Part shown: positions 1-64,000 of the stretch, one piece after another
Layout: each line of letters begins with the position of its first letter
Numbering within the stretch: position 1 is the first letter of the stretch
Assembly: GCA_002205965.3 (NCBI GenBank)
Contig: NADL03000552.1
Location: forward strand, 275,596 to 339,595
Direction: 5' to 3'
Length of the DNA: 64,000 bases
Source of the DNA: Kappaphycus alvarezii
Taxonomy: Eukaryota; Rhodophyta; Florideophyceae; Gigartinales; Solieriaceae
Position numbers and translations under genes: made by a program
Notes under the pieces: generated by a model
What the model saw: only the letters and a program-made list of their open reading frames with translations
Told to the model about the DNA's origin: nothing
Database searches by the model: none

Positions 1-95
1 GGTAATTTGAGAGGTATTACTGGGCACCCTGTAGGATATTTCGGGCCACAACCGACCATATCTTTCAAATATTAAATCAGCCCACATGCTGATAA
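1..95 (-). repeat. Type A terminal motif, copy 1
   Basis: A roughly 90-bp sequence that recurs at 9329-9415 in the same orientation and at 11184-11276 inverted. Its core reads CCGACCATAT followed by an AT stretch and a CCCCACA end. On the other strand the fuller copies begin GGGGGGAAATGTGGGGTGAT, which looks like the end of a DNA transposon or miniature element. This copy lacks the terminal C-run and is cut by the window edge, so the element it belonged to cannot be seen. Confidence 0.5.
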
Positions 96-219
96 CGCCA
101 GGGTCGCTGGGTCGAGCCCTGCTGGGGATGGTGCATTGTACCCGTAATGTTACGACGAGGTGAATGTGCAATAAATACTTTCTGTGGTCAGCCGGACCCA
201 TAATAAGATATGGTCAGTG

Positions 220-918
220 ATGCTACGCCGCCACCTGGGAGTTCACGTGTTTGACGACACTGTGCCGCTGCAATGCGCGGAGTGCAACAGGCCCATGGAC
301 AACCGAGGTGACCATGCCGCGGGTTTTTGCAAAAAAAGGCCTGGGATGGAGTAACCAGCACAATGCCGTGGTGAAGGTATTTTGCCGATAACTGTTTAAA
401 GCAGCAGGAGTCGGCGTCCAATATGAGGTGAATTACTTCCCGGACTGAATGCACGGCCTGCCGACATTCTAGTGTACCCGAGATCCGAAGAGATCAACAC
501 CTTGCCGCCCCTCCCGGTGGCGTACGACGTCACAGTAACATCGCCATTCCAAGAGGGGTTCATGTCCATTGGAGCGCGTGAGGCGCGCGCCGTTGCCAAT
601 GCAGCGGAAAGACGGAAAAATAGGAAGCTTGCCAGTAAAGTAGCAGCCATCCCCGGTGAAGCCCTCCCAGGACGATCAAAACTGGGATGGAAGTTTGTGC
701 CGCTAGCCTTCGACTCAATTGGATCGCCGTCTGCGACGACGTCCAAGGTAATCGACGAATACGCGGCCGCTGTCGCAACCCGCAGCGCATGCTCGGCGGG
801 AGGAGTGGAGGCTCGGCTTTATCAGCAGCTTAGTTTTGCGATTTGGTCCACGTGTGCGGCGTCTGTATTCTGTCGCGCGCCGCAACATGCAGAGTTTAGC
901 CACCCTATTCAAACCTAA
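220..918 (+). pseudogene. Non-LTR retrotransposon, C-terminal fragment
   Basis: This is the end of a LINE-type polyprotein with a zinc-knuckle and endonuclease-like C-terminus. The frame from 220 has paired cysteines (CAEC), then RGDHA near 306-318 and a further cysteine, the usual C..C..H..C knuckle. A frameshift follows near 340. A second frame, entered before 472, has RPADI-like and YDVTVTSP segments that resemble the PD-(D/E)XK region of site-specific LINE endonucleases, then a Lys/Arg-rich stretch and FVPLAFDSIG. It stops at 918. Similar FLPLAFDSLG sequence occurs antisense near 51.4 kb. Reverse transcriptase is missing, so this is a 5'-truncated, frameshifted copy. Confidence 0.7.
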
Positions 919-1004
919 TTGGTTTAGGTTTGTTACAGTGGTGGTAGATCTTTATTTGTCGTACAATGTCGCACAGAGGCGTGCGGAGGGTATTTATAAA
1001 TTAA

Positions 1005-1200
1005 CTACGGATGCAGGCGGCGGGTAGAAACTTGTCGCGCCTGCATTATTTGGAGACTAAATGCAAAACGGGTAACGAAGTCGCGGAGCTCCTGTTGAGG
1101 GGAGGAACCGCGACGGGAAGCAGCGAAGGAAGCAAGGCGGCGGAAAAAAGCCTTACCGTCGTCGCCCAAGGCGCCATAGATATCAATCCCGACGGGGGAG
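1005..1200 (-). pseudogene. LINE C-terminal fragment (PVGIDIYGAL family), copy 1
   Basis: On the minus strand an open frame starts near 1200 with PVGIDIYGAL, continues through FVTRFAFSLQIMQAR and stops at 1005-1007. The same protein end appears on the minus strand at 11423-11561 and 12653-12945, and on the plus strand at 25676-25927, with mostly conservative changes. That cross-copy conservation shows this strand is coding, although the opposite strand is also open. About 75 bp of conserved 3' untranslated sequence continues to about 930. Only the extreme C-terminus is present. Confidence 0.65.
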
Positions 1201-1486
1201 TTACAGTGGGGTATTCAAGACTGCATGTTGCACCTGCATACTGTATGTCTGTGGTAAAGGAAGTATTAGCCCACATTTCCCCCGTCAGTATTTTGCTCAA
1301 AACTGTTAGTTTAGAATATGCGAAATTACACTGTAAAGAAAGCAAAAAATTCCACCCTCAATTGCTCTACACACGAAATTTACAGAATCTCTAGCTACAC
1401 TCGCAATGACACACTGTACTGTAGCCAGCAAAATTTTACAGTTTCGTGAATTTATAAGATCCCAAGCCACCATACAGTACTGTACC

Positions 1487-1543
1487 GTATATAACCGACC
1501 ATATCTTCCATGCATTAAAATAACCCAAAAATTCCCCCTACAG
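1487..1543 (+). repeat. 57-bp type B terminal motif (GT...AG ended)
   Basis: A 57-bp unit beginning GTATATAACCGACC and ending CCCCCTACAG. The same unit, with a few changes, is inserted in copia coding sequence at 5172-5227 and occurs near 9728. It begins with GT and ends with CTACAG, so it could pass as a very short intron. It could equally be one end of a DNA transposon whose terminus is CTGTAGGGGG. Confidence 0.55.
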
Positions 1544-1947
1544 TACTGTGCATTGAACAACCCAGAAAGATTTGCGACTACGTCCACGGACATTATTCGT
1601 CGTCGCATCTGCCAGCGCCTTAGCGCCGTAATCTGGTCCGGTGTTGCTATGGCCATAATTGCTCCCGCACCATTGCACGCGCCTAACATTGAGCACCTAG
1701 TTAGCCCTCAATTGTGTGCCCAGATCCGTTGGTGCATACTTCCCGAAATAATAGCGACTCGATAAAATGATGTTACCTAAAAGGCGGAAAAACAATGTAG
1801 ACAATCAAAAACGCGTTCTCGTTGTGACTTTGTCAGGAGGGAAAGTGGGTGGTGGAAAATCTTTATGGGTTGTACAGTACAATGTTGCACAGAAGCGTGC
1901 GGAAGGCATTCATAATTTAAAATTGGGAGCGTGTTCACTGCGAGACC

Positions 1948-1992
1948 GTACTGTAGGGGGAAATTGGGGTGTTTTAATGATTGAAAAATAGG
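1948..1992 (+). repeat. Terminal motif, outward-facing partner
   Basis: CTGTAGGGGGAAATTGGGGT followed by a TTTTAATG core is the reverse complement of the motif at 1487-1543. The two face each other with their G/C runs inward across about 400 bp, so they look like ends of two different insertions rather than one element's pair. Confidence 0.45.
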
Positions 1993-2625
1993 TTAGCCTA
2001 TGTAGTGTCAATCCTGTTGCTGCCGTTTGGTGGTTGAGGGCGGCAGAAAAAATAATGAAATAGAAGCGGACTTTTCCCTTTTTGTGTGTGTGTCCCCTTT
2101 TCCACTCCCGGTAGGCCCGGAGGCGGTATTTATGCGGGTGGGCGGTGTATGCATACATCAGATTGAGCTGCACTCCGCCCATCTAAAAATTAAAAATAAT
2201 CATAAAACTGCAGAAAATAACTAAAACATAGGCCAGACTACAGTAGCTCCAGTGTAGAGGGTCATAGAAATAAAAATAACTCATGGAAGTGCCCAAATTC
2301 AGACGTTTTCTAGAAGCATCCACGAGCTCACAACACCACCCCGGGCCCAGATGGAATCCCGGCGCACCATAAAACCGTTGACTCGCTCGAGCCCCGAACC
2401 TCATCACTGCGTCTTAACAGTACGAGCAAGCGATCCTTCCGTTTCGGCGGATACCTCAAATCACTGCCCGCTAACTCTCCTTCCTTGAGTGTTGCCGTCC
2501 TCTTCTCAGAACGCAAGTCGATTTAGGGCAGCTAAAGCCCTCTGGGACTGCCCCATCCTTGTTACTACGAGAGGGGGGTTAAACGGCATCAAACGCATCC
2601 GAAAATCCGTGTGCGGACTATTACG
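1993..2625. other. Spacer without recognisable gene
   Basis: I see no coherent coding pattern here apart from short chance frames. The last 150 bases before 2626 are more GC-rich than the rest and would hold the promoter of the next ORF, but no TATA-like box is obvious. Confidence 0.4.
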
Positions 2626-3947
2626 ATGGCGAAATCCAGACAGACCGCCGAGAAATCGACCGGGGGGAACCCCCCCGAAAGCAGCTCTGGCAGAAAGCGG
2701 CGCGGAAGACCGCTGGCAAACCCCTTCCGCGCAACAACCCGGTCGTCTCGAAGTCTCCCGGTTCCTCGTCCGAGCCCTACCGGACCGCGGAATACTTTTT
2801 CATCAACAATCTTCGCGCGAACGTGAGCAAGCGCAAGGTGATAGAGCATTTGAACCGACCGGATAAGATCAAGATTCAGAAATCAAGAGTCAAGGGTCCT
2901 TTGCTCAATGGCATCTCTTTTGGACTTTCGATTGGCGGTTTCCAGGGTGCTAAGCCGGCGTCAACGGAAGATTCTTATCACGAACTAGAGGTCCTTTATG
3001 GAAGAAATATCGCGCACTTCGCGGCCTCTAAGAAATGTGTAGAGAGCATCGAGGGGGATCTTGCGGTACGACTCAGCCTAACAGAGTCGCTCGCCGACGA
3101 GGATGACTATTTGGAGTTCCCTGCGTTTCCCGAATGGATAATCTCAGCCGTTGTTTGGAGAGCCCCTGAAGGGTTTAAAGATAGCTCCGCCGGTCGCTAT
3201 TTCGGAGTTGATGAGGAAACCAAGGAAGAGCACCCTATCGACCTCTACACCTTTTTCTTCAACGAGATACCTCCCGGCTACGCTGACCACAATCCGTCTA
3301 AGCGTAACCTCCGGGAAGAGAAGGCGAACGATCGAGTCATCAACGGGGCTTTTGGCAGGAACCTAAGTTCGAGATTGGGTGTCATCGTGCAGATCGACCG
3401 TTGGTGTCAGAGGAATCCTAACGAGTGCTTTCGCGTCTTATTCCCAATGTCGAGGGTACCTTCACCTCTTTCTGCTCCGCACCTTCTCATGGACCATGTC
3501 GTGCGTTTCCGGGATTTCGAGGGGCGTTGCCTGCAAGCTGTAGTCGCGAACGCCGTTTCCCTTATCATTGGTGCGGGCCCGGCAGATCATTATTTGAACA
3601 CGGATTATACCCGCGACCATGACACTCTAGAGAGAAGCTTGGCTACTGCCCTAGGTCTCTTACCTTTGCCGACGTCCAAAAAGTTTTATGCGAAGTCTAT
3701 CAAAGCCTTGTGGTCCAAATTTACTTCGCTTTTATCTAGATATTTTTATACTGTATCTACCCCTCTGAATCGATCCCGAATCAAGTTCTTTTTCCCTTTT
3801 TGCTTACCTCCTCCTCCAAATTCGCTTTTTTGGGAAAAAGGGCGCAAATGCACTACTACAAAATCCCTTACAGATTTACTTTACCTGTTCCTAATCAATA
3901 GAACCTGCCCCGGGATCGTATTTAAACCCCTTTATTCCAAGTTTTAA
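2626..3947 (+). CDS. Histone H3-tail-like N-terminus joined to an unknown domain (one frameshift)
   Basis: The ATG at 2626 has a favourable context (A at -3, G at +4). Its frame reads an H3-like start containing QTAEKSTGG, then breaks in a 7-C run at 2670-2676. The next frame continues PRKQLWQKAARKT and stays open to a stop at 3945-3947. One extra C would give a 440-residue protein. Over the first 28 residues after Met, 19 match the histone H3 tail by eye, including the K9-S10, K18, K23 and K27 equivalents; the K4 position is Arg. Residues about 40-65 are Ser/Pro-rich. Residues about 66-355 form a mixed-charge domain I do not recognise, with no histone fold, signal peptide or membrane segment. 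The last 80 or so residues are low-complexity and match sequence next to another LTR-B near 28.0 kb, so the true end may be near 3720. It could be a transposon accessory protein or a captured chromatin gene. Confidence 0.6.
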
Positions 3948-5036
3948 ACGTCCCCGATCATTTTGCTCATCACCCCTCTCCTTCCACACACCCAAAACAC
4001 CCTATATTACCCTTTATTCCCAAAACCCTACCAAAATGACCAATCTACGCCCCTCGAAAGTCATTGCCAAAAAACGCCATCCCCGCCCCCTAAACTCTAT
4101 TTCCCTACTCTCTTTCGGACCTACTGACCGCGAGGACTACCTGCGCCGGCAAACCAAGAAAAAGGTCATCGAATTCTTGCGTCGCTTCTTTATTGAGGAT
4201 GAGGCGAAGGAGGTAGGAAATGGGCGGGAGTAGGACATCGAGGAGGGAGCTAGGGAGACCTTCGAGGAGTGGGTAGCCCCTGAGTTGGTCTACGAGGTTA
4301 ATAACGAGGAGGACGGGAATGATGAGGTGGAAAAGGAGGAAGAGGAAGAGGACGAGGACTAGTTGGATGAGGGAACAGGGGGCATGCAAAATGTGGGACT
4401 GGTGGGGCCTGGACTGGAGAGTGTGGAACAAGTGGTGCCGACGCTGGAACCGGATCGAGATATCTTTAGTAGTTTAGATATCTCTCAGGTGGAAATAGAG
4501 AGCTATGAGCCGTTCGCAGATATTTGTAGTGACTGTTTGGACAGCATGGATATTTTAGAAGAGTTGTTTGGATCTGATTTAGAGAATGAGAAATAAGAGG
4601 ACCTCATTGATTGTTATTTTCTTAAGTATCTTTTGTTTTGAGTATATCACCCACACAAATTGTTTCTATCCATTTCCTGGTACCTTCTGTAGGTTTGTTC
4701 GGACTTTAGGGGTAGCCGAAAGTCTAGTTAAGCTGAGTAAACTGCTTCTTCATAAAGAGAAAAAGCATGTTGGCAGACAACTTCAAGCCCAGTCCCAAAT
4801 AGTTAGGAAGTTGACAGTCAACTTCAGACCCAAGAAGCGTTTATTTTACGCTAGTCGCTAAGCATAGGTGGTAGACCCTGCCCCTTCCATACTTGATTGC
4901 AGCCCTCTCAACTGTCTTCCCTATCCACTCCTTTTTGTTCGTTCAACCATACCACGGTAGCACTTTTGTCGCTTGCAACACCTCCTTGGGGTAATTGGTT
5001 CTGAAGATCTCTTCCTCTGCCGATTTATCCCTATCA
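3705..5036 (+). mobile_element. LTR-B, long gypsy-type LTR with internal ORF, copy 1
   Basis: The right end ATCCCTATCA at 5036 matches the 3' ends of the other LTRs of this family. The last 330 bp or so (from about 4703) are closely similar to the R/U5 half of the LTR at 11618-12330, while the upstream part is unrelated to it and instead resembles 26697-28020 on the minus strand. The 5' boundary is uncertain; similarity to the minus-strand copy begins near 3705. Immediately to the right is copia RNase H sequence, so this LTR sits inside an older copia element. Whether it is a solo LTR or the 3' LTR of a truncated element is not resolved. Confidence 0.6.
4036..4596 (+). pseudogene. Acidic protein encoded in LTR-B U3, copy 1
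   Basis: An ATG (context ACCAAAATG) opens one reading frame of 187 codons to a TAA at 4594-4596, interrupted by TAG at about 4231 and 4360. The N-terminal third is basic and contains FGPTDREDYLRRQTKK. The middle is a long Glu/Asp run. The C-terminus has a CxxC pair followed by MDILEELFGSDLE. The minus-strand relic at 27130-27660 keeps the same frame and most of these residues, and four more relics keep the C-terminal motif, so it was under protein-level constraint. No family is recognised. The acidic-hydrophobic C-terminus resembles transcription-activation domains, which is inference only. Confidence 0.6.
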
Positions 5037-5475
5037 GCAACCATAATAGCAGAAGATTTGTCAGATCCGTCATAGAAAGGGAGGCGTATGCCTTCGCAGA
5101 CGGGATGGTACATGTAATTACGCCACAGGACGACCTAGAGAAACTGCTTGGGCGTAAGATCACCCTAAAATGTATAACCGGCCACATCTTCCATGCATTA
5201 CAATAACCCAAAATTTTCCCCTAAAATTGTTCACTGAATCTCACTCCCTCTATGATATCATCACAAAAAATGCGATCACTACAAAAAAGAGGTTGATGAT
5301 AGGCGTGAAGGCTGTAAGAGATAGTTACGAGAGGATGAAATTATCAGATGTTGAAATGGTACCTTCGCAACGAAATCCATCAGAGGCCCTGACTAAAAAG
5401 AAGCCAACCTCAGTCCTCGAAAGGGTTTTCGACAGGGTCCTCGACGAGGGGCACATGGAATATGGTATAAAGCTC
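5037..5475 (+). pseudogene. Copia RNase H fragment
   Basis: The frame RRFVRSVIEREAYAFADG...LLGRKITLK, then FTESHSLYDIITK and KKRLMIGVKAVRDSYE, matches the C-terminal RNase H of copia polyproteins; compare DSKSLFDVISK in the element at 52.5-58.0 kb. The left end is cut by LTR-B at 5036. The frame is broken only by a 56-bp insertion at 5172-5227, and removing it restores the reading exactly. Reverse transcriptase, integrase and gag are absent here. Confidence 0.7.
5172..5227 (+). mobile_element. 56-bp type B insertion inside copia RNase H
   Basis: The unit begins GTATAACCGG and ends in a C-run plus TAAAAT. It is flanked by CCCTAAAAT at 5163-5171 and 5219-5227, part of which may belong to the motif itself. 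Excising one unit and one repeat rejoins ITLK to LFTESHSLYD in frame. The same unit occurs at 1487-1543 and near 9728, so a very short sequence seems to have moved on its own, or it is what is left after internal deletion of a longer element. Confidence 0.6.
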
Positions 5476-5539
5476 TGTGTCATAAGACAAGCTCAACAAT
5501 ATAACGGGCCCAACTTTCGAATACATCAGTTGAGGGGGA

Positions 5540-5592
5540 GGGGAAGTCTTGTATGTTTTTACTGTTGGAAGATACATTCGATCTAGGGGAGT
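5540..5592 (-). repeat. Type C terminal motif, diverged
   Basis: The sequence GTTTTTACTGTTGGAAGATA followed by CATTCGATCTA resembles the reverse complement of the motif at 12485-12576, 18766-18858 and 45840-45932. No partner end is visible nearby. Confidence 0.4.
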
Positions 5593-6774
5593 GTACAATA
5601 GTTGCAACGAAACAGATGAATAGGCACTCCGGAATTAAGACACGTGAGCCTTTAGAATTGCATTAATACTCAATGAAGTAAAGTTTCATTAATCAAGTTG
5701 TATAATTTGTTACCGCGATTTGAGTTAAGGCTTATTTAAGTGATGGGACAAAAAGGGTGATCGCATGATGTGGTAGACTTCAACAGAGGTTGATTTTTCC
5801 TTACATTACGTGATAGCTTAGACCCAGAGCAATTATCTGCCATTGGTCCTTTCGACCCCCTTAAGTGGCTAAACTTTCTCGATTCCAACAAACTCAAATT
5901 ATCTGTTTGTCTAACTTCAAGCTGCTGGAGCTGTCCTCACTACTGCTAATTAGAGCAGACACTGTCTCTAAACTGCAAATCTCAGATGAATTAGGAATGT
6001 CTACTTCAACAGAATTGACAATCTCTCAATTACAAGTCTCAGATGAATTAGTCCAACAAAGACCGTGGCCAGAGCGCCGATCCGAATGGTTGTGCATTCA
6101 GAGTGGATAAAGATTGATCGACGCAACCACGGCCCCACCACTCAGAGGGGTCATTCCGAAGTAAAGTATCATAGTTATTGGAATCCTCAGCGTACCTCCG
6201 ACTAATGCCAACGCCCTCCCCTCGCGCGTTGACATCCACAGGTACCATAACACTTCGTGCTGTAAGCACACTTGCACTAGCCTTGGGAGGTAGTCACTCC
6301 TGAGTCTGTCTTCTTTTTAGACCCTCCAGCACACAGACCTGCCCCCACCCGCCTCGGGAAATTGTCGTCCTACATCTCTACTTGGTTACGCACCCAAGAT
6401 CCACGCCCTCTGTATATCGACGGCTCGGAAACTCTTTTGCTTGACTACGGTGGGGCGACGTCGGCTTTATCACTACAAGCATTGCTACAATAATGAAGCG
6501 AGTGGAGTGGTAAGTTTATCTCCTCATAATGAAATTGCTCTACCAGGCAAACTGCTTCGATAGTCTATTATGTAGTCGAATAGTTAAGCATCGAAGTTGT
6601 CTCTCTGATAGCGATATTTGTGCTAAATAGTGAATTGTGACTATTGACCTCTTTTCGCACCTTTTCATCAACATGATCACGGGATCGGGGCTTCTGAAAA
6701 GCCTTTTTACAAGCCGATTCGAACACACCGCAAACCAAGCCGCTCCCAACGCCCTACCCGCCCCTCGGGCCGTC
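5593..6774. other. Intergenic region downstream of the lactamase-fold gene
   Basis: No gene is recognised. A CTCAGATGAATTAG segment is repeated at about 5983 and 6038. Short frames near 6330-6480 are GC-rich but match nothing I know. The far end (6600-6774) is the presumed 3' flank of the next gene, which is transcribed leftward. Confidence 0.4.
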
Positions 6775-7907
6775 CTAAAAGTCAACCAACAAAAACTGCA
6801 ATGCGGTAAAACAGTGGCCCCTCGCCGTAATATCCACCGCCCCAATCCGACACCCCCACTTGCTCACAACAATCCTATAACACTCGTCAATTTGCAACCG
6901 TCTCAAAACCCTAATAAACACAAACCATGCATTCCCAAACGCCACATTCCCCGGAGTAAACTGGTCCGCAGCCCCTCCCGCCGCAAGTTGCGGTCCACCC
7001 ACCGTCCTAAATGCCACCTTCGCTGCCTCCAACACATCCTGCGCATAACTCAACGACGTACGCACGTCCTCGCGATCGCCGATGCGAATATGACCGCCCA
7101 CGTAAACCGCGAAATCGGTGGCCAAAATGCGCTGATGCGCACGAATGTACTCGCGGAAATCCTGTGTGATGGCGAAATTAAACGGCGGTGCAAATCGGGG
7201 AAACACGATATCGACCATCATGGTGACGCCTGGCCCATCACGACTCGGAGGGATATGCAAGAGCATGTCCTGCTGGCTATGACCGCCTACGATGCGCATG
7301 TTGACACGTAGTTGAGGGTCGAGGATGAGGGTCCTGCCTTTGCGGCCGACAGTGACGGTCGGGGGTAAGGCGCGATTGGTAGTGGAATCACGGATGAGAC
7401 GCCTGGATTCTGCGGTGCCCCAGATGAGGACGCGAGCGTTTGGGAAGCGACGGGTCATAAAGTTGAGGAAGCGGGTTGTGGCGCCGATGTGGTCAAAGTG
7501 TGCGTGGGAGTAGACGACGTCGATGCGGGTGGGGATGGTGCCGTTGAGAATTTGGAGGGCGGCGTCTGTGGTGCGGGTCATGCTGCCGACGGGGGTGTTG
7601 GAGGCGTCGTTGTCGACGAGGTCGAGGAGGATGAGGCGGGTGTTGAGGTGGAGCATGAGGGAGAGGTAGAAGCCGTCGTTGTAGATGTAAACGCCGCGAC
7701 GGGGGGTTGTGAGGGTGAAGGGGGCGGCTTGAGGGGGAGGAAGGAGGAGGCGGGGACGGGGAGGAGGTTTGCGCAGATTTGATCGGTGGTTAGGGTGGAG
7801 AGGCAGGAGCGCACTGCGGGGCAGAGGGTTGTGTTGGTTGTGTTGGTGGCATTGGTTGGAGGGAGGAGAAGGGGGAGGAGGATGAGGAGTATGAGGAGAG
7901 AGGACAT
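6775..7907 (-). CDS. Secreted metallo-beta-lactamase-fold hydrolase (one frameshift)
   Basis: The ATG at 7907-7905 (context GCCAAAATG) starts a classic signal peptide, MSSLLILLILLPLLLPP, followed by overlapping N-glycosylation sequons (NATNTTNTT). The frame is lost near 7740-7750 in a C-rich run; the next frame carries the catalytic fold to a TAG at 6775-6777. The span is one base short of 378 codons, so a 1-base deletion explains it. The fold shows HAHFDHIGA (HxHxDH at about 7506-7489), a GGHSQQD histidine, an acidic MMVDI segment and a final VGGHIRIG histidine, in the right order for a two-metal site. Substrate is unknown; such secreted enzymes hydrolyse varied esters, thioesters or lactams. 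The break may be a real mutation or an assembly error. Confidence 0.8.
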
Positions 7908-7979
7908 TTTGGCTGAGGATGGTTGGGATGGCTGGGGTTGATGGGTGGAGGTATTTGGGGAGGTGGGATGGAGCAGGTA

Positions 7980-8345
7980 CTTATATACAGTAGCAGAGCG
8001 GGGAGGGTTTAAAGTCGGTGGATGTGTTGGATGGAATGAGGCGGGTGTTCCGCGGGCGGCTTTGGGGCAGGGGGTGCGATTCCGGGGGGGGGGGGGTGGG
8101 AACAATAGGGGAGGAGATTGTCCTGCGGAGGAAGTGATGGAGATATTACGGCAGTGGTATGGTATGCGATATCTGATGAGGTTGGAGATTGGGACTGGGC
8201 GGATTGCTGTGGAGTATTGAAGTGCAGAGTTTGCAAGTTGAGTACATCGCCTCCGATGAGGTATGTACATTTCTGTACATGAGACAATATAGCATGGCAC
8301 GTGCGCACAAACAGTACAGTACAGTACAGTACAGTACAGAATAGT
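7980..8345 (-). promoter_or_regulatory. Upstream region of the lactamase-fold gene with (ACAGT)n tract
   Basis: About 400 bp upstream of the start codon lies a perfect pentanucleotide run at 8310-8340 (about six ACAGT units). Further GTACA-rich words occur at 8265-8285, and a G-run lies at 8084-8097. A similar CTGTA run lies about 200 bp upstream of the dehydrogenase at the right end of the window. Promoter function is inferred from position only. Confidence 0.35.
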
Positions 8346-8960
8346 CCACAGAATAACGACGTCTGCCATCCACATCGTTACGCAACGCCTACGGAACCTC
8401 CCCTGCTCCTCCGGTTCTCAGACAATCCGTCCTCCATTCCATGCACCCCTATTCTCCTCTCCCTCGTACAAAGGCGCTCAGAACTGTGTCGATGTGTTTC
8501 CAGGCCCGCAGTGATCACGACTCGGAGCGGGACATGAACATGACATGGTAAAGAGGGATGGCGAGGTAGGGACTTTTTGTACAACGCTGGAGAAGGAAAG
8601 GATGGCGGTGTGCGCGGTTTGTTTGTGAGGTGGTGGGAATAGAGTTTCTACACTTTTTGGTTTGAACTGTACATTGCTGGTGAGTAATGCACTTGGTGGC
8701 TGCATTATAGAGAGTAGAGCGGAGTTTGATTTCAATTGAGGCTGAACAAAATTGCACGAGGGCAAAAATAAAAACGTCATTATGTATAGTAATGGAATCT
8801 CGAGACTCATTTCCATACTTTGCCGTAATGCATCGCGAGACTCTTTTTCTCGTACGAAAATTTACCCGTCCAGTACAGTATTGTCCAAATCTCAAACCAC
8901 TGCACCCTCCTATACATCAAAATGGTCCCGTGGCCACTTGTACAATATCATCCAGCAACA
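8346..8960. other. Intergenic, no gene recognised
   Basis: Short overlapping frames exist on both strands but none shows a domain or a matching copy elsewhere in the window. A CGAGACTC-containing stretch near 8798-8850 is partly repetitive. Confidence 0.35.
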
Positions 8961-8969
8961 TGCGCTCTC

Positions 8970-9016
8970 CAGGGGGGAAATTTTGGGTGTTTTTAATGCA
9001 TGAAAAATATGGTCAG
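8970..9016 (+). repeat. Terminal motif (GGGGGG start)
   Basis: GGGGGGAAATTTTGGGTGTT, then TTTAATGCATGAAAAATATGG, is the reverse complement of the type B unit at 1487-1543 with minor changes. It is intact from the G-run to GGTCAG. Confidence 0.5.
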
Positions 9017-9328
9017 CTGTTCCCTGAGGGATGTCGTGATGGTAAAGGCTTACAATGTAAAGGGTTGGCGGGATCAGGGTGTCGAGAGATTCTGCACATT
9101 GACGCCTCGGGCATCTGCGCAACTAAAGATTCGGTCAGTTGCGGTGCACACTCAGGGACCCAAGGGGTGAAAAGTTTACTCTGCAGCCGAGGGACAACAA
9201 ATGCGCTGAGGTAAAAAAATTGTATTGAAAAAGAAGTGCTAAAAGTAGTCCTCATATGAGCGCAACGGTCCTATTGACACTAGAAACTAAAGTATCATCG
9301 CGTCTGGAGCATATGTACTGTACAGAAG

Positions 9329-9415
9329 AGGTATTACTGGGCACCCGGTAGGATATTTCGGGCCGCAACCGACCATATTTTTCAAATATTAAATCACCCC
9401 ACATTTTCCGCCAAA
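9329..9415 (-). repeat. Type A terminal motif, copy 2
   Basis: Near-identical to 1-86: GAGGTATTACTGGGCACCC, GGATATTTCGGGCC, CCGACCATAT and an AT stretch ending CCCCACATTTTCC. It lies immediately before a LINE C-terminal fragment. Confidence 0.55.
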
Positions 9416-9429
9416 CGTAGAAGGTATGA

Positions 9430-9661
9430 ACCACTGCTCGCGACTGCTACTAGAGGGGGGCTTGTGCCTATCCCAATATCCACCCTCGGAGGCTGGCACC
9501 CAGACGCGTACGCGGTGCTAACTGATGTCGCGCGGAACGTGGCCGTTCGAGCGATGGAGACCTATGGGATGGTTAGAGCGGTGCTTACTCAAAGGCACGC
9601 TGCTGCGGCCGTCATGTCCAACGCGGCATGCCTGCTCGCCGGCATTGAGCCGGCTCTGTAA
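9430..9661 (+). pseudogene. LINE C-terminal fragment (STLGGWHPDA family), sense copy
   Basis: The frame reads VPIPISTLGGWHPDAYAV, then ARNVAVRAMETYG, then LTQRHAAAAVMSNA and stops at 9659-9661. The same C-terminus is on the minus strand at 9840-10229 and 11276-11349. This pattern, a TLGGWH-type motif with a trailing QRH..A..MSNA helix, is the end of LINE polyproteins that follows the zinc knuckle and endonuclease domain. The upstream polyprotein is missing. Confidence 0.65.
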
Positions 9662-9727
9662 GCAAGGTCATTTACTGTAGTGGTACTCATCAGCGACGAC
9701 TTGTCCCGCATAACGCACTAGCCGCGT

Positions 9728-9845
9728 GGATATAACCGACCACATCTTCCATGCATTAAAATAACCCAACATTTCCCCCACATTTTCCCCCGTACATGTA
9801 TCCTGCGAATAGGGGGAAATTTTTGGGGTACTTTGCTGATTAGGG
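9728..9845. repeat. Back-to-back type B motifs
   Basis: A type B unit (ATAACCGACCACATCTTCC to CCCCC, 9728-9778) is followed by a second C-run and then, from about 9810, by AGGGGGAAATTTTTGGGGTA in the opposite orientation. The two ends are only about 35 bp apart, so this may be a collapsed miniature element. Confidence 0.45.
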
Positions 9846-10229
9846 GGCCGCATTTGACATGACGGCTGCTGCAGCGTGCCTTTGCATCAAAACCCCCCGA
9901 ACCTTTCCGTACGTCTCCAGTGCCCTCACAGCCTCGTTCCTTGCCACGTCATTTAGCACTGCACATGCATCCGGGTGCCAACCTCCAAGAGTGGAGATTG
10001 GCACAGGCACGAGCCTAGCTCTGGTGGAGGTCGCGATAAAGGATTGATATCTTCTCTGCTTTGCATTTCGCGCCGCATTCAGAGAGGACATCGGGTTGAA
10101 GGCCCTCACTCTTCTGTTGGAGGGAGCGAGGAGGATCACGAAGGTAACATCAAAAAGTCGGTCCCTTCCGTCTCCAGTGCGACATGAAGCAGTATGCTGC
10201 AATGGAGTGCCATCTGCGCCTGCCGCCAT
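9846..10229 (-). pseudogene. LINE C-terminal fragment (STLGGWHPDA family), antisense copy
   Basis: On the minus strand the frame carries FDVTF, an LNAARNAKQRRYQ lysine/arginine-rich stretch, VPVPISTLGGWHPDA and QRHAAAAVMSNAAP. It extends further upstream than the sense copy at 9430-9661 and the two differ at scattered positions, so they are separate insertions in inverted orientation about 200 bp apart. FDVTF corresponds to the AYDVTVTS region of the fragment at 472-918. Confidence 0.65.
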
Positions 10230-10249
10230 ATTTCATGAACATCTCCAAG

Positions 10250-10305
10250 AGAGGAAAAGTTTGGATGTTTTACTCCTGAAAGATATATTCGATGTATCCT
10301 AAAGT
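10250..10305 (-). repeat. Type C terminal motif, diverged
   Basis: AAGTTTGGATGTTTTACTCC followed by TGAAAGATATATTCGATGTATCC resembles the reverse complement of the copies at 12485 and 18766. Confidence 0.4.
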
Positions 10306-11180
10306 TTGACAGACAGCCTCACTGCCATACAATTCTCTGTTACCGTAAATGAACCCGACGTTCCTGCAATTAACGAATGTAACGTGGAATTTTTGTAAGA
10401 TGTACCGTAGTATGTTACCCAGGTCTTTGCAATGAGTAAAGATCCTTATCTTATCTCTTGGTGTAGGGGTATATTTTCTGAACTGCCGGTAGAGGTATTG
10501 TACATGAGGTATACTTATTGCACCACCTCGCCCACCCCTCCTTCAAATCGCACCATCGCCTCAGCGCTCCTGTGGTGCCCTAGCGCGCTGAAACCCAATC
10601 CACTCCTCTCCTCTTGATCTCGTTGAAACCTACACCACCTGTCAAATATTCCTGCCAAAGGTGCCGAAATATGCTGGCTGCCACCCCAGTCTCAACTCCC
10701 TCTGTGTGTTCACGGCGCCTCAAGTTGCCTCTGACTCCCCAATGCTACTCTCGCAGCTGAATCGCTTATCGCCCCCTCTCAAATTACGCTATCAACTAGT
10801 CATGAATTGCATGGGACGTATTGGTACCAAGGTGGGTGTCATGTACACTTTATAATGCGCGTTTGAAAGGCGGCTGGTCGTGAACCAAAAGGAGGAAAGT
10901 CGGCGTTGATCGAGGACCTGCTCCGGAATGTGGCAGATGTTTTGCTGCACTTTGCGATAACCCTTGGCCGGGAGTACTCTAGCAAATAAGTTTTATTGGA
11001 CGAATAGAGTTTACAGTTCCATGAGAGAGGACTCTTTTTGAATGACTGAATGTTACGTAGATAGAAACGTTAGAAATGTTACGTGGATAGAAAAAGATGC
11101 TGCGTGCGTGTTGCAAAGACTACACGAGGGTGAGAGCCCAACATGCACAGAATATTTTTTCTGGTCGCTGAATGCTTTGA
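10306..11180. other. Intergenic, no gene recognised
   Basis: No domain, repeat partner or convincing ORF. A short duplication of GTTACGTRGATAGAAA occurs at about 11052 and 11079. Confidence 0.35.
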
Positions 11181-11183
11181 CAA

Positions 11184-11276
11184 GGGGGGGAAATGTGGGG
11201 TGATTTAATAGAAAATATGGTCGGTTTTGGCCCGGAATTTCCTACAGGGTGCCCAGTGATACCTCTAAAATTACCC
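11184..11276 (+). repeat. Type A terminal motif, copy 3 (inverted)
   Basis: GGGGGGGAAATGTGGGGTGA, ATATGGTCGG and GGGTGCCCAGT are the reverse complement of copies 1 and 2. It abuts the LINE fragment at 11276-11349, just as copy 2 abuts one at 9430, so the motif may be linked to the LINE 3' end. Confidence 0.55.
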
Positions 11277-11349
11277 TAAAAAGCCGGTTCAAGACCCCCC
11301 AGCAGGCAGGCTGATTTGGACATTACTGCCGCGGCAGCGTGCCTCTGAG
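11276..11349 (-). pseudogene. LINE C-terminal fragment (STLGGWHPDA family), short copy
   Basis: On the minus strand only the last 24 codons survive: LTQRHAAAAVMSKSACL and a GLEPAF end with TAG at 11276-11278. It matches the end of the sense copy at 9661. Confidence 0.6.
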
Positions 11350-11422
11350 TAAGTGGTGGTGGTAGATCTTTAAGTGTCGTACAATGTCGCACAGAAGCGT
11401 GCGGAGGGTATTCATAAATTAA

Positions 11423-11561
11423 CTACGGATGCGGGCGGCGGGTAGAAACCTGTCGCGCCTGCATTATTTGGAGGCTAAATGCAAAACGGGTAACGAAGTC
11501 GCGGAGCTCCTGTTGAGGGGAGGAACCGCGACGGGAAGCAGCGAAGGAAGCAAGGCGACTG
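11423..11561 (-). pseudogene. LINE C-terminal fragment (PVGIDIYGAL family), copy 2
   Basis: The minus-strand frame reads LASFAASRRGSSPQQE, then FVTRFAFSLQIMQAR and a stop at 11423-11425. It is almost identical to 1005-1145, including about 75 bp of 3' untranslated sequence down to 11345. It is truncated upstream at 11561, close to the solo LTR at 11618. Confidence 0.65.
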
Positions 11562-11617
11562 AGTATGTACCGTACGGACTTAGGGGTTTTAGTTTTGACA
11601 AGAGATGTGATGTGCGC

Positions 11618-12330
11618 AAATTCGCGCACGAAAAAAAATCTAGATGAGGACCATGATTGTATACAGTATCGGAATTGGGAAGATATTTTTACAGTTTTTG
11701 AATTTGCAAGATATTTTTAATTTGGGTGAGTGTGGCAAATTCGTCGGCTGATTTTTTTCATTTTAGGACACGCTGTCATAGTAGATGTCAGTACAGTTCC
11801 AGGTTGTGGGTGATACGACAAGTAGCTCTGAAAGGTCTATATAATGGCCACATCAATTCCCACCCCTGGCCGATGGCTGGCTGGCATGGGTATGGCACCT
11901 AGATATTTACCTTGAGGAAATATCTTCTAATAGTCTCTCTGGTTCACACGATTACCGTGAATACATTTTATGGTTATTAGTATGTTTGTTTGAGACTTTT
12001 GGGGTAGCCAAAAGTCTATATAAGCCGAGTAAACTGCTTCCTTTAGTGGAGGTGAAGCAAGTTGGCAGACAACTTCAAGCCAAGTCCCGAGTAGTAGGAA
12101 GTTGAGAGTCAACTTCAGACCCAAGAACACTTTTTCTTACGCTGGTCGCAGAGCGTCAGTGGTAGACTCTGCCCCTTTTATACTTGCTTGTAGCTTCCTC
12201 AACTCTCTTCTATATACACTCCCTTTTGTTCGTTCAACAATACCACGGCAGCACTTTTGTCGCTCGCAACACCTCCTTCTCAGGGTAATTGGTTCTGAGG
12301 ATCTCTTCCCCCGCCGATTTACCCCTATCA
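11618..12330 (+). mobile_element. Solo gypsy LTR (LTR-A) with AGATG target duplication
   Basis: A 713-bp LTR starting TGATGTGCGC and ending CCCCTATCA. It is flanked by AGATG at 11613-11617 and 12331-12335, a 5-bp target duplication, which shows a complete insertion reduced to one LTR by recombination. It closely matches the LTRs at 35238-35950 and 41856-42574. A CTATATAAG box at about 12017 is a plausible TATA element. A short inverted repeat (TGTGCGC...GCGCACG) lies at its very start. Confidence 0.9.
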
Positions 12331-12484
12331 AGATGTATGAGAATTGCGGTTTACCTGTTAAGAATTTTACAGGTGCGAGACACGTGTACAGGTCGGCGAC
12401 AAGAATTCTAGAGAGGCTATTCGACTCGGCCTCATTTCCAAACTCTCCATTACACACAGACGTGTTCCTTCCCCATTACTGTGT

Positions 12485-12576
12485 CGGTATACCCTTTTTG
12501 AGTCGATTGTGGTTGTCTGGAAAACCATGGGATAGATCGGATATATCTTCCAAGAGTAAAACACCCAAACGTTCCC
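12485..12576 (+). repeat. Type C terminal motif
   Basis: GAGTCGATTGTGGTTGTCTG through ATCTTCCAAGAGTAAAACACC to a CCCCC end. It is nearly identical to 18766-18858 and more distant from 45840-45932. Confidence 0.55.
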
Positions 12577-12652
12577 CCTGGAGACGGAACGGAATTAAAA
12601 ATCTTTACAAGTTCTAAAGCATGAAGGTGTGCGGAGAGTATTCAGAGATCAA

Positions 12653-12945
12653 CTAAGCAGGCAGGCGCCGGGTCGCAACCTGTCACGCCTGCATCAATTG
12701 GAGGCTAACTGCAAAGCGAGTAACGAAGTCGCAAAGTTCTTGGTGAGGAGAACCAAGACGCGAAGCAGCGAAGGAAGCGAGGGGTCGGAAAAATTTCTGG
12801 CCCTCGTCACGCATGGCTTCATAGATATCAATCCCGATAGCGGAAAGGAATATATCCTGTTGGTGGCTGTGATCGCCGTAATAGCGATGTTTCTCGCGCT
12901 CTGCGAGTGTTACGGCAGCGCCTGCGGAACCTGTACTTTTGGAGA
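12653..12945 (-). pseudogene. LINE C-terminal fragment (PVGIDIYGAL family), copy 3
   Basis: The minus-strand frame starts near 12945 with AGAAVTLAEREKHRYYGD, continues IGIDIYEAM, LASFAASRLGS and FVTRFAVSLQLMQA, and ends at 12653-12655 with one internal TGA. It extends further upstream than copies 1 and 2 and shows the Lys/Arg-Tyr segment that precedes the GIDIYGA block in this family. It is clearly older than the other two copies. Confidence 0.65.
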
Positions 12946-13029
12946 TGTGGCGGTGAGCAGAAGAAAGGGCAATACGGCAACATCACTTCAGTAAAGACCA
13001 TAGGCACCCGGAATGTAGACGTTTATTCG

Positions 13030-14130
13030 TAATGGACGGGGCTCTTAATGAACTTCCACTGCAGCTATCTCCGACGTCTGTTACGTTTCCTCCCTCCTTT
13101 CTATGCTTCCCCTTTTCCCCAATCTTTGCGGTCGCGCCTTTCCTATCCTGCAATATATCCGAGAACCCCTGCAAAACGCGCAGCACAATTACCATATTCC
13201 GGGTCATCTTCAACTTACGGCCATTTCTAGTAGCCTATCTACCTCATCGCTGGCTCTGTTCCCTGATTTTCAGACTGGAGCTGCGCATGCAATCATGCGC
13301 CACACGTATGCTACTGTTTCGTCCTCGCTCTGCTCTATTACAACTGTAGGACCTACTCATCGTCGCCACCTTGCTTCAGTCGCTGCTTCCCACGCCTCTC
13401 GTCCATTCCTTGAGCTCCTTCAAATTCGCCTTGGCACTCGTGCAGCCCCTGCAATATGGCGCGCTTCCATTCGAATGCGGCTTGGTGTCTCTCTCTTTTT
13501 CGGCCCCCAACCCTGTGATTTCTGTACCTCCGCCAACTTCCGTGTCCTTCCTCTGCTAGAAGTTCACGGCCATCACACGTCTATCTGCCAATGTGCTGAT
13601 GGATCCACTCGAGACACAACTGCCTTCGCGACCATTTACTTCCGAACTCTCCCACGTCTCCATTGGAATTCGCCCCATGCACAAATGGGAATTTCCGCAG
13701 GACCGCGACCTCCCTTCTCCCTCCTGTCGTCAACTTGATTTCTACATTTACGATCCTCAATTACCTCCCACCCCACAGTGCTTCGACTTTACCATTATTA
13801 TTCCCCACTCTGCCCTCTACTCCAATTTACGGAGTTTCGACCCCTTTCCCGCCTTCCTCATGTCTTAACAGTCCAAAAATCGCCGGTAGTAGGCCCTTTG
13901 TCAGGAACTATCCATCGACTTCCATCCGTTTGCCTTCAACATCTACGGCTCAGCTGGACCTGGGACCGACAAGGGCGTCTCTTTCATCGCAAATTGCGTC
14001 GCTTCCCCCCGCAGCACCAACCCAGTAGCCGACCGCACACGAATCTTTTACATTTTTGCTCCTTTGTTCAACAGCGCACCGCCCTGACAGACAACTGTCG
14101 GCTTCCGGACCATTCTGTGACTCGCTAGTT
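13030..14130 (+). pseudogene. Decayed LINE, zinc-knuckle and C-terminal region
   Basis: GC-rich sequence with three overlapping plus-strand frames that must be combined. Recognisable pieces are RMRLGVSLFFGPQPCDFC, then HGHHTSIC and RDTTAF, a CxxC...HGHH...C knuckle near 13490-13620. This is the block that follows reverse transcriptase in endonuclease-type LINEs. Upstream pieces such as HLASVAASHASRPF fit the alanine-rich region between the thumb and the knuckle. No catalytic RT motif is seen. Different from the copies at 51-62 kb, so a third LINE lineage. Confidence 0.5.
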
Positions 14131-14212
14131 TTCCTGTTGGCGGGCCCCGGCCCTCTCCCTATTTATCTCTTAAAGTCTTGTCTGTCTTTGAAGGGGTCGA
14201 CTACGATACACC

Positions 14213-15000
14213 TGATAGGGATAAATAGCTTGAAGAAGAGGCACCCAGAACTTTTTACCACAAGGAGGTGTTTCAAGCGGTAAAAGTTCTACCATAATAT
14301 ATTTGAGCGAACAAAAAGAGTGAATGACGACGACAGTTGAGAGGGTTACGAGTGTGTATTAAAGGGACAAGGTCTACCATTTATGTTCTGTGACCAGCGT
14401 AAAAAAACGTTTCTTGGGTCTGAAGTTGACTCTTAGCTTCCCAACTACTTGGGACTTGAATTGAAGTTGTCTGCTAGGTTTCTTTCCCTTCACAATAGGA
14501 AGTATTTTAATCATCTTGTATAGACATTTTGACTAACCTTAAAGTCCCAAATAAACGTACTAAGTACCACAAAATACATCAAATGGAGTCGGGTCAACGA
14601 GAAAAACTAAAGAAGATATTATCATAATAAATATCTAGATTTACTCCTCAAAAATCTTAGGTCTCGAGATCAAAGCCAAACATTTCCACCAAAATATCAT
14701 TATCCGCAATGCAGTCCATAAATATTACTTTAAGTATTTCACAGCTTCTTTGATCTCCAACTGCAATATATAGGTCATCAAAATATCCTTATTCTGGTAC
14801 ATGGTCAGTTTCTCTGGGCATCCCTTCCAACTTCCTCACATACAGTTTCAAACTCCCGCAATAATTGGCACCTGAGCACTACCTATGACCGCGCAGCAAC
14901 GATAATGTACAATGCAGAGCATCCCTCTAAAAATACTTGGAAATGAATTTGGCAATTCAGTTCGAGAGTAGCTAGCACAGCACGCCGACTGAGCCAGCGC
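14213..15000 (-). mobile_element. LTR-B, copy 2 (antisense)
   Basis: Reading the minus strand, the sequence ends in ATCCCTATCA at 14213 and carries the shared R/U5 block (CAACTTCAGACCCAAGAA, TTGCTTGAAACACC-type words) over about 14213-14560. Upstream lies the U3 ORF relic. The 5' boundary is not clear. A sense LTR-B follows at 15.6-16.8 kb, so the two are head to head. Confidence 0.55.
14653..14800 (-). pseudogene. LTR-B U3 acidic protein relic, copy 2
   Basis: The minus-strand frame reads GYFDDLYIAVGDQ, then MDCIADNDILVEMFGFDLET and a stop. This aligns without gaps to the C-terminus of the ORF at 4036-4596 (MDILEELFGSDLE). The acidic middle and N-terminus are not recognisable here. Confidence 0.5.
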
Positions 15001-15137
15001 AGCATGACATTTCAGCCAGCACAGAAATACTTTTTAAGTTCGCCGTTTTTGCTCATATAAAAACCACCAATGGTTTCAGATGATCCAGCTCTCGTAAAAC
15101 CCAAACAAATGGCCAACATTGCATCGCATATGAAGAG

Positions 15138-15527
15138 TTGCATGTAAAAAGGCTGCACACTCCTTGGATACCAGATGTTCTACTAGACACCTGCGATGTT
15201 ATTAATGCTCTTTTTGATAAACGTTCCCAGTATTTCCACGATAAAAAGACTCCACAGCCAGTGGAACTCTTTCTACTAACTACCGTTTTCGACCGATTAC
15301 TGAAGATGAGGTCCTTGGTGATCTCAGGGTATTTAGACTGGGACCCTCTCCTGGAGGCAAATCTAAAAAAAATTTCCTATGGTATAATTTCTATGATTTA
15401 TGTTAGCATAAATCCGGTCTTTTCCCCAAATTTTTGTTTCCCTCAACCAGAGATTCATCCTTGGACCTTCTATCAACCCATTGTTCTTATCATTTCTTTT
15501 AGAAAAGAACGTCAGTTTTCTTTATAA
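15138..15527 (+). CDS. Unrecognised 129-residue ORF upstream of an LTR-B
   Basis: An open frame in AT-rich DNA. No domain is recognised, there is no second copy in the window, and the second half is Phe/Ile-rich low complexity. It occupies the position that the H3-tail-like ORF has relative to LTR-B copy 1, but I see no sequence similarity between the two. It may be a chance frame in decayed element DNA. Confidence 0.2.
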   Translation: MHVKRLHTPWIPDVLLDTCDVINALFDKRSQYFHDKKTPQPVELFLLTTVFDRLLKMRSLVISGYLDWDPLLEANLKKISYGIISMIYVSINPVFSPNFCFPQPEIHPWTFYQPIVLIISFRKERQFSL

Positions 15528-15559
15528 ACCTAAATTCACAATAGGGATTTTTTGTTTTA

Positions 15560-16801
15560 TTTTTGAAGAATTGGCCCTCCTTTTTCAAAAAGAATTTTTT
15601 TTGACTCGCGATCCACTTTATTTTCCAAAGTCAGTTCCGATATTATGTGAAGCAGATTTTTAACTATTGCCCCAAAAATGTGAATTAAAGTCCCTTTAAC
15701 TGCCTGGTACTTTTTATTAGCCAACGTCAATGAAAGGTTTCGAAGAATGAACCTATTTAAGTTCGATAGACAAGCCCTTAAGCAACAACTCTGCCATCAA
15801 CAACTTCATTACCTCAGGCACTATGACCTAAACCTGAATAATCTGAGCCCGCCCATCACCAGAACAAATAATGCAAAGGCCGCCGTCCAATCTACGACCA
15901 GACTTTGATGGAAAATCAGCCAGCTGACGGCGGGGAATACTGCAGATTGTTGGAATGGGAACCGTTTTGGCAGTAGATCAGCAGTCAATAGGGGATTAGA
16001 TACAGGACGCAGACAAATCAGAGGAGGCAGAGGAGGCAGAGGTGGAAGAATGAACAGGAGAGCCTGTTATGGATGAGGCAGATACGAAGGTAAACGAGGC
16101 GGACTGAGTGGATCAACGGAAGCCACAGTTGTACAGCCATGGGGGAGTTGCTGTGGACGAAAGGGGGGAGAGTGAGGATATAAAAGTATTCTCGGCACCT
16201 TGATTGGGGATATAGCGGAGTTTGAGGGTTTGAGGAGGGATCGAAGGACCTTGGTATGTCTGAGGAGTCTATTAATCATTATGGGACGTTCGAAGAAATT
16301 TGTAGGGGCTGCATTTACGATATGGATCTTATGGAGGTATTTTTTGGCTTTGACTTCAGGGAAAAAGATTCAGGAGTAGATTTAAATTTTTATTTTGATT
16401 GTAGTTACGGTTTTCCACAAGATTCACTTTATTGCTCTTTTTATTGTATTACTATTTTTGTTTGTGATTTAAGGGTCAGGCAAAAGTCTGTATAAGCTAA
16501 TAAACCTTACTATTTTACGAGATTGAAGACAAAATTAGGGGATGATCTCAAGCAAAGTCCCAGAATTTTTCGAAACTGAAATGAATCTTTTGCTTTCGGA
16601 AGCGTTTCTCTTACATTTGTCCCAGAGAAAAAGTGGTAGACCTTGTTCCTTCTTTACGTACTGATATCCTCTTAAACTATAATCCTTAATCTTTTCGTCT
16701 ATTTATACAACTATATTTTTCAGCTCTCTTGTCGCTTGCAACAAGTCCGTTCTCGGATCATCGTTTTTGACAATCTCCTTCTCGGTGAATTATTCATATC
16801 A
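15560..16801 (+). mobile_element. LTR-B, copy 3 (sense)
   Basis: The right end is TTATTCATATCA at 16801. The R/U5 block is recognisable from about 16455 (AAAAGTCTGTATAAGCTAAT, GTGGTAGACCTTG, TCGCTTGCAACA). A U3 ORF relic lies at about 16019-16380. Diverged from copy 1. The left boundary is approximate, set by similarity to 45340-45440 on the minus strand. Confidence 0.5.
16019..16380 (+). pseudogene. LTR-B U3 acidic protein relic, copy 3
   Basis: Two pieces remain: an acidic stretch near 16020-16100 (SEEAEEAEVEE) and, from 16256, INHYGTFEEICRGCIYDMDL followed by MEVFFGFDF, equivalent to SYEPFADICSDC and the MDILEELFGSD end of copy 1. The frame runs past the usual stop. Conserved cysteine spacing (CxxC) supports homology. 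Confidence 0.5.
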
Positions 16802-16829
16802 AACTCACGACCGAGAACTCTTCCAGTCA

Positions 16830-17160
16830 TAGTTTGGACGAATTTCTAGATCATCTCGTCGAGGAACTTAGAGCCTATTGTGATATTGGAAGTGGGATCG
16901 CCGCGTGACGAGTAGCCTACGTCGCAGATGCGGAAGAACTTTCGGGTGAATTGCAGCGCCATCTCTCTATCCTCGAAGTGGACAGTTGTTTCCAGAAGGG
17001 GCTTAAAGGATTCGACTTTTTTTCATAAATTCTGCTGTATGAACGGTCGAGTCTACCGAGGCGTTGAGAAGACGATTTACCCCTGTATATACTTTATTTA
17101 GTACTGCTGCGCAAAGATCTTGGAAGATTGGCGGGGCGTCAGAAGAACACAAAGTATGTC
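16830..17160 (+). repeat. Diverged repeat with conserved reading frame, copy 1
   Basis: Sequence just inside LTR-B copy 3 that recurs at 22560-22740 plus 23295-23420. Both copies keep one frame containing LxVDSCFQxGLK (here HLSILEVDSCFQKGLKGF), so it was coding, probably an internal gypsy ORF. The protein is not recognised. Confidence 0.4.
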
Positions 17161-18765
17161 AATTTTTCTGGAACAGATGGAGGCCAGGGTCTGAAGCGCA
17201 TGACGATGGAAGAAACTCTACCGCTTGCAATACCTTGCTCTTATTTCGGATGATACATCCGTTGTTATGATACTGTAGTTGCAGTAGGAGGTATATTATG
17301 TCTCTGATGCCATCTTCGTTAGAGAAAATCAAATCAGATATTTTCAGAACGACGGGATACAGGAATATGTCGCAGAGCAGTCCCCTCAAGTTGTCGCCCT
17401 GTCGAGTTCCAACAAATCTTCCCATGGTCTTGGAGCCTACCCATATATGTGATGGCATTTTGGAGTAGCAATACTTTTACTATGGAAGAAGCTCGGAAAA
17501 CAGACCTTGCAATGACTGGAGGAACAAGAATCAGCTGCATAGGTTGATCGCATCGTTGAGTAATACGTAGAGCAATGCACAGTCTGCCCATTTTGGGAAT
17601 TTTTTTCAAAAATTTCCGCGTATTTTAGGAGTGGAAATGTAATATTAAGTGAATATTTTCTCGGATAAATTACCAGCTTGAACCCCCAACGCGACTCGCG
17701 GCCACTCATAAACGCAAGTATAACAATGGCGATTGCGTAAACCAACCCTAAGCACCGCATTCTCAATGCGGTTAGTCACGGCCAATTTTGACTTAGCAAA
17801 AGAGGAATTTTATTTCTAGGTAAGGCAGTTTTCGGCCTTTATAATCAAAATGTACTTCCCAAAGGGGGTTTACAGCTTAAAGTTTTCTAGATTTCATGGC
17901 TACTTTTCGAATGCATGGCCTTTTTTCGACACCAGAGAAGCTATTCGCCCAGCTTCCAGTGTTACGGAGTACTATTATTTTAATTCACATACCGAGTAGG
18001 TAAACATGTCGCAAATTTGTAAAAAACCATCAATTACCCTAGGTAAGAATTGTTCAGGGCAACCAAAGAGCTGGGATAGACGTGATTGGACAAGAAAGAG
18101 GAGTGTAAGCGGAAGAGAAGATACTACTCTAATAAGAAAATCTAAAGCGACAGGTTCTTGAACCTAGATTAGAAGCTAGAGAGCCGATTGCAAGTGTATG
18201 GTTCAAATTTGACTCCTAACTTTCCTTCCATCTCCTAAAGCAAGCACATTTTGCAGCTTACAAATAATTTTTATGTACTAAAATCTCGTACAAATTCCAA
18301 AAACCTTCAGAAAAGACAGGAATAGACTTCACGTTTTTGAAGCTAACTTTGTTAAAGATACCCGTTAGAAACTAAACAAATGTAATTTTCACAATCTTTT
18401 AATTCAGATCAGAACCTAATGATTACATCAAACCAACATAAGGATATGTTTAGTCTTTGCACATATCTGTAAACGTTTAGGGACTTCCCACCGCTTTTTG
18501 CAACGAGTAAAGTTCACCAAACGCTCTTTCAATGGATTCCTGGGCCAGAATAACCTGATCCATTCAATTCATCCAATTTCTTCTTTCATCTTCTACATGA
18601 GCCGGTTCTCCATCCATTTTTTCATCCCCGGACTCCCAGACTTCCTCTTCTTCTTACGCGCCTCCTCTTTTTGTATCTCGTAAAACAGATCTGGGGCCAC
18701 CCATATCTTCATTGGACTCATCTACTTTACCATAATCCTCCTATAATCCCCTCGCATAGTAATGT
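17161..18765. other. AT-rich degenerate DNA
   Basis: Only short frames on either strand, no domains and no clear repeat partner. Likely old, decayed element sequence. Confidence 0.35.
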
Positions 18766-18858
18766 ACCTTTATCCCATGAGTCGATTGTGGTTGTCTGGA
18801 AAACCATGGGATAGATCGGATATACCTTCCAAGAGTAAAACACCCAAACGTTTCCCCC
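18766..18858 (+). repeat. Type C terminal motif
   Basis: Nearly identical to 12485-12576 over the full 90 bp (GAGTCGATTGTGGTTGTCTG to a CCCCCC end) although the surrounding DNA is unrelated. That makes it one of the youngest-looking units in this region. Confidence 0.6.
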
Positions 18859-21390
18859 CTTTATCCCAACCATATACAAGCTGCGAGCTCGGTTAGGCGC
18901 CTTCTTGTTTAACTCGGGAGGTAATCTTCTATGTTTTTTTGGAGCAAGGGGAATACGGGGGAGACGGCGATGGGGAAGGATGGCGGGAGTTAGAAGTAGG
19001 GCGGGAAGAGAAGTAAAGTACAAAATGGCTGCTAAAGAGGCTAAAGTTGTCGAGTTTTTCCCTTTAGAAGGATTAAGATAAAGTTCATCTAGCAGGATAC
19101 CAATAATGAGTTTTTGTCAAGTGAATGAAACAAAAAAAGTAAAGAAAATCTTTAGGAGAAACGATTTTTGCATAAAAAGGTTAAGCTCAAGTTTTCCCTT
19201 GTCAATCCTCCCTGCTCATGATAAAATTTCCGTCCATTCAATAGTTTTCTGTTTTTTATTTCAATGTTCTAAGTGCTTTAATTATTATAAGATCTTTCAA
19301 GCTGATGAAAGAAGACAGTCTCCAGCACAATGCTCCACGAATTAAATGTTTGCTATGGATATTTCAATTCGTTTCATTGCTTCATATACCCACTTGATGA
19401 TGTCAAGGTGTGGCAGAATACATTCTTCGTACGTACTAGCTCCGAACGTTCCAGCAATAAAATATTACATGTGATACGCAAATTCATCCGGAAGATACCT
19501 GAGAATGGGTAAAATAAGAAGATTGCATGTATCAGCAGAAATCCATCCCCTTATGAAAAATTGGTGTTTCTGCAGGACCCGCAGGAAAATTATAATCATG
19601 AAAATAAGTACTTAATAGTCCCTTTAGTCCTTTATAGTGTATCGAGGACAATGCAAAACTTATCTTTCACGCGACTAAGTGTCGCTTGTAGTTGTAAAGT
19701 GTGGTTATGGACTCGGAGTAGAAGTTTCTCCTGGAGCACGTTCAAACCCAGCACCTGCAGTTTTTGCAGCGACATGTGGACTCATCAGAGGGCGTCTACA
19801 GATGTTTCTAGAAGGAGCAAAGTCTTCTGACCTTTAGTAATCCACACTTCCTCGAGTGGCTCTTCCATACACTTCGCGTTCCATTCTGCGCAGGAGGAAC
19901 TTATTGATCCATAGCGGGTTGGGGACCAAAAGATACTCTACGTATGTTTTCAGGTCAAAGCCTCTAAATTAGACGTATAAGTCTCCTTCGAGAAGATGAA
20001 TATTGTTTTGAACTACATTGAAGAATGTTTACTACAGTTACACAGGTGGACCTACGCTGTCATTTCCACATCATAGTCGTACATGGCTTTTAAAACCTCT
20101 TGGATTTGATCAGAAAATATTCCATTCTGAAAATGAAATACCTGTACAATATATTTTGATAAGTCATAGAAAGAAATAAACCGCTTGAGGCCCTTAAAAT
20201 AGGTGCTATGCTGCTAAAAACACAAAATAACTTCAGATCTGGCATCATCTCTAGTCATTGAAACATTTATTCCCCTGCTCGTATCCCCTCAACCAAATAA
20301 GTAATGTAATTATTCACCAGTACATTCTTTTGGACATTTCAGATTCCGATTATACTAAGATAGTTTGGTCTCTCATCATGTAGATTGAGGCGTAGCGCAT
20401 AGATAAAATTTGTAGGCCTCCTTCCCAAGCTTGAGCAGAGCTTGTACTATAGGTGACTTGATCTTGTTAGAACACAGGAATTAGAGTGCTTCAGACAGAA
20501 GTGGGACGCTTTATAGTTTCAAGTAAAGCCTTACCGTGAAAGAACAATACTTTCGACCCCATATCGAAAGCTGCCTTTGGCCAGGTGAATTTTTCTCTGT
20601 TTTTCCACCCTTGCCCGACTTATCCTTCCGATCTCGGAATTTGGTGGTTCCTTGTATCGTCCCTTAGATTCCATACAAGTATTTTGAACATATTTGTCAT
20701 CATTCTAGTGACCTTTGCATACATCAACTCGAATGTAGAAAAAAATTTAGTGCCTTTTCAACGCCTATAGCAGCACCGAACACCTGTGACTTAGTCCTCC
20801 CATGCGATGTCGTCTCCCGATATGCCACTTCGTATGAATCTTTTAATTTTTGAATACCCTCGCTGCCTTTCAGTTCGGCTGAAGGGAATGTAACAGAATT
20901 ATTTTTGTACCTAATTGAGTTTTCGGTCATGTATTGGATGAGAAATGTAGCAGACAAGCAAAGTGCGTTGTCTGATATTGCTATTCTGGGAAGGTCAGCA
21001 GACTCAATTATTTTCTTTTTACAAAATTAACGAATACATTGGCGGTGTAGAACCAATTATTTTAGAATAGAAGTGTTCAAAGCGACAAAAGTGCTGCTGA
21101 AATACGGCCTTGCGAATAGAAAGAGGTGAATACAAGCATGTGAGGTGCAGTGTGCAGAACAGCTAGAAGTTGTTTAATATCGCCCATTATTTCCAAGCAG
21201 TAAACTACATATCAGTTTTTCACCGTTCCTAAGGTGCGAGACCTGTATAATTTAGATTTACTCGTTGTCGTTTGTGGGAGATGGTTACTGACAAAGATTA
21301 GCGAAGTAAATCTATTGAAGTCATTGCCCAAGCTCAACACTCCATATCTGTATGCCGGAAGGGAAATTTTGCGTGCCTTACTGATTAGAA
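18859..21390. other. AT-rich degenerate DNA
   Basis: No gene recognised. A minus-strand 77-codon frame at 20724-20957 and a plus-strand 89-codon frame at 19561-19830 show no domain. Confidence 0.3.
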
Positions 21391-21399
21391 ATGTACAAT

Positions 21400-21900
21400 A
21401 CAACGGCTATTTTCCGAGACTGGACGTAGCAGGTCGGTGTACTGTAGGGTCTGAAAATGAGGCAGCGTCAGGTGGGACGATCTCGCAATGCTGGTGTAAG
21501 GCCAGCCATATGGCATGCTGCGGTAAACGAAACCATCGCCACGGGGTGTCTTTGAGTAGAACCAGATCTTACTCGCCCAAAGTTCTCCTTGTCTCGCATG
21601 GCTACATGCCTTGCCACGTCTGCCAGCTCTGCGAATGCGTCTGGGTGTCATCCGCGAAGAGTGGATATTGGCTACGGGATCAGTCAGGACCCGGCATGCA
21701 AGGTGGCAAAGTCTTGATACTTCCTAAAATTGACGCTCTAGCCTCTTTCAGAGATATCCAGCGGTTGGAACATCTGGCCGTTCGTTTAAGGGAGCAAGTG
21801 GATTGAAGAATATAACATCGAAAAAGTCTATTCCTCAGGTTCTCCTTGTTGCCCTAAAGTCTGACCTCGTGTGATGCTGGCCATTGGGACGGCACTCCAT
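21400..21900 (-). pseudogene. LINE C-terminal fragment (STLGGWHPDA family), heavily decayed
   Basis: On the minus strand scattered pieces align with 9846-10229: FFDVIFFNPLAPLNER, a KRLERQF piece, and a degenerate counterpart of ISTLGGWHPDA. The nucleotide words GGCACTCCAT, GGAGCAAG and AACATCGAAAAAGTC are also shared with 10100-10220. Many stops and shifts. Confidence 0.45.
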
Positions 21901-22559
21901 GGCCATGTGCCGTGCGTTCTTTGCTAAATCTGACGTGAGGACTGGAAACTGGCGGGTTCGTCGACCTGTTTCGATCTCGCCATTGCAAAAATGAAATTAG
22001 CTGGTCAACAAAGATGTACAGGGTTTCCGCGCAGTTGTTTGTGGGACAAAGGGTGTTCTGGCCGAAGAGTAGTACCTGGCAGTACTAAAAAAGTACTGGA
22101 ACCAAGTGGAGAAAGCTTTGGGAATAATGTGTCCCTTAAGGCCAAGGTATAGTGCGCATTGCACTTAGTGTTTAAATTAGGGGAGTCTTATAGACGAGGA
22201 AAATGTTTGTCTCTTGCTATCTCCAGGCATTTTGCCTTCTTGAGCCACTTCATGAATTGGGCTGTCAGCTTCATTTGAGAGAGTGAGCATTTGGAGAACT
22301 ACCTTCAACGACGAACAAAAGTCAGCCCCCATCCTACATTCGTCAACTGCATCACGTAATGTGTTCAGCGCTCGTATTGAAGCCAGTAAGACTGAGCGGC
22401 CGAAAGTATCAGCAGCGGCACGAGATGCGAGGAAAGGGGCGGCGGCGATGTAACGTGCCGACGTTAGGCCTATTTATAGCGATGATTTATTGCGGTGTAA
22501 CGGTTCCAATGAGCGCTGGACCTATTTAAATAGCGCATGATCGAAAACGCCTCCGGCTT

Positions 22560-23420
22560 GCATTCGTACGCATTCCTCGATCATCCCATCGAAGCACCTG
22601 GCGCCTTCCGCGGCACTTAAAAGGAGATCGACGCGTAACACATAGCCGACCTCGCAGATACCGATGATATTGAGGATGAGGTGAAGCACCATCTGTGTGT
22701 CCTCAAGGTGGACAGTTGTTTCCAGGTTGGGCTTAAGTGTAAAACTTAGATGATATACTTAGACACGAAATAGATAATTCCAAACAAATGAATAATAAAG
22801 TACCTAAATAGGACTGAGGATATTAAAAAACTAATATTAATTGATCGACGGGATAGTACGATGTTCCGAGGCTTACTAAAGTTTTCTAACAGCCTAAGAC
22901 TATTTATACTGCAGATCAGAGTAAAAAAGCTAGGAAGATGATTCCAGCAGTGTTATAATTTTTGCAGACCAAATTTACACTCAATAATAGTTATAGGATA
23001 TTTTCAGATGAGTAGTAATCCAAGTAATAATTTGTTGACAATATAATTCCATTAATCATATCTGTAGAATTTAAAAACCAACTGAAAGATATAAAATTGC
23101 CGCACGTGTATTATTGTATAAACATGGACCAGTGAAAAATAAGCAAACTTATTTTCGATGATTCCTATTAAATAATAATTTTTGACCTCGATAAAATTGT
23201 TCCACAAGTTTTCATCACTTTATTCGATATGGAAAACCAATTAAATAGTTTTCCATTACTTCCGAAAATATTGTTCCAATATTTACATTTAGGGTCTCGA
23301 CGTTTTCGTAGAAATCCCACTACATAAATGCTGTCAGGTCTATCGAGACGTTTAGAATTCGAGGTCCGTCCCTAAATAATTTCTTTATTCTAGCTGGGTA
23401 AAGCTCTTGGACGGAATGTT
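22560..23420 (+). repeat. Diverged repeat, copy 2, split by an AT-rich insert
   Basis: Left part 22560-22740 (frame with HLCVLKVDSCFQVGLK) and right part about 23295-23420 align with 16830-17160. The intervening 22741-23290 has no counterpart in copy 1 and is much more AT-rich than either flank, so it appears to be a later insertion. Confidence 0.4.
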
Positions 23421-23573
23421 GCGATGAAGTAGGCCATCAAACCTTGCTTTTTTCAGAGACAGATGCAAGCTACATGTACTGCAGCATGTGAACTGTATCG
23501 TATACATCCACTATTTTGAAAGCGTCAGACGCATAATAATTGCCTGTTTGAACCGTGTTGCGGACAGTATAAT

Positions 23574-23990
23574 TTGACAACAGATATCTCCATCCGATCC
23601 TCGACCACACTTAGACTACTACAGCACTCGGATGACCTCGACCAGTTCCCCGGTCCTTCCCTCCCTGGCATAATTGATGAAGACCAACACGAAGAGGTGT
23701 ACGTCACTACGATAGGCCCTGTAGAGGACGCAAGAAAAAATGAAACCTCAGGTACCAACTTCACGAAACTCGCAGGTATGGTTCAAGGCAATTTATATAT
23801 CTTCCACGTCGATCTTTCTTCTAGGCTGGCCGCCCAAGTCAAGTTTTTCAAAATTAAAATGATCGAATATGCACGCCACATCTGCATACGGCTTCCGAAC
23901 TATTTGTTAGACCAAAATAACTTCTTTGAACGATCTGTTGCGAACCCAGCTCATTGCGTTATCGTCTGTTCAAACCTGAGATCAGGGTAG
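23574..23990 (+). CDS. Unrecognised 138-residue ORF
   Basis: The frame contains an acidic N-terminal part (SDDLDQFPGPSLPGIIDEDQ) and a mixed second half. There is no signal peptide or membrane segment, no recognised domain and no second copy. It sits in old element DNA between the split repeat and a decayed LINE, and may be a remnant of an internal element ORF. Confidence 0.25.
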   Translation: MTTDISIRSSTTLRLLQHSDDLDQFPGPSLPGIIDEDQHEEVYVTTIGPVEDARKNETSGTNFTKLAGMVQGNLYIFHVDLSSRLAAQVKFFKIKMIEYARHICIRLPNYLLDQNNFFERSVANPAHCVIVCSNLRSG

Positions 23991-24499
23991 CGACCACTCT
24001 GTTTACTTTACGAAGCTTGGAGCTGCAAGGTTTCTCTTTACTATCGCTTTACGCCCGGTCCGAAAAGTACACAGTACAACACCAGTACCTTATACAGAAC
24101 GTAGAGAAAGAAACAATTAAACTAACAGGTTCTACGGTGTAAGCCACGTTTTATATGTCCAATGGGTATTGGTAGTTTCCCTTAGACGGGTATTCGCAGT
24201 AGTGTCAGTCATTTATAATACCAGAAGCATTATACACACCTACAAGAGTTATGAATGGGAAGAAAATTGCGCTACCGTACTTCTAATCGTACCTTCCTGG
24301 CAATCTGTCTGTATAAGTCCGCTCTTTTCTAATCCAATTACTGGAAGATGTACTGTTTTTGTGAGACTGATCATGACACTAATCGAGACTATTAAGTGTT
24401 ACCCATCAGTGACGAATTATCCCGCACAACTCATCATTCCCGAGCTAGTGCTGCTCTGATTTTTTCCAGACGGCTGAGGCTTTCTTCAGCGACAGGCTC

Positions 24500-25927
24500 G
24501 ACATGAACAAGACTCAGGAACACATACTCTCATCAAACTTTCTTTTCTCTCCACCTACTCTACTTTTCCCCTTACATCTGGTTTCCGTGTCCTGGGCTCC
24601 CGCATTGTCCCTCATCCTTACGTCACTGAATCATTCACCACTGTTCAAAAGGATACTGACCGGTTCTTTAAGGCCCTTCAAGGGATCGATGATGTGCAGC
24701 TCTCGTTTCACTTACACTGTTTTGTGCCAGTGCGTGTAAGATCATACACTTGTTGCGTACACTTCCATCCAATCAGTCCACTGCTTTAGCCTTTGGCTAC
24801 GATGAAAAGCAGAGAGAAGTATTCCAACAGTTGCAAGGCCCCTCTCGGAGCGTGCTCGAGTGCAGGCTTCACTTCCACTGTCTCTGTCTGGACTTAGTTT
24901 TCTTCATACCGCTGACATTGTCAAAGTTTCTCATGTTGCATCCTTCATCGACACATTTCTTTTCCTCTCTATCCTTCTTACCGCCTCCACCAATCCTTAT
25001 CTGGAAGAAATCCCTCGCTCAGCGACATTTCTTTTATACTCTCCGCATCAATCCTTTTCCTTCCCCTTGAGGAGTACTGCTCTCTTAGAACGGTGCAGAT
25101 TTCCGGTTTTTCGCGAAAAACGCCAGTGTACCATCACCTTTGAACTGTAAAATGCTAAGAACGAACGTTTATTCATTTGGCCTAACTTTTTTGACCGTGC
25201 TCGCCTGCCCTCTGCGTACCATATTTTTTTTCGGTATTTTTCGAATTCTCACACCCCTACCGTTGCACGTTTCTTTCCTCCCAAGCTTGAAAAGTTGTCG
25301 TTGCCCTTTGCCTTGATATCTCTCTGTTCTATGGGGTCACTTCGCCCTGTTTTCGCCCGTCTTTCCACAAATTTTGCCCCTCTCCTGGACCCCCTCAGCA
25401 AACATGTTCTGACCTGTAAGCTATAAAGATTGACAAAAGCCCCGGAACAGTGTTCTTTAAGATGCCATCAATCGGTACTGCAAAGAATTGGGTATCTCCG
25501 CGCTCGTCGAACACACTCTTCCCCATAGTGATCCAAAATCCTCTCCGTTTCTACGTATGTAAGTCTCCATTCCGGGTGGATTTAACTATACTCCCGTGAT
25601 ATCGCCCTGGATACAACTGTAGACCATCCCCAATCAGTCAATTGCATCTCCCAAACGCATCTTTCTTCGGCGCTGATGCAAATCTTGCTGAGAAAAACGA
25701 CGATCCGATATTACGGGCCACAATGCAACGTTAACGATATCGTTCTCCTTCCGGTAGGTGTTGATTCTTGTGGAGCTTTATGGGCGAGCGGAACAAAATT
25801 ATTCCACATTCTCACTTCCTTCGTTTCAAGTCGCCGCAATTTGGCATCAGCTACGGAGCTTCAGGACTTAGCTACCCGCTTTTCGTTTTGCCTTCATTGG
25901 ATGCAGGTCCGCCTAGTCAATACTTGA
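24500..25927 (+). pseudogene. Decayed LINE (PVGIDIYGAL family), thumb to C-terminus
   Basis: Sense-strand pieces occur in the expected order. FRVLGSRIV then PHPYVTESF near 24585-24640 resembles the segment after RT (VLGSPIG...). GLSFLHTADIVKVSHVASF near 24890-24950 fits the GLGI..AADL..A..ASF block. From 25676 come RKTTIRYYG, LLPVGVDSCGAL and LATRFSFCLHWMQVRL to a stop at 25925-25927. The C-terminus is homologous to the minus-strand fragments at 1005, 11423 and 12653. Several frameshifts; the RT core upstream is not recognisable. Confidence 0.55.
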
Positions 25928-26039
25928 CGTGTGCCTGAGTAGTTATTACTGGTCTTCAATCGAACTCTTGCTTAGGGGTTTCGTTTCTTGCAAAAGATTT
26001 ACATACAAGCACTAGCGACGTGGATTTTGGAGACCGTAT

Positions 26040-26092
26040 TTTCAATACATTAAAATAACCAAAAAAAATTATCCCTATTCAAGAATTATTTT
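26040..26092 (+). repeat. Type B terminal motif, decayed
   Basis: GACCGTATTTTCAATACATT, AAAATAACC and an A-run before TTATCCCT follow the type B layout with many substitutions. Confidence 0.3.
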
Positions 26093-26696
26093 AAGTTCTG
26101 CATTGAATATAGAATTCGGCTTCATCTGCCAAAGGGTCCTGTGTTAGTGGAGTCTATTCTATGCTAAGACCTCATAATCGCATCCAGCGGTACAAACTTT
26201 GACTACCGTCACATGGATAGCCTCGTTTCAATGGAGAAGCCAAAGACTGGCACGCAACTGCAGCAATAGTTCTGCACCAGGGAGTGGTTAAAGGATGAAA
26301 TACCGGCCCTTGCCATATTCATCGACCCACTACGTGCTTTCTTGGGCTGTATCTACGCTCGCGGCGGCCAGTGCACCAAACGTGCTTCTGACTGTATATT
26401 TCACGCTTCAATGGATTGGGGATCGATTGAACGCCTCTTTCCCCTCTTAGAGAACCAATCTATCCACAGATTAAGCTTTTGAATCGGTACATCGCGAATC
26501 ATTTGTGCATTCACATGGTCGCTTGGGATATTTTCTGGTCCCGTCTCTTAGTACAAGTCCCACTCTGTACTTGCGAAGCCCTATGCTGATAATAACCATG
26601 CGCCCTTGGGTTTCCTTTCTGAGCAATTTAGCCCTACTGAACGGGGCGGTCTGGTCTCTAGAAACTCGGTTTTGCTGGCATGGCGACAGTGCACTC

Positions 26697-28020
26697 TGAT
26701 AGGGGTAAATCGTCGGGAAAGGATATAGTCAGACCGAAATACACCGGAAAGGAGGTGTTGCAAGCGACGAAAGTGTTACCGTGGTATGGTTGAACGAATG
26801 AAAAGGGATAGGTAATGATGAAAGTTGCGGAGGCTAAAAGCAAGTATAGAAGAGGCAATGTCTACCACTGATGCTCTGTGAAAAGCGTAAGAAAAATGTT
26901 TCTTGGCTCTGAGGTTGACTGTCAACTTCCTACTACTCTGGACTTGACTTGAATTTGTCTGCCAAATTGTCCAGCCTCTTCAAGGGGAAGCAGTTTACTT
27001 AGAATATGTAGACTTTCGGCTACCCCTAAAGTCCGAACAAAACTACAAAAGATACCAGGAAGTTAGCAAAAACACTTTGTGTGGATGAAATACTCGAAAC
27101 AAAAGATACTTAAGAAACGAACAATCGATTTGTTCCTGTTATTTCCCATCTTCTAGATAAGATCCAAGCAACTCCTCCAAAATATCCATGCTGCCCATAC
27201 AGTCTCCACAAATATCCACGAACGGCTCATGACTCTCTATTTACACTTGGGAGATGTCTAAATCACTAAAGATGCCCGCATCTGGTTCCAGCCTTGGAAC
27301 CACCTGGTCCATACTGTCCAGCCACAGCTCTACCCTTCCAAAACTTTCAATTTATCCTCCCTCTCGTCCTCCTCGTCCTCCTCTTCATCTTACTCGTCCT
27401 TCTCCCCTTCATTCTTATTCTCGTAGACCAATTCCAGGGCTGCCCTATGCTCGAGAGTTTCCCCAGCTCCCTCCTCGGCTTCCCACTCCTGCCTCACCTG
27501 TACCTCCTCCGCCTCATCCTAGACGAACAAGCGACGAACGAATTCGACCAACTTTTTTGTTTGTCGGCGTAGATAGTCATCACGGTCAGTAGGGCCGAAG
27601 GGGAGTAGGGTAATGGCGTTTAGGTGGTGAGGATAGCGATTTTCGGAAATGACTCTGGAGGAGCATACGTTGTCTATTTTGGTGAGCTTTGGGGATTGGT
27701 AGACACTTGAGAGTGTTTTGAACGGTTAAGAGGAGATGGTGATGAGTAAAATCATCGAGGAGGTCTCAAACTTGGAATAAAGGGTTTAACAGGATCCCGA
27801 GGGCGCATTTTATAGATTTAGAATAGGTAGAGTAAATCTACGAGGGAATTTGTGGTAGTTCATTTGAGCCCTTTTTCTCAAAAAAATGAATTTGGGGAGG
27901 AGATAAGAAAAAACGGAAAAAGAGCCTGATTATGGATCGCTTTAGAGGATCGAATGCAATATAGAAGCATCTGGATAAAATGGAAGTGAATTTGGAGAGG
28001 ACCGCGGTAAGGATAAGCAA
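26697..28020 (-). mobile_element. LTR-B, copy 4 (antisense)
   Basis: The minus-strand 3' end is TACCCCTATCA at 26697. The R/U5 block spans to about 27050, the U3 ORF relic lies at 27130-27660, and sequence matching the tail of the ORF at 2626-3947 (KFTSILSRCFY compared with KFTSLLSRYFY) lies at about 27900-28010. This is the best match to LTR-B copy 1 and defines the family. The 5' boundary is uncertain. Confidence 0.55.
27130..27660 (-). pseudogene. LTR-B U3 acidic protein relic, copy 4
   Basis: The minus-strand frame aligns along its whole length with 4036-4596. The start ATG is replaced by ATA. It keeps FGPTDRDDYLRRQTKK, an acidic run (DEEEDEEDERED), IFSDLDISQV and MDILEELLGS, ending GK with a TAA. 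There are several internal stops. Most differences from copy 1 are conservative, which supports past protein-level selection. Confidence 0.6.
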
Positions 28021-28264
28021 GTGTCAGGAAGGAGATATATGCTTCCCAGAAAGGCGCTTAGGGTGAGGAAGGGCGACGACAGACCAGAACTACAAGCAAT
28101 TGTGGACAACAGGAGTTAGTAAAGAAAATTAAAAGTTGTGACGGCGACAAAAAAATCGGTTCTGATTCGCACGCGCCTAACACACTACATGCAAATTTCT
28201 TGCTACTAGAGCTGACTTATTTGACCTCTACACTGATGATAATTAATGTTTTACATCTATCATA

Positions 28265-28660
28265 CATTTTCTGCGACACAAGACATTTCGGGAACCCCTC
28301 GAAGTAAGGCTCTAAGCAGGCTTGTGCGACTGTCGTTTGTGGTTACAACTGAACTCACACCAAAGGCACGGATAATTTCTGGCCAAACGTATTTAGTCGC
28401 TGGTCTGTTCCTCGCATAATCCGTCATGTGAATGACATTCGTGAGCTGCTGTCCGGCATTCTTGCACTGCCGTCCGTGTCATCCGTGGATTTTAAGTTCC
28501 AGTCATGCTATGAAATCGCTGAGAAGCATCAGATTTACATCTTTGACATTACATATACATTTAGAACAAATTTAATAACTGTGGTCCAAACGTACTGGGA
28601 CAATATGAATAGCACATCCATTATGTGATTTACACCTCAATTTCTGTATTGTAGCCCACA
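28265..28660 (-). pseudogene. Possible hAT-type (DUF659-like) transposase relic
   Basis: A minus-strand frame reads NVIHMTDYARNRPATKYV, then LLRALLRGVP. The segment resembles the V..VTDNA.N...A block of hAT/DUF659 transposases. Upstream pieces are broken by stops. The match is short, so chance similarity is possible. Confidence 0.25.
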
Positions 28661-30280
28661 ATGCTCCTGATGGGCATTGTAAGCGGGACCCAACTGAGTT
28701 CAATCAACGCCAGTCAAATTTTGTTAAAGATGACTTCAGACGTATGGTCCTTCGTGTGCACTTGTATTCAATGTCTATCGATAGTAGGGTTGATGAAAAT
28801 GCCTCGCCCTTTCGGACCGTATACGCATGGCACGAAATCCAATCAAAATTTGCATTTATATCATACATAGCTTGGACCAAGATTAGGCGCAAGTAGAAAC
28901 ACGGTGACTCTCATATAATATCATTCAATACATTCTGTGTTCTTCACTTTCATAAACACAACTGCAGAGAACTCTGCTCACGCAATTATGGACTGTTTCG
29001 ATGCTTTCCAAGTGCTGAAGGGACTCATATCCGACGGGCGATTAATTTGCTGAAATAAATCGTGCATCCTGTGTCTAAGGGTCGCAAAACTAGCACGAAT
29101 TTACATTAACTTACTGTCAATGGAATACAGGTATAATCATGTGGCTTGACAAGGATCTAAATCGAGCACTGCGTGCAGTGCTGTCCGCACTACGAACTTT
29201 GCCAAAAGGAGTAGCCCAACCTATGATTCCCCGTGCAAAGTATTTTGAACAACGCTCCAACACGGAAGGGTGTATATTTTTTGGTGGCTAAACATGGCGC
29301 CTACGGAAAACGGAAACAATAACTGCGAGAGTTAATAGTCGTCCTGGGCGACAAACTTGTTACATTGGAAGTTAACGGGCATTGAAAAAGAGTGGGCGTG
29401 AAAGCTGATTGATTGCTCTAAAAATTAAATATAAAAGGGGAGCCTCTACCACCTCGCTTAGAGACTAGAGAAGCGACAGAAGTTTCGGTTTGGAGTTGAT
29501 TCCTTACTTGCTTTCCGTCCCAAGTAGGAAGTATTTTCGTAGATTATATAGAATTTTTTTCCAAACTAAAATCTTTGTAAAGAACTGCACCCAGTTATTG
29601 TAATTAGTATTGATGACCTATTTATTTTATTTCTAAATTAATGCTCTCAACACTTAATTGTGTGCGCCTAAAGTCCTGGGGGATAAATTAACGTTAATAA
29701 CACTAATACTGAATCATTCACAATTACTTTTTAGTGAAATCCCGTAATTTGAGCGCGAGTGACTGGCTGGTGGTCATCAAAATTTCAAGTACTGCAACCT
29801 TTCACGTCACACACAATTGAAAAATGAACCATATCTTCACATGCAAAGCCCCTCACGCACCATGGAGTCATCCTTTTCACGCATTGTGAACCTTTTAAAC
29901 AATACGCGACAGTCTCTGGCGGTTAATGAGGTGATCCAAACTGAAGGAAGTGGAAGTAGTGCTGCAGAGAAAGAAAAATGGACAGATGAGCACGGGGCAC
30001 AGGAAAATAAGAGTTAGTGTCAAATTTTTTTGATGGTCCGACAGAACATTTGGGGTGAAAAGTGGATGAATAAAGAAATCAGTCCTTCAAAAACTCATAA
30101 AAGCTCATTTCAAAGACGTTTAAGAAGTTTCCTCAGTTTTGAAGGGGTCAAAAGAAGTCGACCGCATGCTGTGATGAAGCTGTGGCGCGAATGAGCATTG
30201 TTTTAAGAATATTGTCCAGGTCTAGACCAGCATGGAAATTCTCAAAAGACCTCTGTCGCTTCTGTGATTTTTAGTGGACT
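28661..30280. other. AT-rich region, no clear gene
   Basis: A plus-strand 66-codon frame at 29817-30017 (Ser/Glu-rich) might belong to the transposase relic that follows. Nothing else is recognised. Confidence 0.3.
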
Positions 30281-31388
30281 TTGAAAGCCAAATCTGGGCA
30301 AGGGCGTAACCGAACACCGCGCATAATTGCGTTACAGGCGGATCTATGCTGTGAGTTTGACCACTTTTGCCAGCTTGGAGTGAATTTTAGTGCGAAGACC
30401 CGGCGCAGATTAGCTCTTGAAATGATCAATAATTCCTCTAAGGAGACTACAACATCAATACAATATCGTCTTTGACACAAGAGTTTATTATGGAGAGCGT
30501 TTGTTCACGATATATACAACCATTTATGCATTCATACAACATTGCCGTGCTCACACAGGAAGCGAAGATACAAATTTCTTGTCAGGCTCAACGAAGATTG
30601 GACGCAGTACGGCGCTCCTTTTAGGAGATACATCTCGAGAATTTGAGTAAGTAAGGCTCAATGAAGACGTTTTTGAGAATGCAGACGAAACCCATTTTGT
30701 CGTCAACATGGACAAAAGAAGGACGCTTGGATTTAGTGGTGGTCAAGACGTTAGGTACACAGATGTCAACTCTGGGGGTGAAGGTGTGACTATGGACTTA
30801 AAAAGGTCTGGTGGTCGGAATGCTTGCATCGAGAACCCGTTTAGGATATTTAAGAATAAGGTCCGTAGCTATCCTATTTGGGGCGTACAAGGTAATGTGC
30901 CTGGTTTGTGTTATCTGACCGGACCGAAGGGGTAGATGGGTCGTTGTCTCTCATGAAAGAATGGAATCAGGAAATTCGCTGCAGTAAGGGTCTTTCCTTC
31001 CGATCAGAAGCGCATTTTTTTTCATGGATAACTGTAGCACAGTATGAGCCGTGGTAAAAGAACCATTGGATGGAATAAACACAGAGATTCGGTTCTTCCC
31101 GTCTAACGCAACGCACCTTATTCAGCCTGCAGACTTTTGCATCATTCAGAAGATTAAGGGTGCGTGGAGCTCTCATGGAAGCATATAAAGAAGAAGCTTT
31201 TTGAGAAAAATTGTGCCGCAAGAAACTCATGGGACAAAATATGGGTGCCTGCAGAACTAAATAAAAGGGTTTTAATCGAGCTCGCTGCGAACGCTGTCCT
31301 GGACGCAAACAATCAAAAATATCAGGAATCTATTTACTACACGAAAAAAGCATTGATTTGGTGCTTTCTTGCGCTTAAAAAGACTTGA
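30281..31388 (+). pseudogene. Pogo/Tc1-like DDE transposase relic
   Basis: Sense-strand pieces in order: LGVNFSAKTRRRLALEMINN (about 30380-30440), NMDKRRTLGFSGG (30706-30745), VRYTDVNSGGEGVTMDL, YPIWGVQGNVPGLCYLTGPKG, an ATHLIQPAD-like piece near 31120, and ELAANAVLDAN near 31280. This series, especially VNSGGEGVTM and VPG.CY.TGPKGW, is typical of a pogo-like DDE_1 family. Several frameshifts and stops separate the blocks, and the catalytic Asp residues cannot all be placed. It is a candidate source of the short terminal motifs, but no matching ends flank it. Confidence 0.6.
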
Positions 31389-31869
31389 ATCTGGGAAATA
31401 AGGCAATTTTTCCATTAATCGCAAAAAAATGTACAAGTACAGAGATAAATCTGATGAAAAGTATCCAATTTGAGTGAAGTAAATGTATTTCAATGCTACG
31501 GAGCCGACAGTGTGTTCCCGCTCACAGCGTTCCCGGAGATTAGGATTGGACTTTGTCGTATTGGAAAATGATTGACGTAGTCCTTAAACAGTATTTCATG
31601 TTAAAAACACTAGTTTGTCTTCGAAAGGAAGATGTTTTCGAAGAATTGTCATAATTTAGTACTATGCATAATTAGTGTCAAAAACACTAGTTTATGTGTT
31701 GACCCAGAAAATGTACCACAAAATATAGTGCTGATAGCTCTAATTACATTAGGTGGGTTAGAAGTACCAGAAAATGTAGAAAAGATTTCATGTGGGCTCG
31801 AAGAGTTTGACAAAAGTTACTTGGAAGAAACTAAATTACTCTACTCCTGGATATCTTCATCCGCTAGAT
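31389..31869. other. AT-rich spacer, possibly LTR-B R/U5 remnant
   Basis: No gene is recognised. Given the U3 relic immediately to the right on the minus strand, this stretch should hold its R/U5, but I could not align it convincingly. Confidence 0.25.
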
Positions 31870-32140
31870 GAGAACCTAGCACTTCCCGTAACACATCATA
31901 AGTACCCATGTACTCCACTTACATATCTGCGGTTGGGCCACAATTGTCAGTCCCTTCCTGCAAAGAGTAGAACTCATCTGAATCCCTCCCAACTGCGTCT
32001 CTGGCCAGGACCACCTGGGAAGACCAGCCCATTCATTCTCTTCCTCCATGTGCCCCGTTTTGGCATTCAAATCGACATCCATTGACTCCTCATTCCCCTT
32101 TTCTTCCACCTGGGTTTTTTCTTCTTACCCTTATTAGTCC
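31870..32140 (-). pseudogene. LTR-B U3 acidic protein relic, copy 5
   Basis: Minus-strand frames contain an acidic piece (VEEKGNEESMDVDLN, then MEEENEWAG) and, near 31870-31970, YMGTYDVLREVLGSHLAD followed by EDIQE and a stop, equivalent to the MDILEELFGSDLE end. A frameshift separates the parts. Confidence 0.4.
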
Positions 32141-33439
32141 TCTGCCTTCTCTGTTTCCACTCTATAGACCGGATTGGATGCTACCCACTCATCGAAGCAA
32201 TATCGATAATATATGTGCAGGAGGAGCTTCTGATAAACATATCCGCCTTACAACAAGCAGTCGCAGATTTGCATCCTTTCGTGCAAAAAAGGCATTGTTG
32301 ATTCATTATGTGGCTATAGCGGGATAGTCTGATAAGAATCCAAAGTTCAGTACAGGTGCCTAGATTTTGTTTTCGAGAGAAAATTTCACAGGTGGCGAAA
32401 AGCTTTCACTCCATTTGAGAGACCCATGTCCCTCTACACGGCTGTTGCTACACTGCTTTCAGGTAGAAGACCTCCTCAACGGCTTGTTACAGGAAGAACA
32501 TGGCTCTCGATTGAAATTTTACTCAGAAAGTCGGTTGAATGCGATTGCCACAATTTCTCCCATCGGGGCATAGAAGACTGGTATTCTTGTAGCTCACTAG
32601 ATGAAGAAAATCGCAGCGATGGCGAATACAAAGTTCAAACTCGATGGAGAGGCATCGGAGAACTCACTTGGACCGAATCGAACCTTCTTCCAATAAATTC
32701 CCCAGTTACTGCTTTTAATTATATATTGTAATAAATGGCCCAGAATCTTTTCGAAAAAGCGCGTAACCTTCGATATTTGAGAGAGGGTAGTGAAGCACTT
32801 GATGTATGTCGTAAAGTCCGAAGAACGGAACTGGTTTATAAGATCATTATATGATCTAATTGACATTGGCCTTACCGATCAATACTATGCAGTCAACATG
32901 TTTGACAGTTTGACAGCACCGCAAAGTTCTGCTTGTCATGCGGCTGGCGTCGAGTAATCTTAAATTCACATTCGCGTTTTCAGTTAAGCACCTCCGAAAA
33001 ATTCAATGAACATCAACCTTTTTCGCCCACCGACTACACCGTATTCTGCGGCGGATGGTGACGAAAGAAGTTCTATAGCTTTCAAAAGTTACTCGTAAAT
33101 GACGATGATATAACCGTCGTCATTGTTGCACATTGGTTATTCTATTTTACTGTTAAAAACGTCTTTCTGACTAGCTATTAGTTAAGCATCATGCTATATA
33201 CAGTAAGTTTATGATTAAGAAATACTTAATTTGTCACGATTGAAATATTTAGCACTTTATCTCGAGATACACTGATATAGATGTAGATGCTCATAAAAAT
33301 GTAAAAACCTGGATTCGCCTTATCTTTTCTCAAGCATCCAATGCATTCGGTCGCACTCGCCGATAGTTTCTATCCCCTGTAACATCAACTTTGCAATCAA
33401 GCTTCATCTTAAATCATCAAATAGAGTAGCACATCCTTT
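32141..33439. other. Decayed DNA, no gene recognised
   Basis: Short frames only; a plus-strand frame at 32426-32731 has no domain. The right part should include the 3' end of the old copia element, but no LTR could be identified. Confidence 0.3.
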
Positions 33440-35232
33440 TATGCTTTCTAGTCTTGATCACATTAATGCGCTTGAGGTTCTTTGCCATTATATCAGCAAC
33501 CATATTATCTGTCGATACGAAAGTTAGCTCCAAGCATATCCCTTTTTGGATATGTTTCATGAGTAGCTGGAATTTGATATCTACATGTTTAGTAGGCTCA
33601 GAAACTGTCGAATTATAGGCATCCTTGATGCACGCAGCTTTGTTTTCACCGATAGAAATTATTGTAGATCTGATCCACCTTACAGTGAGGTAGAACTATC
33701 TTTCAAATAACTTAATCTTTCTTCCTGTAACATAGCTCCTCTAAGTAAAAGGCAATAACGATAAGCACACAAGAACTCTGAGCAGAAATGCTCTGTTGCC
33801 TCGAGCGCCAGATGCAGAGGCCACCTAAAACTGAAATCAGTAACCACTAATTGATTTCGGATCAGGTTTTTTGCCCCCATTCTGCGTCGGAAAATCGACT
33901 ACAATACATCTTTCTCTATAGCAGTACCTAGTGCCAAGTGTCCTTTTGCCCTCCAAATAGCTTCGAATATGTTCTTCCGCCCTCCAAAGTAGCTCTGTCG
34001 GACTATGCGTGAATGAAGCAAAATACTGCACAGAATACGGATATATGGCCTTTCCATATTTGCTAGATGGATTGAAACCCCAAATAACTGTTTATAGAGG
34101 ATTGAATTTGACAAAAAATCTACTCCAACACAATTCAAGTTTAATTCCGCTGGGATGGGTATAGCTAAAGGTTTATACTCAGCCATCCCAAATTGCTTCA
34201 ACAAGCCATCAATCATTAGTTGATTGTAAAATCTGACCTCACTTCTCCTGACTTCCATATTAGTTCAATAAAAATTGTCAATCATTGTCAGATTTGTATC
34301 TCGAAATGACTCCTGGAATATAGGATGAATCTGCTTATTGAAGACTGTACGCTCCTAAATAGGAAAAGTTCGTGGATAAGTAAATCTTAAAATAAAAAAC
34401 GATTCTAGTAATCACTATGTACAACTCTGAGTCTGCTGTGCTTTTTTAAAGGCCTATTGCTCGTAAACGTTTGTCGAGTTGAACGTTTCATTACCTAAAT
34501 GCTTAATGTAAACCTTTTGGTCGCATTTTTAGCCGGGATAAATAGTACTCACCCAATTAACTTTGAAACATCCGGCCATTATGCTTACCGGCTTTCTTGA
34601 GCAGTGCATTCATGAATGCATTTTTGACGTCTATCATTGATATAAAACGACCATAGTGGACTGATATGGGTAGAATATGGCAAAATATAATTTACTTAGT
34701 GATGGAAGAGAATAATAGCTTAAATCCACCCCTGGCATCTGCAGAAACCTCTTTGCTACCAACTATCTTTTACATCTAGTCAAGTTACACTTGCCATACT
34801 TCTTCAAATCAAATACCAACCTGGCACGACTGAACTTATTATCTGCGCCTACCTTAGCTAAGCCCCACGCATCCAATTTCTTTAAAGATTTCAACTCGGA
34901 ATGCGTTGCTTTCAACCAATTCTTAGCGTTAATTTTTAAGAACATCTTCAAATGAAATAAGTAATCATTTCTCTTCACTAGTAGTTTGCAATAGTAAATG
35001 TTTTCGCCCATACCCGAACTGTAAGGGTGGTCTCCATTTGTAGTACGTGCGCTAAAACACCCATTAGAATAGAATATCAATGCATACATACCCCCTACTA
35101 CTGCTACATCTTCTTTCGCAATATAACGCAATGTTATCAGTCTAGCTTGGCTCGTTGGCCCTATTGTTGTGTTGATGCTTGTTTTCGATATATTTCTCAG
35201 CGATCACACAATAATTACCTTCTTGATCAATG
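33440..35232 (-). pseudogene. Old copia element: RT and RNase H half
   Basis: Minus-strand pieces in order from right to left: NWLKATHSELKSLKKLDAW (RT start, about 34940), SMIDVKNAFMNALL (about 34640), LLKQFGMAEYKPLAIPIP (about 34190), FASFTHSPTELLWRAEEHI (about 34010) and, near 33660-33440, NKAACIKDAY, TKHVDIKFQLLMKHIQKG and VSTDNMVADIMAKNL. This is the standard copia RT to RNase H order with many shifts. Integrase of the same element lies beyond the gypsy insertion at 42580-43430. Confidence 0.7.
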
Positions 35233-35237
35233 GTCTT

Positions 35238-35950
35238 TGATGTGCGCAAATTCGCACACGAAAAAAATCTACATGAGAACCATATTTGTATAGTGTCGGA
35301 ATTGGGAAGATATTTTTACAGTTTTTGAATTTGCAAGATATTTTTAATTTGGGTGAGTGTGGCAAGTTCATCGGTTGATTTTTTTTTATTTTAGGACACG
35401 CTGTCATAGTAGATGTCAGTACAGTTCCAGGTTTTGGGTGATACTACGAGTGACTCTGAAAGGTGTATATAATGGCCACATCAATTCCCACCCCTGGCCG
35501 ATGGGTGGCTGGCATAGGTATGGCACCTAGATATTTACGTTGAGGAAATATCTTTCTAATAGTCTCTCTGGTTCACACGATTCCCGTGAATACATTTTAT
35601 GGTTATTAGTATGTTTGAGATTTTGGGTAGCCAAAAGTCTATATAAGCGAGTAAACTGCTTCCTTTAGTGGAGGTGAAGCAAGTTGGCAGACAACTTCAA
35701 GCCCAGTCCCAAATAGTTAGGAAGTTGAGAGTCAACTTCAGACCCAAGAAGAATTTATTTTACGCTAGTCACTAAGCATAGGTGGTAGACCCTGCCCCTT
35801 CCATACTTGCTTGTAGCCCATTCAACTGTCTTCCCTATCCACTCCTTTTGTTCGTTCAACTATACCACGGTAGCACTTTTGTCGCTTGCAACACCTCCTT
35901 CTTGGGGTAATTGGTTCTGAGATCTCTTCCCCTGCTGATTTATCCCTACA
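35238..35950 (+). repeat. 5' LTR (LTR-A) of the gypsy element
   Basis: Starts TGATGTGCGC and ends ATCCCTACA. Contains the CTATATAAG box at about 35640, followed by the R/U5 block that is shared with LTR-B. The solo LTR at 11618-12330 is a close relative. Confidence 0.9.
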
Positions 35951-35970
35951 TTTGGTACTCTTGTGGAGGG
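35951..35970 (+). other. Putative primer-binding site of the gypsy element
   Basis: TTTGGTACTCTTGTGGAGG directly follows the 5' LTR. TGG close to the LTR end is the expected complement of a tRNA CCA tail. The gypsy fragment left of 44131 has a related TTTGTTAACTTGTGTAGG in the same place. The tRNA is not identified. Confidence 0.4.
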
Positions 35971-36036
35971 GTTGCACCCGAGGTAATCGAGTGTGAAGTA
36001 TTAGGTCCACTTGCAGTTTGATTTTTTTTTTTTTTT

Positions 36037-36960
36037 GCAGCAATGGATCTAATGCTGCTCGTATATCTCAGGGAGCAAGAATGAAGACGTTGAAGAGTTT
36101 CTTTACACATATGTTAATGTTTTAATGCGAGAAAAGAGCGATGAGAGAAGGCCGCAAGTATCTTCGCCTATCTTTCTGGTGACGCAAAAAGCAAATACAA
36201 AGCTAAGTTTATTGACGGGTGGTCCCTTAATGGGAGTGGGCGCAACTTCGGTGAGGTATGTGAGTGGCTTGTGAGAGAATATGCTAAGGAGGTGGAACCA
36301 GATGAGATGATTCGTACCGCCATAGAGGCCCGGCTCAACTTCGACGATTTGTTAAGCTCATTGGTATACTTGTGTGATCTCTATGAAAAGGCGGGTTCAA
36401 CGCCCAAGCCAAGTACGGAATGCTGCGTAAGGCGGCGATGGGGATAAGCGGCTCTCCGATTTCCTCCTCATCAAGGGCCCTCACACTTTTAATGAACTGA
36501 AGGGTACCATAGTAGAATTTGTCAAAAATTCGGAGACGTTTCAGTCACTGAGTGAGTACCGAGGGAAACCCGTACATCGATGCTCGTACATCCTGAAAAG
36601 AATTATCAAAGGCCGGCTACTAGTGCAGCAGCATTGGAATCTGTCAGGAGCGATGTCAAAAACTTGGAAGAAAGGTTGGAAACCCGATTCGATAATCGAC
36701 TTGACATGATAACCTCGCAGTTGGAAAGCCTTACTCTTACCATTAAGAAGAACTAATCTGGGGCCCCTAAGGCCGCAGAAGTCTGTTCCTACTGTCACAA
36801 GCCTGGACACTTTGCAAATAGGTGTCCTGATAATCCACATAGAAACACTCGTTGTGGAAAGTGCGGTGTAGGCATCATGAAAGTAACTGCTGGTCTAAAG
36901 ACAACAGAAGAGCAAATTTATCGGAGCGAGGAGTGAGTCAGGACCAGAGATGAAAATCTT
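36037..36960 (+). pseudogene. Gypsy gag with two CCHC zinc knuckles
   Basis: Capsid-like sequence is spread over several frames (SIFAYLSGDAKSKY-like and GPHTFNELKGTIVEFVKN pieces). Near 36784-36825 is CSYCHKPGHFANRC, a perfect CX2CX4HX4C knuckle. A second, CGKCGVG then HHESNC after a frameshift, lies near 36853-36893. The related capsid piece in the fragment at 43850-44121 (SNNEDVEEFFTYM) supports assignment. Multiple frameshifts make it non-functional. Confidence 0.75.
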
Positions 36961-36981
36961 ACAAAACAGAAGGATCAAAGG

Positions 36982-38041
36982 TTGACGGATGCCGGTAACG
37001 TATCCATCGCTGAAGAAATCAGTCAAGTCAATGTGACTAAAAGGGATGGGGAAGGGAACATTTTATCGAAAAAACCTAGGCTAGATTATGGAATGCTGGA
37101 GCATATCCCAGCACCTGTACCTCCTCGAACCAAGAGGCTGATCAAGTTGTTCCAGGAGTGGGAAACACTTCGGCCAAGAAGACGAAAAAGAGTAAGAAAT
37201 TTAAGAGTATCCCGAAGGACGTACTAGAATATGTGAAGAAGTACAATTTGGTGGCTGAGCTTGCATCGGCCCCAACTGGGATAACGTTTGGTCAACTTTT
37301 GAGGGGCGACGCAGAGGATGCGAGAAAAGAACTCAAAAAAATTATCAGGTCTAATAAGTCCGCTAAGGGTAAGAAACTGTTTCTTCAATCGGCCTCGACA
37401 GCACCAAGACGTCTTAAGCTGGTACCAGTCAAAGTATTGGGAATGAAAACCCAAGCTCTTTTCGATTCGGGCGCTGTTCCAAACCTCATTTCAGAAACTT
37501 TGGTGACAGATCTAGGTCTTGAAATTATTCCAACTACTCGAAAATAACTGTGGCGGATGGAACCGTCTCAAAATGCATGGGCACTGTTGACAAGGTTTCC
37601 GTGTTCTTTGGGGACTCTAAAGTTGATGTAGACTTTCTTGTCATGATCTCCCTTTCGATGCAATCATTGGCTGCCCTACCATGGAAAGACTAGGGACCTG
37701 CATTGACTTGGGCAACCAAATCGTTTCAGTTATATTGACGGCAGAACCGTGAAGATGCCCCTGGATTTCGACAAAAGCACACATCCGGAAGATTTAAGAA
37801 ACGGACAGTGAAGATTTCACTTCTAGCTATGACAGCGAAGATTCCGAACCAACTAACACTTTCGGAAGTGGAGAAGGGTACGCTCGGGGGAATGAACATG
37901 GCATGGGATGATTATGATTCTGGGTTTGAAACAGATGAAGACTGGAATTCTAGGGTAGGTTTGACACCTGAATGTGTTTCTTTTTGCGATAATATCGAAT
38001 CAAAGGACGGAATTCGGAGCATGAAAGAAGATTACAATTGA
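36982..38041 (+). pseudogene. Gypsy protease and flanking linker
   Basis: Reading through two frames: a Lys-rich linker (KKTKKSKKFKSIPKD), then VKVLGMKTQALFDSGAVPN, where DSGA at about 37464-37475 is the retropepsin active-site triad with its following Ala. FLVMISLSMQSLAALPW-like sequence follows. A second acidic linker (DDYDSGFETDEDWNS) lies at 37895-37950 before RT. Frame shifts occur at about 37545 and 37790. Confidence 0.7.
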
Positions 38042-38221
38042 AAGGAACAAGAATATATCGAATTCCATATCTGAAGATGTGAGCACGCCGGAAGAGGTCC
38101 TTCAAAATTTGGAGGTGAGGATCAAGAAGACCAGCGCCAAATGGCAGAAATTCAAGAAAAAGTACAGCACCTTCCAGCCCCGCCTCATGAAAATATCCGA
38201 CATTAACATCTTCCGAAGTAA

Positions 38222-39410
38222 TTGCATGGAGCTTCCGATCTAAGACAAGCAAGTGTACCGGTCACTCACTCATTTGAACTTACCGATACTCAACCAATTT
38301 ACCACAGGCCTAGACGTCAACCGCCAAAATATGACCAATTTATCTCAGAGAATGTTACAAGTATGCTGGAAAATGATATTATTCGGCCAGTTTCATCCCC
38401 ATGGTCATTTCCAGTTGTGTAGCACCAAAGAAGGATGGAAAACTTCGCTTTTGCGTCGATTACCGACAACTGAACCAGAGAATGATACCCGATCGATTTC
38501 CGATTCCAAATATGGAGGAAATCCTCGAGGACTTGAAGGACGGGAGATACTTCACCTCAATTGATCTTTACACTGGTTATTGGCAGATTCCATTGGATGA
38601 AAAATGTAAGGAAAAACAACTTTTACCAGCAAAGCCGGTACATTCAGGTTCGAAGTGATGCCTTTTGGTCTCATGAACCCCAGCTACATTCCAAAGAATG
38701 ATGAACGAGGTTTTGAAAGGACTTCCATTTGCAAGAGTTTATATCGATGATGTGGTAATATTCTCAAAAAAACTTGGATCAGCACATATCGCATGTCAAT
38801 AAAGTGGTGGAGAAGATATAGGCATACAGCCTGAAAATTAAGTTGAGCAAATGCTTCTTTGCGAAAACTTCTATCCAATTACTCGGTCATATCGTCGATC
38901 AAGAGGGAATTAGAGTGGATCCAGAGAAAACGAAAAAAATCAAGTTGGCACCAAGGCCCGCTTCAAAACGGAGGTTCGAAGCTTCTTAGGACTGGTCTCA
39001 TATTACAGAAGATTTATCAAAGATTTCGCAAAGACTGCAGCACTATTACATGCCAGCACTACCAAGAACGGAAAATTTCATTGGAACAAGGAAATGCAAA
39101 CTGCATTTGAGGAGCTTAAAGATAAGCTATGTGTCCCCCAGTGCTCATGTATCCAGATTTCAAGAGACCATTTGTTGTGGAGACAGATGCCTCAGAACGG
39201 TCTTTGGGTGCCGTTTTGTCCCAAAAAGATGAAAACGGAAGACTACACCCGGTTCAATTCGCAAGTCGCACTCTGAATGATGCGGAAAAGAGATACTCAG
39301 TCTGCGAAAAGAAGCGTCTCTTTCCAAAAGAAAGATGTACATCACCGTTTGGCCCGATGGCTCGACATTTTCGCAGAATATCGGTTTGAAATTGTTGTAT
39401 AGGCCCGGAA
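38222..39410 (+). pseudogene. Gypsy reverse transcriptase and RNase H
   Basis: RT begins with YHRPRRQPPKYDQF and MLENDIIRPVSSPWSFPVV, then DGKLRFCVDYRQLNQRMIP, YFTSIDLYTGYWQIPLDE and the catalytic YIDD at 38740-38751. RNase H starts near 39129 with FVVETDASERSLGAVLSQKD and HPVQFASRTLNDAEKRYS. All gypsy landmarks are present in order, but the frame changes repeatedly (near 38420, 38640, 38780, 39120). Confidence 0.85.
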
Positions 39411-40764
39411 GCAATAATCAGCCTGCCGATTACCTATCCCGCTTGAGGGATACACTGAGTCCAAATGAAAAAGCTTCCGAGGTAATCGTCGGAGTTGTCG
39501 AGGTGCAGGTGCAGAGCAATAACGAGTACGAAAGTAAACTTCACGGACTAATTAAATTACTTGATGTACTAGAAATGAGAAAGGTTGATCTGGAACACCA
39601 AAATTGGGTACGCAGGAACCATAAGACTTTTACATTGTGGAATGGGAAACTCTTCCGAAAAACAAAAGCCGGTCCTCGACTGGTGGCCCCTATGAAAAAA
39701 GGATGAAGATCTTGAGGACTTTTCATGATGAGTTAGGGCATTGGGATCTCTAAACAACCTAAAAGTTCATTATGGAGAGATTATGGTGGCCCAGTATCCA
39801 TAAGGACGTCTATAATTTCGTGTAAAGCTGCGACAACTGTCAAAAATTCACTCCGATACGAAAGTATAAGACACTTCTAAGCTTTCCAGTTTCCGGTCTC
39901 TTTGAAACCCTCTGAATTGACTTTGCGGGCCCATTCAAGGAAACCTCTTCCGGAACACAATATCTCCTATAGGGGTGGAACACCTTACTGGATTGGCAAT
40001 AGCAGTTGCACTTGAAGAGGCCAATGCTGAAGTGGTCCTAAGATTCATCGAAAAAGAAATAATTGAACCGTTTGGTCTCCCAAAAAGGATCATCTCGGAT
40101 AACGCCCTTGTTTTACTACAACTTCACTGCTTCGTTTCTTGGAGGAAAAGGCATTCAGCTACACAGTTCTTGCATACCTCCTATGTCAGACGGGAAAGCG
40201 GAGAGGATGGTTTGGAACCATCAAACGAGCAATATCGAAAACTATGTCGGAGAATGAAATCCAGTGGAAGAAGCCCTACCAAAAGTATTATACGACTATC
40301 GTCGAAAAGAGGAAGAAGTGGACGCTCACCATTCGAGCTAATGTACGGGAGGGCTCCTAGAATGTTGCAGAGAGACATGGAAACAAATATTACCGATGAA
40401 GAAAGTAGAGAAGTCGAACTACTGGCCACCGAAGGCTGGAGATCACTCCGCGCGCTAACACAGACAAGGAAAAAGGATGCAGAGCCTCAGTCCAAACTTT
40501 TCAGTCGGCTCTAAAGTACTTGTAGCACACGGAAAAGCAATGCAACAGGCTGTGAAGTGGCCGGCCTTCCAAACAAAGTACTCGAACCCTTGCATCGTCA
40601 CGGAGGAAAGAACCCGCATTATAAGCTCTGTTCAAGCTCAGGGAAGAGATCAAGGAGGGCCATCCATGCACGTCGTCTGGCCCTTACATCAGAGGCCTGA
40701 AGAATTCCTTCTCACACAGGACTATGCGCAACCACGGGCATACTCATCTTTAACTATAGAATGA
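39411..40764 (+). pseudogene. Gypsy integrase
   Basis: The tether region includes YRPGSNNQPADYLSRL. The zinc domain shows HDELGH near 39727 and CDNC near 39832. The core has IDFAGPF near 39920, IISDN near 40092 and SDGKAERM near 40182, supplying D, D and E in different frames. The last frame (40477-40764) has FSVGSKVLVAHGKA and a WPAFQTKYSNPC-type C-terminal domain. Its TGA at 40762-40764 overlaps the ATG of the next ORF. Confidence 0.8.
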
Positions 40765-41366
40765 TTCCTATGGGAGGAAAAAGGGCCTGGGAATGGATCA
40801 TCTCGATTACGCGGGACTACTACGATCTCCACGTAATCATCCATTTCTACATTAAAATATGCCTATGTTTTCGTACGTTGAACGGACCATTGCTACCTCA
40901 AGAAGATTTCCGACTATTAATCAGAGTTCTATTCTCATTCCAAAACGGAAGGTTCACGGAAGCAGGTCCAGAGTTTGTGGAAGTCATATATCATTACTCT
41001 ATAGGAAGGTATGGAATGGTAGCTATCGGAGACTTGTCGCAAACATATCTGAACATTGTCCGTCCGATTTACGTATTTCTCAAGAACAACCAAGATGTGC
41101 GACTGAGAGGTTACAGCTTGCCCCCTGATATGGAATATCGACTGGTCCCGTATCCTCTATGGGAACCTTACGTTGCTCCGCTCAGAAACACAACCTCAGC
41201 TGAAGACCAAGATCCTCCCGAGACCGTGATGATGATACGAGCTGGACCATCAAGTGATCGGGCGGATCATCGAAGAGGGCAAGGCGTCGGGAGCAGCGAG
41301 GAAGATCGCCAAGAAGATCGCCTCAAACACCGCCTAGTCTCCCAGGGGGAAACTATGCATCCTTAA
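40761..41366 (+). CDS. Gypsy accessory ORF 1, first of two tandem homologues
   Basis: The ATG at 40761 overlaps the integrase stop as ATGA. The frame is 201 codons. Residues about 12-130 align without gaps to the next ORF, about one residue in three identical by eye: ICLCFRTLNG against ICMCFQTIHG, RVLFSF against RVFFSF, SIGRYG against TFGRFG, LVPYPLWEPY against LLPYPYSEPY. The C-terminal 60 residues are hydrophilic and may be out of frame. There is no signal peptide or clear membrane helix, so it does not look like an envelope glycoprotein. Unlike the pol genes before it, this ORF is uninterrupted. Function unknown. Confidence 0.7.
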   Translation: MIPMGGKRAWEWIISITRDYYDLHVIIHFYIKICLCFRTLNGPLLPQEDFRLLIRVLFSFQNGRFTEAGPEFVEVIYHYSIGRYGMVAIGDLSQTYLNIVRPIYVFLKNNQDVRLRGYSLPPDMEYRLVPYPLWEPYVAPLRNTTSAEDQDPPETVMMIRAGPSSDRADHRRGQGVGSSEEDRQEDRLKHRLVSQGETMHP

Positions 41367-41845
41367 TTATTGGACGGCTACCAATTAGACGTTGGCTTCG
41401 CGAAATGACAGAAGACCCTCGAGAAGCAGAAGTAATTTCCTTTTTTGCCATTAGTATTTGCATGTGCTTCCAGACCATTCACGGGGCGCACCTTACTCGT
41501 GAGGACTCAGTCCTTATGTTGCGAGTTTTTTTCTCCTTCAGATACCCGTTTCTGGACCCGTTGCCAGAAAAGTTTGCATACTACGTTTATTACCTCACAT
41601 TTGGAAGGTTTGGAGAAGTGAAACGGGAGGAGCTCATTAGAGAACACTATGAAACCATACGCCGAATCTACGAAACTCTTGACCAAGGAGATGAGCCGGT
41701 CATCGCACGGTACACACTCTCTCATCATATTGGAAATGAGCTACTACCATATCCTTACAGTGAACCCTATACTCTCCCTGATGAATGGATAGAACTCCCA
41801 CAAGAACAACAAGAGCATGAGGACGAGCCGGGACGTTCGTCTTGA
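41258..41845 (+). CDS. Gypsy accessory ORF 2, second tandem homologue
   Basis: The first ATG is at 41405 and the stop TGA at 41843-41845, but the frame is open from 41258. Its upstream part encodes an arginine/serine-rich stretch (KRARRREQRGRSPRRS) that looks like a nuclear-localisation or RNA-binding segment. The body repeats the accessory ORF 1 domain: ISICMCFQTIHG, LRVFFSFRYPF, LTFGRFG, RRIYETL, LLPYPYSEPYTLP. The end is Glu/Gln-rich. A frameshift near 41258 could join both ORFs into one protein with two domains and a basic linker. It lies 10 bp before the 3' LTR. Confidence 0.65.
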   Translation, partial: SGGSSKRARRREQRGRSPRRSPQTPPSLPGGNYASLIIGRLPIRRWLREMTEDPREAEVISFFAISICMCFQTIHGAHLTREDSVLMLRVFFSFRYPFLDPLPEKFAYYVYYLTFGRFGEVKREELIREHYETIRRIYETLDQGDEPVIARYTLSHHIGNELLPYPYSEPYTLPDEWIELPQEQQEHEDEPGRSS

Positions 41846-41855
41846 GCGGAGGGCG

Positions 41856-42574
41856 TGATGTGCGCAAATTCGCACACGAAAAAATCTAGATGAGGACCAT
41901 AATTGTATACAGTATTGGAACTGGGAAGATATTTTTACAGTTTTTGAATTTGCAAGATATTTTTAATTTGGGTGAGTGTGGCAAATTCATCGGTTGATTT
42001 TTTTATTTTAGGACACGCTGTCATAGTGATGTCAGTACAGTTCTAGGTTGTGGGTGATACTACGAGTGACTCTGAAAGGTCTATATAATGGCCACACAAT
42101 TCCCACCCCTGGCCGATGGGTGGCTGGCATAGGTATGGCACCTAGATATTTACGTTGAGGAAATATCTTCTCATAGTCTGTCTGGTTCGCACGATTCCCG
42201 TGAATACATTTTATGGTTATTAGTATGTTTGTTTGAGAATTTTGAGGTAGCCAAAAGTCTATATAAGCCGAGTAAACTGCTTCATTTAGTGGAGGTGAAG
42301 CAAGTTGGCAGACAACTTCAAGCCCAGTCTCAAATAGCTAGGAAGTTGAGAGTCAACTTCAGACCCAAGAAGAATTTATTTTACGCTAGTCACTAAGCAT
42401 AGGTGGTAGACCCTGCCCCTTCCATACTTGCTTGTAGCCCATTCAACTGTCTTCCCTATCCACTCCTTTCTGTTCGTTCAAATATACCACGGTAGCACTT
42501 TTGTCGCTTGCAACACCTTCTTCTTGGGGTAATTGGTTCTGAGGATCTCTTCCCCTGCCCATTTATCCCTAACA
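41856..42574 (+). repeat. 3' LTR (LTR-A) of the gypsy element
   Basis: Starts TGATGTGCGC, ends CCCTAACA and is followed by the GTCTT duplication. A purine-rich GAGCGGAGGG just upstream is the probable polypurine tract. Confidence 0.9.
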
Positions 42575-42579
42575 GTCTT

Positions 42580-43430
42580 ACTATTCTTGCTTGTACGGTC
42601 TCGTCTCCATGTAATAAAAAAACTTCAAGCACTGGTCATGCCTCTGACTGTACAGCAAAATAAATTATTTTTTCGCTTGTCTTGTTTTCGCTCACCAAGG
42701 CCTCTTTAGAGGTATTATACTTTGCTTCGTAAATCCTGTGGCCGTTTGCCATTAGTAATCTATATGCGTCCACTTGTAATATATTGTAAGCAGTGTTCAT
42801 AGCCAGAGTTAAACTTGCAGTGGCGCATCGATTCAGTTTTGTGAACAAACTACTGGAATTCGAACTCACATGGATGTCTGATGTCGGGATTCCGTGTAGT
42901 AATGGCCTTGGAGGGTGAACAGTCAAGCTTATATCTTCGCGAAACTAGTTGACTTCGAATAAAGCAGGCAGTATTCACTTCGTCTACATACGAGTAAACC
43001 CCGTTTTTTCTTGTGCTTAGAAGCATTGCTCGTGCCATATCCATGAGTATTCGATTTTAGCTCTCTTCTCGCTGGTTTGTCACTGGTGATTAAGCCTTTG
43101 CCACCAATGGAATACCGTTTTCTATTTGTGCCATTTCTAAAATATATGGGCAATTTAATACTTGCTATCATCGGGCCAAGTCCATTGGACTGTGCTACGG
43201 TTGATACATGCAAGGGTAAAAACTCCATTGAAAAATTCTTCAATTGCTGTTTCATGTTGGTCTTTGCGGTAGGTCTCTCAATACTTTATTGCAGGAAAAG
43301 CACCATTGAATAACCGCTGTTTTCATCAAATAAGGTCACAAAGTACTTTGACTTACCCAGCGAGTCGGTCCTTGTTCGACCTACCACGTTACTGTAAACA
43401 TGCTTGATGTTGCGCGTAAAACCCCTTTCT
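42580..43430 (-). pseudogene. Old copia element: integrase half
   Basis: Minus-strand pieces: NVVGRTRTDSLGKSKYFVTL then FDENSGYSMVLFLQ near 43410-43310 (integrase core with its first catalytic Asp region), and MDMARAMLL near 43044 followed by VDEVNTACFIRSQL and a KLNRCATASLTL piece. This is the copia integrase C-terminal series that precedes RT. The RT continues on the other side of the gypsy insertion at 35232, so one element was split by the GTCTT insertion. Confidence 0.65.
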
Positions 43431-43849
43431 TGTTCTCCCTTGTATTTTCTTGGCTAACTAGTTGAAATTTTTAAGTTAGCAGTGTTCACAATTCGATATT
43501 TCACTTCTAGTATTCGACTCCCTGATGCCTATAACATGCGCAGTCTTGCTCTGATACATTGATCGCTACGAAGACATAGTCGGACATTCTACTTTGGTGC
43601 CTCTCTGTTCCTCACAGTGTGCGCAATCGCATGAAAAACATCAGAAACCGCTTTGTACAATCCGTCAGTTGTTTTGACTCCTAAGAAATTAGCTATTTAC
43701 GATTTTTTGTGTAGTACCTCTCCAATACCAGAGTGGGGGTTGTTTTCGTCGTTTTCGATAATGACTCTAAGCTCATTTCTCCTTTGCTGAGAGATTGATA
43801 TCAAATTGTAAATCAAGCCAAGAGTGTAGGAATACCTCAGCGAAGTTAC

Positions 43850-44130
43850 TTTTTAATTGAGGGAACACACATAGATGGGTTTTGATCTATATTTCCAATC
43901 AAATCACCATGGAGATAGGTAAAGATACTTAGAGCCTTTTCATCATCATTTATAAATGACATATACGTAAAAAACTCCTCAACGTCTTCATTATTACTTC
44001 CAGTAAGCGACATACGAACATGATTGAGATCCAACTGTACGAAAAACGTTTTAGAAAATCGATGTTTAGTGTTAACTAGTACTTCACAGCTCGAGTACCT
44101 CGAGTGCAACCCCCTACACAAGTTAACAAA
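43850..44130 (-). pseudogene. Gypsy gag start and primer-binding region next to LTR-B copy 6
   Basis: Moving leftward from the LTR end at 44131, the minus strand reads TTTGTTAACTTGTGTAGG, a GGGGTTGCAC block also found after the 5' LTR at 35951, and then capsid sequence SNNEDVEEFFTYMSF then EKALSIFTYLHGDL. It matches the gypsy gag at 36037. This links LTR-B to a gypsy element related to the LTR-A element. Confidence 0.65.
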
Positions 44131-45490
44131 TCATAGGGATTAACTGTCATTGAAAGAGATCCTCAGAACCAATTACCACTAGAAAGAGGTGTTGCAACGA
44201 AAAAAGAGCTACTGGGGTATAGCTGAGATAGTACAAAGAGTTGGTTAAGGACAATGTTCCAGATACTAGAAGCGAGTATAGAAAGCGCAGGATCTACGAC
44301 CTATGCTATGTGACCAGCGTAATAGTCCATTCTTAGGTCTGAAGTTGACCCTCAGTTTCGTAACTTTTTGGGAATAGGCTTTAAAATGTCTGCGAACTTG
44401 CCTCAACTTTTCAAAAGAAATAAACTACCTTATCTTGTATAGAATTTCCAGCTAGCCCTCTAGCTTCAAACGAAACATACATATTACCATTGAATGCACC
44501 AAAAAAAATTATGTGGCTCATAACGACAAACTATTACATACTTTAACAGTCAATGTGTACCTCTATTCCTCACAATCACTGTCATTGAGGTCAGAAACAA
44601 ACATATTCTGCAAAATATCTATACTACGATACTGTCGACACATATCCATCCTAGCGGCTCGCAGCCTCCCATAACCTCTTCCTTAATAACTAGAACAGAA
44701 AATATCCTCATCCAGGTCTATTGCCGGTACTGCCAATTCCTACATTCCTAGCTCTCGTCCTGACGCAATTCTGCGGAGCCTTAAGTCCCATTCCACTAAT
44801 TTTACCTCCCACTTGGCACCTAGTTCTTCCTGTTATTCCTCTTCCACGGACCGATCTTCCACTCTACTCTGCCCCTCCCCCTTGACTTATCTCTCACCTA
44901 CGAACAAGCTTAGGATGGTACTTATTTCTCGAAAAGCCCCTGCTCTCCTGGTCTACATCCTCTTCCTCATTTTCACTCTGCTCCCTTGCTTCTTTTAGTA
45001 AAAGATGTGGACGAGCTCGAAACAATTCTTTTTGGTCTGGTTCCGGGGGTAGTTATCAGCATTGGTTGGCATCTAGGCGGCGAGTCGGAATCCGTCTACG
45101 GGGCGCGAACAGAGATGTTTCAAGTTTGAAAATTGGAATTGGAGGGAGAGATGGCGTAATAGTTCCAGAGAAAGGAGAGAGATGTGAGCTAATCTGGTAT
45201 TCAGTGGTTTGTTGATACTTAAAAGACATTTCCTTACCATTTAAATAAGTGAATGTCTTCAGTACCTATCACGGAATTGGCGAAAAAAACTTGGACGGGA
45301 TACCGCAGCCTTGAATTTGCATGAATTGCGAAGCAGCAGAATATGTTTGGTGAAATGTGAGAACTGAATTTGGAGAAGAAGAAGATCACGAGTCGAAAGG
45401 TATCTCTTTTGAAGTAGGAGGACAAAATACGCAAACAAAAAATAAAAATTGGAGTGGTACAGCGAATTGGATTCATTAAAGAAAACAATT
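44131..45490 (-). mobile_element. LTR-B, copy 6 (antisense 5' LTR)
   Basis: The minus-strand 3' end is AATCCCTATGA at 44131, followed by a primer-binding region and gag, so this is a 5' LTR. R/U5 words shared with LTR-A span about 44131-44480. The U3 ORF relic is at 44563-45100. The 5' boundary near 45490 is approximate. Confidence 0.55.
44563..45100 (-). pseudogene. LTR-B U3 acidic protein relic, copy 6
   Basis: Minus-strand pieces: NADNYPRNQTKKNCFELV (compare DREDYLRRQTKK in copy 1), an acidic stretch (EQSENEEEDVDQES), DLDEDIFCSS and a C-terminal MDMCRQYRSIDILQNMFVSD with CEE and a stop. The overall order matches copy 1 across about 180 codons, with several stops. Confidence 0.5.
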
Positions 45491-45839
45491 TGAATATTTC
45501 GATTTTGAGAAAAGAATCGGAAGAGTAGCTTTTTGAATGAAGTAATCAAGAAGGTGTGCAAAAAAACATTTCCTTGTCAAAACCTCTCCTGTACTGAACA
45601 CTGGTTGCACTGCGCACCACGACCGGGCATCCAGACAGATATTGTTCCAAAAGCTCTCTTGACCAGGTTCAAATACTACTCCAAGTACCACTTTACTCCC
45701 TTGACACCGTGCCCAGGTATGACTATTCGGAAAACATGGAAATCTTCGGCAACCAGTTAATTACCTGCTTGCATGGCCGGGAGTGAAAAAATTGGAACAA
45801 CCACCAGTTCCAATTCTCACGTCGGAATTCACTGTGCGG

Positions 45840-45932
45840 GTACACACTTTTGAGTCGATTGCAGTTGTCTGGAAAACTTAAGGATAGATTGAATATTTCT
45901 TCCAACATTGAAAACACCCAAAAATCCCACTT
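45840..45932 (+). repeat. Type C terminal motif
   Basis: GAGTCGATTGCAGTTGTCTG, GGATAGATTGAATATTTCTT and AAAACACCC match the copies at 12485 and 18766 with more changes. It ends just before the copia 5' LTR at 45937. Confidence 0.5.
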
Positions 45933-45936
45933 TTTC

Positions 45937-46411
45937 TGTAGAACTAGAAACGTACAGTACATGTACAGTAGCTTCCAAAGACGGACAGGAAAGCTACTGT
46001 CTATCTACAGCAGTTGAATTTCATTGGACATGGCTGCTACTGACACGAATTAAGTGGTTACGGTTCAATTTGTTAGTTTTAGGTTATTTTTACTACACTG
46101 TATACTGTCAGTTAGTATACAACCGACAGTACAGCACGCCTGACTTGAACACATCAAGTCAGGAAACTCTACAGTATAAAGAGGTGATGGTGCTGCACTT
46201 CCCCGCATCATCACCAACAACATCATCAAGCAACATCAAACACCCGAACCACACTCCTCACCCGCAGCAGCAGTAAGCTGACCGAAAATACCCGAGGAAC
46301 ACCAAATACCCGAAGGAACACCGTAAGTGTCCCTACAACTAAGGCGCCAGAGAAGCGCTTGAAGGGACGCATATTCGTGCCCCCCCCGCTCAACAGCGGG
46401 GCGAAACAACA
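45937..46411 (+). repeat. Copia 5' LTR
   Basis: Starts TGTAGAACTAG and ends GCGAAACAACA. Contains several GTACAGTA words and a perfect 10-bp hairpin (CCTGACTTGA, loop ACACA) at 46139-46163. Confidence 0.85.
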
Positions 46412-46722
46412 TTCCGGAATTCAACTTTCGCCCTCTCCCCCGCTTGCAAATTTGACCTCTACTGATTCCTCTCTGAATTAGTGTGCCGGTCCTGGGTTTG
46501 TTTGGCTCTCTGTTTGTGTTGGAAGTTCGGCTTGGCTATTCTGTTGTGGAACGTCTGCTACCTTACTTTACTCGTTTGTGCCTTTTTGTTTTAAACTCTA
46601 GCTTGCTTTGGTCACCTAGCTGTTCTGGATATCACTGCAGGGTATCTTATAACTAGAATTTAACCTACAATTTTATTGCAGGTAAACAAAAGTTATCTAA
46701 CATACTGACCAGTGGATTCTTA

Positions 46723-47602
46723 GTGTCTACGCTGCGTGAGCTACGTGAACACTTGGAGGACGTCTTCGGTTCCGAGCTTGACTCTGACGAGGAAACGAAA
46801 TCGGCCCCTGCTCTCATCGACCACGAGGCAGTGAGCGCCGCGGAGGAAGTACCAGGAGAGACTCCTTTCTCTCCTGCAGCAACGCTCGTGACAATCACCC
46901 CTCCACCCACTCCGAATTCGCAAGCTCCCCGCCCCTACCGCGACGCTTGCAGCTCCGAGCAGTAGTGCTTCTTGCTCTCGTCAGCTGAAACCTATAGAAG
47001 AAGGCTTTCGCACCAATCTACCGCGTAGCCAACGACCGTATAAGAAAGAAGAAGAAGACCAAGTCTGCTAAGTCTCCTGCAAGCCGTGCGATCGCAAGTT
47101 TTCGTCCTACTTGCAGTTCAACGTCCACAAGAAAGGAAAAGATCACATTTACAAGGTTTGGAAGCTTGAAAATCCGAGGGGTTTCCACTGCGAGTTGTGC
47201 AAGATCACCATCCACAACAAACCTGACGCTGATGGCCATAAACTCACACGGAAGCACGTCAAGAACGAGCGCATCCGCTTGGACTTCGTTAAAGTAGTTA
47301 AAAGCGCCCTCTCCTATATTCTAGAGAACCTTCTATTTATTCCTTACATTAAGTACTTCTTGCATTACAAACTCGGTACTTTGAAGGGACGCCTCAAGAT
47401 GGTTACTCTGGAATACATCCAGAAATGCCTTAACGCGTATAAACCGATTTCCCAGTCGCATTGTAATGTTAAAGCTGCCCTTTCTCTTTACATAAATGCC
47501 GACCCGCAGCCATCAAACGAGGATGCGATAATTGGCCTCCGCGAAGATCTCCCTGTGAAAATCCTTTACAACAAAGTTTTTCTGGTCCTACCGTATTGTT
47601 AG
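46723..47602 (+). pseudogene. Copia 5' ORF with two matrin-type C2H2 zinc fingers
   Basis: A first frame (46723-46965) is acidic and Pro-rich. A second, entered before 47078 and ending at a TAG at 47600-47602, holds two adjacent fingers: CKPCDRKFSSYLQFNVH with a later His, and FHCELCKITIHNKPDADGH with RKH. Both fit CX2CX12-13HX5H, the spacing of matrin/U1-type RNA-binding C2H2 fingers, not the CCHC knuckle usual in copia gag. A TAA sits at 47069-47071 just before the fingers. The remaining 140 residues are unrecognised. Confidence 0.6.
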
Positions 47603-48400
47603 GCTCTCCGCGACTATTTGCAACTAAAAGGATTGCAATACACACCGCATCAGGAACATTCGCGAATTTCGTGGGGAATCCCATCCATGCTTTATCAGTT
47701 AGAACAGGATAAGGATGAAGCGTATGCCGTACTCACTACCGCGAAAGGCATAATGAAGCCTCTACACCCTCACATTAATGAAAAATCCGCTTCATTGATG
47801 ATTCGAAGGTTGCTCACAATCTTGCAACTCGTTTCAAATACACGGAAAAGTTTAGTGGTAAACTTGGAGAAGATATCAATGAGTACATATCTAACTACCT
47901 CTATGCCGCCGCTGATTACGAACTCCCTAATGACAAGAAGTTACAATACTTCCATAACGTTTTTGAAGGTGAAGCGAAAAGATTTTATCTGAGCATATCT
48001 CTGGACAATGTGGAACATTTGCAACAGCAATGTCTATAATGAGGGACCAGTACAATAGCTCTACTCGTCAGAATCGCATTCGTAAACACTTGCAAAGCTT
48101 AAGATTATCCGCTATAACCGAAAGCAAGCGTTGTTGTGCCCGAGCTTTGGAAGAGCTAAGGGAGACAATCACTAAATTTGCTCCGCAGGGTCCCCCGCAG
48201 CACAGATCTGAGGAAGATAAAGTCGAATACCTCTATAAAGCCGTCATTGGTGCACCCTGGGCTAAAGCATCGATTGCGAATGCATTATCGGCAAAACCCC
48301 AGTGGGGTTTTCAACAGCTATATACTTCCCTGGATTCCAGTTGGATGATAAATCAGGAAGAAAGAAGAAATCAGAGGGATGCAAAAACTTCATTTCGTTC
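47603..48400 (+). pseudogene. Copia gag (capsid) region
   Basis: Pieces in several frames: FSGKLGEDINEYISNYLY, DYELPNDKKLQYFHNVFEGE, AKRFYLSISLDNVEHLQQQ, then from 48030 STRQNRIRKHLQSL and PQHRSEEDKVEYLYKAVIG. The last is homologous to RHDSNKIRFFRAAVVG in the gag at 56086-56769, so both elements belong to one copia lineage. No CCHC knuckle is seen here. Confidence 0.7.
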
Positions 48401-49954
48401 AGAGCCTTCATTAAGACCGAACGCGCTCCCCCTAGTCCTCTCTTCTCTGCTCACCTCACAGAAATTATTTCCCAAAGATCCCCGCGCAGCTGAATTCAGT
48501 ACAGCTAAGCAAAAGAAATAATGGGACTGATTGAACGCGGCACATGGAAAGTAGTATGCAAGGATGAGTACCCGCTAACGCAAATGTTCTAGATGGAAGA
48601 TTTGTACTGGCTATCAAAGATTCTGGCACAAACGTGAAGTATGGAAAGCTAGATTCGTCTTACAGGTCATAGGGATAAAAGAAAGAATTCTTGTCCATGA
48701 CACCAGCACTGCTCTTCAACATTCGATCCGAGTACTAGTAGGACTTGCTCTATTTTTGGCTTCAAGCTTTTCTCAACGGACGTTACACAGGCATATCTCC
48801 AAAGTGCCGAGAAACTACTCAGAGACATTTATGTGAAGCCTACCAAGGAGTTCGAGCTTGGCCCTGATGCAATGCTAAAGCTTCTTAAACCACTTTATGG
48901 ACTCCCTGACAGCGGTGATTACTGGGAAGAACGATTTACGAGCATCTTCGATCTGATCTTGGAATGGAATCCACAACTAACGACGGATCATTCTTCTTCA
49001 AGATGCTTGACAAGAAACTTTCTGGCCTTTGCGTGACATACGTCGACGATTTACTACAAGCTGGAAATAACACTTTGAAAAAATACTCAAGGAAAACCGA
49101 GCATCGCTTCAAGTGTAAACGTAGAAGTATGAAAACATCCAATTCTCCGGAGCGCAAATCGAAAGAAAACCCTTTGCTTAGTACATCAATCGACTACATA
49201 CAGAGGCTTAAATTACTTTCCTCTGATGCTCCGTTTAGTTCCTATAAATCTCAGAAGGTAAATTGGCTTGGATAGCGTACACGAGGCCTGACATCTCATT
49301 TCGGGTCGCTCAAGCCGCTCAACTTACGGAGGATGTATTCAAAAGGGATCCGCAGAAGCATATCAAGAGAATCAACCTTGCCCTAAGTGTAGCCAGAAAT
49401 GATAACTCTATGCGACTTAAGTTCCCAAAGCTCGATGTCAAACACACTTCACCTACGAGTTTATTCCGATGCATCATTTGCGACAAACATCGACGGGTCC
49501 TCACAACTTGGATACATAATTTTCTTGGCAGATAACACTGAGAAAGTCAACCGATCTACTGGTCATCTCATAAGTCGACACGCGTTACTAGGTCTGTTTT
49601 GGTAGTGAATTATGGCATTAGCCGACGTCTTCGATATGTCTTATGCTTTGAAAACATGATCTACAGAAGATATTGTTACGTCCTGTCCCAATTATCATGT
49701 TTACAGACAGCTTGTCACTTTTTGATGTTATTACTAGGGCTACTACAACTACAGAGAAGCGACTTATGATAGATATTGCTACAGTTAAGAATTCTTACAA
49801 GTCGAAAGAGCTTCAGAACATCAACTTTATTCGCTCTGAGTTTAATCCCGCCGACGCCCTCACTAAGTTCAAAAGTGACTCTATTCTACACCGTATCATT
49901 AGAGATGGACGCATAAGGCACCCAGTCGAACAATGGATTGACAGAGAAAACTGA
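48400..49954 (+). pseudogene. Copia reverse transcriptase and RNase H
   Basis: RT start AKEIMGLIERGTWKVV near 48510, FKLFSTDVTQAYLQSAEKLL near 48760, KLLKPLYGLPDSGDYW near 48880, catalytic YVDD at 49039-49050, then YSDASFATNIDGSSQLGYI near 49465. From 49673 comes MFTDSLSLFDVITRATTTT, EKRLMIDIATVKNSY and NPADALTKF to a stop at 49952-49954. Order and spacing are copia-like. Many frameshifts, including near 48580, 49010, 49270 and 49610. Confidence 0.8.
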
Positions 49955-49992
49955 ATTCGTTTCGATCTGAAACGAACAGAAGAAGGTGGGAA

Positions 49993-50450
49993 TGTTAGAA
50001 TTAGAAACGTACAGTACATGTACAGTAGCTTCCAAAGACGGACAGTGAAAGCTACTGTCTATCTACAGTAGTTGAATTTCATTAGACATGGCTGCTACTG
50101 ACACGAATTAAGTGGCTACGGTTCAATTTGTTAGTTTTAGGTTATTTTTACTATACTGTATACTGTCAGTTAGTATACAACCGACAGTACAGCACGCCTG
50201 ACTTGAACACATCAAGTCAGGAAACTCTACAGTATAAAGAGGTGATGGTGCTGCACTTCCCCGCACCATCACCAACAACATCATCAAACAACATCAAACA
50301 CCCGAACCACACTCCTCACCCGCAGCAGTAAGCTGACCGAAAATACCCGAGGGAACACCGTAAGTTGTCCCCTCAACTAAGGCGCCAGAGAAGCGCTTGA
50401 AGGGACGCATATTCGCGCCCCCCCCCGCTCAACAGCAGGGCGAAACAACA
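49993..50450 (+). repeat. Copia 3' LTR
   Basis: Starts TGTTAGAATTAG, ends GCGAAACAACA, and is preceded by the purine tract AGAAGAAGGTGGGAA. The same 10-bp hairpin is at 50197-50221. It is 17 bp shorter than the 5' LTR, mainly because one AACACC-containing repeat is missing. Confidence 0.85.
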
Positions 50451-51055
50451 CTCGGTACACTGTACAGTACTGTACTCTTTGATCACAAGTTCACAGGACA
50501 GTCAACCTTTCCATTACTCGTAGTAAACCAACCAGCCTCCGTTCTGAGGGTATGTACAGTAATTGGTTACCATACTTACAGTAGTCCTAGTCTGCGATTG
50601 CTCTTAGCAGGAAAATTAAGTATACCAGCCCCCTTTCCGTACCACGCCGTTCCCCAACTCTGACCACACGTGTCCAACCTTTACATTTTTTCACTTCTTC
50701 TCCCTCAATTTCAGCGATTTCTCTGGATATTCACATCTCTTCCTGGACAAGCTCTACTCAGCACCTCCGTAACCCTGCGCTACTGCACAACTTTCGCGAT
50801 CAGTGACGCGTCCTTGTCTTCCTCGTCACTGAATCGCACTTCTCAAGGTCTGAACTCCGTTGGCAAGTTCAAAATTTCAAACAGTCACTTTTTCCCAGGC
50901 CTGAATTGCTGTTCATTCATTAGCGCCACGTGGACACCTGGTATCAGGAGGCCTTGGTGACAATTACAGTATCAGAAAGGGAGATATGAAGTGCATACCG
51001 ACCGTACAGGACAGGAAGTCCCGAGGATTGGCATACAGTATTGCAGTAACTCCAA
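50451..51055. other. Spacer, no gene recognised
   Basis: Contains CTGTACAGTACTGTAC words next to the LTR. AGTAGTCCTAGTCTGCGATT and GCTCTTAGCAGGAAAATT near 50580-50620 recur near 51950-52005, the first in inverted orientation, so the LINE block lies within an older repeat. A 96-codon frame at 50670-50960 has no domain. Confidence 0.35.
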
Positions 51056-51057
51056 TT

Positions 51058-51100
51058 GCTTAGGGGGCAAATTGGGTTTACTTTAATGGGTTGGTATAAA
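51058..51100 (+). repeat. Type D terminal motif
   Basis: AGGGGGCAAATTGGGTTTAC followed by TTTAATGGGTTGGTATAAA. It follows the plan of the other motifs (G-run, AAAT, GGGT, TTTAATG) and recurs at 51905-51950 and, inverted, at 62122-62175. Confidence 0.5.
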
Positions 51101-51109
51101 ACGGGGTTT

Positions 51110-51910
51110 ATATTGAAAGAAAGAAGATTAATGCATTCAGTATCTTCTGAGGACTGCGCACGTCCGTACTATACGGTTAAGATCTAACCGGATGTACCTC
51201 GTCGTCCGTGCGCATCGGGGCTCGGGACAGGATAGCATGAGCAATGGATGAGCAGAGAGTGCAACTCAGTCGCTGGTAGATACAGCGGCGGATAACACCC
51301 GGTGTCGAGTGACACTTGGACGCGATCCGCGGAACTAACTCCTCGATAAACGCAATTGTACCAGGGAAGAGGCACCCAGGGAATCAAACGCCAGAGGTAG
51401 AAACGTGAAGTTCGGAGTGTAGGGCGTAAAAGATGGACCATCTGAGGAGCGGGGAGGCGTCGGGCGATGTTGCGTTCCAGAGTTGTAACCTGAAACAGAT
51501 GACTGGTAGATAGGGGGGAAAAGGGTGGAACTAGACATAACAGGGAAGAGGCCTAACATGCGTAGGGCGGGGATACCACGAGAACAGAGGTTCTCTGGAA
51601 CATACTAACTTGCACGTTGCGGCATTAAAACTCACTCAAAACCCCTTCCAGCAGACAACTGGCGTTATTATGGACGAGCCTCGCCACGTGACGAGCGAAC
51701 AGTGTTTGCGTTGCGTGAGCAATCGGAACAGCCGCCCGTGCAGCAATGCCGGTCGCAACCCGTTTCGCAAAGTCCCGAGCAGCCGGGTGCTAGCCCCCCA
51801 ATGGGAAAGTGGAAGGGCAATGAAGCGATGCCCAGGGCCTTTTGAACGTATCAATTCGGCAAAGCGAGTGTCCTTGCCAAGGCGAGCATGGTTACGGGGC
51901 TTAAGCGGCA
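51110..51910 (-). pseudogene. LINE C-terminal fragment, antisense copy 1
   Basis: Minus-strand sequence near-identical, as an inverted repeat, to 61690-62118 (the 3' part of the LINE at 58.7-62.1 kb), then continuing further toward the LINE 3' end. Near 51410 it reads FLPLAFDSLGASS, equivalent to FVPLAFDSIG in the fragment at 472-918. Frames GPGHRFIALPLSHWGAS and LRPALLHGRLFRLL lie at 51680-51850. A type D motif adjoins each side. Confidence 0.65.
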
Positions 51911-51950
51911 AATTGGGTTAAATTGGGTTTACTTGAATGGGTTGGTGTAC
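51905..51950 (+). repeat. Type D terminal motif, second copy
   Basis: GGCAAATTGGG and TTGGGTTTACTTGAATGGGT. Together with 51058-51100 it brackets the LINE fragment, as if the LINE had inserted in the motif or carried it. Confidence 0.45.
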
Positions 51951-52439
51951 TTTGCTCTTAGCAGGAAAATTTTAATTTCGCAGACTAGGACTACTGTAAT
52001 TAGGGTAACCTGCAGTATGCATAGTGTCAGCGAGGGGAGCGAAGAAGGAAGGCACAGTTGAACGGGTACAAAATCCCCCGGGATGCCGTTGCAGTCCTGT
52101 ATTTGTGTGTGTTTAACTAGGCCGATCGCCTTAGATAGTTGACACACAGGTAGGTAGGTAGTCGATTGATCGCTTTTTCCTCTCCTCTCTTCTCCCTCCT
52201 ATCGCCCGTTCGGCGGATAGCTCTGCCTTATATAGCCATTCGCATCCCAATATAGGAGTGGTAACAGCTCGATAATTACAGTACTGTATTACCGGTAGTA
52301 CCATACACCAGTACTGCCACCTGTCAAATACGGCACAAGTCATTAGAAGTTGCCAAGTCACTGCAGTCGTGGCCCGCGATTGGACACGACCGTTTCTACA
52401 GTATGCACTGTACAACATAACCACTTACTGTAATGCCCT

Positions 52440-52506
52440 CAGAACGGAGGTTCTCTGGAATACACTATACACAATCTCAAGTTGTGGCCTAAGTGTCGCT
52501 CAAAAC
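52440..52506 (-). pseudogene. LINE fragment, antisense copy 2, left part (split by copia)
   Basis: AGAACGGAGGTTCTCTGGAA and following bases match 51580-51640. The sequence stops at AAAAC (52502-52506) and resumes after the copia element at 58043 with AAAACTCCTTCC. This reconstructs one uninterrupted LINE copy as the copia target. Confidence 0.7.
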
Positions 52507-52890
52507 TTTCGCTGGACACTGCTCCTGGACGTGTCACTCGAATTGTGGTCCGAGCCACAGCAGGGGAAACGGCTGACGTGAATTGGCGTCGGTGGCGGTA
52601 GTGTGTCGGGCGTATCGTATAAAGGTATTTCGAGAAGGATCTGGTAGAATCTAGAGCGATAGGGACGCTACGCAGCGACGTAGGCGAAGAAAAATGCGAC
52701 ACTTTGGTCAACTCTTCACTTCATTCCCCTTTACCTCCTCCAAGCTACGAGTGGAGGCAGTATTTAACTAAAACTGCAATGGGCTTGCAGTGACATTGCG
52801 CCGGCGGCGCACAGTAGCGCATAGTCACCAGCCGCGAAAATGCAGGGCTGACGCCCAGCCTTTCATGCTGACGTCAGCTCATATCCGACA
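52507..52890 (-). repeat. Copia 3' LTR (left)
   Basis: Ends CCGACA at 52890; the left end TTTCG has G changed to T compared with the other LTR. A purine tract on the minus strand (AATGGGGGGAG) lies directly beside it at 52891-52902, as expected for the polypurine tract. Confidence 0.9.
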
Positions 52891-53489
52891 CTCCCCCCAT
52901 TCGCGGCATCCAGCGCATTGCAGAGAGATATGCAATTATTCAAAACTTATCCGAAACTTGACGGGTAGAACTGCATAGAATCCAGAACGTTGTAGAAAGG
53001 TTCTTGTAGAAGCCTTCCGCGACGAAATGATCAGCTTAAGTGACAGGACCTCCTGCTAGATCAACAACTAGTCGTATCCATAACACTCAACCTGCAAGAA
53101 AACGATGGAAGCGTACTGATCTCTTAATTGAGATAGAGGGTCTTCGGACTTCCGCTCGCTAAATGTGGTATGTGGATGGCGGACTCTGTCACGTACACAC
53201 TGCGACGTGGTGTGGTGATCGCGTCCAAAGTCCATTGCCACTCTTTACTCACTGTCGACCTCGTAGCTTCCTAAAGAAAATGTAAAATGCCCGAAATGTT
53301 CGCTTTTTCCCTCGCCTTCTTCTCCTTCTTATTTCTCTCCTTCTTCGTCTCCTTTTTCTCTTCATCTCTTCATTCTCTTCTCTCCTTGTTCCAGTTCCAT
53401 TCCTCCATCCTTCCTCCTTTCTGATGATCCACTGAACCGGTTCCACCTTCAAACTCCCCGTAGCAACAGTAGTCCGTAGAGAATCATGA
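52891..53489 (-). other. Copia 3' untranslated region with a long purine tract
   Basis: Between the pol stop and the 3' LTR. From about 53270 to 53430 the minus strand is almost entirely G/A (plus strand C/T, with CTTCTTCTCC-type words). It may act in priming or RNA structure. No ORF is believed here; the Arg/Lys-rich frame on this strand is a by-product of the tract. Confidence 0.5.
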
Positions 53490-54905
53490 TTAATCTCCTT
53501 GTTTCAGTCCATCAGCAACGTTGTCCCCCAGAGCGAACGCTAGTTCACTAGTCAATGTCATGATTTCATGACGTAGATAGCCTTCGCGAGCGCACGCGAT
53601 GTCCAACATCAGCCTCTTCTCTGAGGTACGCGCACCCTTAGAGATGACATCGAACAGCGACTTGCTGTCGGTCAGTAGCTTCACGGGTAGTTTGCGGTTC
53701 GGGTGCAGATGGAGTAGCTCTTGCGAAAGAGTATACGCTGCATCGAACATATCGCTGAACGCGATGAGCTCAGCAGCCATAACAGATCTTGTCACGCGGC
53801 GAGCTTTGTAGGAGCGGTAGAAGATTGGAATTCCAGTACCGTGACCATCTGCAAGGAAGAAGACATATCCAAGCTGCGATGTGAAGTCGGCGTTCCCAGC
53901 AAAAAATGCATCAGCTAGTCCAACGATTTGCAAGGGTAGCCACATCCAGCCTGGGAAACGCAACAGCGATCTCGTTTTTTGACAACATATTTTTATCACC
54001 TTGTTGACTCGCTTGATCACTGCACTCTTCCCGACTTCAAACCTCTCCCTAGTTACCTGCGACAGCTGTGCGACCTCAAATATGCAGTCCGGGCAGCTGT
54101 GGAATATCCACATTAGCTTCATACGCGTCGAAGCAAATTGCGAGTAAACAGCATCCTCGGGCAACGGCTTGATCTTCCGTGCGTAGAGGAATTGGCCAAG
54201 AGAAATGACGCCCCTTGAGTGCACCTTGGTAGAAAAACTAGTGAAGGTGCATGGTGGATAGTCATCTTCTAACATATCGAACCTTTCCGACGTACGAACA
54301 CAGAGGTTCTTGAACCATGGGTTCCCATCACGCAGCATGTCGTTAACGTAGGGGCCCTGATAGTCCTGTATCTTTCCGTCTTTCATACGATTAGCAAGAG
54401 CGATCCGAGTGCAGACTAACCATCCCCAAGTCCGAACGGTGATGGTCATCCAGCGTCTCATGCCAAAAGGTCCCCTGACTCTCCAAGACCGTAAAGACCA
54501 CGTAGTAGCATAAGAGTTCATTAGGCGCGAGTTCAAACTCAGGAGCAGCATCACGGATGTACACATCCCTCTGTAGACTTTCCGATGACTGCAGTACGCC
54601 TGGCTAACATCGGATGTCCACACTCTGAACCCATGGATAGCGGCAAGTGCTAGTATCAGATGGACCGAGGAAGGCTGATTGGTGTAAGAAGAAGTATGCA
54701 CCAAGAGCTTCTTGAGTTTATCCTTATGACTACCTACAACGTATCGAGCCTTCCATTTCGTCTCAAAATCTTCCGAAGACTTGATCGCCAACACATATCT
54801 TGCTGGCAGCACGTTCCCATCCGGCGGAATCTCCTGCGTTAGTATGACCTTGAATGTCTTCCTGTCCATTAGATTCTGAATTTCTTTCCTCTTCGCAGCA
54901 CTCAT
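53490..54905 (-). pseudogene. Copia reverse transcriptase and RNase H
   Basis: One 471-codon frame from ATG 54905 to a stop at 53490. It starts KRKEIQNLMDRKTF, then VLPARYVLAIKSS, WKARYVV, FRVWTSDVSQAYCS. The middle part is out of frame. The catalytic motif reads YVND at 54339-54350, so the first active-site Asp is Asn. RNase H follows: GLADAFFAGNADFTSQLGYV, TDSKSLFDVISKGARTSEKR, LMLDIACAREGYL. The ATG overlaps the stop of the preceding frame as ATGA, but copia RT normally continues from integrase, so I read that as chance. Confidence 0.85.
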
Positions 54906-56085
54906 CTCAGCAGAGGAGGCCTTGGATCATCCGCATCAAAAACCTCTGTCATCATGGTAGCGTGCTCTGCACACATTACGCTACCTAGCTCTTTTACAAA
55001 CTGCGAAGATATTTCCGAAGGGTTAAGGTACGGCTTTATCTGCGACTGTGCAAAGGGTCTTGCAGCTCCTACAGTAACATCTTGAACGAATACCAATTTC
55101 TTCTCGCGATCAACAGTTTGAATAACGAAAGGTCCTTTCCATTCTCCAATTCGGTTCTCCACTTGCTTCTCACGCCAAACCAAACTTTCTGACCAACATT
55201 CAACACAACATTAGACGATGTAGGCGCAGCATGGCGTAGAGCACGTTTAACTCGAAGTTTGGCCATATGCTGCTCCATTTATTTGCGAGCGGCGGTAGCA
55301 ACACGAGCACGGCTTTCCAATGACGCGCGAGGATCTGCAGCTACATCGGTGTAGACTAGGGTAGAAGTGTATTCCCGAAGACAAGAGCAGACGGAACCAA
55401 ACCCTCAGGGCCAAGTGTATCGTTCAGGGACTTGACAGCCATTGCCAGTAGGAGCCTAGGAGAGGTATTATCGAAGTCCAGCTTCAGCTTGCGGAAGGTA
55501 TTCCGTAAGGGTTGGTGATACCTTTCACCAATTCCCAAACTTGAGTGAGCTTCGATACCAGTCCTTTGCACTTCAACCTTGCTCGCAGCTCCCAGGCTAA
55601 CGAAAATTTCACCAAACGCAGAACCTTGGTCGACGATAATCTTATGCAGCAGCCCGGTGTATATGGTTGCCCCAGCACTCCAATATCGTTGCCCAGATGG
55701 TCTTCGTAGATACAAACCGGCAAGAATGCGGCAGCACTGAAATGGGTTCCTTCATCAACGATTTGCAACACCGGTTTCCCATCCAAAAACATCACATCCA
55801 TAAACAACCTTTCGTTGAACTTCGCATTCTCAGCACCGAAAGAAACTCGGAAACGAGAAGTTCCTGCTTGCATACGTTGGCAGGGGTCACATTTCCTTGC
55901 TATACCTTCAAGTACTTCCAATGTTTCCGGTGTGGTATCCTCGGGTCTTGCGCGGCGCAGGAGCTAGTAAAGTTTCTCAGCAGACGGATGTGCACATTGC
56001 CTATGCATCTTCGTCAGCTGTTCCGTAGTGTAGAATATCGGAGTGGCAAGATCCATAGCGACATACACATGACCATGTTGACGGG
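54902..56085 (-). pseudogene. Copia integrase
   Basis: Minus-strand pieces: IFYTTEQLTKMHRQCAHPSA (zinc domain histidines) near 56040-55990, KCDPCQRMQAGT near 55880 (zinc cysteines), LFMDVMFLDGKPVLQIVDEG near 55800, IIVDQGSAFGEIFV near 55640 and HSSLGIGERYHQPLRNTF near 55530, giving the D, D, E series. The C-terminal piece 54902-55183 has ENRIGEWKGPFVIQ and FVQDVTVGAARPF. Stops and shifts near 55750 and 55350. Confidence 0.8.
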
Positions 56086-56769
56086 TCATCGGAACACTCC
56101 ACCATAGGTGTGCGGAAGGTTTACCAGAGGAACCAAGTCCTGAGCGAGTTCATGGAAAATTTTGACGGCCGGTATCCCATCATGGACTTTACTGCGGATA
56201 TGGGTGTTGACATTGCCCATCTTGCAGTCCTTCTTGAGATGATTATCGGAACCGCAGGTGTGGCATCGGAGAACTGTCCCGTCACACCCAAGATGGTTGG
56301 TACTAGCGTGACGCGGTGGACCTTGGCGAGAGTACGACTGCTTTCTCGAATAGGGAGCACGCCCATACTTTTGGTACATCTTGTTCACAGTACTAGAGTC
56401 GGCAGCGGCGTGAGTCTTCTCTTCATCATGAAGTTGGAGTCCTTCACTCAGAGCAGTCACAAATGCATTGAAGTTGAACTTCGCGGTAGTGATCTGACCA
56501 ACGGCTCGAGATGCCCACGCTTGACCAACGACGGCGGCACGGAAGAAGCGGATCTTGTTCGAATCGTGTCGGAAGTTCGGCGGACACTGCGGAGTAAGAG
56601 CGTTGATTTGGTCGATCAGCGATGTCAGACCTTCACTCAACTCAGTAATCCTCTTCTTCTTCATGAACTTCCCGATGCAAAGCTTTTCCAATTCACCCTG
56701 AACAGCCAACTGAAGAGCATCTGAGTCGTATTCATCCCGCATCATCTTCTCCAACTCCTCGAAGCCCAC
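56086..56769 (-). pseudogene. Copia gag with CCHC knuckle
   Basis: A 227-codon frame. Capsid-like part: KKKRITELSEGLTSL, CPPNFRHDSNKIRFFRAAVV, GQAWASRAVGQ. Near residue 170 is CHTCGSDNHLKKDC, a CX2CX4HX4C zinc knuckle. The homologous region of the copia element at 46-50 kb (EEDKVEYLYKAVIG) has no knuckle. Protease should follow, but no DSG/DTG motif is seen. Confidence 0.8.
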
Positions 56770-57111
56770 ATCATGAGTGGCGTTCTGGAAGAAGGAGTAC
56801 GGGCGGGGACTGAGAAAACATTGACGAAGAAGTTGGTTTTCAGGGTCGGCGACAACTCAAACAGGTCCGCACAAATGTTTTAGTCCCTGATTGTATGGTC
56901 GATTGAGTCGGTCAGGTCCCCAGAAAACTTGGAGTCCCAAAAATATTGCTGGACTGAAGATGCCTTCTTCGGGTATCCACTGTCGGATGAATCTTCCTCG
57001 GTGAAACCTTCGACGTTGGCGGGTGAGAAGATGAAGACGGCCGAGGAGGTATCGGCAAAGTTTCTTCTTCTCTAACCTTCGTGCCGATCTCCTGTTCCAC
57101 GACGACGGGTT

Positions 57112-57659
57112 CTACGACGGCAGATCGAACTTGAGATCGGACTTCTTGCTAGAGATCGTAACTCGGCGGTCGTCCTCTCTCGCAGTCAGAGAGAAGCCAG
57201 TCGACTCATAGTACCGGTCCGACATCTTCTTCATCTCTTCCATTGAGGCACCGTATACTCTCGCGAGCCATACGTGAGCCATGGCCATCTTGTCGTCTCG
57301 GACGGCGGGTTCGAGCTGACGGATGGTCTCGACGCCAACAGGGCACACCCTGTAGAGCTGACACACGTCATGGGGAAGAACTACAGTAAACGACGGTTGA
57401 GAGAAGAAGCAGTCGGTGAAGACTTCAGATGGCGGCGGAAGAGCGGATCGGAGAAGAATGGCTATCGCGTCCGCGTCCTCTTCGTCTCCGGGGGGATTGT
57501 TCTCCAAGATCATGAGTTCCACCGCAGCAAACTCCTTCGCGAGTTCTGTCCTGGCCTTGAAGTTGACGCATTTCCTGAGAAGACGATCGTTCTTCACTTG
57601 AGCGGTGGATCGAGTAGACGACCCCAATTCGTCCAAGAGATGACTCAGCTAATCCGGAT
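57112..57659 (-). CDS. Copia N-terminal gag ORF
   Basis: The frame opens after a TAG just inside the 5' LTR and stops at 57112. There is no ATG near the beginning; the first in-frame Met is at MILENNPPGDEEDADA, so initiation may be non-AUG or the start was lost. Content is mixed, with acidic (PPGDEEDADA) and positively charged parts, and no recognised domain. It lies upstream of the capsid frame and probably forms the gag N-terminus. Confidence 0.5.
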
Positions 57660-58042
57660 TGTCGCTGGACACTGCTCCTGGACGTGTCACTCGAATTGTG
57701 GTCCGAGCCACAGCAGGGGAAACGGCTGACGTGAATTGGCGTCGGTGGCGGTAGTGTGTCGGGCGCAGCGTATAAAGGATTTCGAGAAGGATCTGGTAGA
57801 ATCGAGAGCGATAGGGACGCTACGCAGCGACGTAGGCAAAGAAAAATGCGACACTTTGGTCAACTCTTTACTTCATTCCCCTTTACCTCCTCCAAGCTAC
57901 GAGTGGAGGCAGTATTTAACTAAAACTGCAATGGGCTTGCAGTGACATTGCGCCGGCGGCGCACAGTAGCGCATAGTCACCAGCCGCGAAAATGCAGGGC
58001 TGACGCCCAGCCTTTCATGCTGACGTCAGCTCATATTCGACA
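57660..58042 (-). repeat. Copia 5' LTR (right)
   Basis: On the minus strand it starts TGTCGAATATGAGC and ends GTCCAGCGACA, with perfect TGTCG/CGACA terminal repeats. The interior starts ATCCGGATTAGCTGAGTC; the copia element at 45.9 kb has TTCCGGAATTC in the same position, so a shared primer-binding site is likely. Confidence 0.9.
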
Positions 58043-58585
58043 AAAACTCCTTCCAACAAACAGCTGGCGTTACTCTGGACAAGTCTTGCCGCGTGACGAG
58101 CGAACAATGTTCGCTGCGCATCAGCAATCGGAACGGCTGCCCGTGCGGCAATGCCAGTCGCAACCCGGTTGGCGAAGTCTCGAGCAGAAGGGTGCCAGCC
58201 CCCAACGTGGAGAGTGCAAGGGCAATGAAGCGATGCCCAGGACCCTTGGAACGTATCAAATCGGCAAAGCGAGTGTCTTTGCCCAGGCGAGCATGGTTAA
58301 GGGGCTGGAGTGGGCATCGCGCCAGGGAGGGAAGGCGGGGGGGGGGCGGGGATGGATAACGGTTACGTCATAATAGTCCGTGTCCCGTTCTCTCCAAGCG
58401 CCTTGATGTCCGGGCGAACTGCATGCCCGGGTTGTGGCAGCCCGAGGACATGGTGTTGGGCAGCTTTGGAGAGATGTGCAGCAAACAAACGTTTCTGCGA
58501 GTCATGCCGCCACCCGCGTGTGGATCCATAGGCACAGCACAGCGCGTGGTCACCATACTGATCCATGAGGGTCCTGCATCCCCTT
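58043..58585 (-). pseudogene. LINE fragment, antisense copy 2, right part
   Basis: Minus-strand continuation of 52440-52506. It reads MDQYGDHALCCAYGSTRGW then RHDSQKRLFAAHLSKAAQH and GHAVRPDIKAL, a zinc knuckle plus RPDI endonuclease-like motif, then GPGHRFIALALSTLGA. It is complementary to 61520-61985. Its other end meets the 5' end of the sense LINE at 58.7 kb, head to head. Confidence 0.7.
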
Positions 58586-58689
58586 TGTTGTTGGTTTACT
58601 GCGAGTAATGGAAAGGTTGGCAGTCCTATCCAATCGCTTAGTAGGGTGCACTGCTTTTAGGGCCTCAGGGAAGGGAAAATCTGTTACCA

Positions 58690-61600
58690 AGAATGCTCTC
58701 TGCCAGTACAAGTGCAGACGCGGTGGCCCGTTATAAACAAGGTGATCCTCGAACATGGCTATGCCCCAAACCACTTCGTGCGGCGTCCGAGCGCCCCCTA
58801 CAGCGCCCTCACCACTGTCCCTTGGGTTGTGCATCCATCACGGCGACTACCGGGCATGGGTTGGTTCACATCTCTGCCAAATGCACAAACCCGGCAAGAG
58901 CTCCACCAGTAACCACCCCAAGCGCACGCAGGTTCCAAGCCTGCAGGCCTGCTTATCTTCGTATGGATACTGGTACTGCTATGCCCACAAACGTTACATG
59001 AGCTCAACGGTTGGGCGTAAGCTTCAAAATGGCCTTACTTCCTACACATATCGGCCATGCCCGGAGTGCGGCGACAGGTTCTCAACCCCTCCCGGTACAC
59101 TCCGCTCTTACCCACGCAGCTTCGCTCCACTCCTCGAGCACCGTCTGCATCCTCGTGTGCCTCAGGGAGTGTAACCTCGTGTACCGAACGAGGTTACACT
59201 CCCTGAGGCAGCTTCAGCCTCAACCAATCCACCCGAACCACAGCCCATCCCGGATGCCACTCCTCCTCCGCCTTTGCTCACCACCGCTCCCTCATTGAAC
59301 GGCTCGAGGAGACAGCCGCTTCCCCCCTTGCACACAGTCTGCACTACTCACGTCCCGCTAGCGCAACACATACCGCGACTTGAACGTCAGCGGATTTCAA
59401 GGGAGCTAGCTCTTGTCCTTGGAGAATGCGCGGACGCACCACATAGTTCTCATCAAGCTGTGGAGGCTTTCACCAAGTTGTTCCTATTCCCGTCCGCGAT
59501 CCTTGTCAATCCCAAGCCCTCCACCCTCTCAACCCTCGTTCCGGGCACAGCATCAAATTCCTGTATTTTTGCTGAACGCATTCAACTGCGGCGTGATGGA
59601 CAGTACGAAACTTTGATGCGAAGGGCACACGCCTTGGCAACGTCGCCCGTTACATAAGGCAACTGAAGAGGAACAAGCGGAGATCAACAAAGGCGCGCCC
59701 TGAGGCTTAAAGGAGGGTGCTTACGGCAAGGCAGCGCGTACGCTGTGATCTCGGGGATCGCATGCCCCTCCGCAGAGGTGGTTTCCATTCTTCGGGAGAA
59801 ACACCCACAGCGCTCTCCGACTACGAAGTCGTCCAACCCGCTTCCCTGAGTCGTTGCCGTTTGCCCCCACTTCACTCCAGAACTTGTTCTCCGTTGCGTT
59901 CGGGGCTTTCCAAGGGGTAGCGCCGCAGGGGGATCCGGACTCCGCCCAAACCACCTCGTTGAGCTTTTACAGGTCCCACCAGTCAATGGTGGAGAAGCTT
60001 GCTAGCTGCTCTAACTAGTGTGGTCAACTTGCTAGCCAACGGGAAGGCCCCTGCGGCTATATCGGCATGGATCGCAGGTGCGCCTCTTACGGCACTTCTA
60101 AAACGGACGGAGGAATCAGACCGATCGCCGTGGGCGAGACCTTACGTCGCTTGGTGGGAAGATGTTGCTGACTCGCATTTCCGAAAGGCTTCCAATATTT
60201 CAGCCACTCAGTTGGGAAGTAGCAACGTCAGGAGGATCTGAGGCAGTTGTCCACGCTGTACGGCGACTTTATGAGGAGCATGGCGAATCGGCAGAGTATG
60301 CACTGTTAACCGTTGACCTTCAAAACGCATTCAACCTGGTCAGCCGAAGTGCGTTTTTGAAGGAGGTCGAGCAGAGGTTCCCGGAGCTCTTACCTTGGTC
60401 AATTACACGTACGCGGTAAACCCGGTCATCTGTGGTGTGGGGATGATATGCTCCGGAGCGTGGTAGGCGTGCAGCAAGGGGATCCTCTGGGTCCACTTTA
60501 TTCTCCCTTGTGCTGAAAAGTGACGCAGGAACTGAAAACCGCCTGGAAAAATGGGCCGACACCACAGTCACGCCTCTCTGCTCCTTCCGCTATGGTACTT
60601 GGACGATGGGTATACAGTGGCACCCATGAAGCCATTCGAGGGCACTACGATTCCTCTCTTCCGCAGAGGTGCGCACTTTGGGTTTGCACCTCCGCATGGA
60701 TAAGTGTGCCATCTGGTGGCCAACCGCCCCCCCCCCGTCTGTTCAGCAGTCCTTCCCAGCCGACCTTCGCCAGGACTATAGTGAAGGGACAAAAGTGCTC
60801 CCGGCCCCAATCGGATCGGACCAATTCGTGGAGCGCGAGTTCTCAAGCATGTCGCTTCGCTGAAGCCTCTCCTCAACGCTTTGTTAACCCTGGAGGACAC
60901 CAAGTAGCTCTCCATCTACTACGGACCTGCTTCGGTGTATGTCGCATTAACTACCTCCTACGTGTAGTTCCCCTCATTCCACTGCTAAGGGGGCTGCGGA
61001 ATTCGATTCCGCTGTTGACGCTACACTGCGGGGGTTGATGGGCGGGGTTCTGGACAGCAATACTTTTCGGGAATTGCAACTCCCTGTGGTGCCCTTCGGC
61101 CCGCTCAAGCCAACTCGGCTGCGTTCCTTTCCTCCGTGTCCTTCACGCGTGCCCTTTGCTCTACCCTTCTGACTGTGCTACCGAACACTGCTCTTCATTC
61201 ATACAAATCCGCAGTTCGGGCGCACGACGACTGGAAGACACAAGTAGCACCCGAGAAGGTGGTCCATTTCACGGGTATCGACTCAGTGCAGAGGTTTGGG
61301 CAGGGGCAACTCGTCCGCCCAGTTGAGGAAAAGGCCTTTGATGACATGCCGAAGGGGGATGAGAGGACTGTTGCATTCCGAGCCTCGTTGTCAGTGGAAG
61401 GTTGCAAGGACTGGCTGTCATGCCAACCGGCTCCGAGGTTGGGTACCTACACCTCGGACCGCAGTTACAAGACGTAGTTGCAGTTCTATTGCAGGGTGCC
61501 ACTGTTTCCTCCAACTTCGAAATGTCACAAAGGGGGATGCACGACCCTCATGGATCAGTATGGTGACCACGCGCTGTGCTGTGCCTATGGATCCACACGC

Positions 61601-62118
61601 GGGTGGCGGCATGACTCGCAGACACGTTTGTTTGCTGCACATCTCTCCAAAGCTGCCCAACACCCTGCCCCCGCCCGCCTTCCCTCCCTGGCGCGATGCC
61701 CACTCAAGCCCCTTAACCATGGTCGCCTTGGCAAGGACACTCGCTTTGCCGAATTGATACGTTCAAAAGGCCCTGGGCATCGCTTCATTGCCCTTCCACT
61801 TTCCCATTGGGGGGCTAGCACCCGGCTGCTCGGGACTTTGCGAAACGGGTTGCGACCGGCATTGCTGCACGGGCGGCTGTTCCGATTGCTCACGCAACGC
61901 AAACACTGTTCGCTCGTCACGCGGCGAGGCTCGTCCAGAATAAGGCCAGTTGTCTGTTGGAAGGGTTTTGAGTGAGTCTTAATGCCGCAACGTGCAAGTT
62001 TGTATGTTCCAGAGAACCTCTGTTCTCGTGGTATCCCCGTCCCTACGCAAGTTAGGCCTCTTCCCTGTTATGTCTAGTTCCACCCTGTTCCCCCCTATCT
62101 ACCAGTCATCCGTTTCAG
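58690..62118 (+). pseudogene. Near full-length LINE with RT and knuckle/endonuclease C-terminus
   Basis: The longest non-LTR copy here. N-terminal Cys/His pieces (PCPECGDRFSTPPG near 59060) suggest zinc fingers. Pre-RT: RISRELALVLGECADA near 59400. RT: GAPLTALLK then TDGGIRPIAVGETLRRLVG (about 60080-60165), SGGSEAVVHAVRRLYEEHG, LLTVDLQNAFNLVSRSAFL (60300-60355), GVQQGDPLGPLY (60465-60500) and catalytic WYLDDG at 60593-60610. Thumb: LHLRMDKCAIWWPT. C-terminus: C then YGDHALCC (61523-61585) and GPGHRFIALPLSHWG. At least five frameshifts or stops. It ends at 62118, short of the 51.1-51.9 kb copy. Confidence 0.8.
59158..59210. repeat. Perfect 23-bp hairpin
   Basis: Arms 59158-59180 and 59188-59210 are exact reverse complements (TGCCTCAGGGAG... 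against ...CTCCCTGAGGCA) around a 7-base loop, GTACCGA. It lies in the N-terminal part of the LINE. The surrounding element is degenerate, so a perfect hairpin must be recent. Confidence 0.85.
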
Positions 62119-62175
62119 TATACACCCCTATTTATACCAACCCATTCAAGTATACCCAATTTACCCACTTTCCCC
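62119..62175 (-). repeat. Type D terminal motif, inverted
   Basis: TTTATACCAACCCATTCAAG and CCCAATTTACCCACTTTCCC is the reverse complement of 51058-51100. It directly follows the truncated end of the sense LINE. Confidence 0.5.
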
Positions 62176-62935
62176 CCTGTTACTGATGCCATAGTTAAAG
62201 TACAGTATGTGAGCGGAATGCGGTATGATTTTGTTGGAAGAAATGATTGAGCCAAGGGTACAAGATTGTGCACCAGTCCAGCATCTGGCGCTGTACAGTA
62301 CAGTGTGTATTGCAGTATGGTATGCAGAAACCAACGTCCATGAAAAAGGCCCAGTTGTGTACAACTTGGGTTTTGATTGAATTCCATTTTTCTGTTTTTG
62401 AAGCTACACAGTCGAACAACGCCGGGCGTACCTTCAAAAGTGAGCACTTTGCCAGCAACACCCTGCATTGGCTGTAACCTCCAATGTGGCTCGCTGTGCA
62501 TTTGCTGGTACAGTAGAGCGGAGTGCCATCTGCGCTAGCCGCAACATTTCATGTCCATACACACTATTGTACTATTCAAGTTGACTGGGTTTCAGCCGCC
62601 ATGTCTGCTGCAGTCAATTCGTACTCTCGATCAATGAACAAACCGCCCCATGTTTCCGCCCTTCGACAATCATTCAAAAGAATGATCGAAATGTGATCTA
62701 CCGCATGATTTGTCGCGGCTGTATCTGTCGCTTGCGACATGCTGTACTGTGAGTCTGGAGAACTGCACTATGAAACTACTGTACCGTCGGTAGTACGCGA
62801 GGATCTTTGGGAGCAAGCCAAAGGTTGCGTCGCCCAAGACGATTCATAGACTCAACCATCAAAGAGCAGTACACGTCGCAATCATAAACAAACAATATTC
62901 ACTATAATTACACTGTCATTTCACGTCAACTGGTA
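62176..62935. other. Spacer, no gene recognised
   Basis: Frames on both strands lack domains. Several CAGTAC/GTACTG words occur (62293, 62755, 62780). Confidence 0.35.
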
Positions 62936-62939
62936 TTCT

Positions 62940-63185
62940 ACTGTACTGTACTGTACTGTAGTACTGTTACTGTACAGTAACAGTACTGTTCAATAGCGCC
63001 CACTGTCCCGGTGGATTTCAATGGATCCGAATGAATCCCAGTGGATCCCAGTGGGAAGGAAAGCCGCAAGATTAAGTAGTGAGCTCCCAGCCCATGATGC
63101 AAGTATGTCCGACATCCAACCAAGAAACACTCCTCTCGAGATCAACCACCGCCCCTCCCCCCGTCACCACTCTCACCCGTAAGTC
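62940..63185 (+). promoter_or_regulatory. Upstream region of the dehydrogenase: (CTGTA)n and a 28-bp palindrome
   Basis: A CTGTA pentanucleotide run at 62940-62960 is followed by a perfect palindrome, 62960-62987, centred between 62973 and 62974 (AGTACTGTTACTGT and its complement). Downstream are GTGGATCCCAGTGG-like short repeats at 63010-63055. The start codon is about 200 bp further on. A regulatory role is inferred from position and from the similar run upstream of the other host gene. Confidence 0.4.
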
Positions 63186-64000
63186 ATGACCTCCCTCAAA
63201 AACCGCCACATCGTCATCACCGGCGCCACGCGTGGCATCGGCCGCGGCCTAGCCCTCGCCACGGCCCAACACTCCGCCAACCTGTACATCACCGGTCGCA
63301 CGGCCACCGGCCCTCACTCTCTGCAGCACATCTCCTCGCTCATCACTTCCGCCGGTGGAACCTGCCACTACTTTGTCGTCGATCACAGCGATGACACTAG
63401 CGTTGCCGATTTTTTCGCAGACCTCACCCGAAAACTACAAGCAAACGGTGCGACGCTTGATGTGTTTGTGAACAACGCCTACTCGGCAGTCGAATTTCTC
63501 ACCGCGTCGGAGGGCGTGCCTTTTTGGAAGCAGAGTTTGGAGAACCCGGGCGTGCCGGACCCGCAGGGAAAGCCGGGACTGGTATGGGACCATGTGAATG
63601 GTGTTGGGTTGCGGAATAACTATGTATGTGCCACGTATGCGATGCGTATAATGGAACGGCAGGGGTCTGGTGTCATTGTGAATGTGTCGTCCTTGGGTGG
63701 AATGATGAGTATTTTCGACGTCGCCTACTGTGTAGGGAAGAGTGCTGTGGACCGCATGACTGCTGAGATGGCCAGGCTTGCACCGCCGGGAATTGTTTGT
63801 GTGACCCTCTGGCCGGGGCTTGTTTCCACGGAGCATATGGTCGATCAGTACAACCGACAGAAGGAGGGCGGACACGATACGCATCAGGTGTCAGTGACGT
63901 CGGTTATGTGGAATGCGGAGACCCCGATCTTTGTTGGCCGTGTGTTGTCGGCCATGCTTGCCGAGCAATACAGCTCAATGCTGAAATCTATGCACGGGAA
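63186..64000 (+). CDS. DHRS1-like short-chain dehydrogenase/reductase (3' end beyond window)
   Basis: An uninterrupted frame from ATG 63186 to the window edge gives 271 residues with no intron. The N-terminus has the Rossmann nucleotide motif ITGATRGIGRG (Thr12-Gly13 to Gly19). VNNAYSAV holds the conserved NNA at 96-98, Ser168 lies in NVSSLGG, and the catalytic pair is Tyr181/Lys185 in YCVGKS. LWPG follows at about 208-211. VNNAY, FW, GLRNNY and LWPG are shared with the DHRS1 subgroup, whose members are about 300 residues and NAD(P)-dependent. The catalytic series is complete, so it is probably functional. Substrate cannot be inferred. Another classical SDR is the main alternative. Confidence 0.9.
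   Translation, partial: MTSLKNRHIVITGATRGIGRGLALATAQHSANLYITGRTATGPHSLQHISSLITSAGGTCHYFVVDHSDDTSVADFFADLTRKLQANGATLDVFVNNAYSAVEFLTASEGVPFWKQSLENPGVPDPQGKPGLVWDHVNGVGLRNNYVCATYAMRIMERQGSGVIVNVSSLGGMMSIFDVAYCVGKSAVDRMTAEMARLAPPGIVCVTLWPGLVSTEHMVDQYNRQKEGGHDTHQVSVTSVMWNAETPIFVGRVLSAMLAEQYSSMLKSMHG

What the first reader, a model, noticed from the sequence alone, without database searches (positions are those of the whole stretch)
2626..3720. ORF beginning with a histone H3-tail mimic
After the initiator Met, 19 of 28 residues match the H3 tail (read through a 1-base change in a 7-C run), including equivalents of K9-S10, K18, K23 and K27; QTAEKSTGG and PRKQLWQKAARKT are unmistakable. The rest is not a histone: no histone fold, just an unknown domain of about 290 residues, directly upstream of a gypsy LTR. 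I know of no retroelement protein with an H3 tail. It could compete for H3 readers or writers, or tether the element to chromatin.
Basis: partly seen in the sequence, partly recalled or inferred. Interest (0 to 1): 0.92.

Follow-up and report, generated by a model that had tools for sequence, protein, structure and literature searches.

The report
Retrotransposon protein with histone-H3 tail
A family of jumping genes in what appears to be a red alga carries, on its opposite strand, a protein whose first 28 residues imitate the tail of histone H3, and natural selection seems to have kept the imitation long after it arose; the copy in this window is a broken remnant.

Summary
Window 2626-2708 encodes an H3-tail-like N-terminus split by a frame break; each half separately has histone H3 as its best, though alone marginal, PDB match.

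It is not a stray join. The ORF belongs to a repeat family with at least 124 places in the genome, probably a red alga's. Of the 52 best-scoring places fetched, 50 carry an H3-tail-like start; a family profile finds H3-type histones first (E 4.4e-7). In 20 chosen tails, third codon positions match host H3 at only 8-10 of 28, yet 19-21 of 28 residues agree. Within subfamily A, tail pN/pS is 0.26. So the tail looks old and selected.

A copy with both LTRs shows gag-PR-RT-RH-INT, then this ORF antisense, then the 3' LTR. INT lies antisense 3' of the ORF in 35 of 52 places, in sense there in none. It is an antisense accessory ORF of a Ty3/gypsy element. The LTR at 3714-5037 is another family's and cuts this copy short.

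K9 is mostly lost (9 of 37); K23 is nearly invariant (37 of 39). I favour H3-type nuclear entry or chromatin engagement.

The parts
2015..2625 (+). Terminal part of the carrier element (begins TG at 2015; LTR, then leader) upstream of the H3-tail ORF; the LTR's inner limit was not determined in the window
   Evidence: homology to L002, L003, L004, L005, L017 begins at 2014-2015 (in other copies it begins at 2006 or further in); the C488 copy has a 319-bp LTR plus about 320 bp of leader before the ATG
2626..2708 (+).
   Evidence: same tail in 50 of 52 places
2709..3716 (+). Remaining N-terminal part of the accessory protein (linker plus novel domain); the family match ends here
   Evidence: many of the full matches end at query residue about 321; DNA homology to other copies goes no further than 3716
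3714..5037 (+). LTR of a different family (LTR-B) that replaces the ORF's 3' end; also at 27996-26696 (-) and beside the C488 element
   Evidence: 76% over 1329 columns to 27996-26696; 85% in L031

Best explanation
Window 2015-3716 is a truncated, frame-broken copy of one end of a Ty3/gypsy LTR retrotransposon family. Between integrase and the 3' LTR, antisense to gag-pol, the family carries an accessory gene for a protein of about 510 residues: an N-terminal histone H3-tail mimic (H3 1-27), a short variable linker, a novel domain, a C-terminal domain with conserved Cys, Gln-His and Asp, and (in subfamily A) a basic tail. SHOWN by sequence: the anatomy, the multicopy nature, the great age of the tail and purifying selection on it. 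INFERRED: the tail was taken from host H3 and is kept because a host H3-tail-binding factor recognises it, most likely an H3-type import receptor or chaperone contacting the region around residues 14-27, bringing the protein to the nucleus and chromatin, where its C-terminal domain favours expression or integration of the element.
For: Multicopy: 101 and 115 matches, 124 distinct places. Tail in 50 of 52 places, above the best of 312 base shuffles, on both sides of the midpoint-rooted domain tree. Family profile: the 60 PDB rows shown of 134 are H3-type histones, best E 4.4e-7, a Cse4 construct with an H3 tail. Synonymous saturation with residue retention in the five listed tail-to-H3 pairs (pS 0.69-0.96, pN 0.15-0.24). 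Within subfamily A pN/pS: tail 0.26, linker 0.40, domains 0.34 and 0.45. Median column conservation: tail 0.775, linker 0.49. Copy with two LTRs 95.9% identical and antisense pol; Pfam rve, H2C2, RVT_1, RNase H. INT antisense 3' of the ORF in 35 of 52, sense there in 0. K23 Lys in 37 of 39, residue 14 K/R in 32 of 39, G13 in 30 of 38, loosely matching the Kap123 rule for H3 import, small-K-small-(X)6+-K (PMC5677370, passages). Antisense ORFs of this placement are known in plants, some nuclear (PMC7264820, passages).
Against: No binding, localisation or expression data. Residue 14 is exactly Lys in only 8 of 39 (Arg in 24), whereas Kap123's pocket is described for Lys. Among the 64 loci searched no ATG-started open frame reaches the end of the C-terminal domain (longest 428 of about 513 codons, L032), so present copies may be inactive. 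Across subfamilies A and B the tail is no more constrained than the domains (pN/pS 0.45 against 0.48 and 0.45). The places fetched are the best-scoring ones, not a random sample. The C-terminal domain has no profile support above threshold.
Confidence: 0.55

Rival explanations
1. Decoy: the tail competes with nucleosomal H3 for silencing readers or writers (HP1, K9 or K27 methyltransferases, acetyltransferases), protecting the element from silencing.
For: Sequence-specific, not merely basic, conservation: T3 29 of 32, Q5 29 of 34, S10 29 of 36, G13 30 of 38, P16 33 of 39, L20 37 of 40, A25 34 of 42; K27 31 of 43; initiator Met-Ala kept (M 30 of 32, A 29 of 32), which could expose an H3-like N-terminus. 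Viral H3-tail mimics are known (PMC10208167, passages).
Against: K9 is Lys in only 9 of 37 and K18 in 9 of 40; subfamily A mostly keeps K4 but has R at 9 and 14; subfamilies B and C mostly have N at 4. No single modifiable lysine except K23 (and largely K27) is kept throughout.
Confidence: 0.25
2. Basic clamp: the tail is kept only as a positively charged, flexible DNA/RNA- or nucleosome-binding arm.
For: K/R kept at positions 8, 9, 14, 17, 23, 26 in 82-97% of copies even where the exact residue changes.
Against: Uncharged H3 residues (T3, Q5, S10, T11, G13, P16, L20, A24, A25) are conserved as well, which charge alone does not explain.
Confidence: 0.15
3. Chance join: a decayed histone pseudogene or exon lying beside an unrelated ORF.
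For: The window copy has a frame break in the tail and is truncated.
Against: Same tail at the expected start in 50 of 52 places, in two deep clades, with saturated synonymous sites and pN/pS 0.26 within subfamily A.
Confidence: 0.01

Closest known systems
Antisense additional ORFs between pol and 3' LTR of plant LTR retrotransposons (maize Grande gene23, rice RIRE2, Retand TRP28)
   Same: same place and orientation; present in most copies; protein of unknown role (PMC7264820 and PMC11963269, passages)
   Different: the first paper says no clear similarity to other proteins is described for these; Retand ones carry TRP28 and a few other domains; 'histone' has 0 occurrences in both texts; the host here appears to be a red alga
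Viral histone mimics (influenza NS1 C-terminal ARSK and others)
   Same: short sequence resembling a piece of the H3 tail (PMC10208167, passages)
   Different: here about 28 residues at the true N-terminus, in a retroelement, with K9 mostly replaced
hAT transposons carrying transduplicated histone H3 in Dothideomycetes (Pseudocercospora fijiensis and others)
   Same: histone H3 coding sequence amplified by a transposon (PMC6710886, passages)
   Different: DNA transposon; H3 coding sequence itself, most copies truncated and RIP-damaged (putatively functional ones in P. tritici-repentis); here a gypsy element with the tail only, fused to another protein and under purifying selection
Bdelloid LTR retrotransposons with captured ORF3
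   Same: LTR elements that acquired extra genes (PMC5408684, passages)
   Different: env, DEDDy exonuclease and GDSL esterase types among others; 'histone' has 0 occurrences in the text

Membership tests
Antisense additional ORF (aORF-3R) of LTR retrotransposons | lies between pol and 3' LTR | tested here: met
   C488 copy with both LTRs; INT 3' of the ORF in 35 of 52. Not visible in the window copy itself, which has lost pol
Antisense additional ORF (aORF-3R) of LTR retrotransposons | antisense to gag-pol | tested here: met
   INT/RH 3' of the ORF: 35 antisense, 0 sense among 52; L034 has sense INT, and L010 antisense INT, on the 5' side only
Antisense additional ORF (aORF-3R) of LTR retrotransposons | transcribed, product nuclear in known cases | not testable with these tools
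   no expression data
Ty3/gypsy LTR retrotransposon | LTR pair and PR-RT-RNase H-INT order | tested here: met
   (L031, L070; the PR piece of L031 has no Pfam match, that of L033 has)
Ty3/gypsy LTR retrotransposon | target-site duplication | tested here: inconclusive
   flanks TGATT / TGATG, 4 of 5, one copy
Histone H3 | N-terminal tail sequence | tested here: met
Histone H3 | histone fold | tested here: not met
   no histone family in Pfam for the window ORF or for 81 family pieces; only a sub-threshold CBFD_NFYB_HMF match, E 0.17 and 0.2, over about 25 residues of two C-terminal pieces
K9-type H3 mimic (ARKS) | lysine at position 9 kept | tested here: not met
   9 of 37 Lys, 25 of 37 Arg; Lys is kept in most of subfamilies B and C
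H3-type import signal (Kap123) | small-K-small-(X)6+-K | tested here: inconclusive
   K23 37 of 39; residue 14 K 8, K/R 32 of 39; binding not testable
Papain-like cysteine peptidase | conserved Cys, His, Asp in that order | tested here: inconclusive
   C294 42 of 50, H410 36 of 41, D425 36 of 40, but many other columns are as conserved
Papain-like cysteine peptidase | profile or fold match | tested here: inconclusive
   no profile match; no structure prediction available

The most novel reading that the evidence does not exclude
A retrotransposon took the host histone H3 tail, fused it to a new enzyme-like protein encoded on its antisense strand, and has kept it under selection as a molecular pass to the H3 import, chaperone or chromatin machinery: a histone mimic in a retroelement, and a direct clue to what antisense accessory ORFs do.
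Probability: 0.5. Interest if true: 0.9.

Novelty: new variant of a known kind. Interest (0 to 1): 0.82.

Why it matters
Antisense ORFs of LTR retrotransposons have largely unknown origin and function. Here one carries a recognisable, selected piece of a host chromatin protein, so its role becomes directly testable: which host protein binds this tail, and what is delivered there? It would also extend histone-tail mimicry from viruses to retrotransposons, and show which residues of the H3 tail one such interaction needs (T3, Q5, S10, P16-R17, L20, K23-R26) and which it does not (K9, K18).

Tried and rejected
Rejected: chance join or pseudogene; link to the adjacent LTR-B; recent capture of a host H3 exon (third codon positions near chance); K9-centred mimicry as the general explanation. 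My first idea that the host was a fungus was wrong: an SDR gene at the window's end matches red algae.

Led nowhere: protein database searches with the window copy (5344 candidates, none at E 0.001, one region: 3138 candidates, none at E 10). IMG/VR and prokaryote genomes: pattern matches but no confirmed relative. Non-tail domains: no PDB match for the window frame or for the N-domain profile; C-domain profile best E 1; Pfam only weak matches, CBFD_NFYB_HMF E 0.17 and five families at E 0.03-0.1 in one or two of 81 pieces each; NCBIfam and PHROGs none. Ten paper searches listed, in the rows shown, no retroelement protein with an H3 tail; only some of the listed papers were opened, and only passages were seen.

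Full report
WHAT IS THERE. From ATG 2626 the sequence reads MAKSRQTAEKSTGGNPP and, in the frame that continues from 2673, PRKQLWQKAARKTAGKPLPR. Each piece alone, searched against all PDB sequences, has histone H3 as its best match (E 0.007; E 0.028); each is marginal by itself. The long frame has its first methionine at residue 259, so the H3-like ATG is its natural start. No Pfam family matches the window ORF and no PDB chain matches its 424-residue frame.

HOST. The window is part of a 336-Mb assembly in 884 contigs. Its SDR gene (63183-63998) is 52% identical to Gracilaria domingensis and 48% to Agarophyton chilense among named hits, and up to 74% to unnamed ones. I infer a red alga; the species is not known.

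A REPEAT FAMILY WITH THE TAIL. The window ORF matches 101 stretches of the assembly (99 of 5167 first-look candidates were scored). A second subfamily member, L032, matches 115 (98 of 820 scored). Together these are 124 distinct places, a lower bound. The best 30 places of each search were cut out (60 loci); 8 are the same places, leaving 52. They are the best-scoring ones, not a random sample, and two of them (L050, L063) are 99.7% identical over the whole locus, a duplication or allele pair. At or near the expected start, 50 of 52 have an H3-tail-like stretch scoring above the best of 312 base shuffles (49 of 51 if that pair counts once); the exceptions, L008 and L019, have no aligned 5' end. 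In a domain tree the tail occurs on both sides of the midpoint root. A profile of 81 family pieces matches 134 PDB sequences at E 10 or better; the 60 shown are H3-type histones, best a Cse4 construct that begins with an H3 tail, E 4.4e-7 over profile positions 1-49.

AGE AND SELECTION. I took 20 tails (12 of subfamily A, 3 B, 5 C; chosen by me from the 52 as readable in frame) and 3 of the 5 strongest host H3 loci (two with broken N-termini left out). Mean residue identity to H3 is 20.0 (A), 21.0 (B) and 18.6 (C) of 28, but third codon positions agree at only 8.1-9.6 of 28. The subfamilies resemble H3 more than each other (A-B 15.6, A-C 17.4, B-C 17.5). This fits an old capture of the H3 tail followed by constrained divergence. 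Among 16 subfamily A copies, pooled pN/pS is 0.26 for the tail, 0.40 linker, 0.34 N-domain, 0.45 C-domain; six pairwise dN/dS values run from 0.21 to 0.50. Between A and B the ratios are similar in tail and domains (0.45-0.48), so the tail is constrained like the rest of the protein rather than uniquely so. Median column conservation is 0.775 in the tail, 0.49 in the linker, 0.71 and 0.74 in the two domains.

WHICH RESIDUES. H3 residues kept (k of copies with a residue aligned there): T3 29/32, K4 23/33, Q5 29/34, S10 29/36, T11 30/37, G13 30/38, P16 33/39, R17 35/40, L20 37/40, K23 37/39, A25 34/42, R26 36/41, K27 31/43. Not kept: R2 1/32, K9 9/37 (Arg 25), K14 8/39 (Arg 24), K18 9/40, Q19 8/38, T22 1/37, S28 1/41. 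The tail is thus not a K9 mimic throughout the family. K23 is among the most conserved positions of the whole protein.

THE CARRIER ELEMENT. L031 plus L070 (contig C488) contain an element with both ends: LTRs at 4243-4561 and 11292-11610, 95.9% identical, TG...CA; the H3-tail ORF from 4880 to 6418 (513 codons, one of them a stop) on one strand; INT, RNase H, RT, PR and gag-like frames, partly broken, on the other. Pfam: rve 9e-12, Integrase_H2C2 1.9e-11, RVT_1 8.2e-29, RT_RNaseH_2 1.9e-31; the PR and gag pieces of this copy have no Pfam match, but the PR piece of L033 matches Asp_protease_2 at 9.4e-8. Flanks TGATT/TGATG are a doubtful target-site duplication. Across the 52 places, INT/RH lies antisense and 3' of the ORF in 35 and in sense there in none; 17 show none there within the flank held; in L034 a sense and in L010 an antisense INT lie on the 5' side. 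So the ORF is an antisense accessory gene between pol and the 3' LTR.

THE WINDOW COPY. Homology to the nearest copies runs from 2014-2015 to 3716 and stops there. At 3714 an LTR of another family begins (LTR-B, also at 27996-26696). The window copy therefore lacks the end of the protein and pol. The frame break may be a real mutation or an assembly error: two host H3 loci (L068, L069) show N-terminal frame breaks too, in L068 at a homopolymer.

THE REST OF THE PROTEIN. In L031 and L033 the gene spans 513 codons and ends in a basic stretch. No ATG-started frame among the loci held is open to that end; the longest is 428 codons (L032). The C-terminal domain has conserved C294, Q409-H410 and D425, an order compatible with papain-like cysteine peptidases (recalled), but no profile supports this; weak sub-threshold matches point elsewhere, among them a 25-residue histone-like CBFD_NFYB_HMF match at E 0.17. 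I treat the peptidase idea as a lead only.

MECHANISM. Antisense ORFs in this position are known in plant LTR elements; some products are nuclear and their functions are unknown (PMC7264820, PMC11963269, passages). The first 28 residues of H3 serve as a nuclear import signal for Kap123, which reads K14 and K23 with small neighbours of K14 (PMC5677370, passages). The family keeps K23, a basic residue at 14 (32/39) and G13 (30/38), though residue 14 is mostly Arg. I therefore think H3-type import or chaperone engagement, leading the protein to chromatin, somewhat more likely than a decoy for silencing factors. This step is inference. Uncharged residues such as T3, Q5, P16 and L20 argue against a purely electrostatic arm.

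NOVELTY. Known relatives in kind are antisense accessory ORFs, viral H3 mimics (PMC10208167, passages) and hAT elements that carry mostly RIP-damaged H3 coding sequences (PMC6710886, passages). The ten paper searches listed, in the rows shown, no selected H3-tail mimic in a retroelement.

Noticed in passing
window 40701-41842: Two sense ORFs between INT and the 3' LTR of the gypsy element at 35238-42574 are diverged tandem duplicates (32% identity over 143 residues); no Pfam match.
   Followed up: partly
L068 and L069 (host H3 loci): Two of the five strongest host H3 loci have frame breaks in the N-terminal tail, in L068 at a C-run relative to L066: assembly error or pseudogene.
   Followed up: partly
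L050 (C44) and L063 (C841): Two loci of the family on different contigs are 99.7% identical over 3.7 kb: a segmental duplication or uncollapsed alleles.
   Followed up: partly
window 3714-5037; L031 2996-3628 (-): LTR-B holds its own ATG ORF (211-aa open frame in L031, acidic stretch) behind a TATA-like box.
   Followed up: no
window 427-915: ORF with an RPADI motif, resembling the C-terminal end of some non-LTR retrotransposons (recalled); no Pfam match.
   Followed up: no
window 6778-7980 (-): Possible metallo-beta-lactamase-fold protein (Lactamase_B E 0.0048, below cut-off).
   Followed up: no
window 53493-56856 (-): Decayed copia-type pol (RVT_2 E 1.4e-5, below cut-off) and a zinc-knuckle ORF (E 0.0011, below cut-off).
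   Followed up: no
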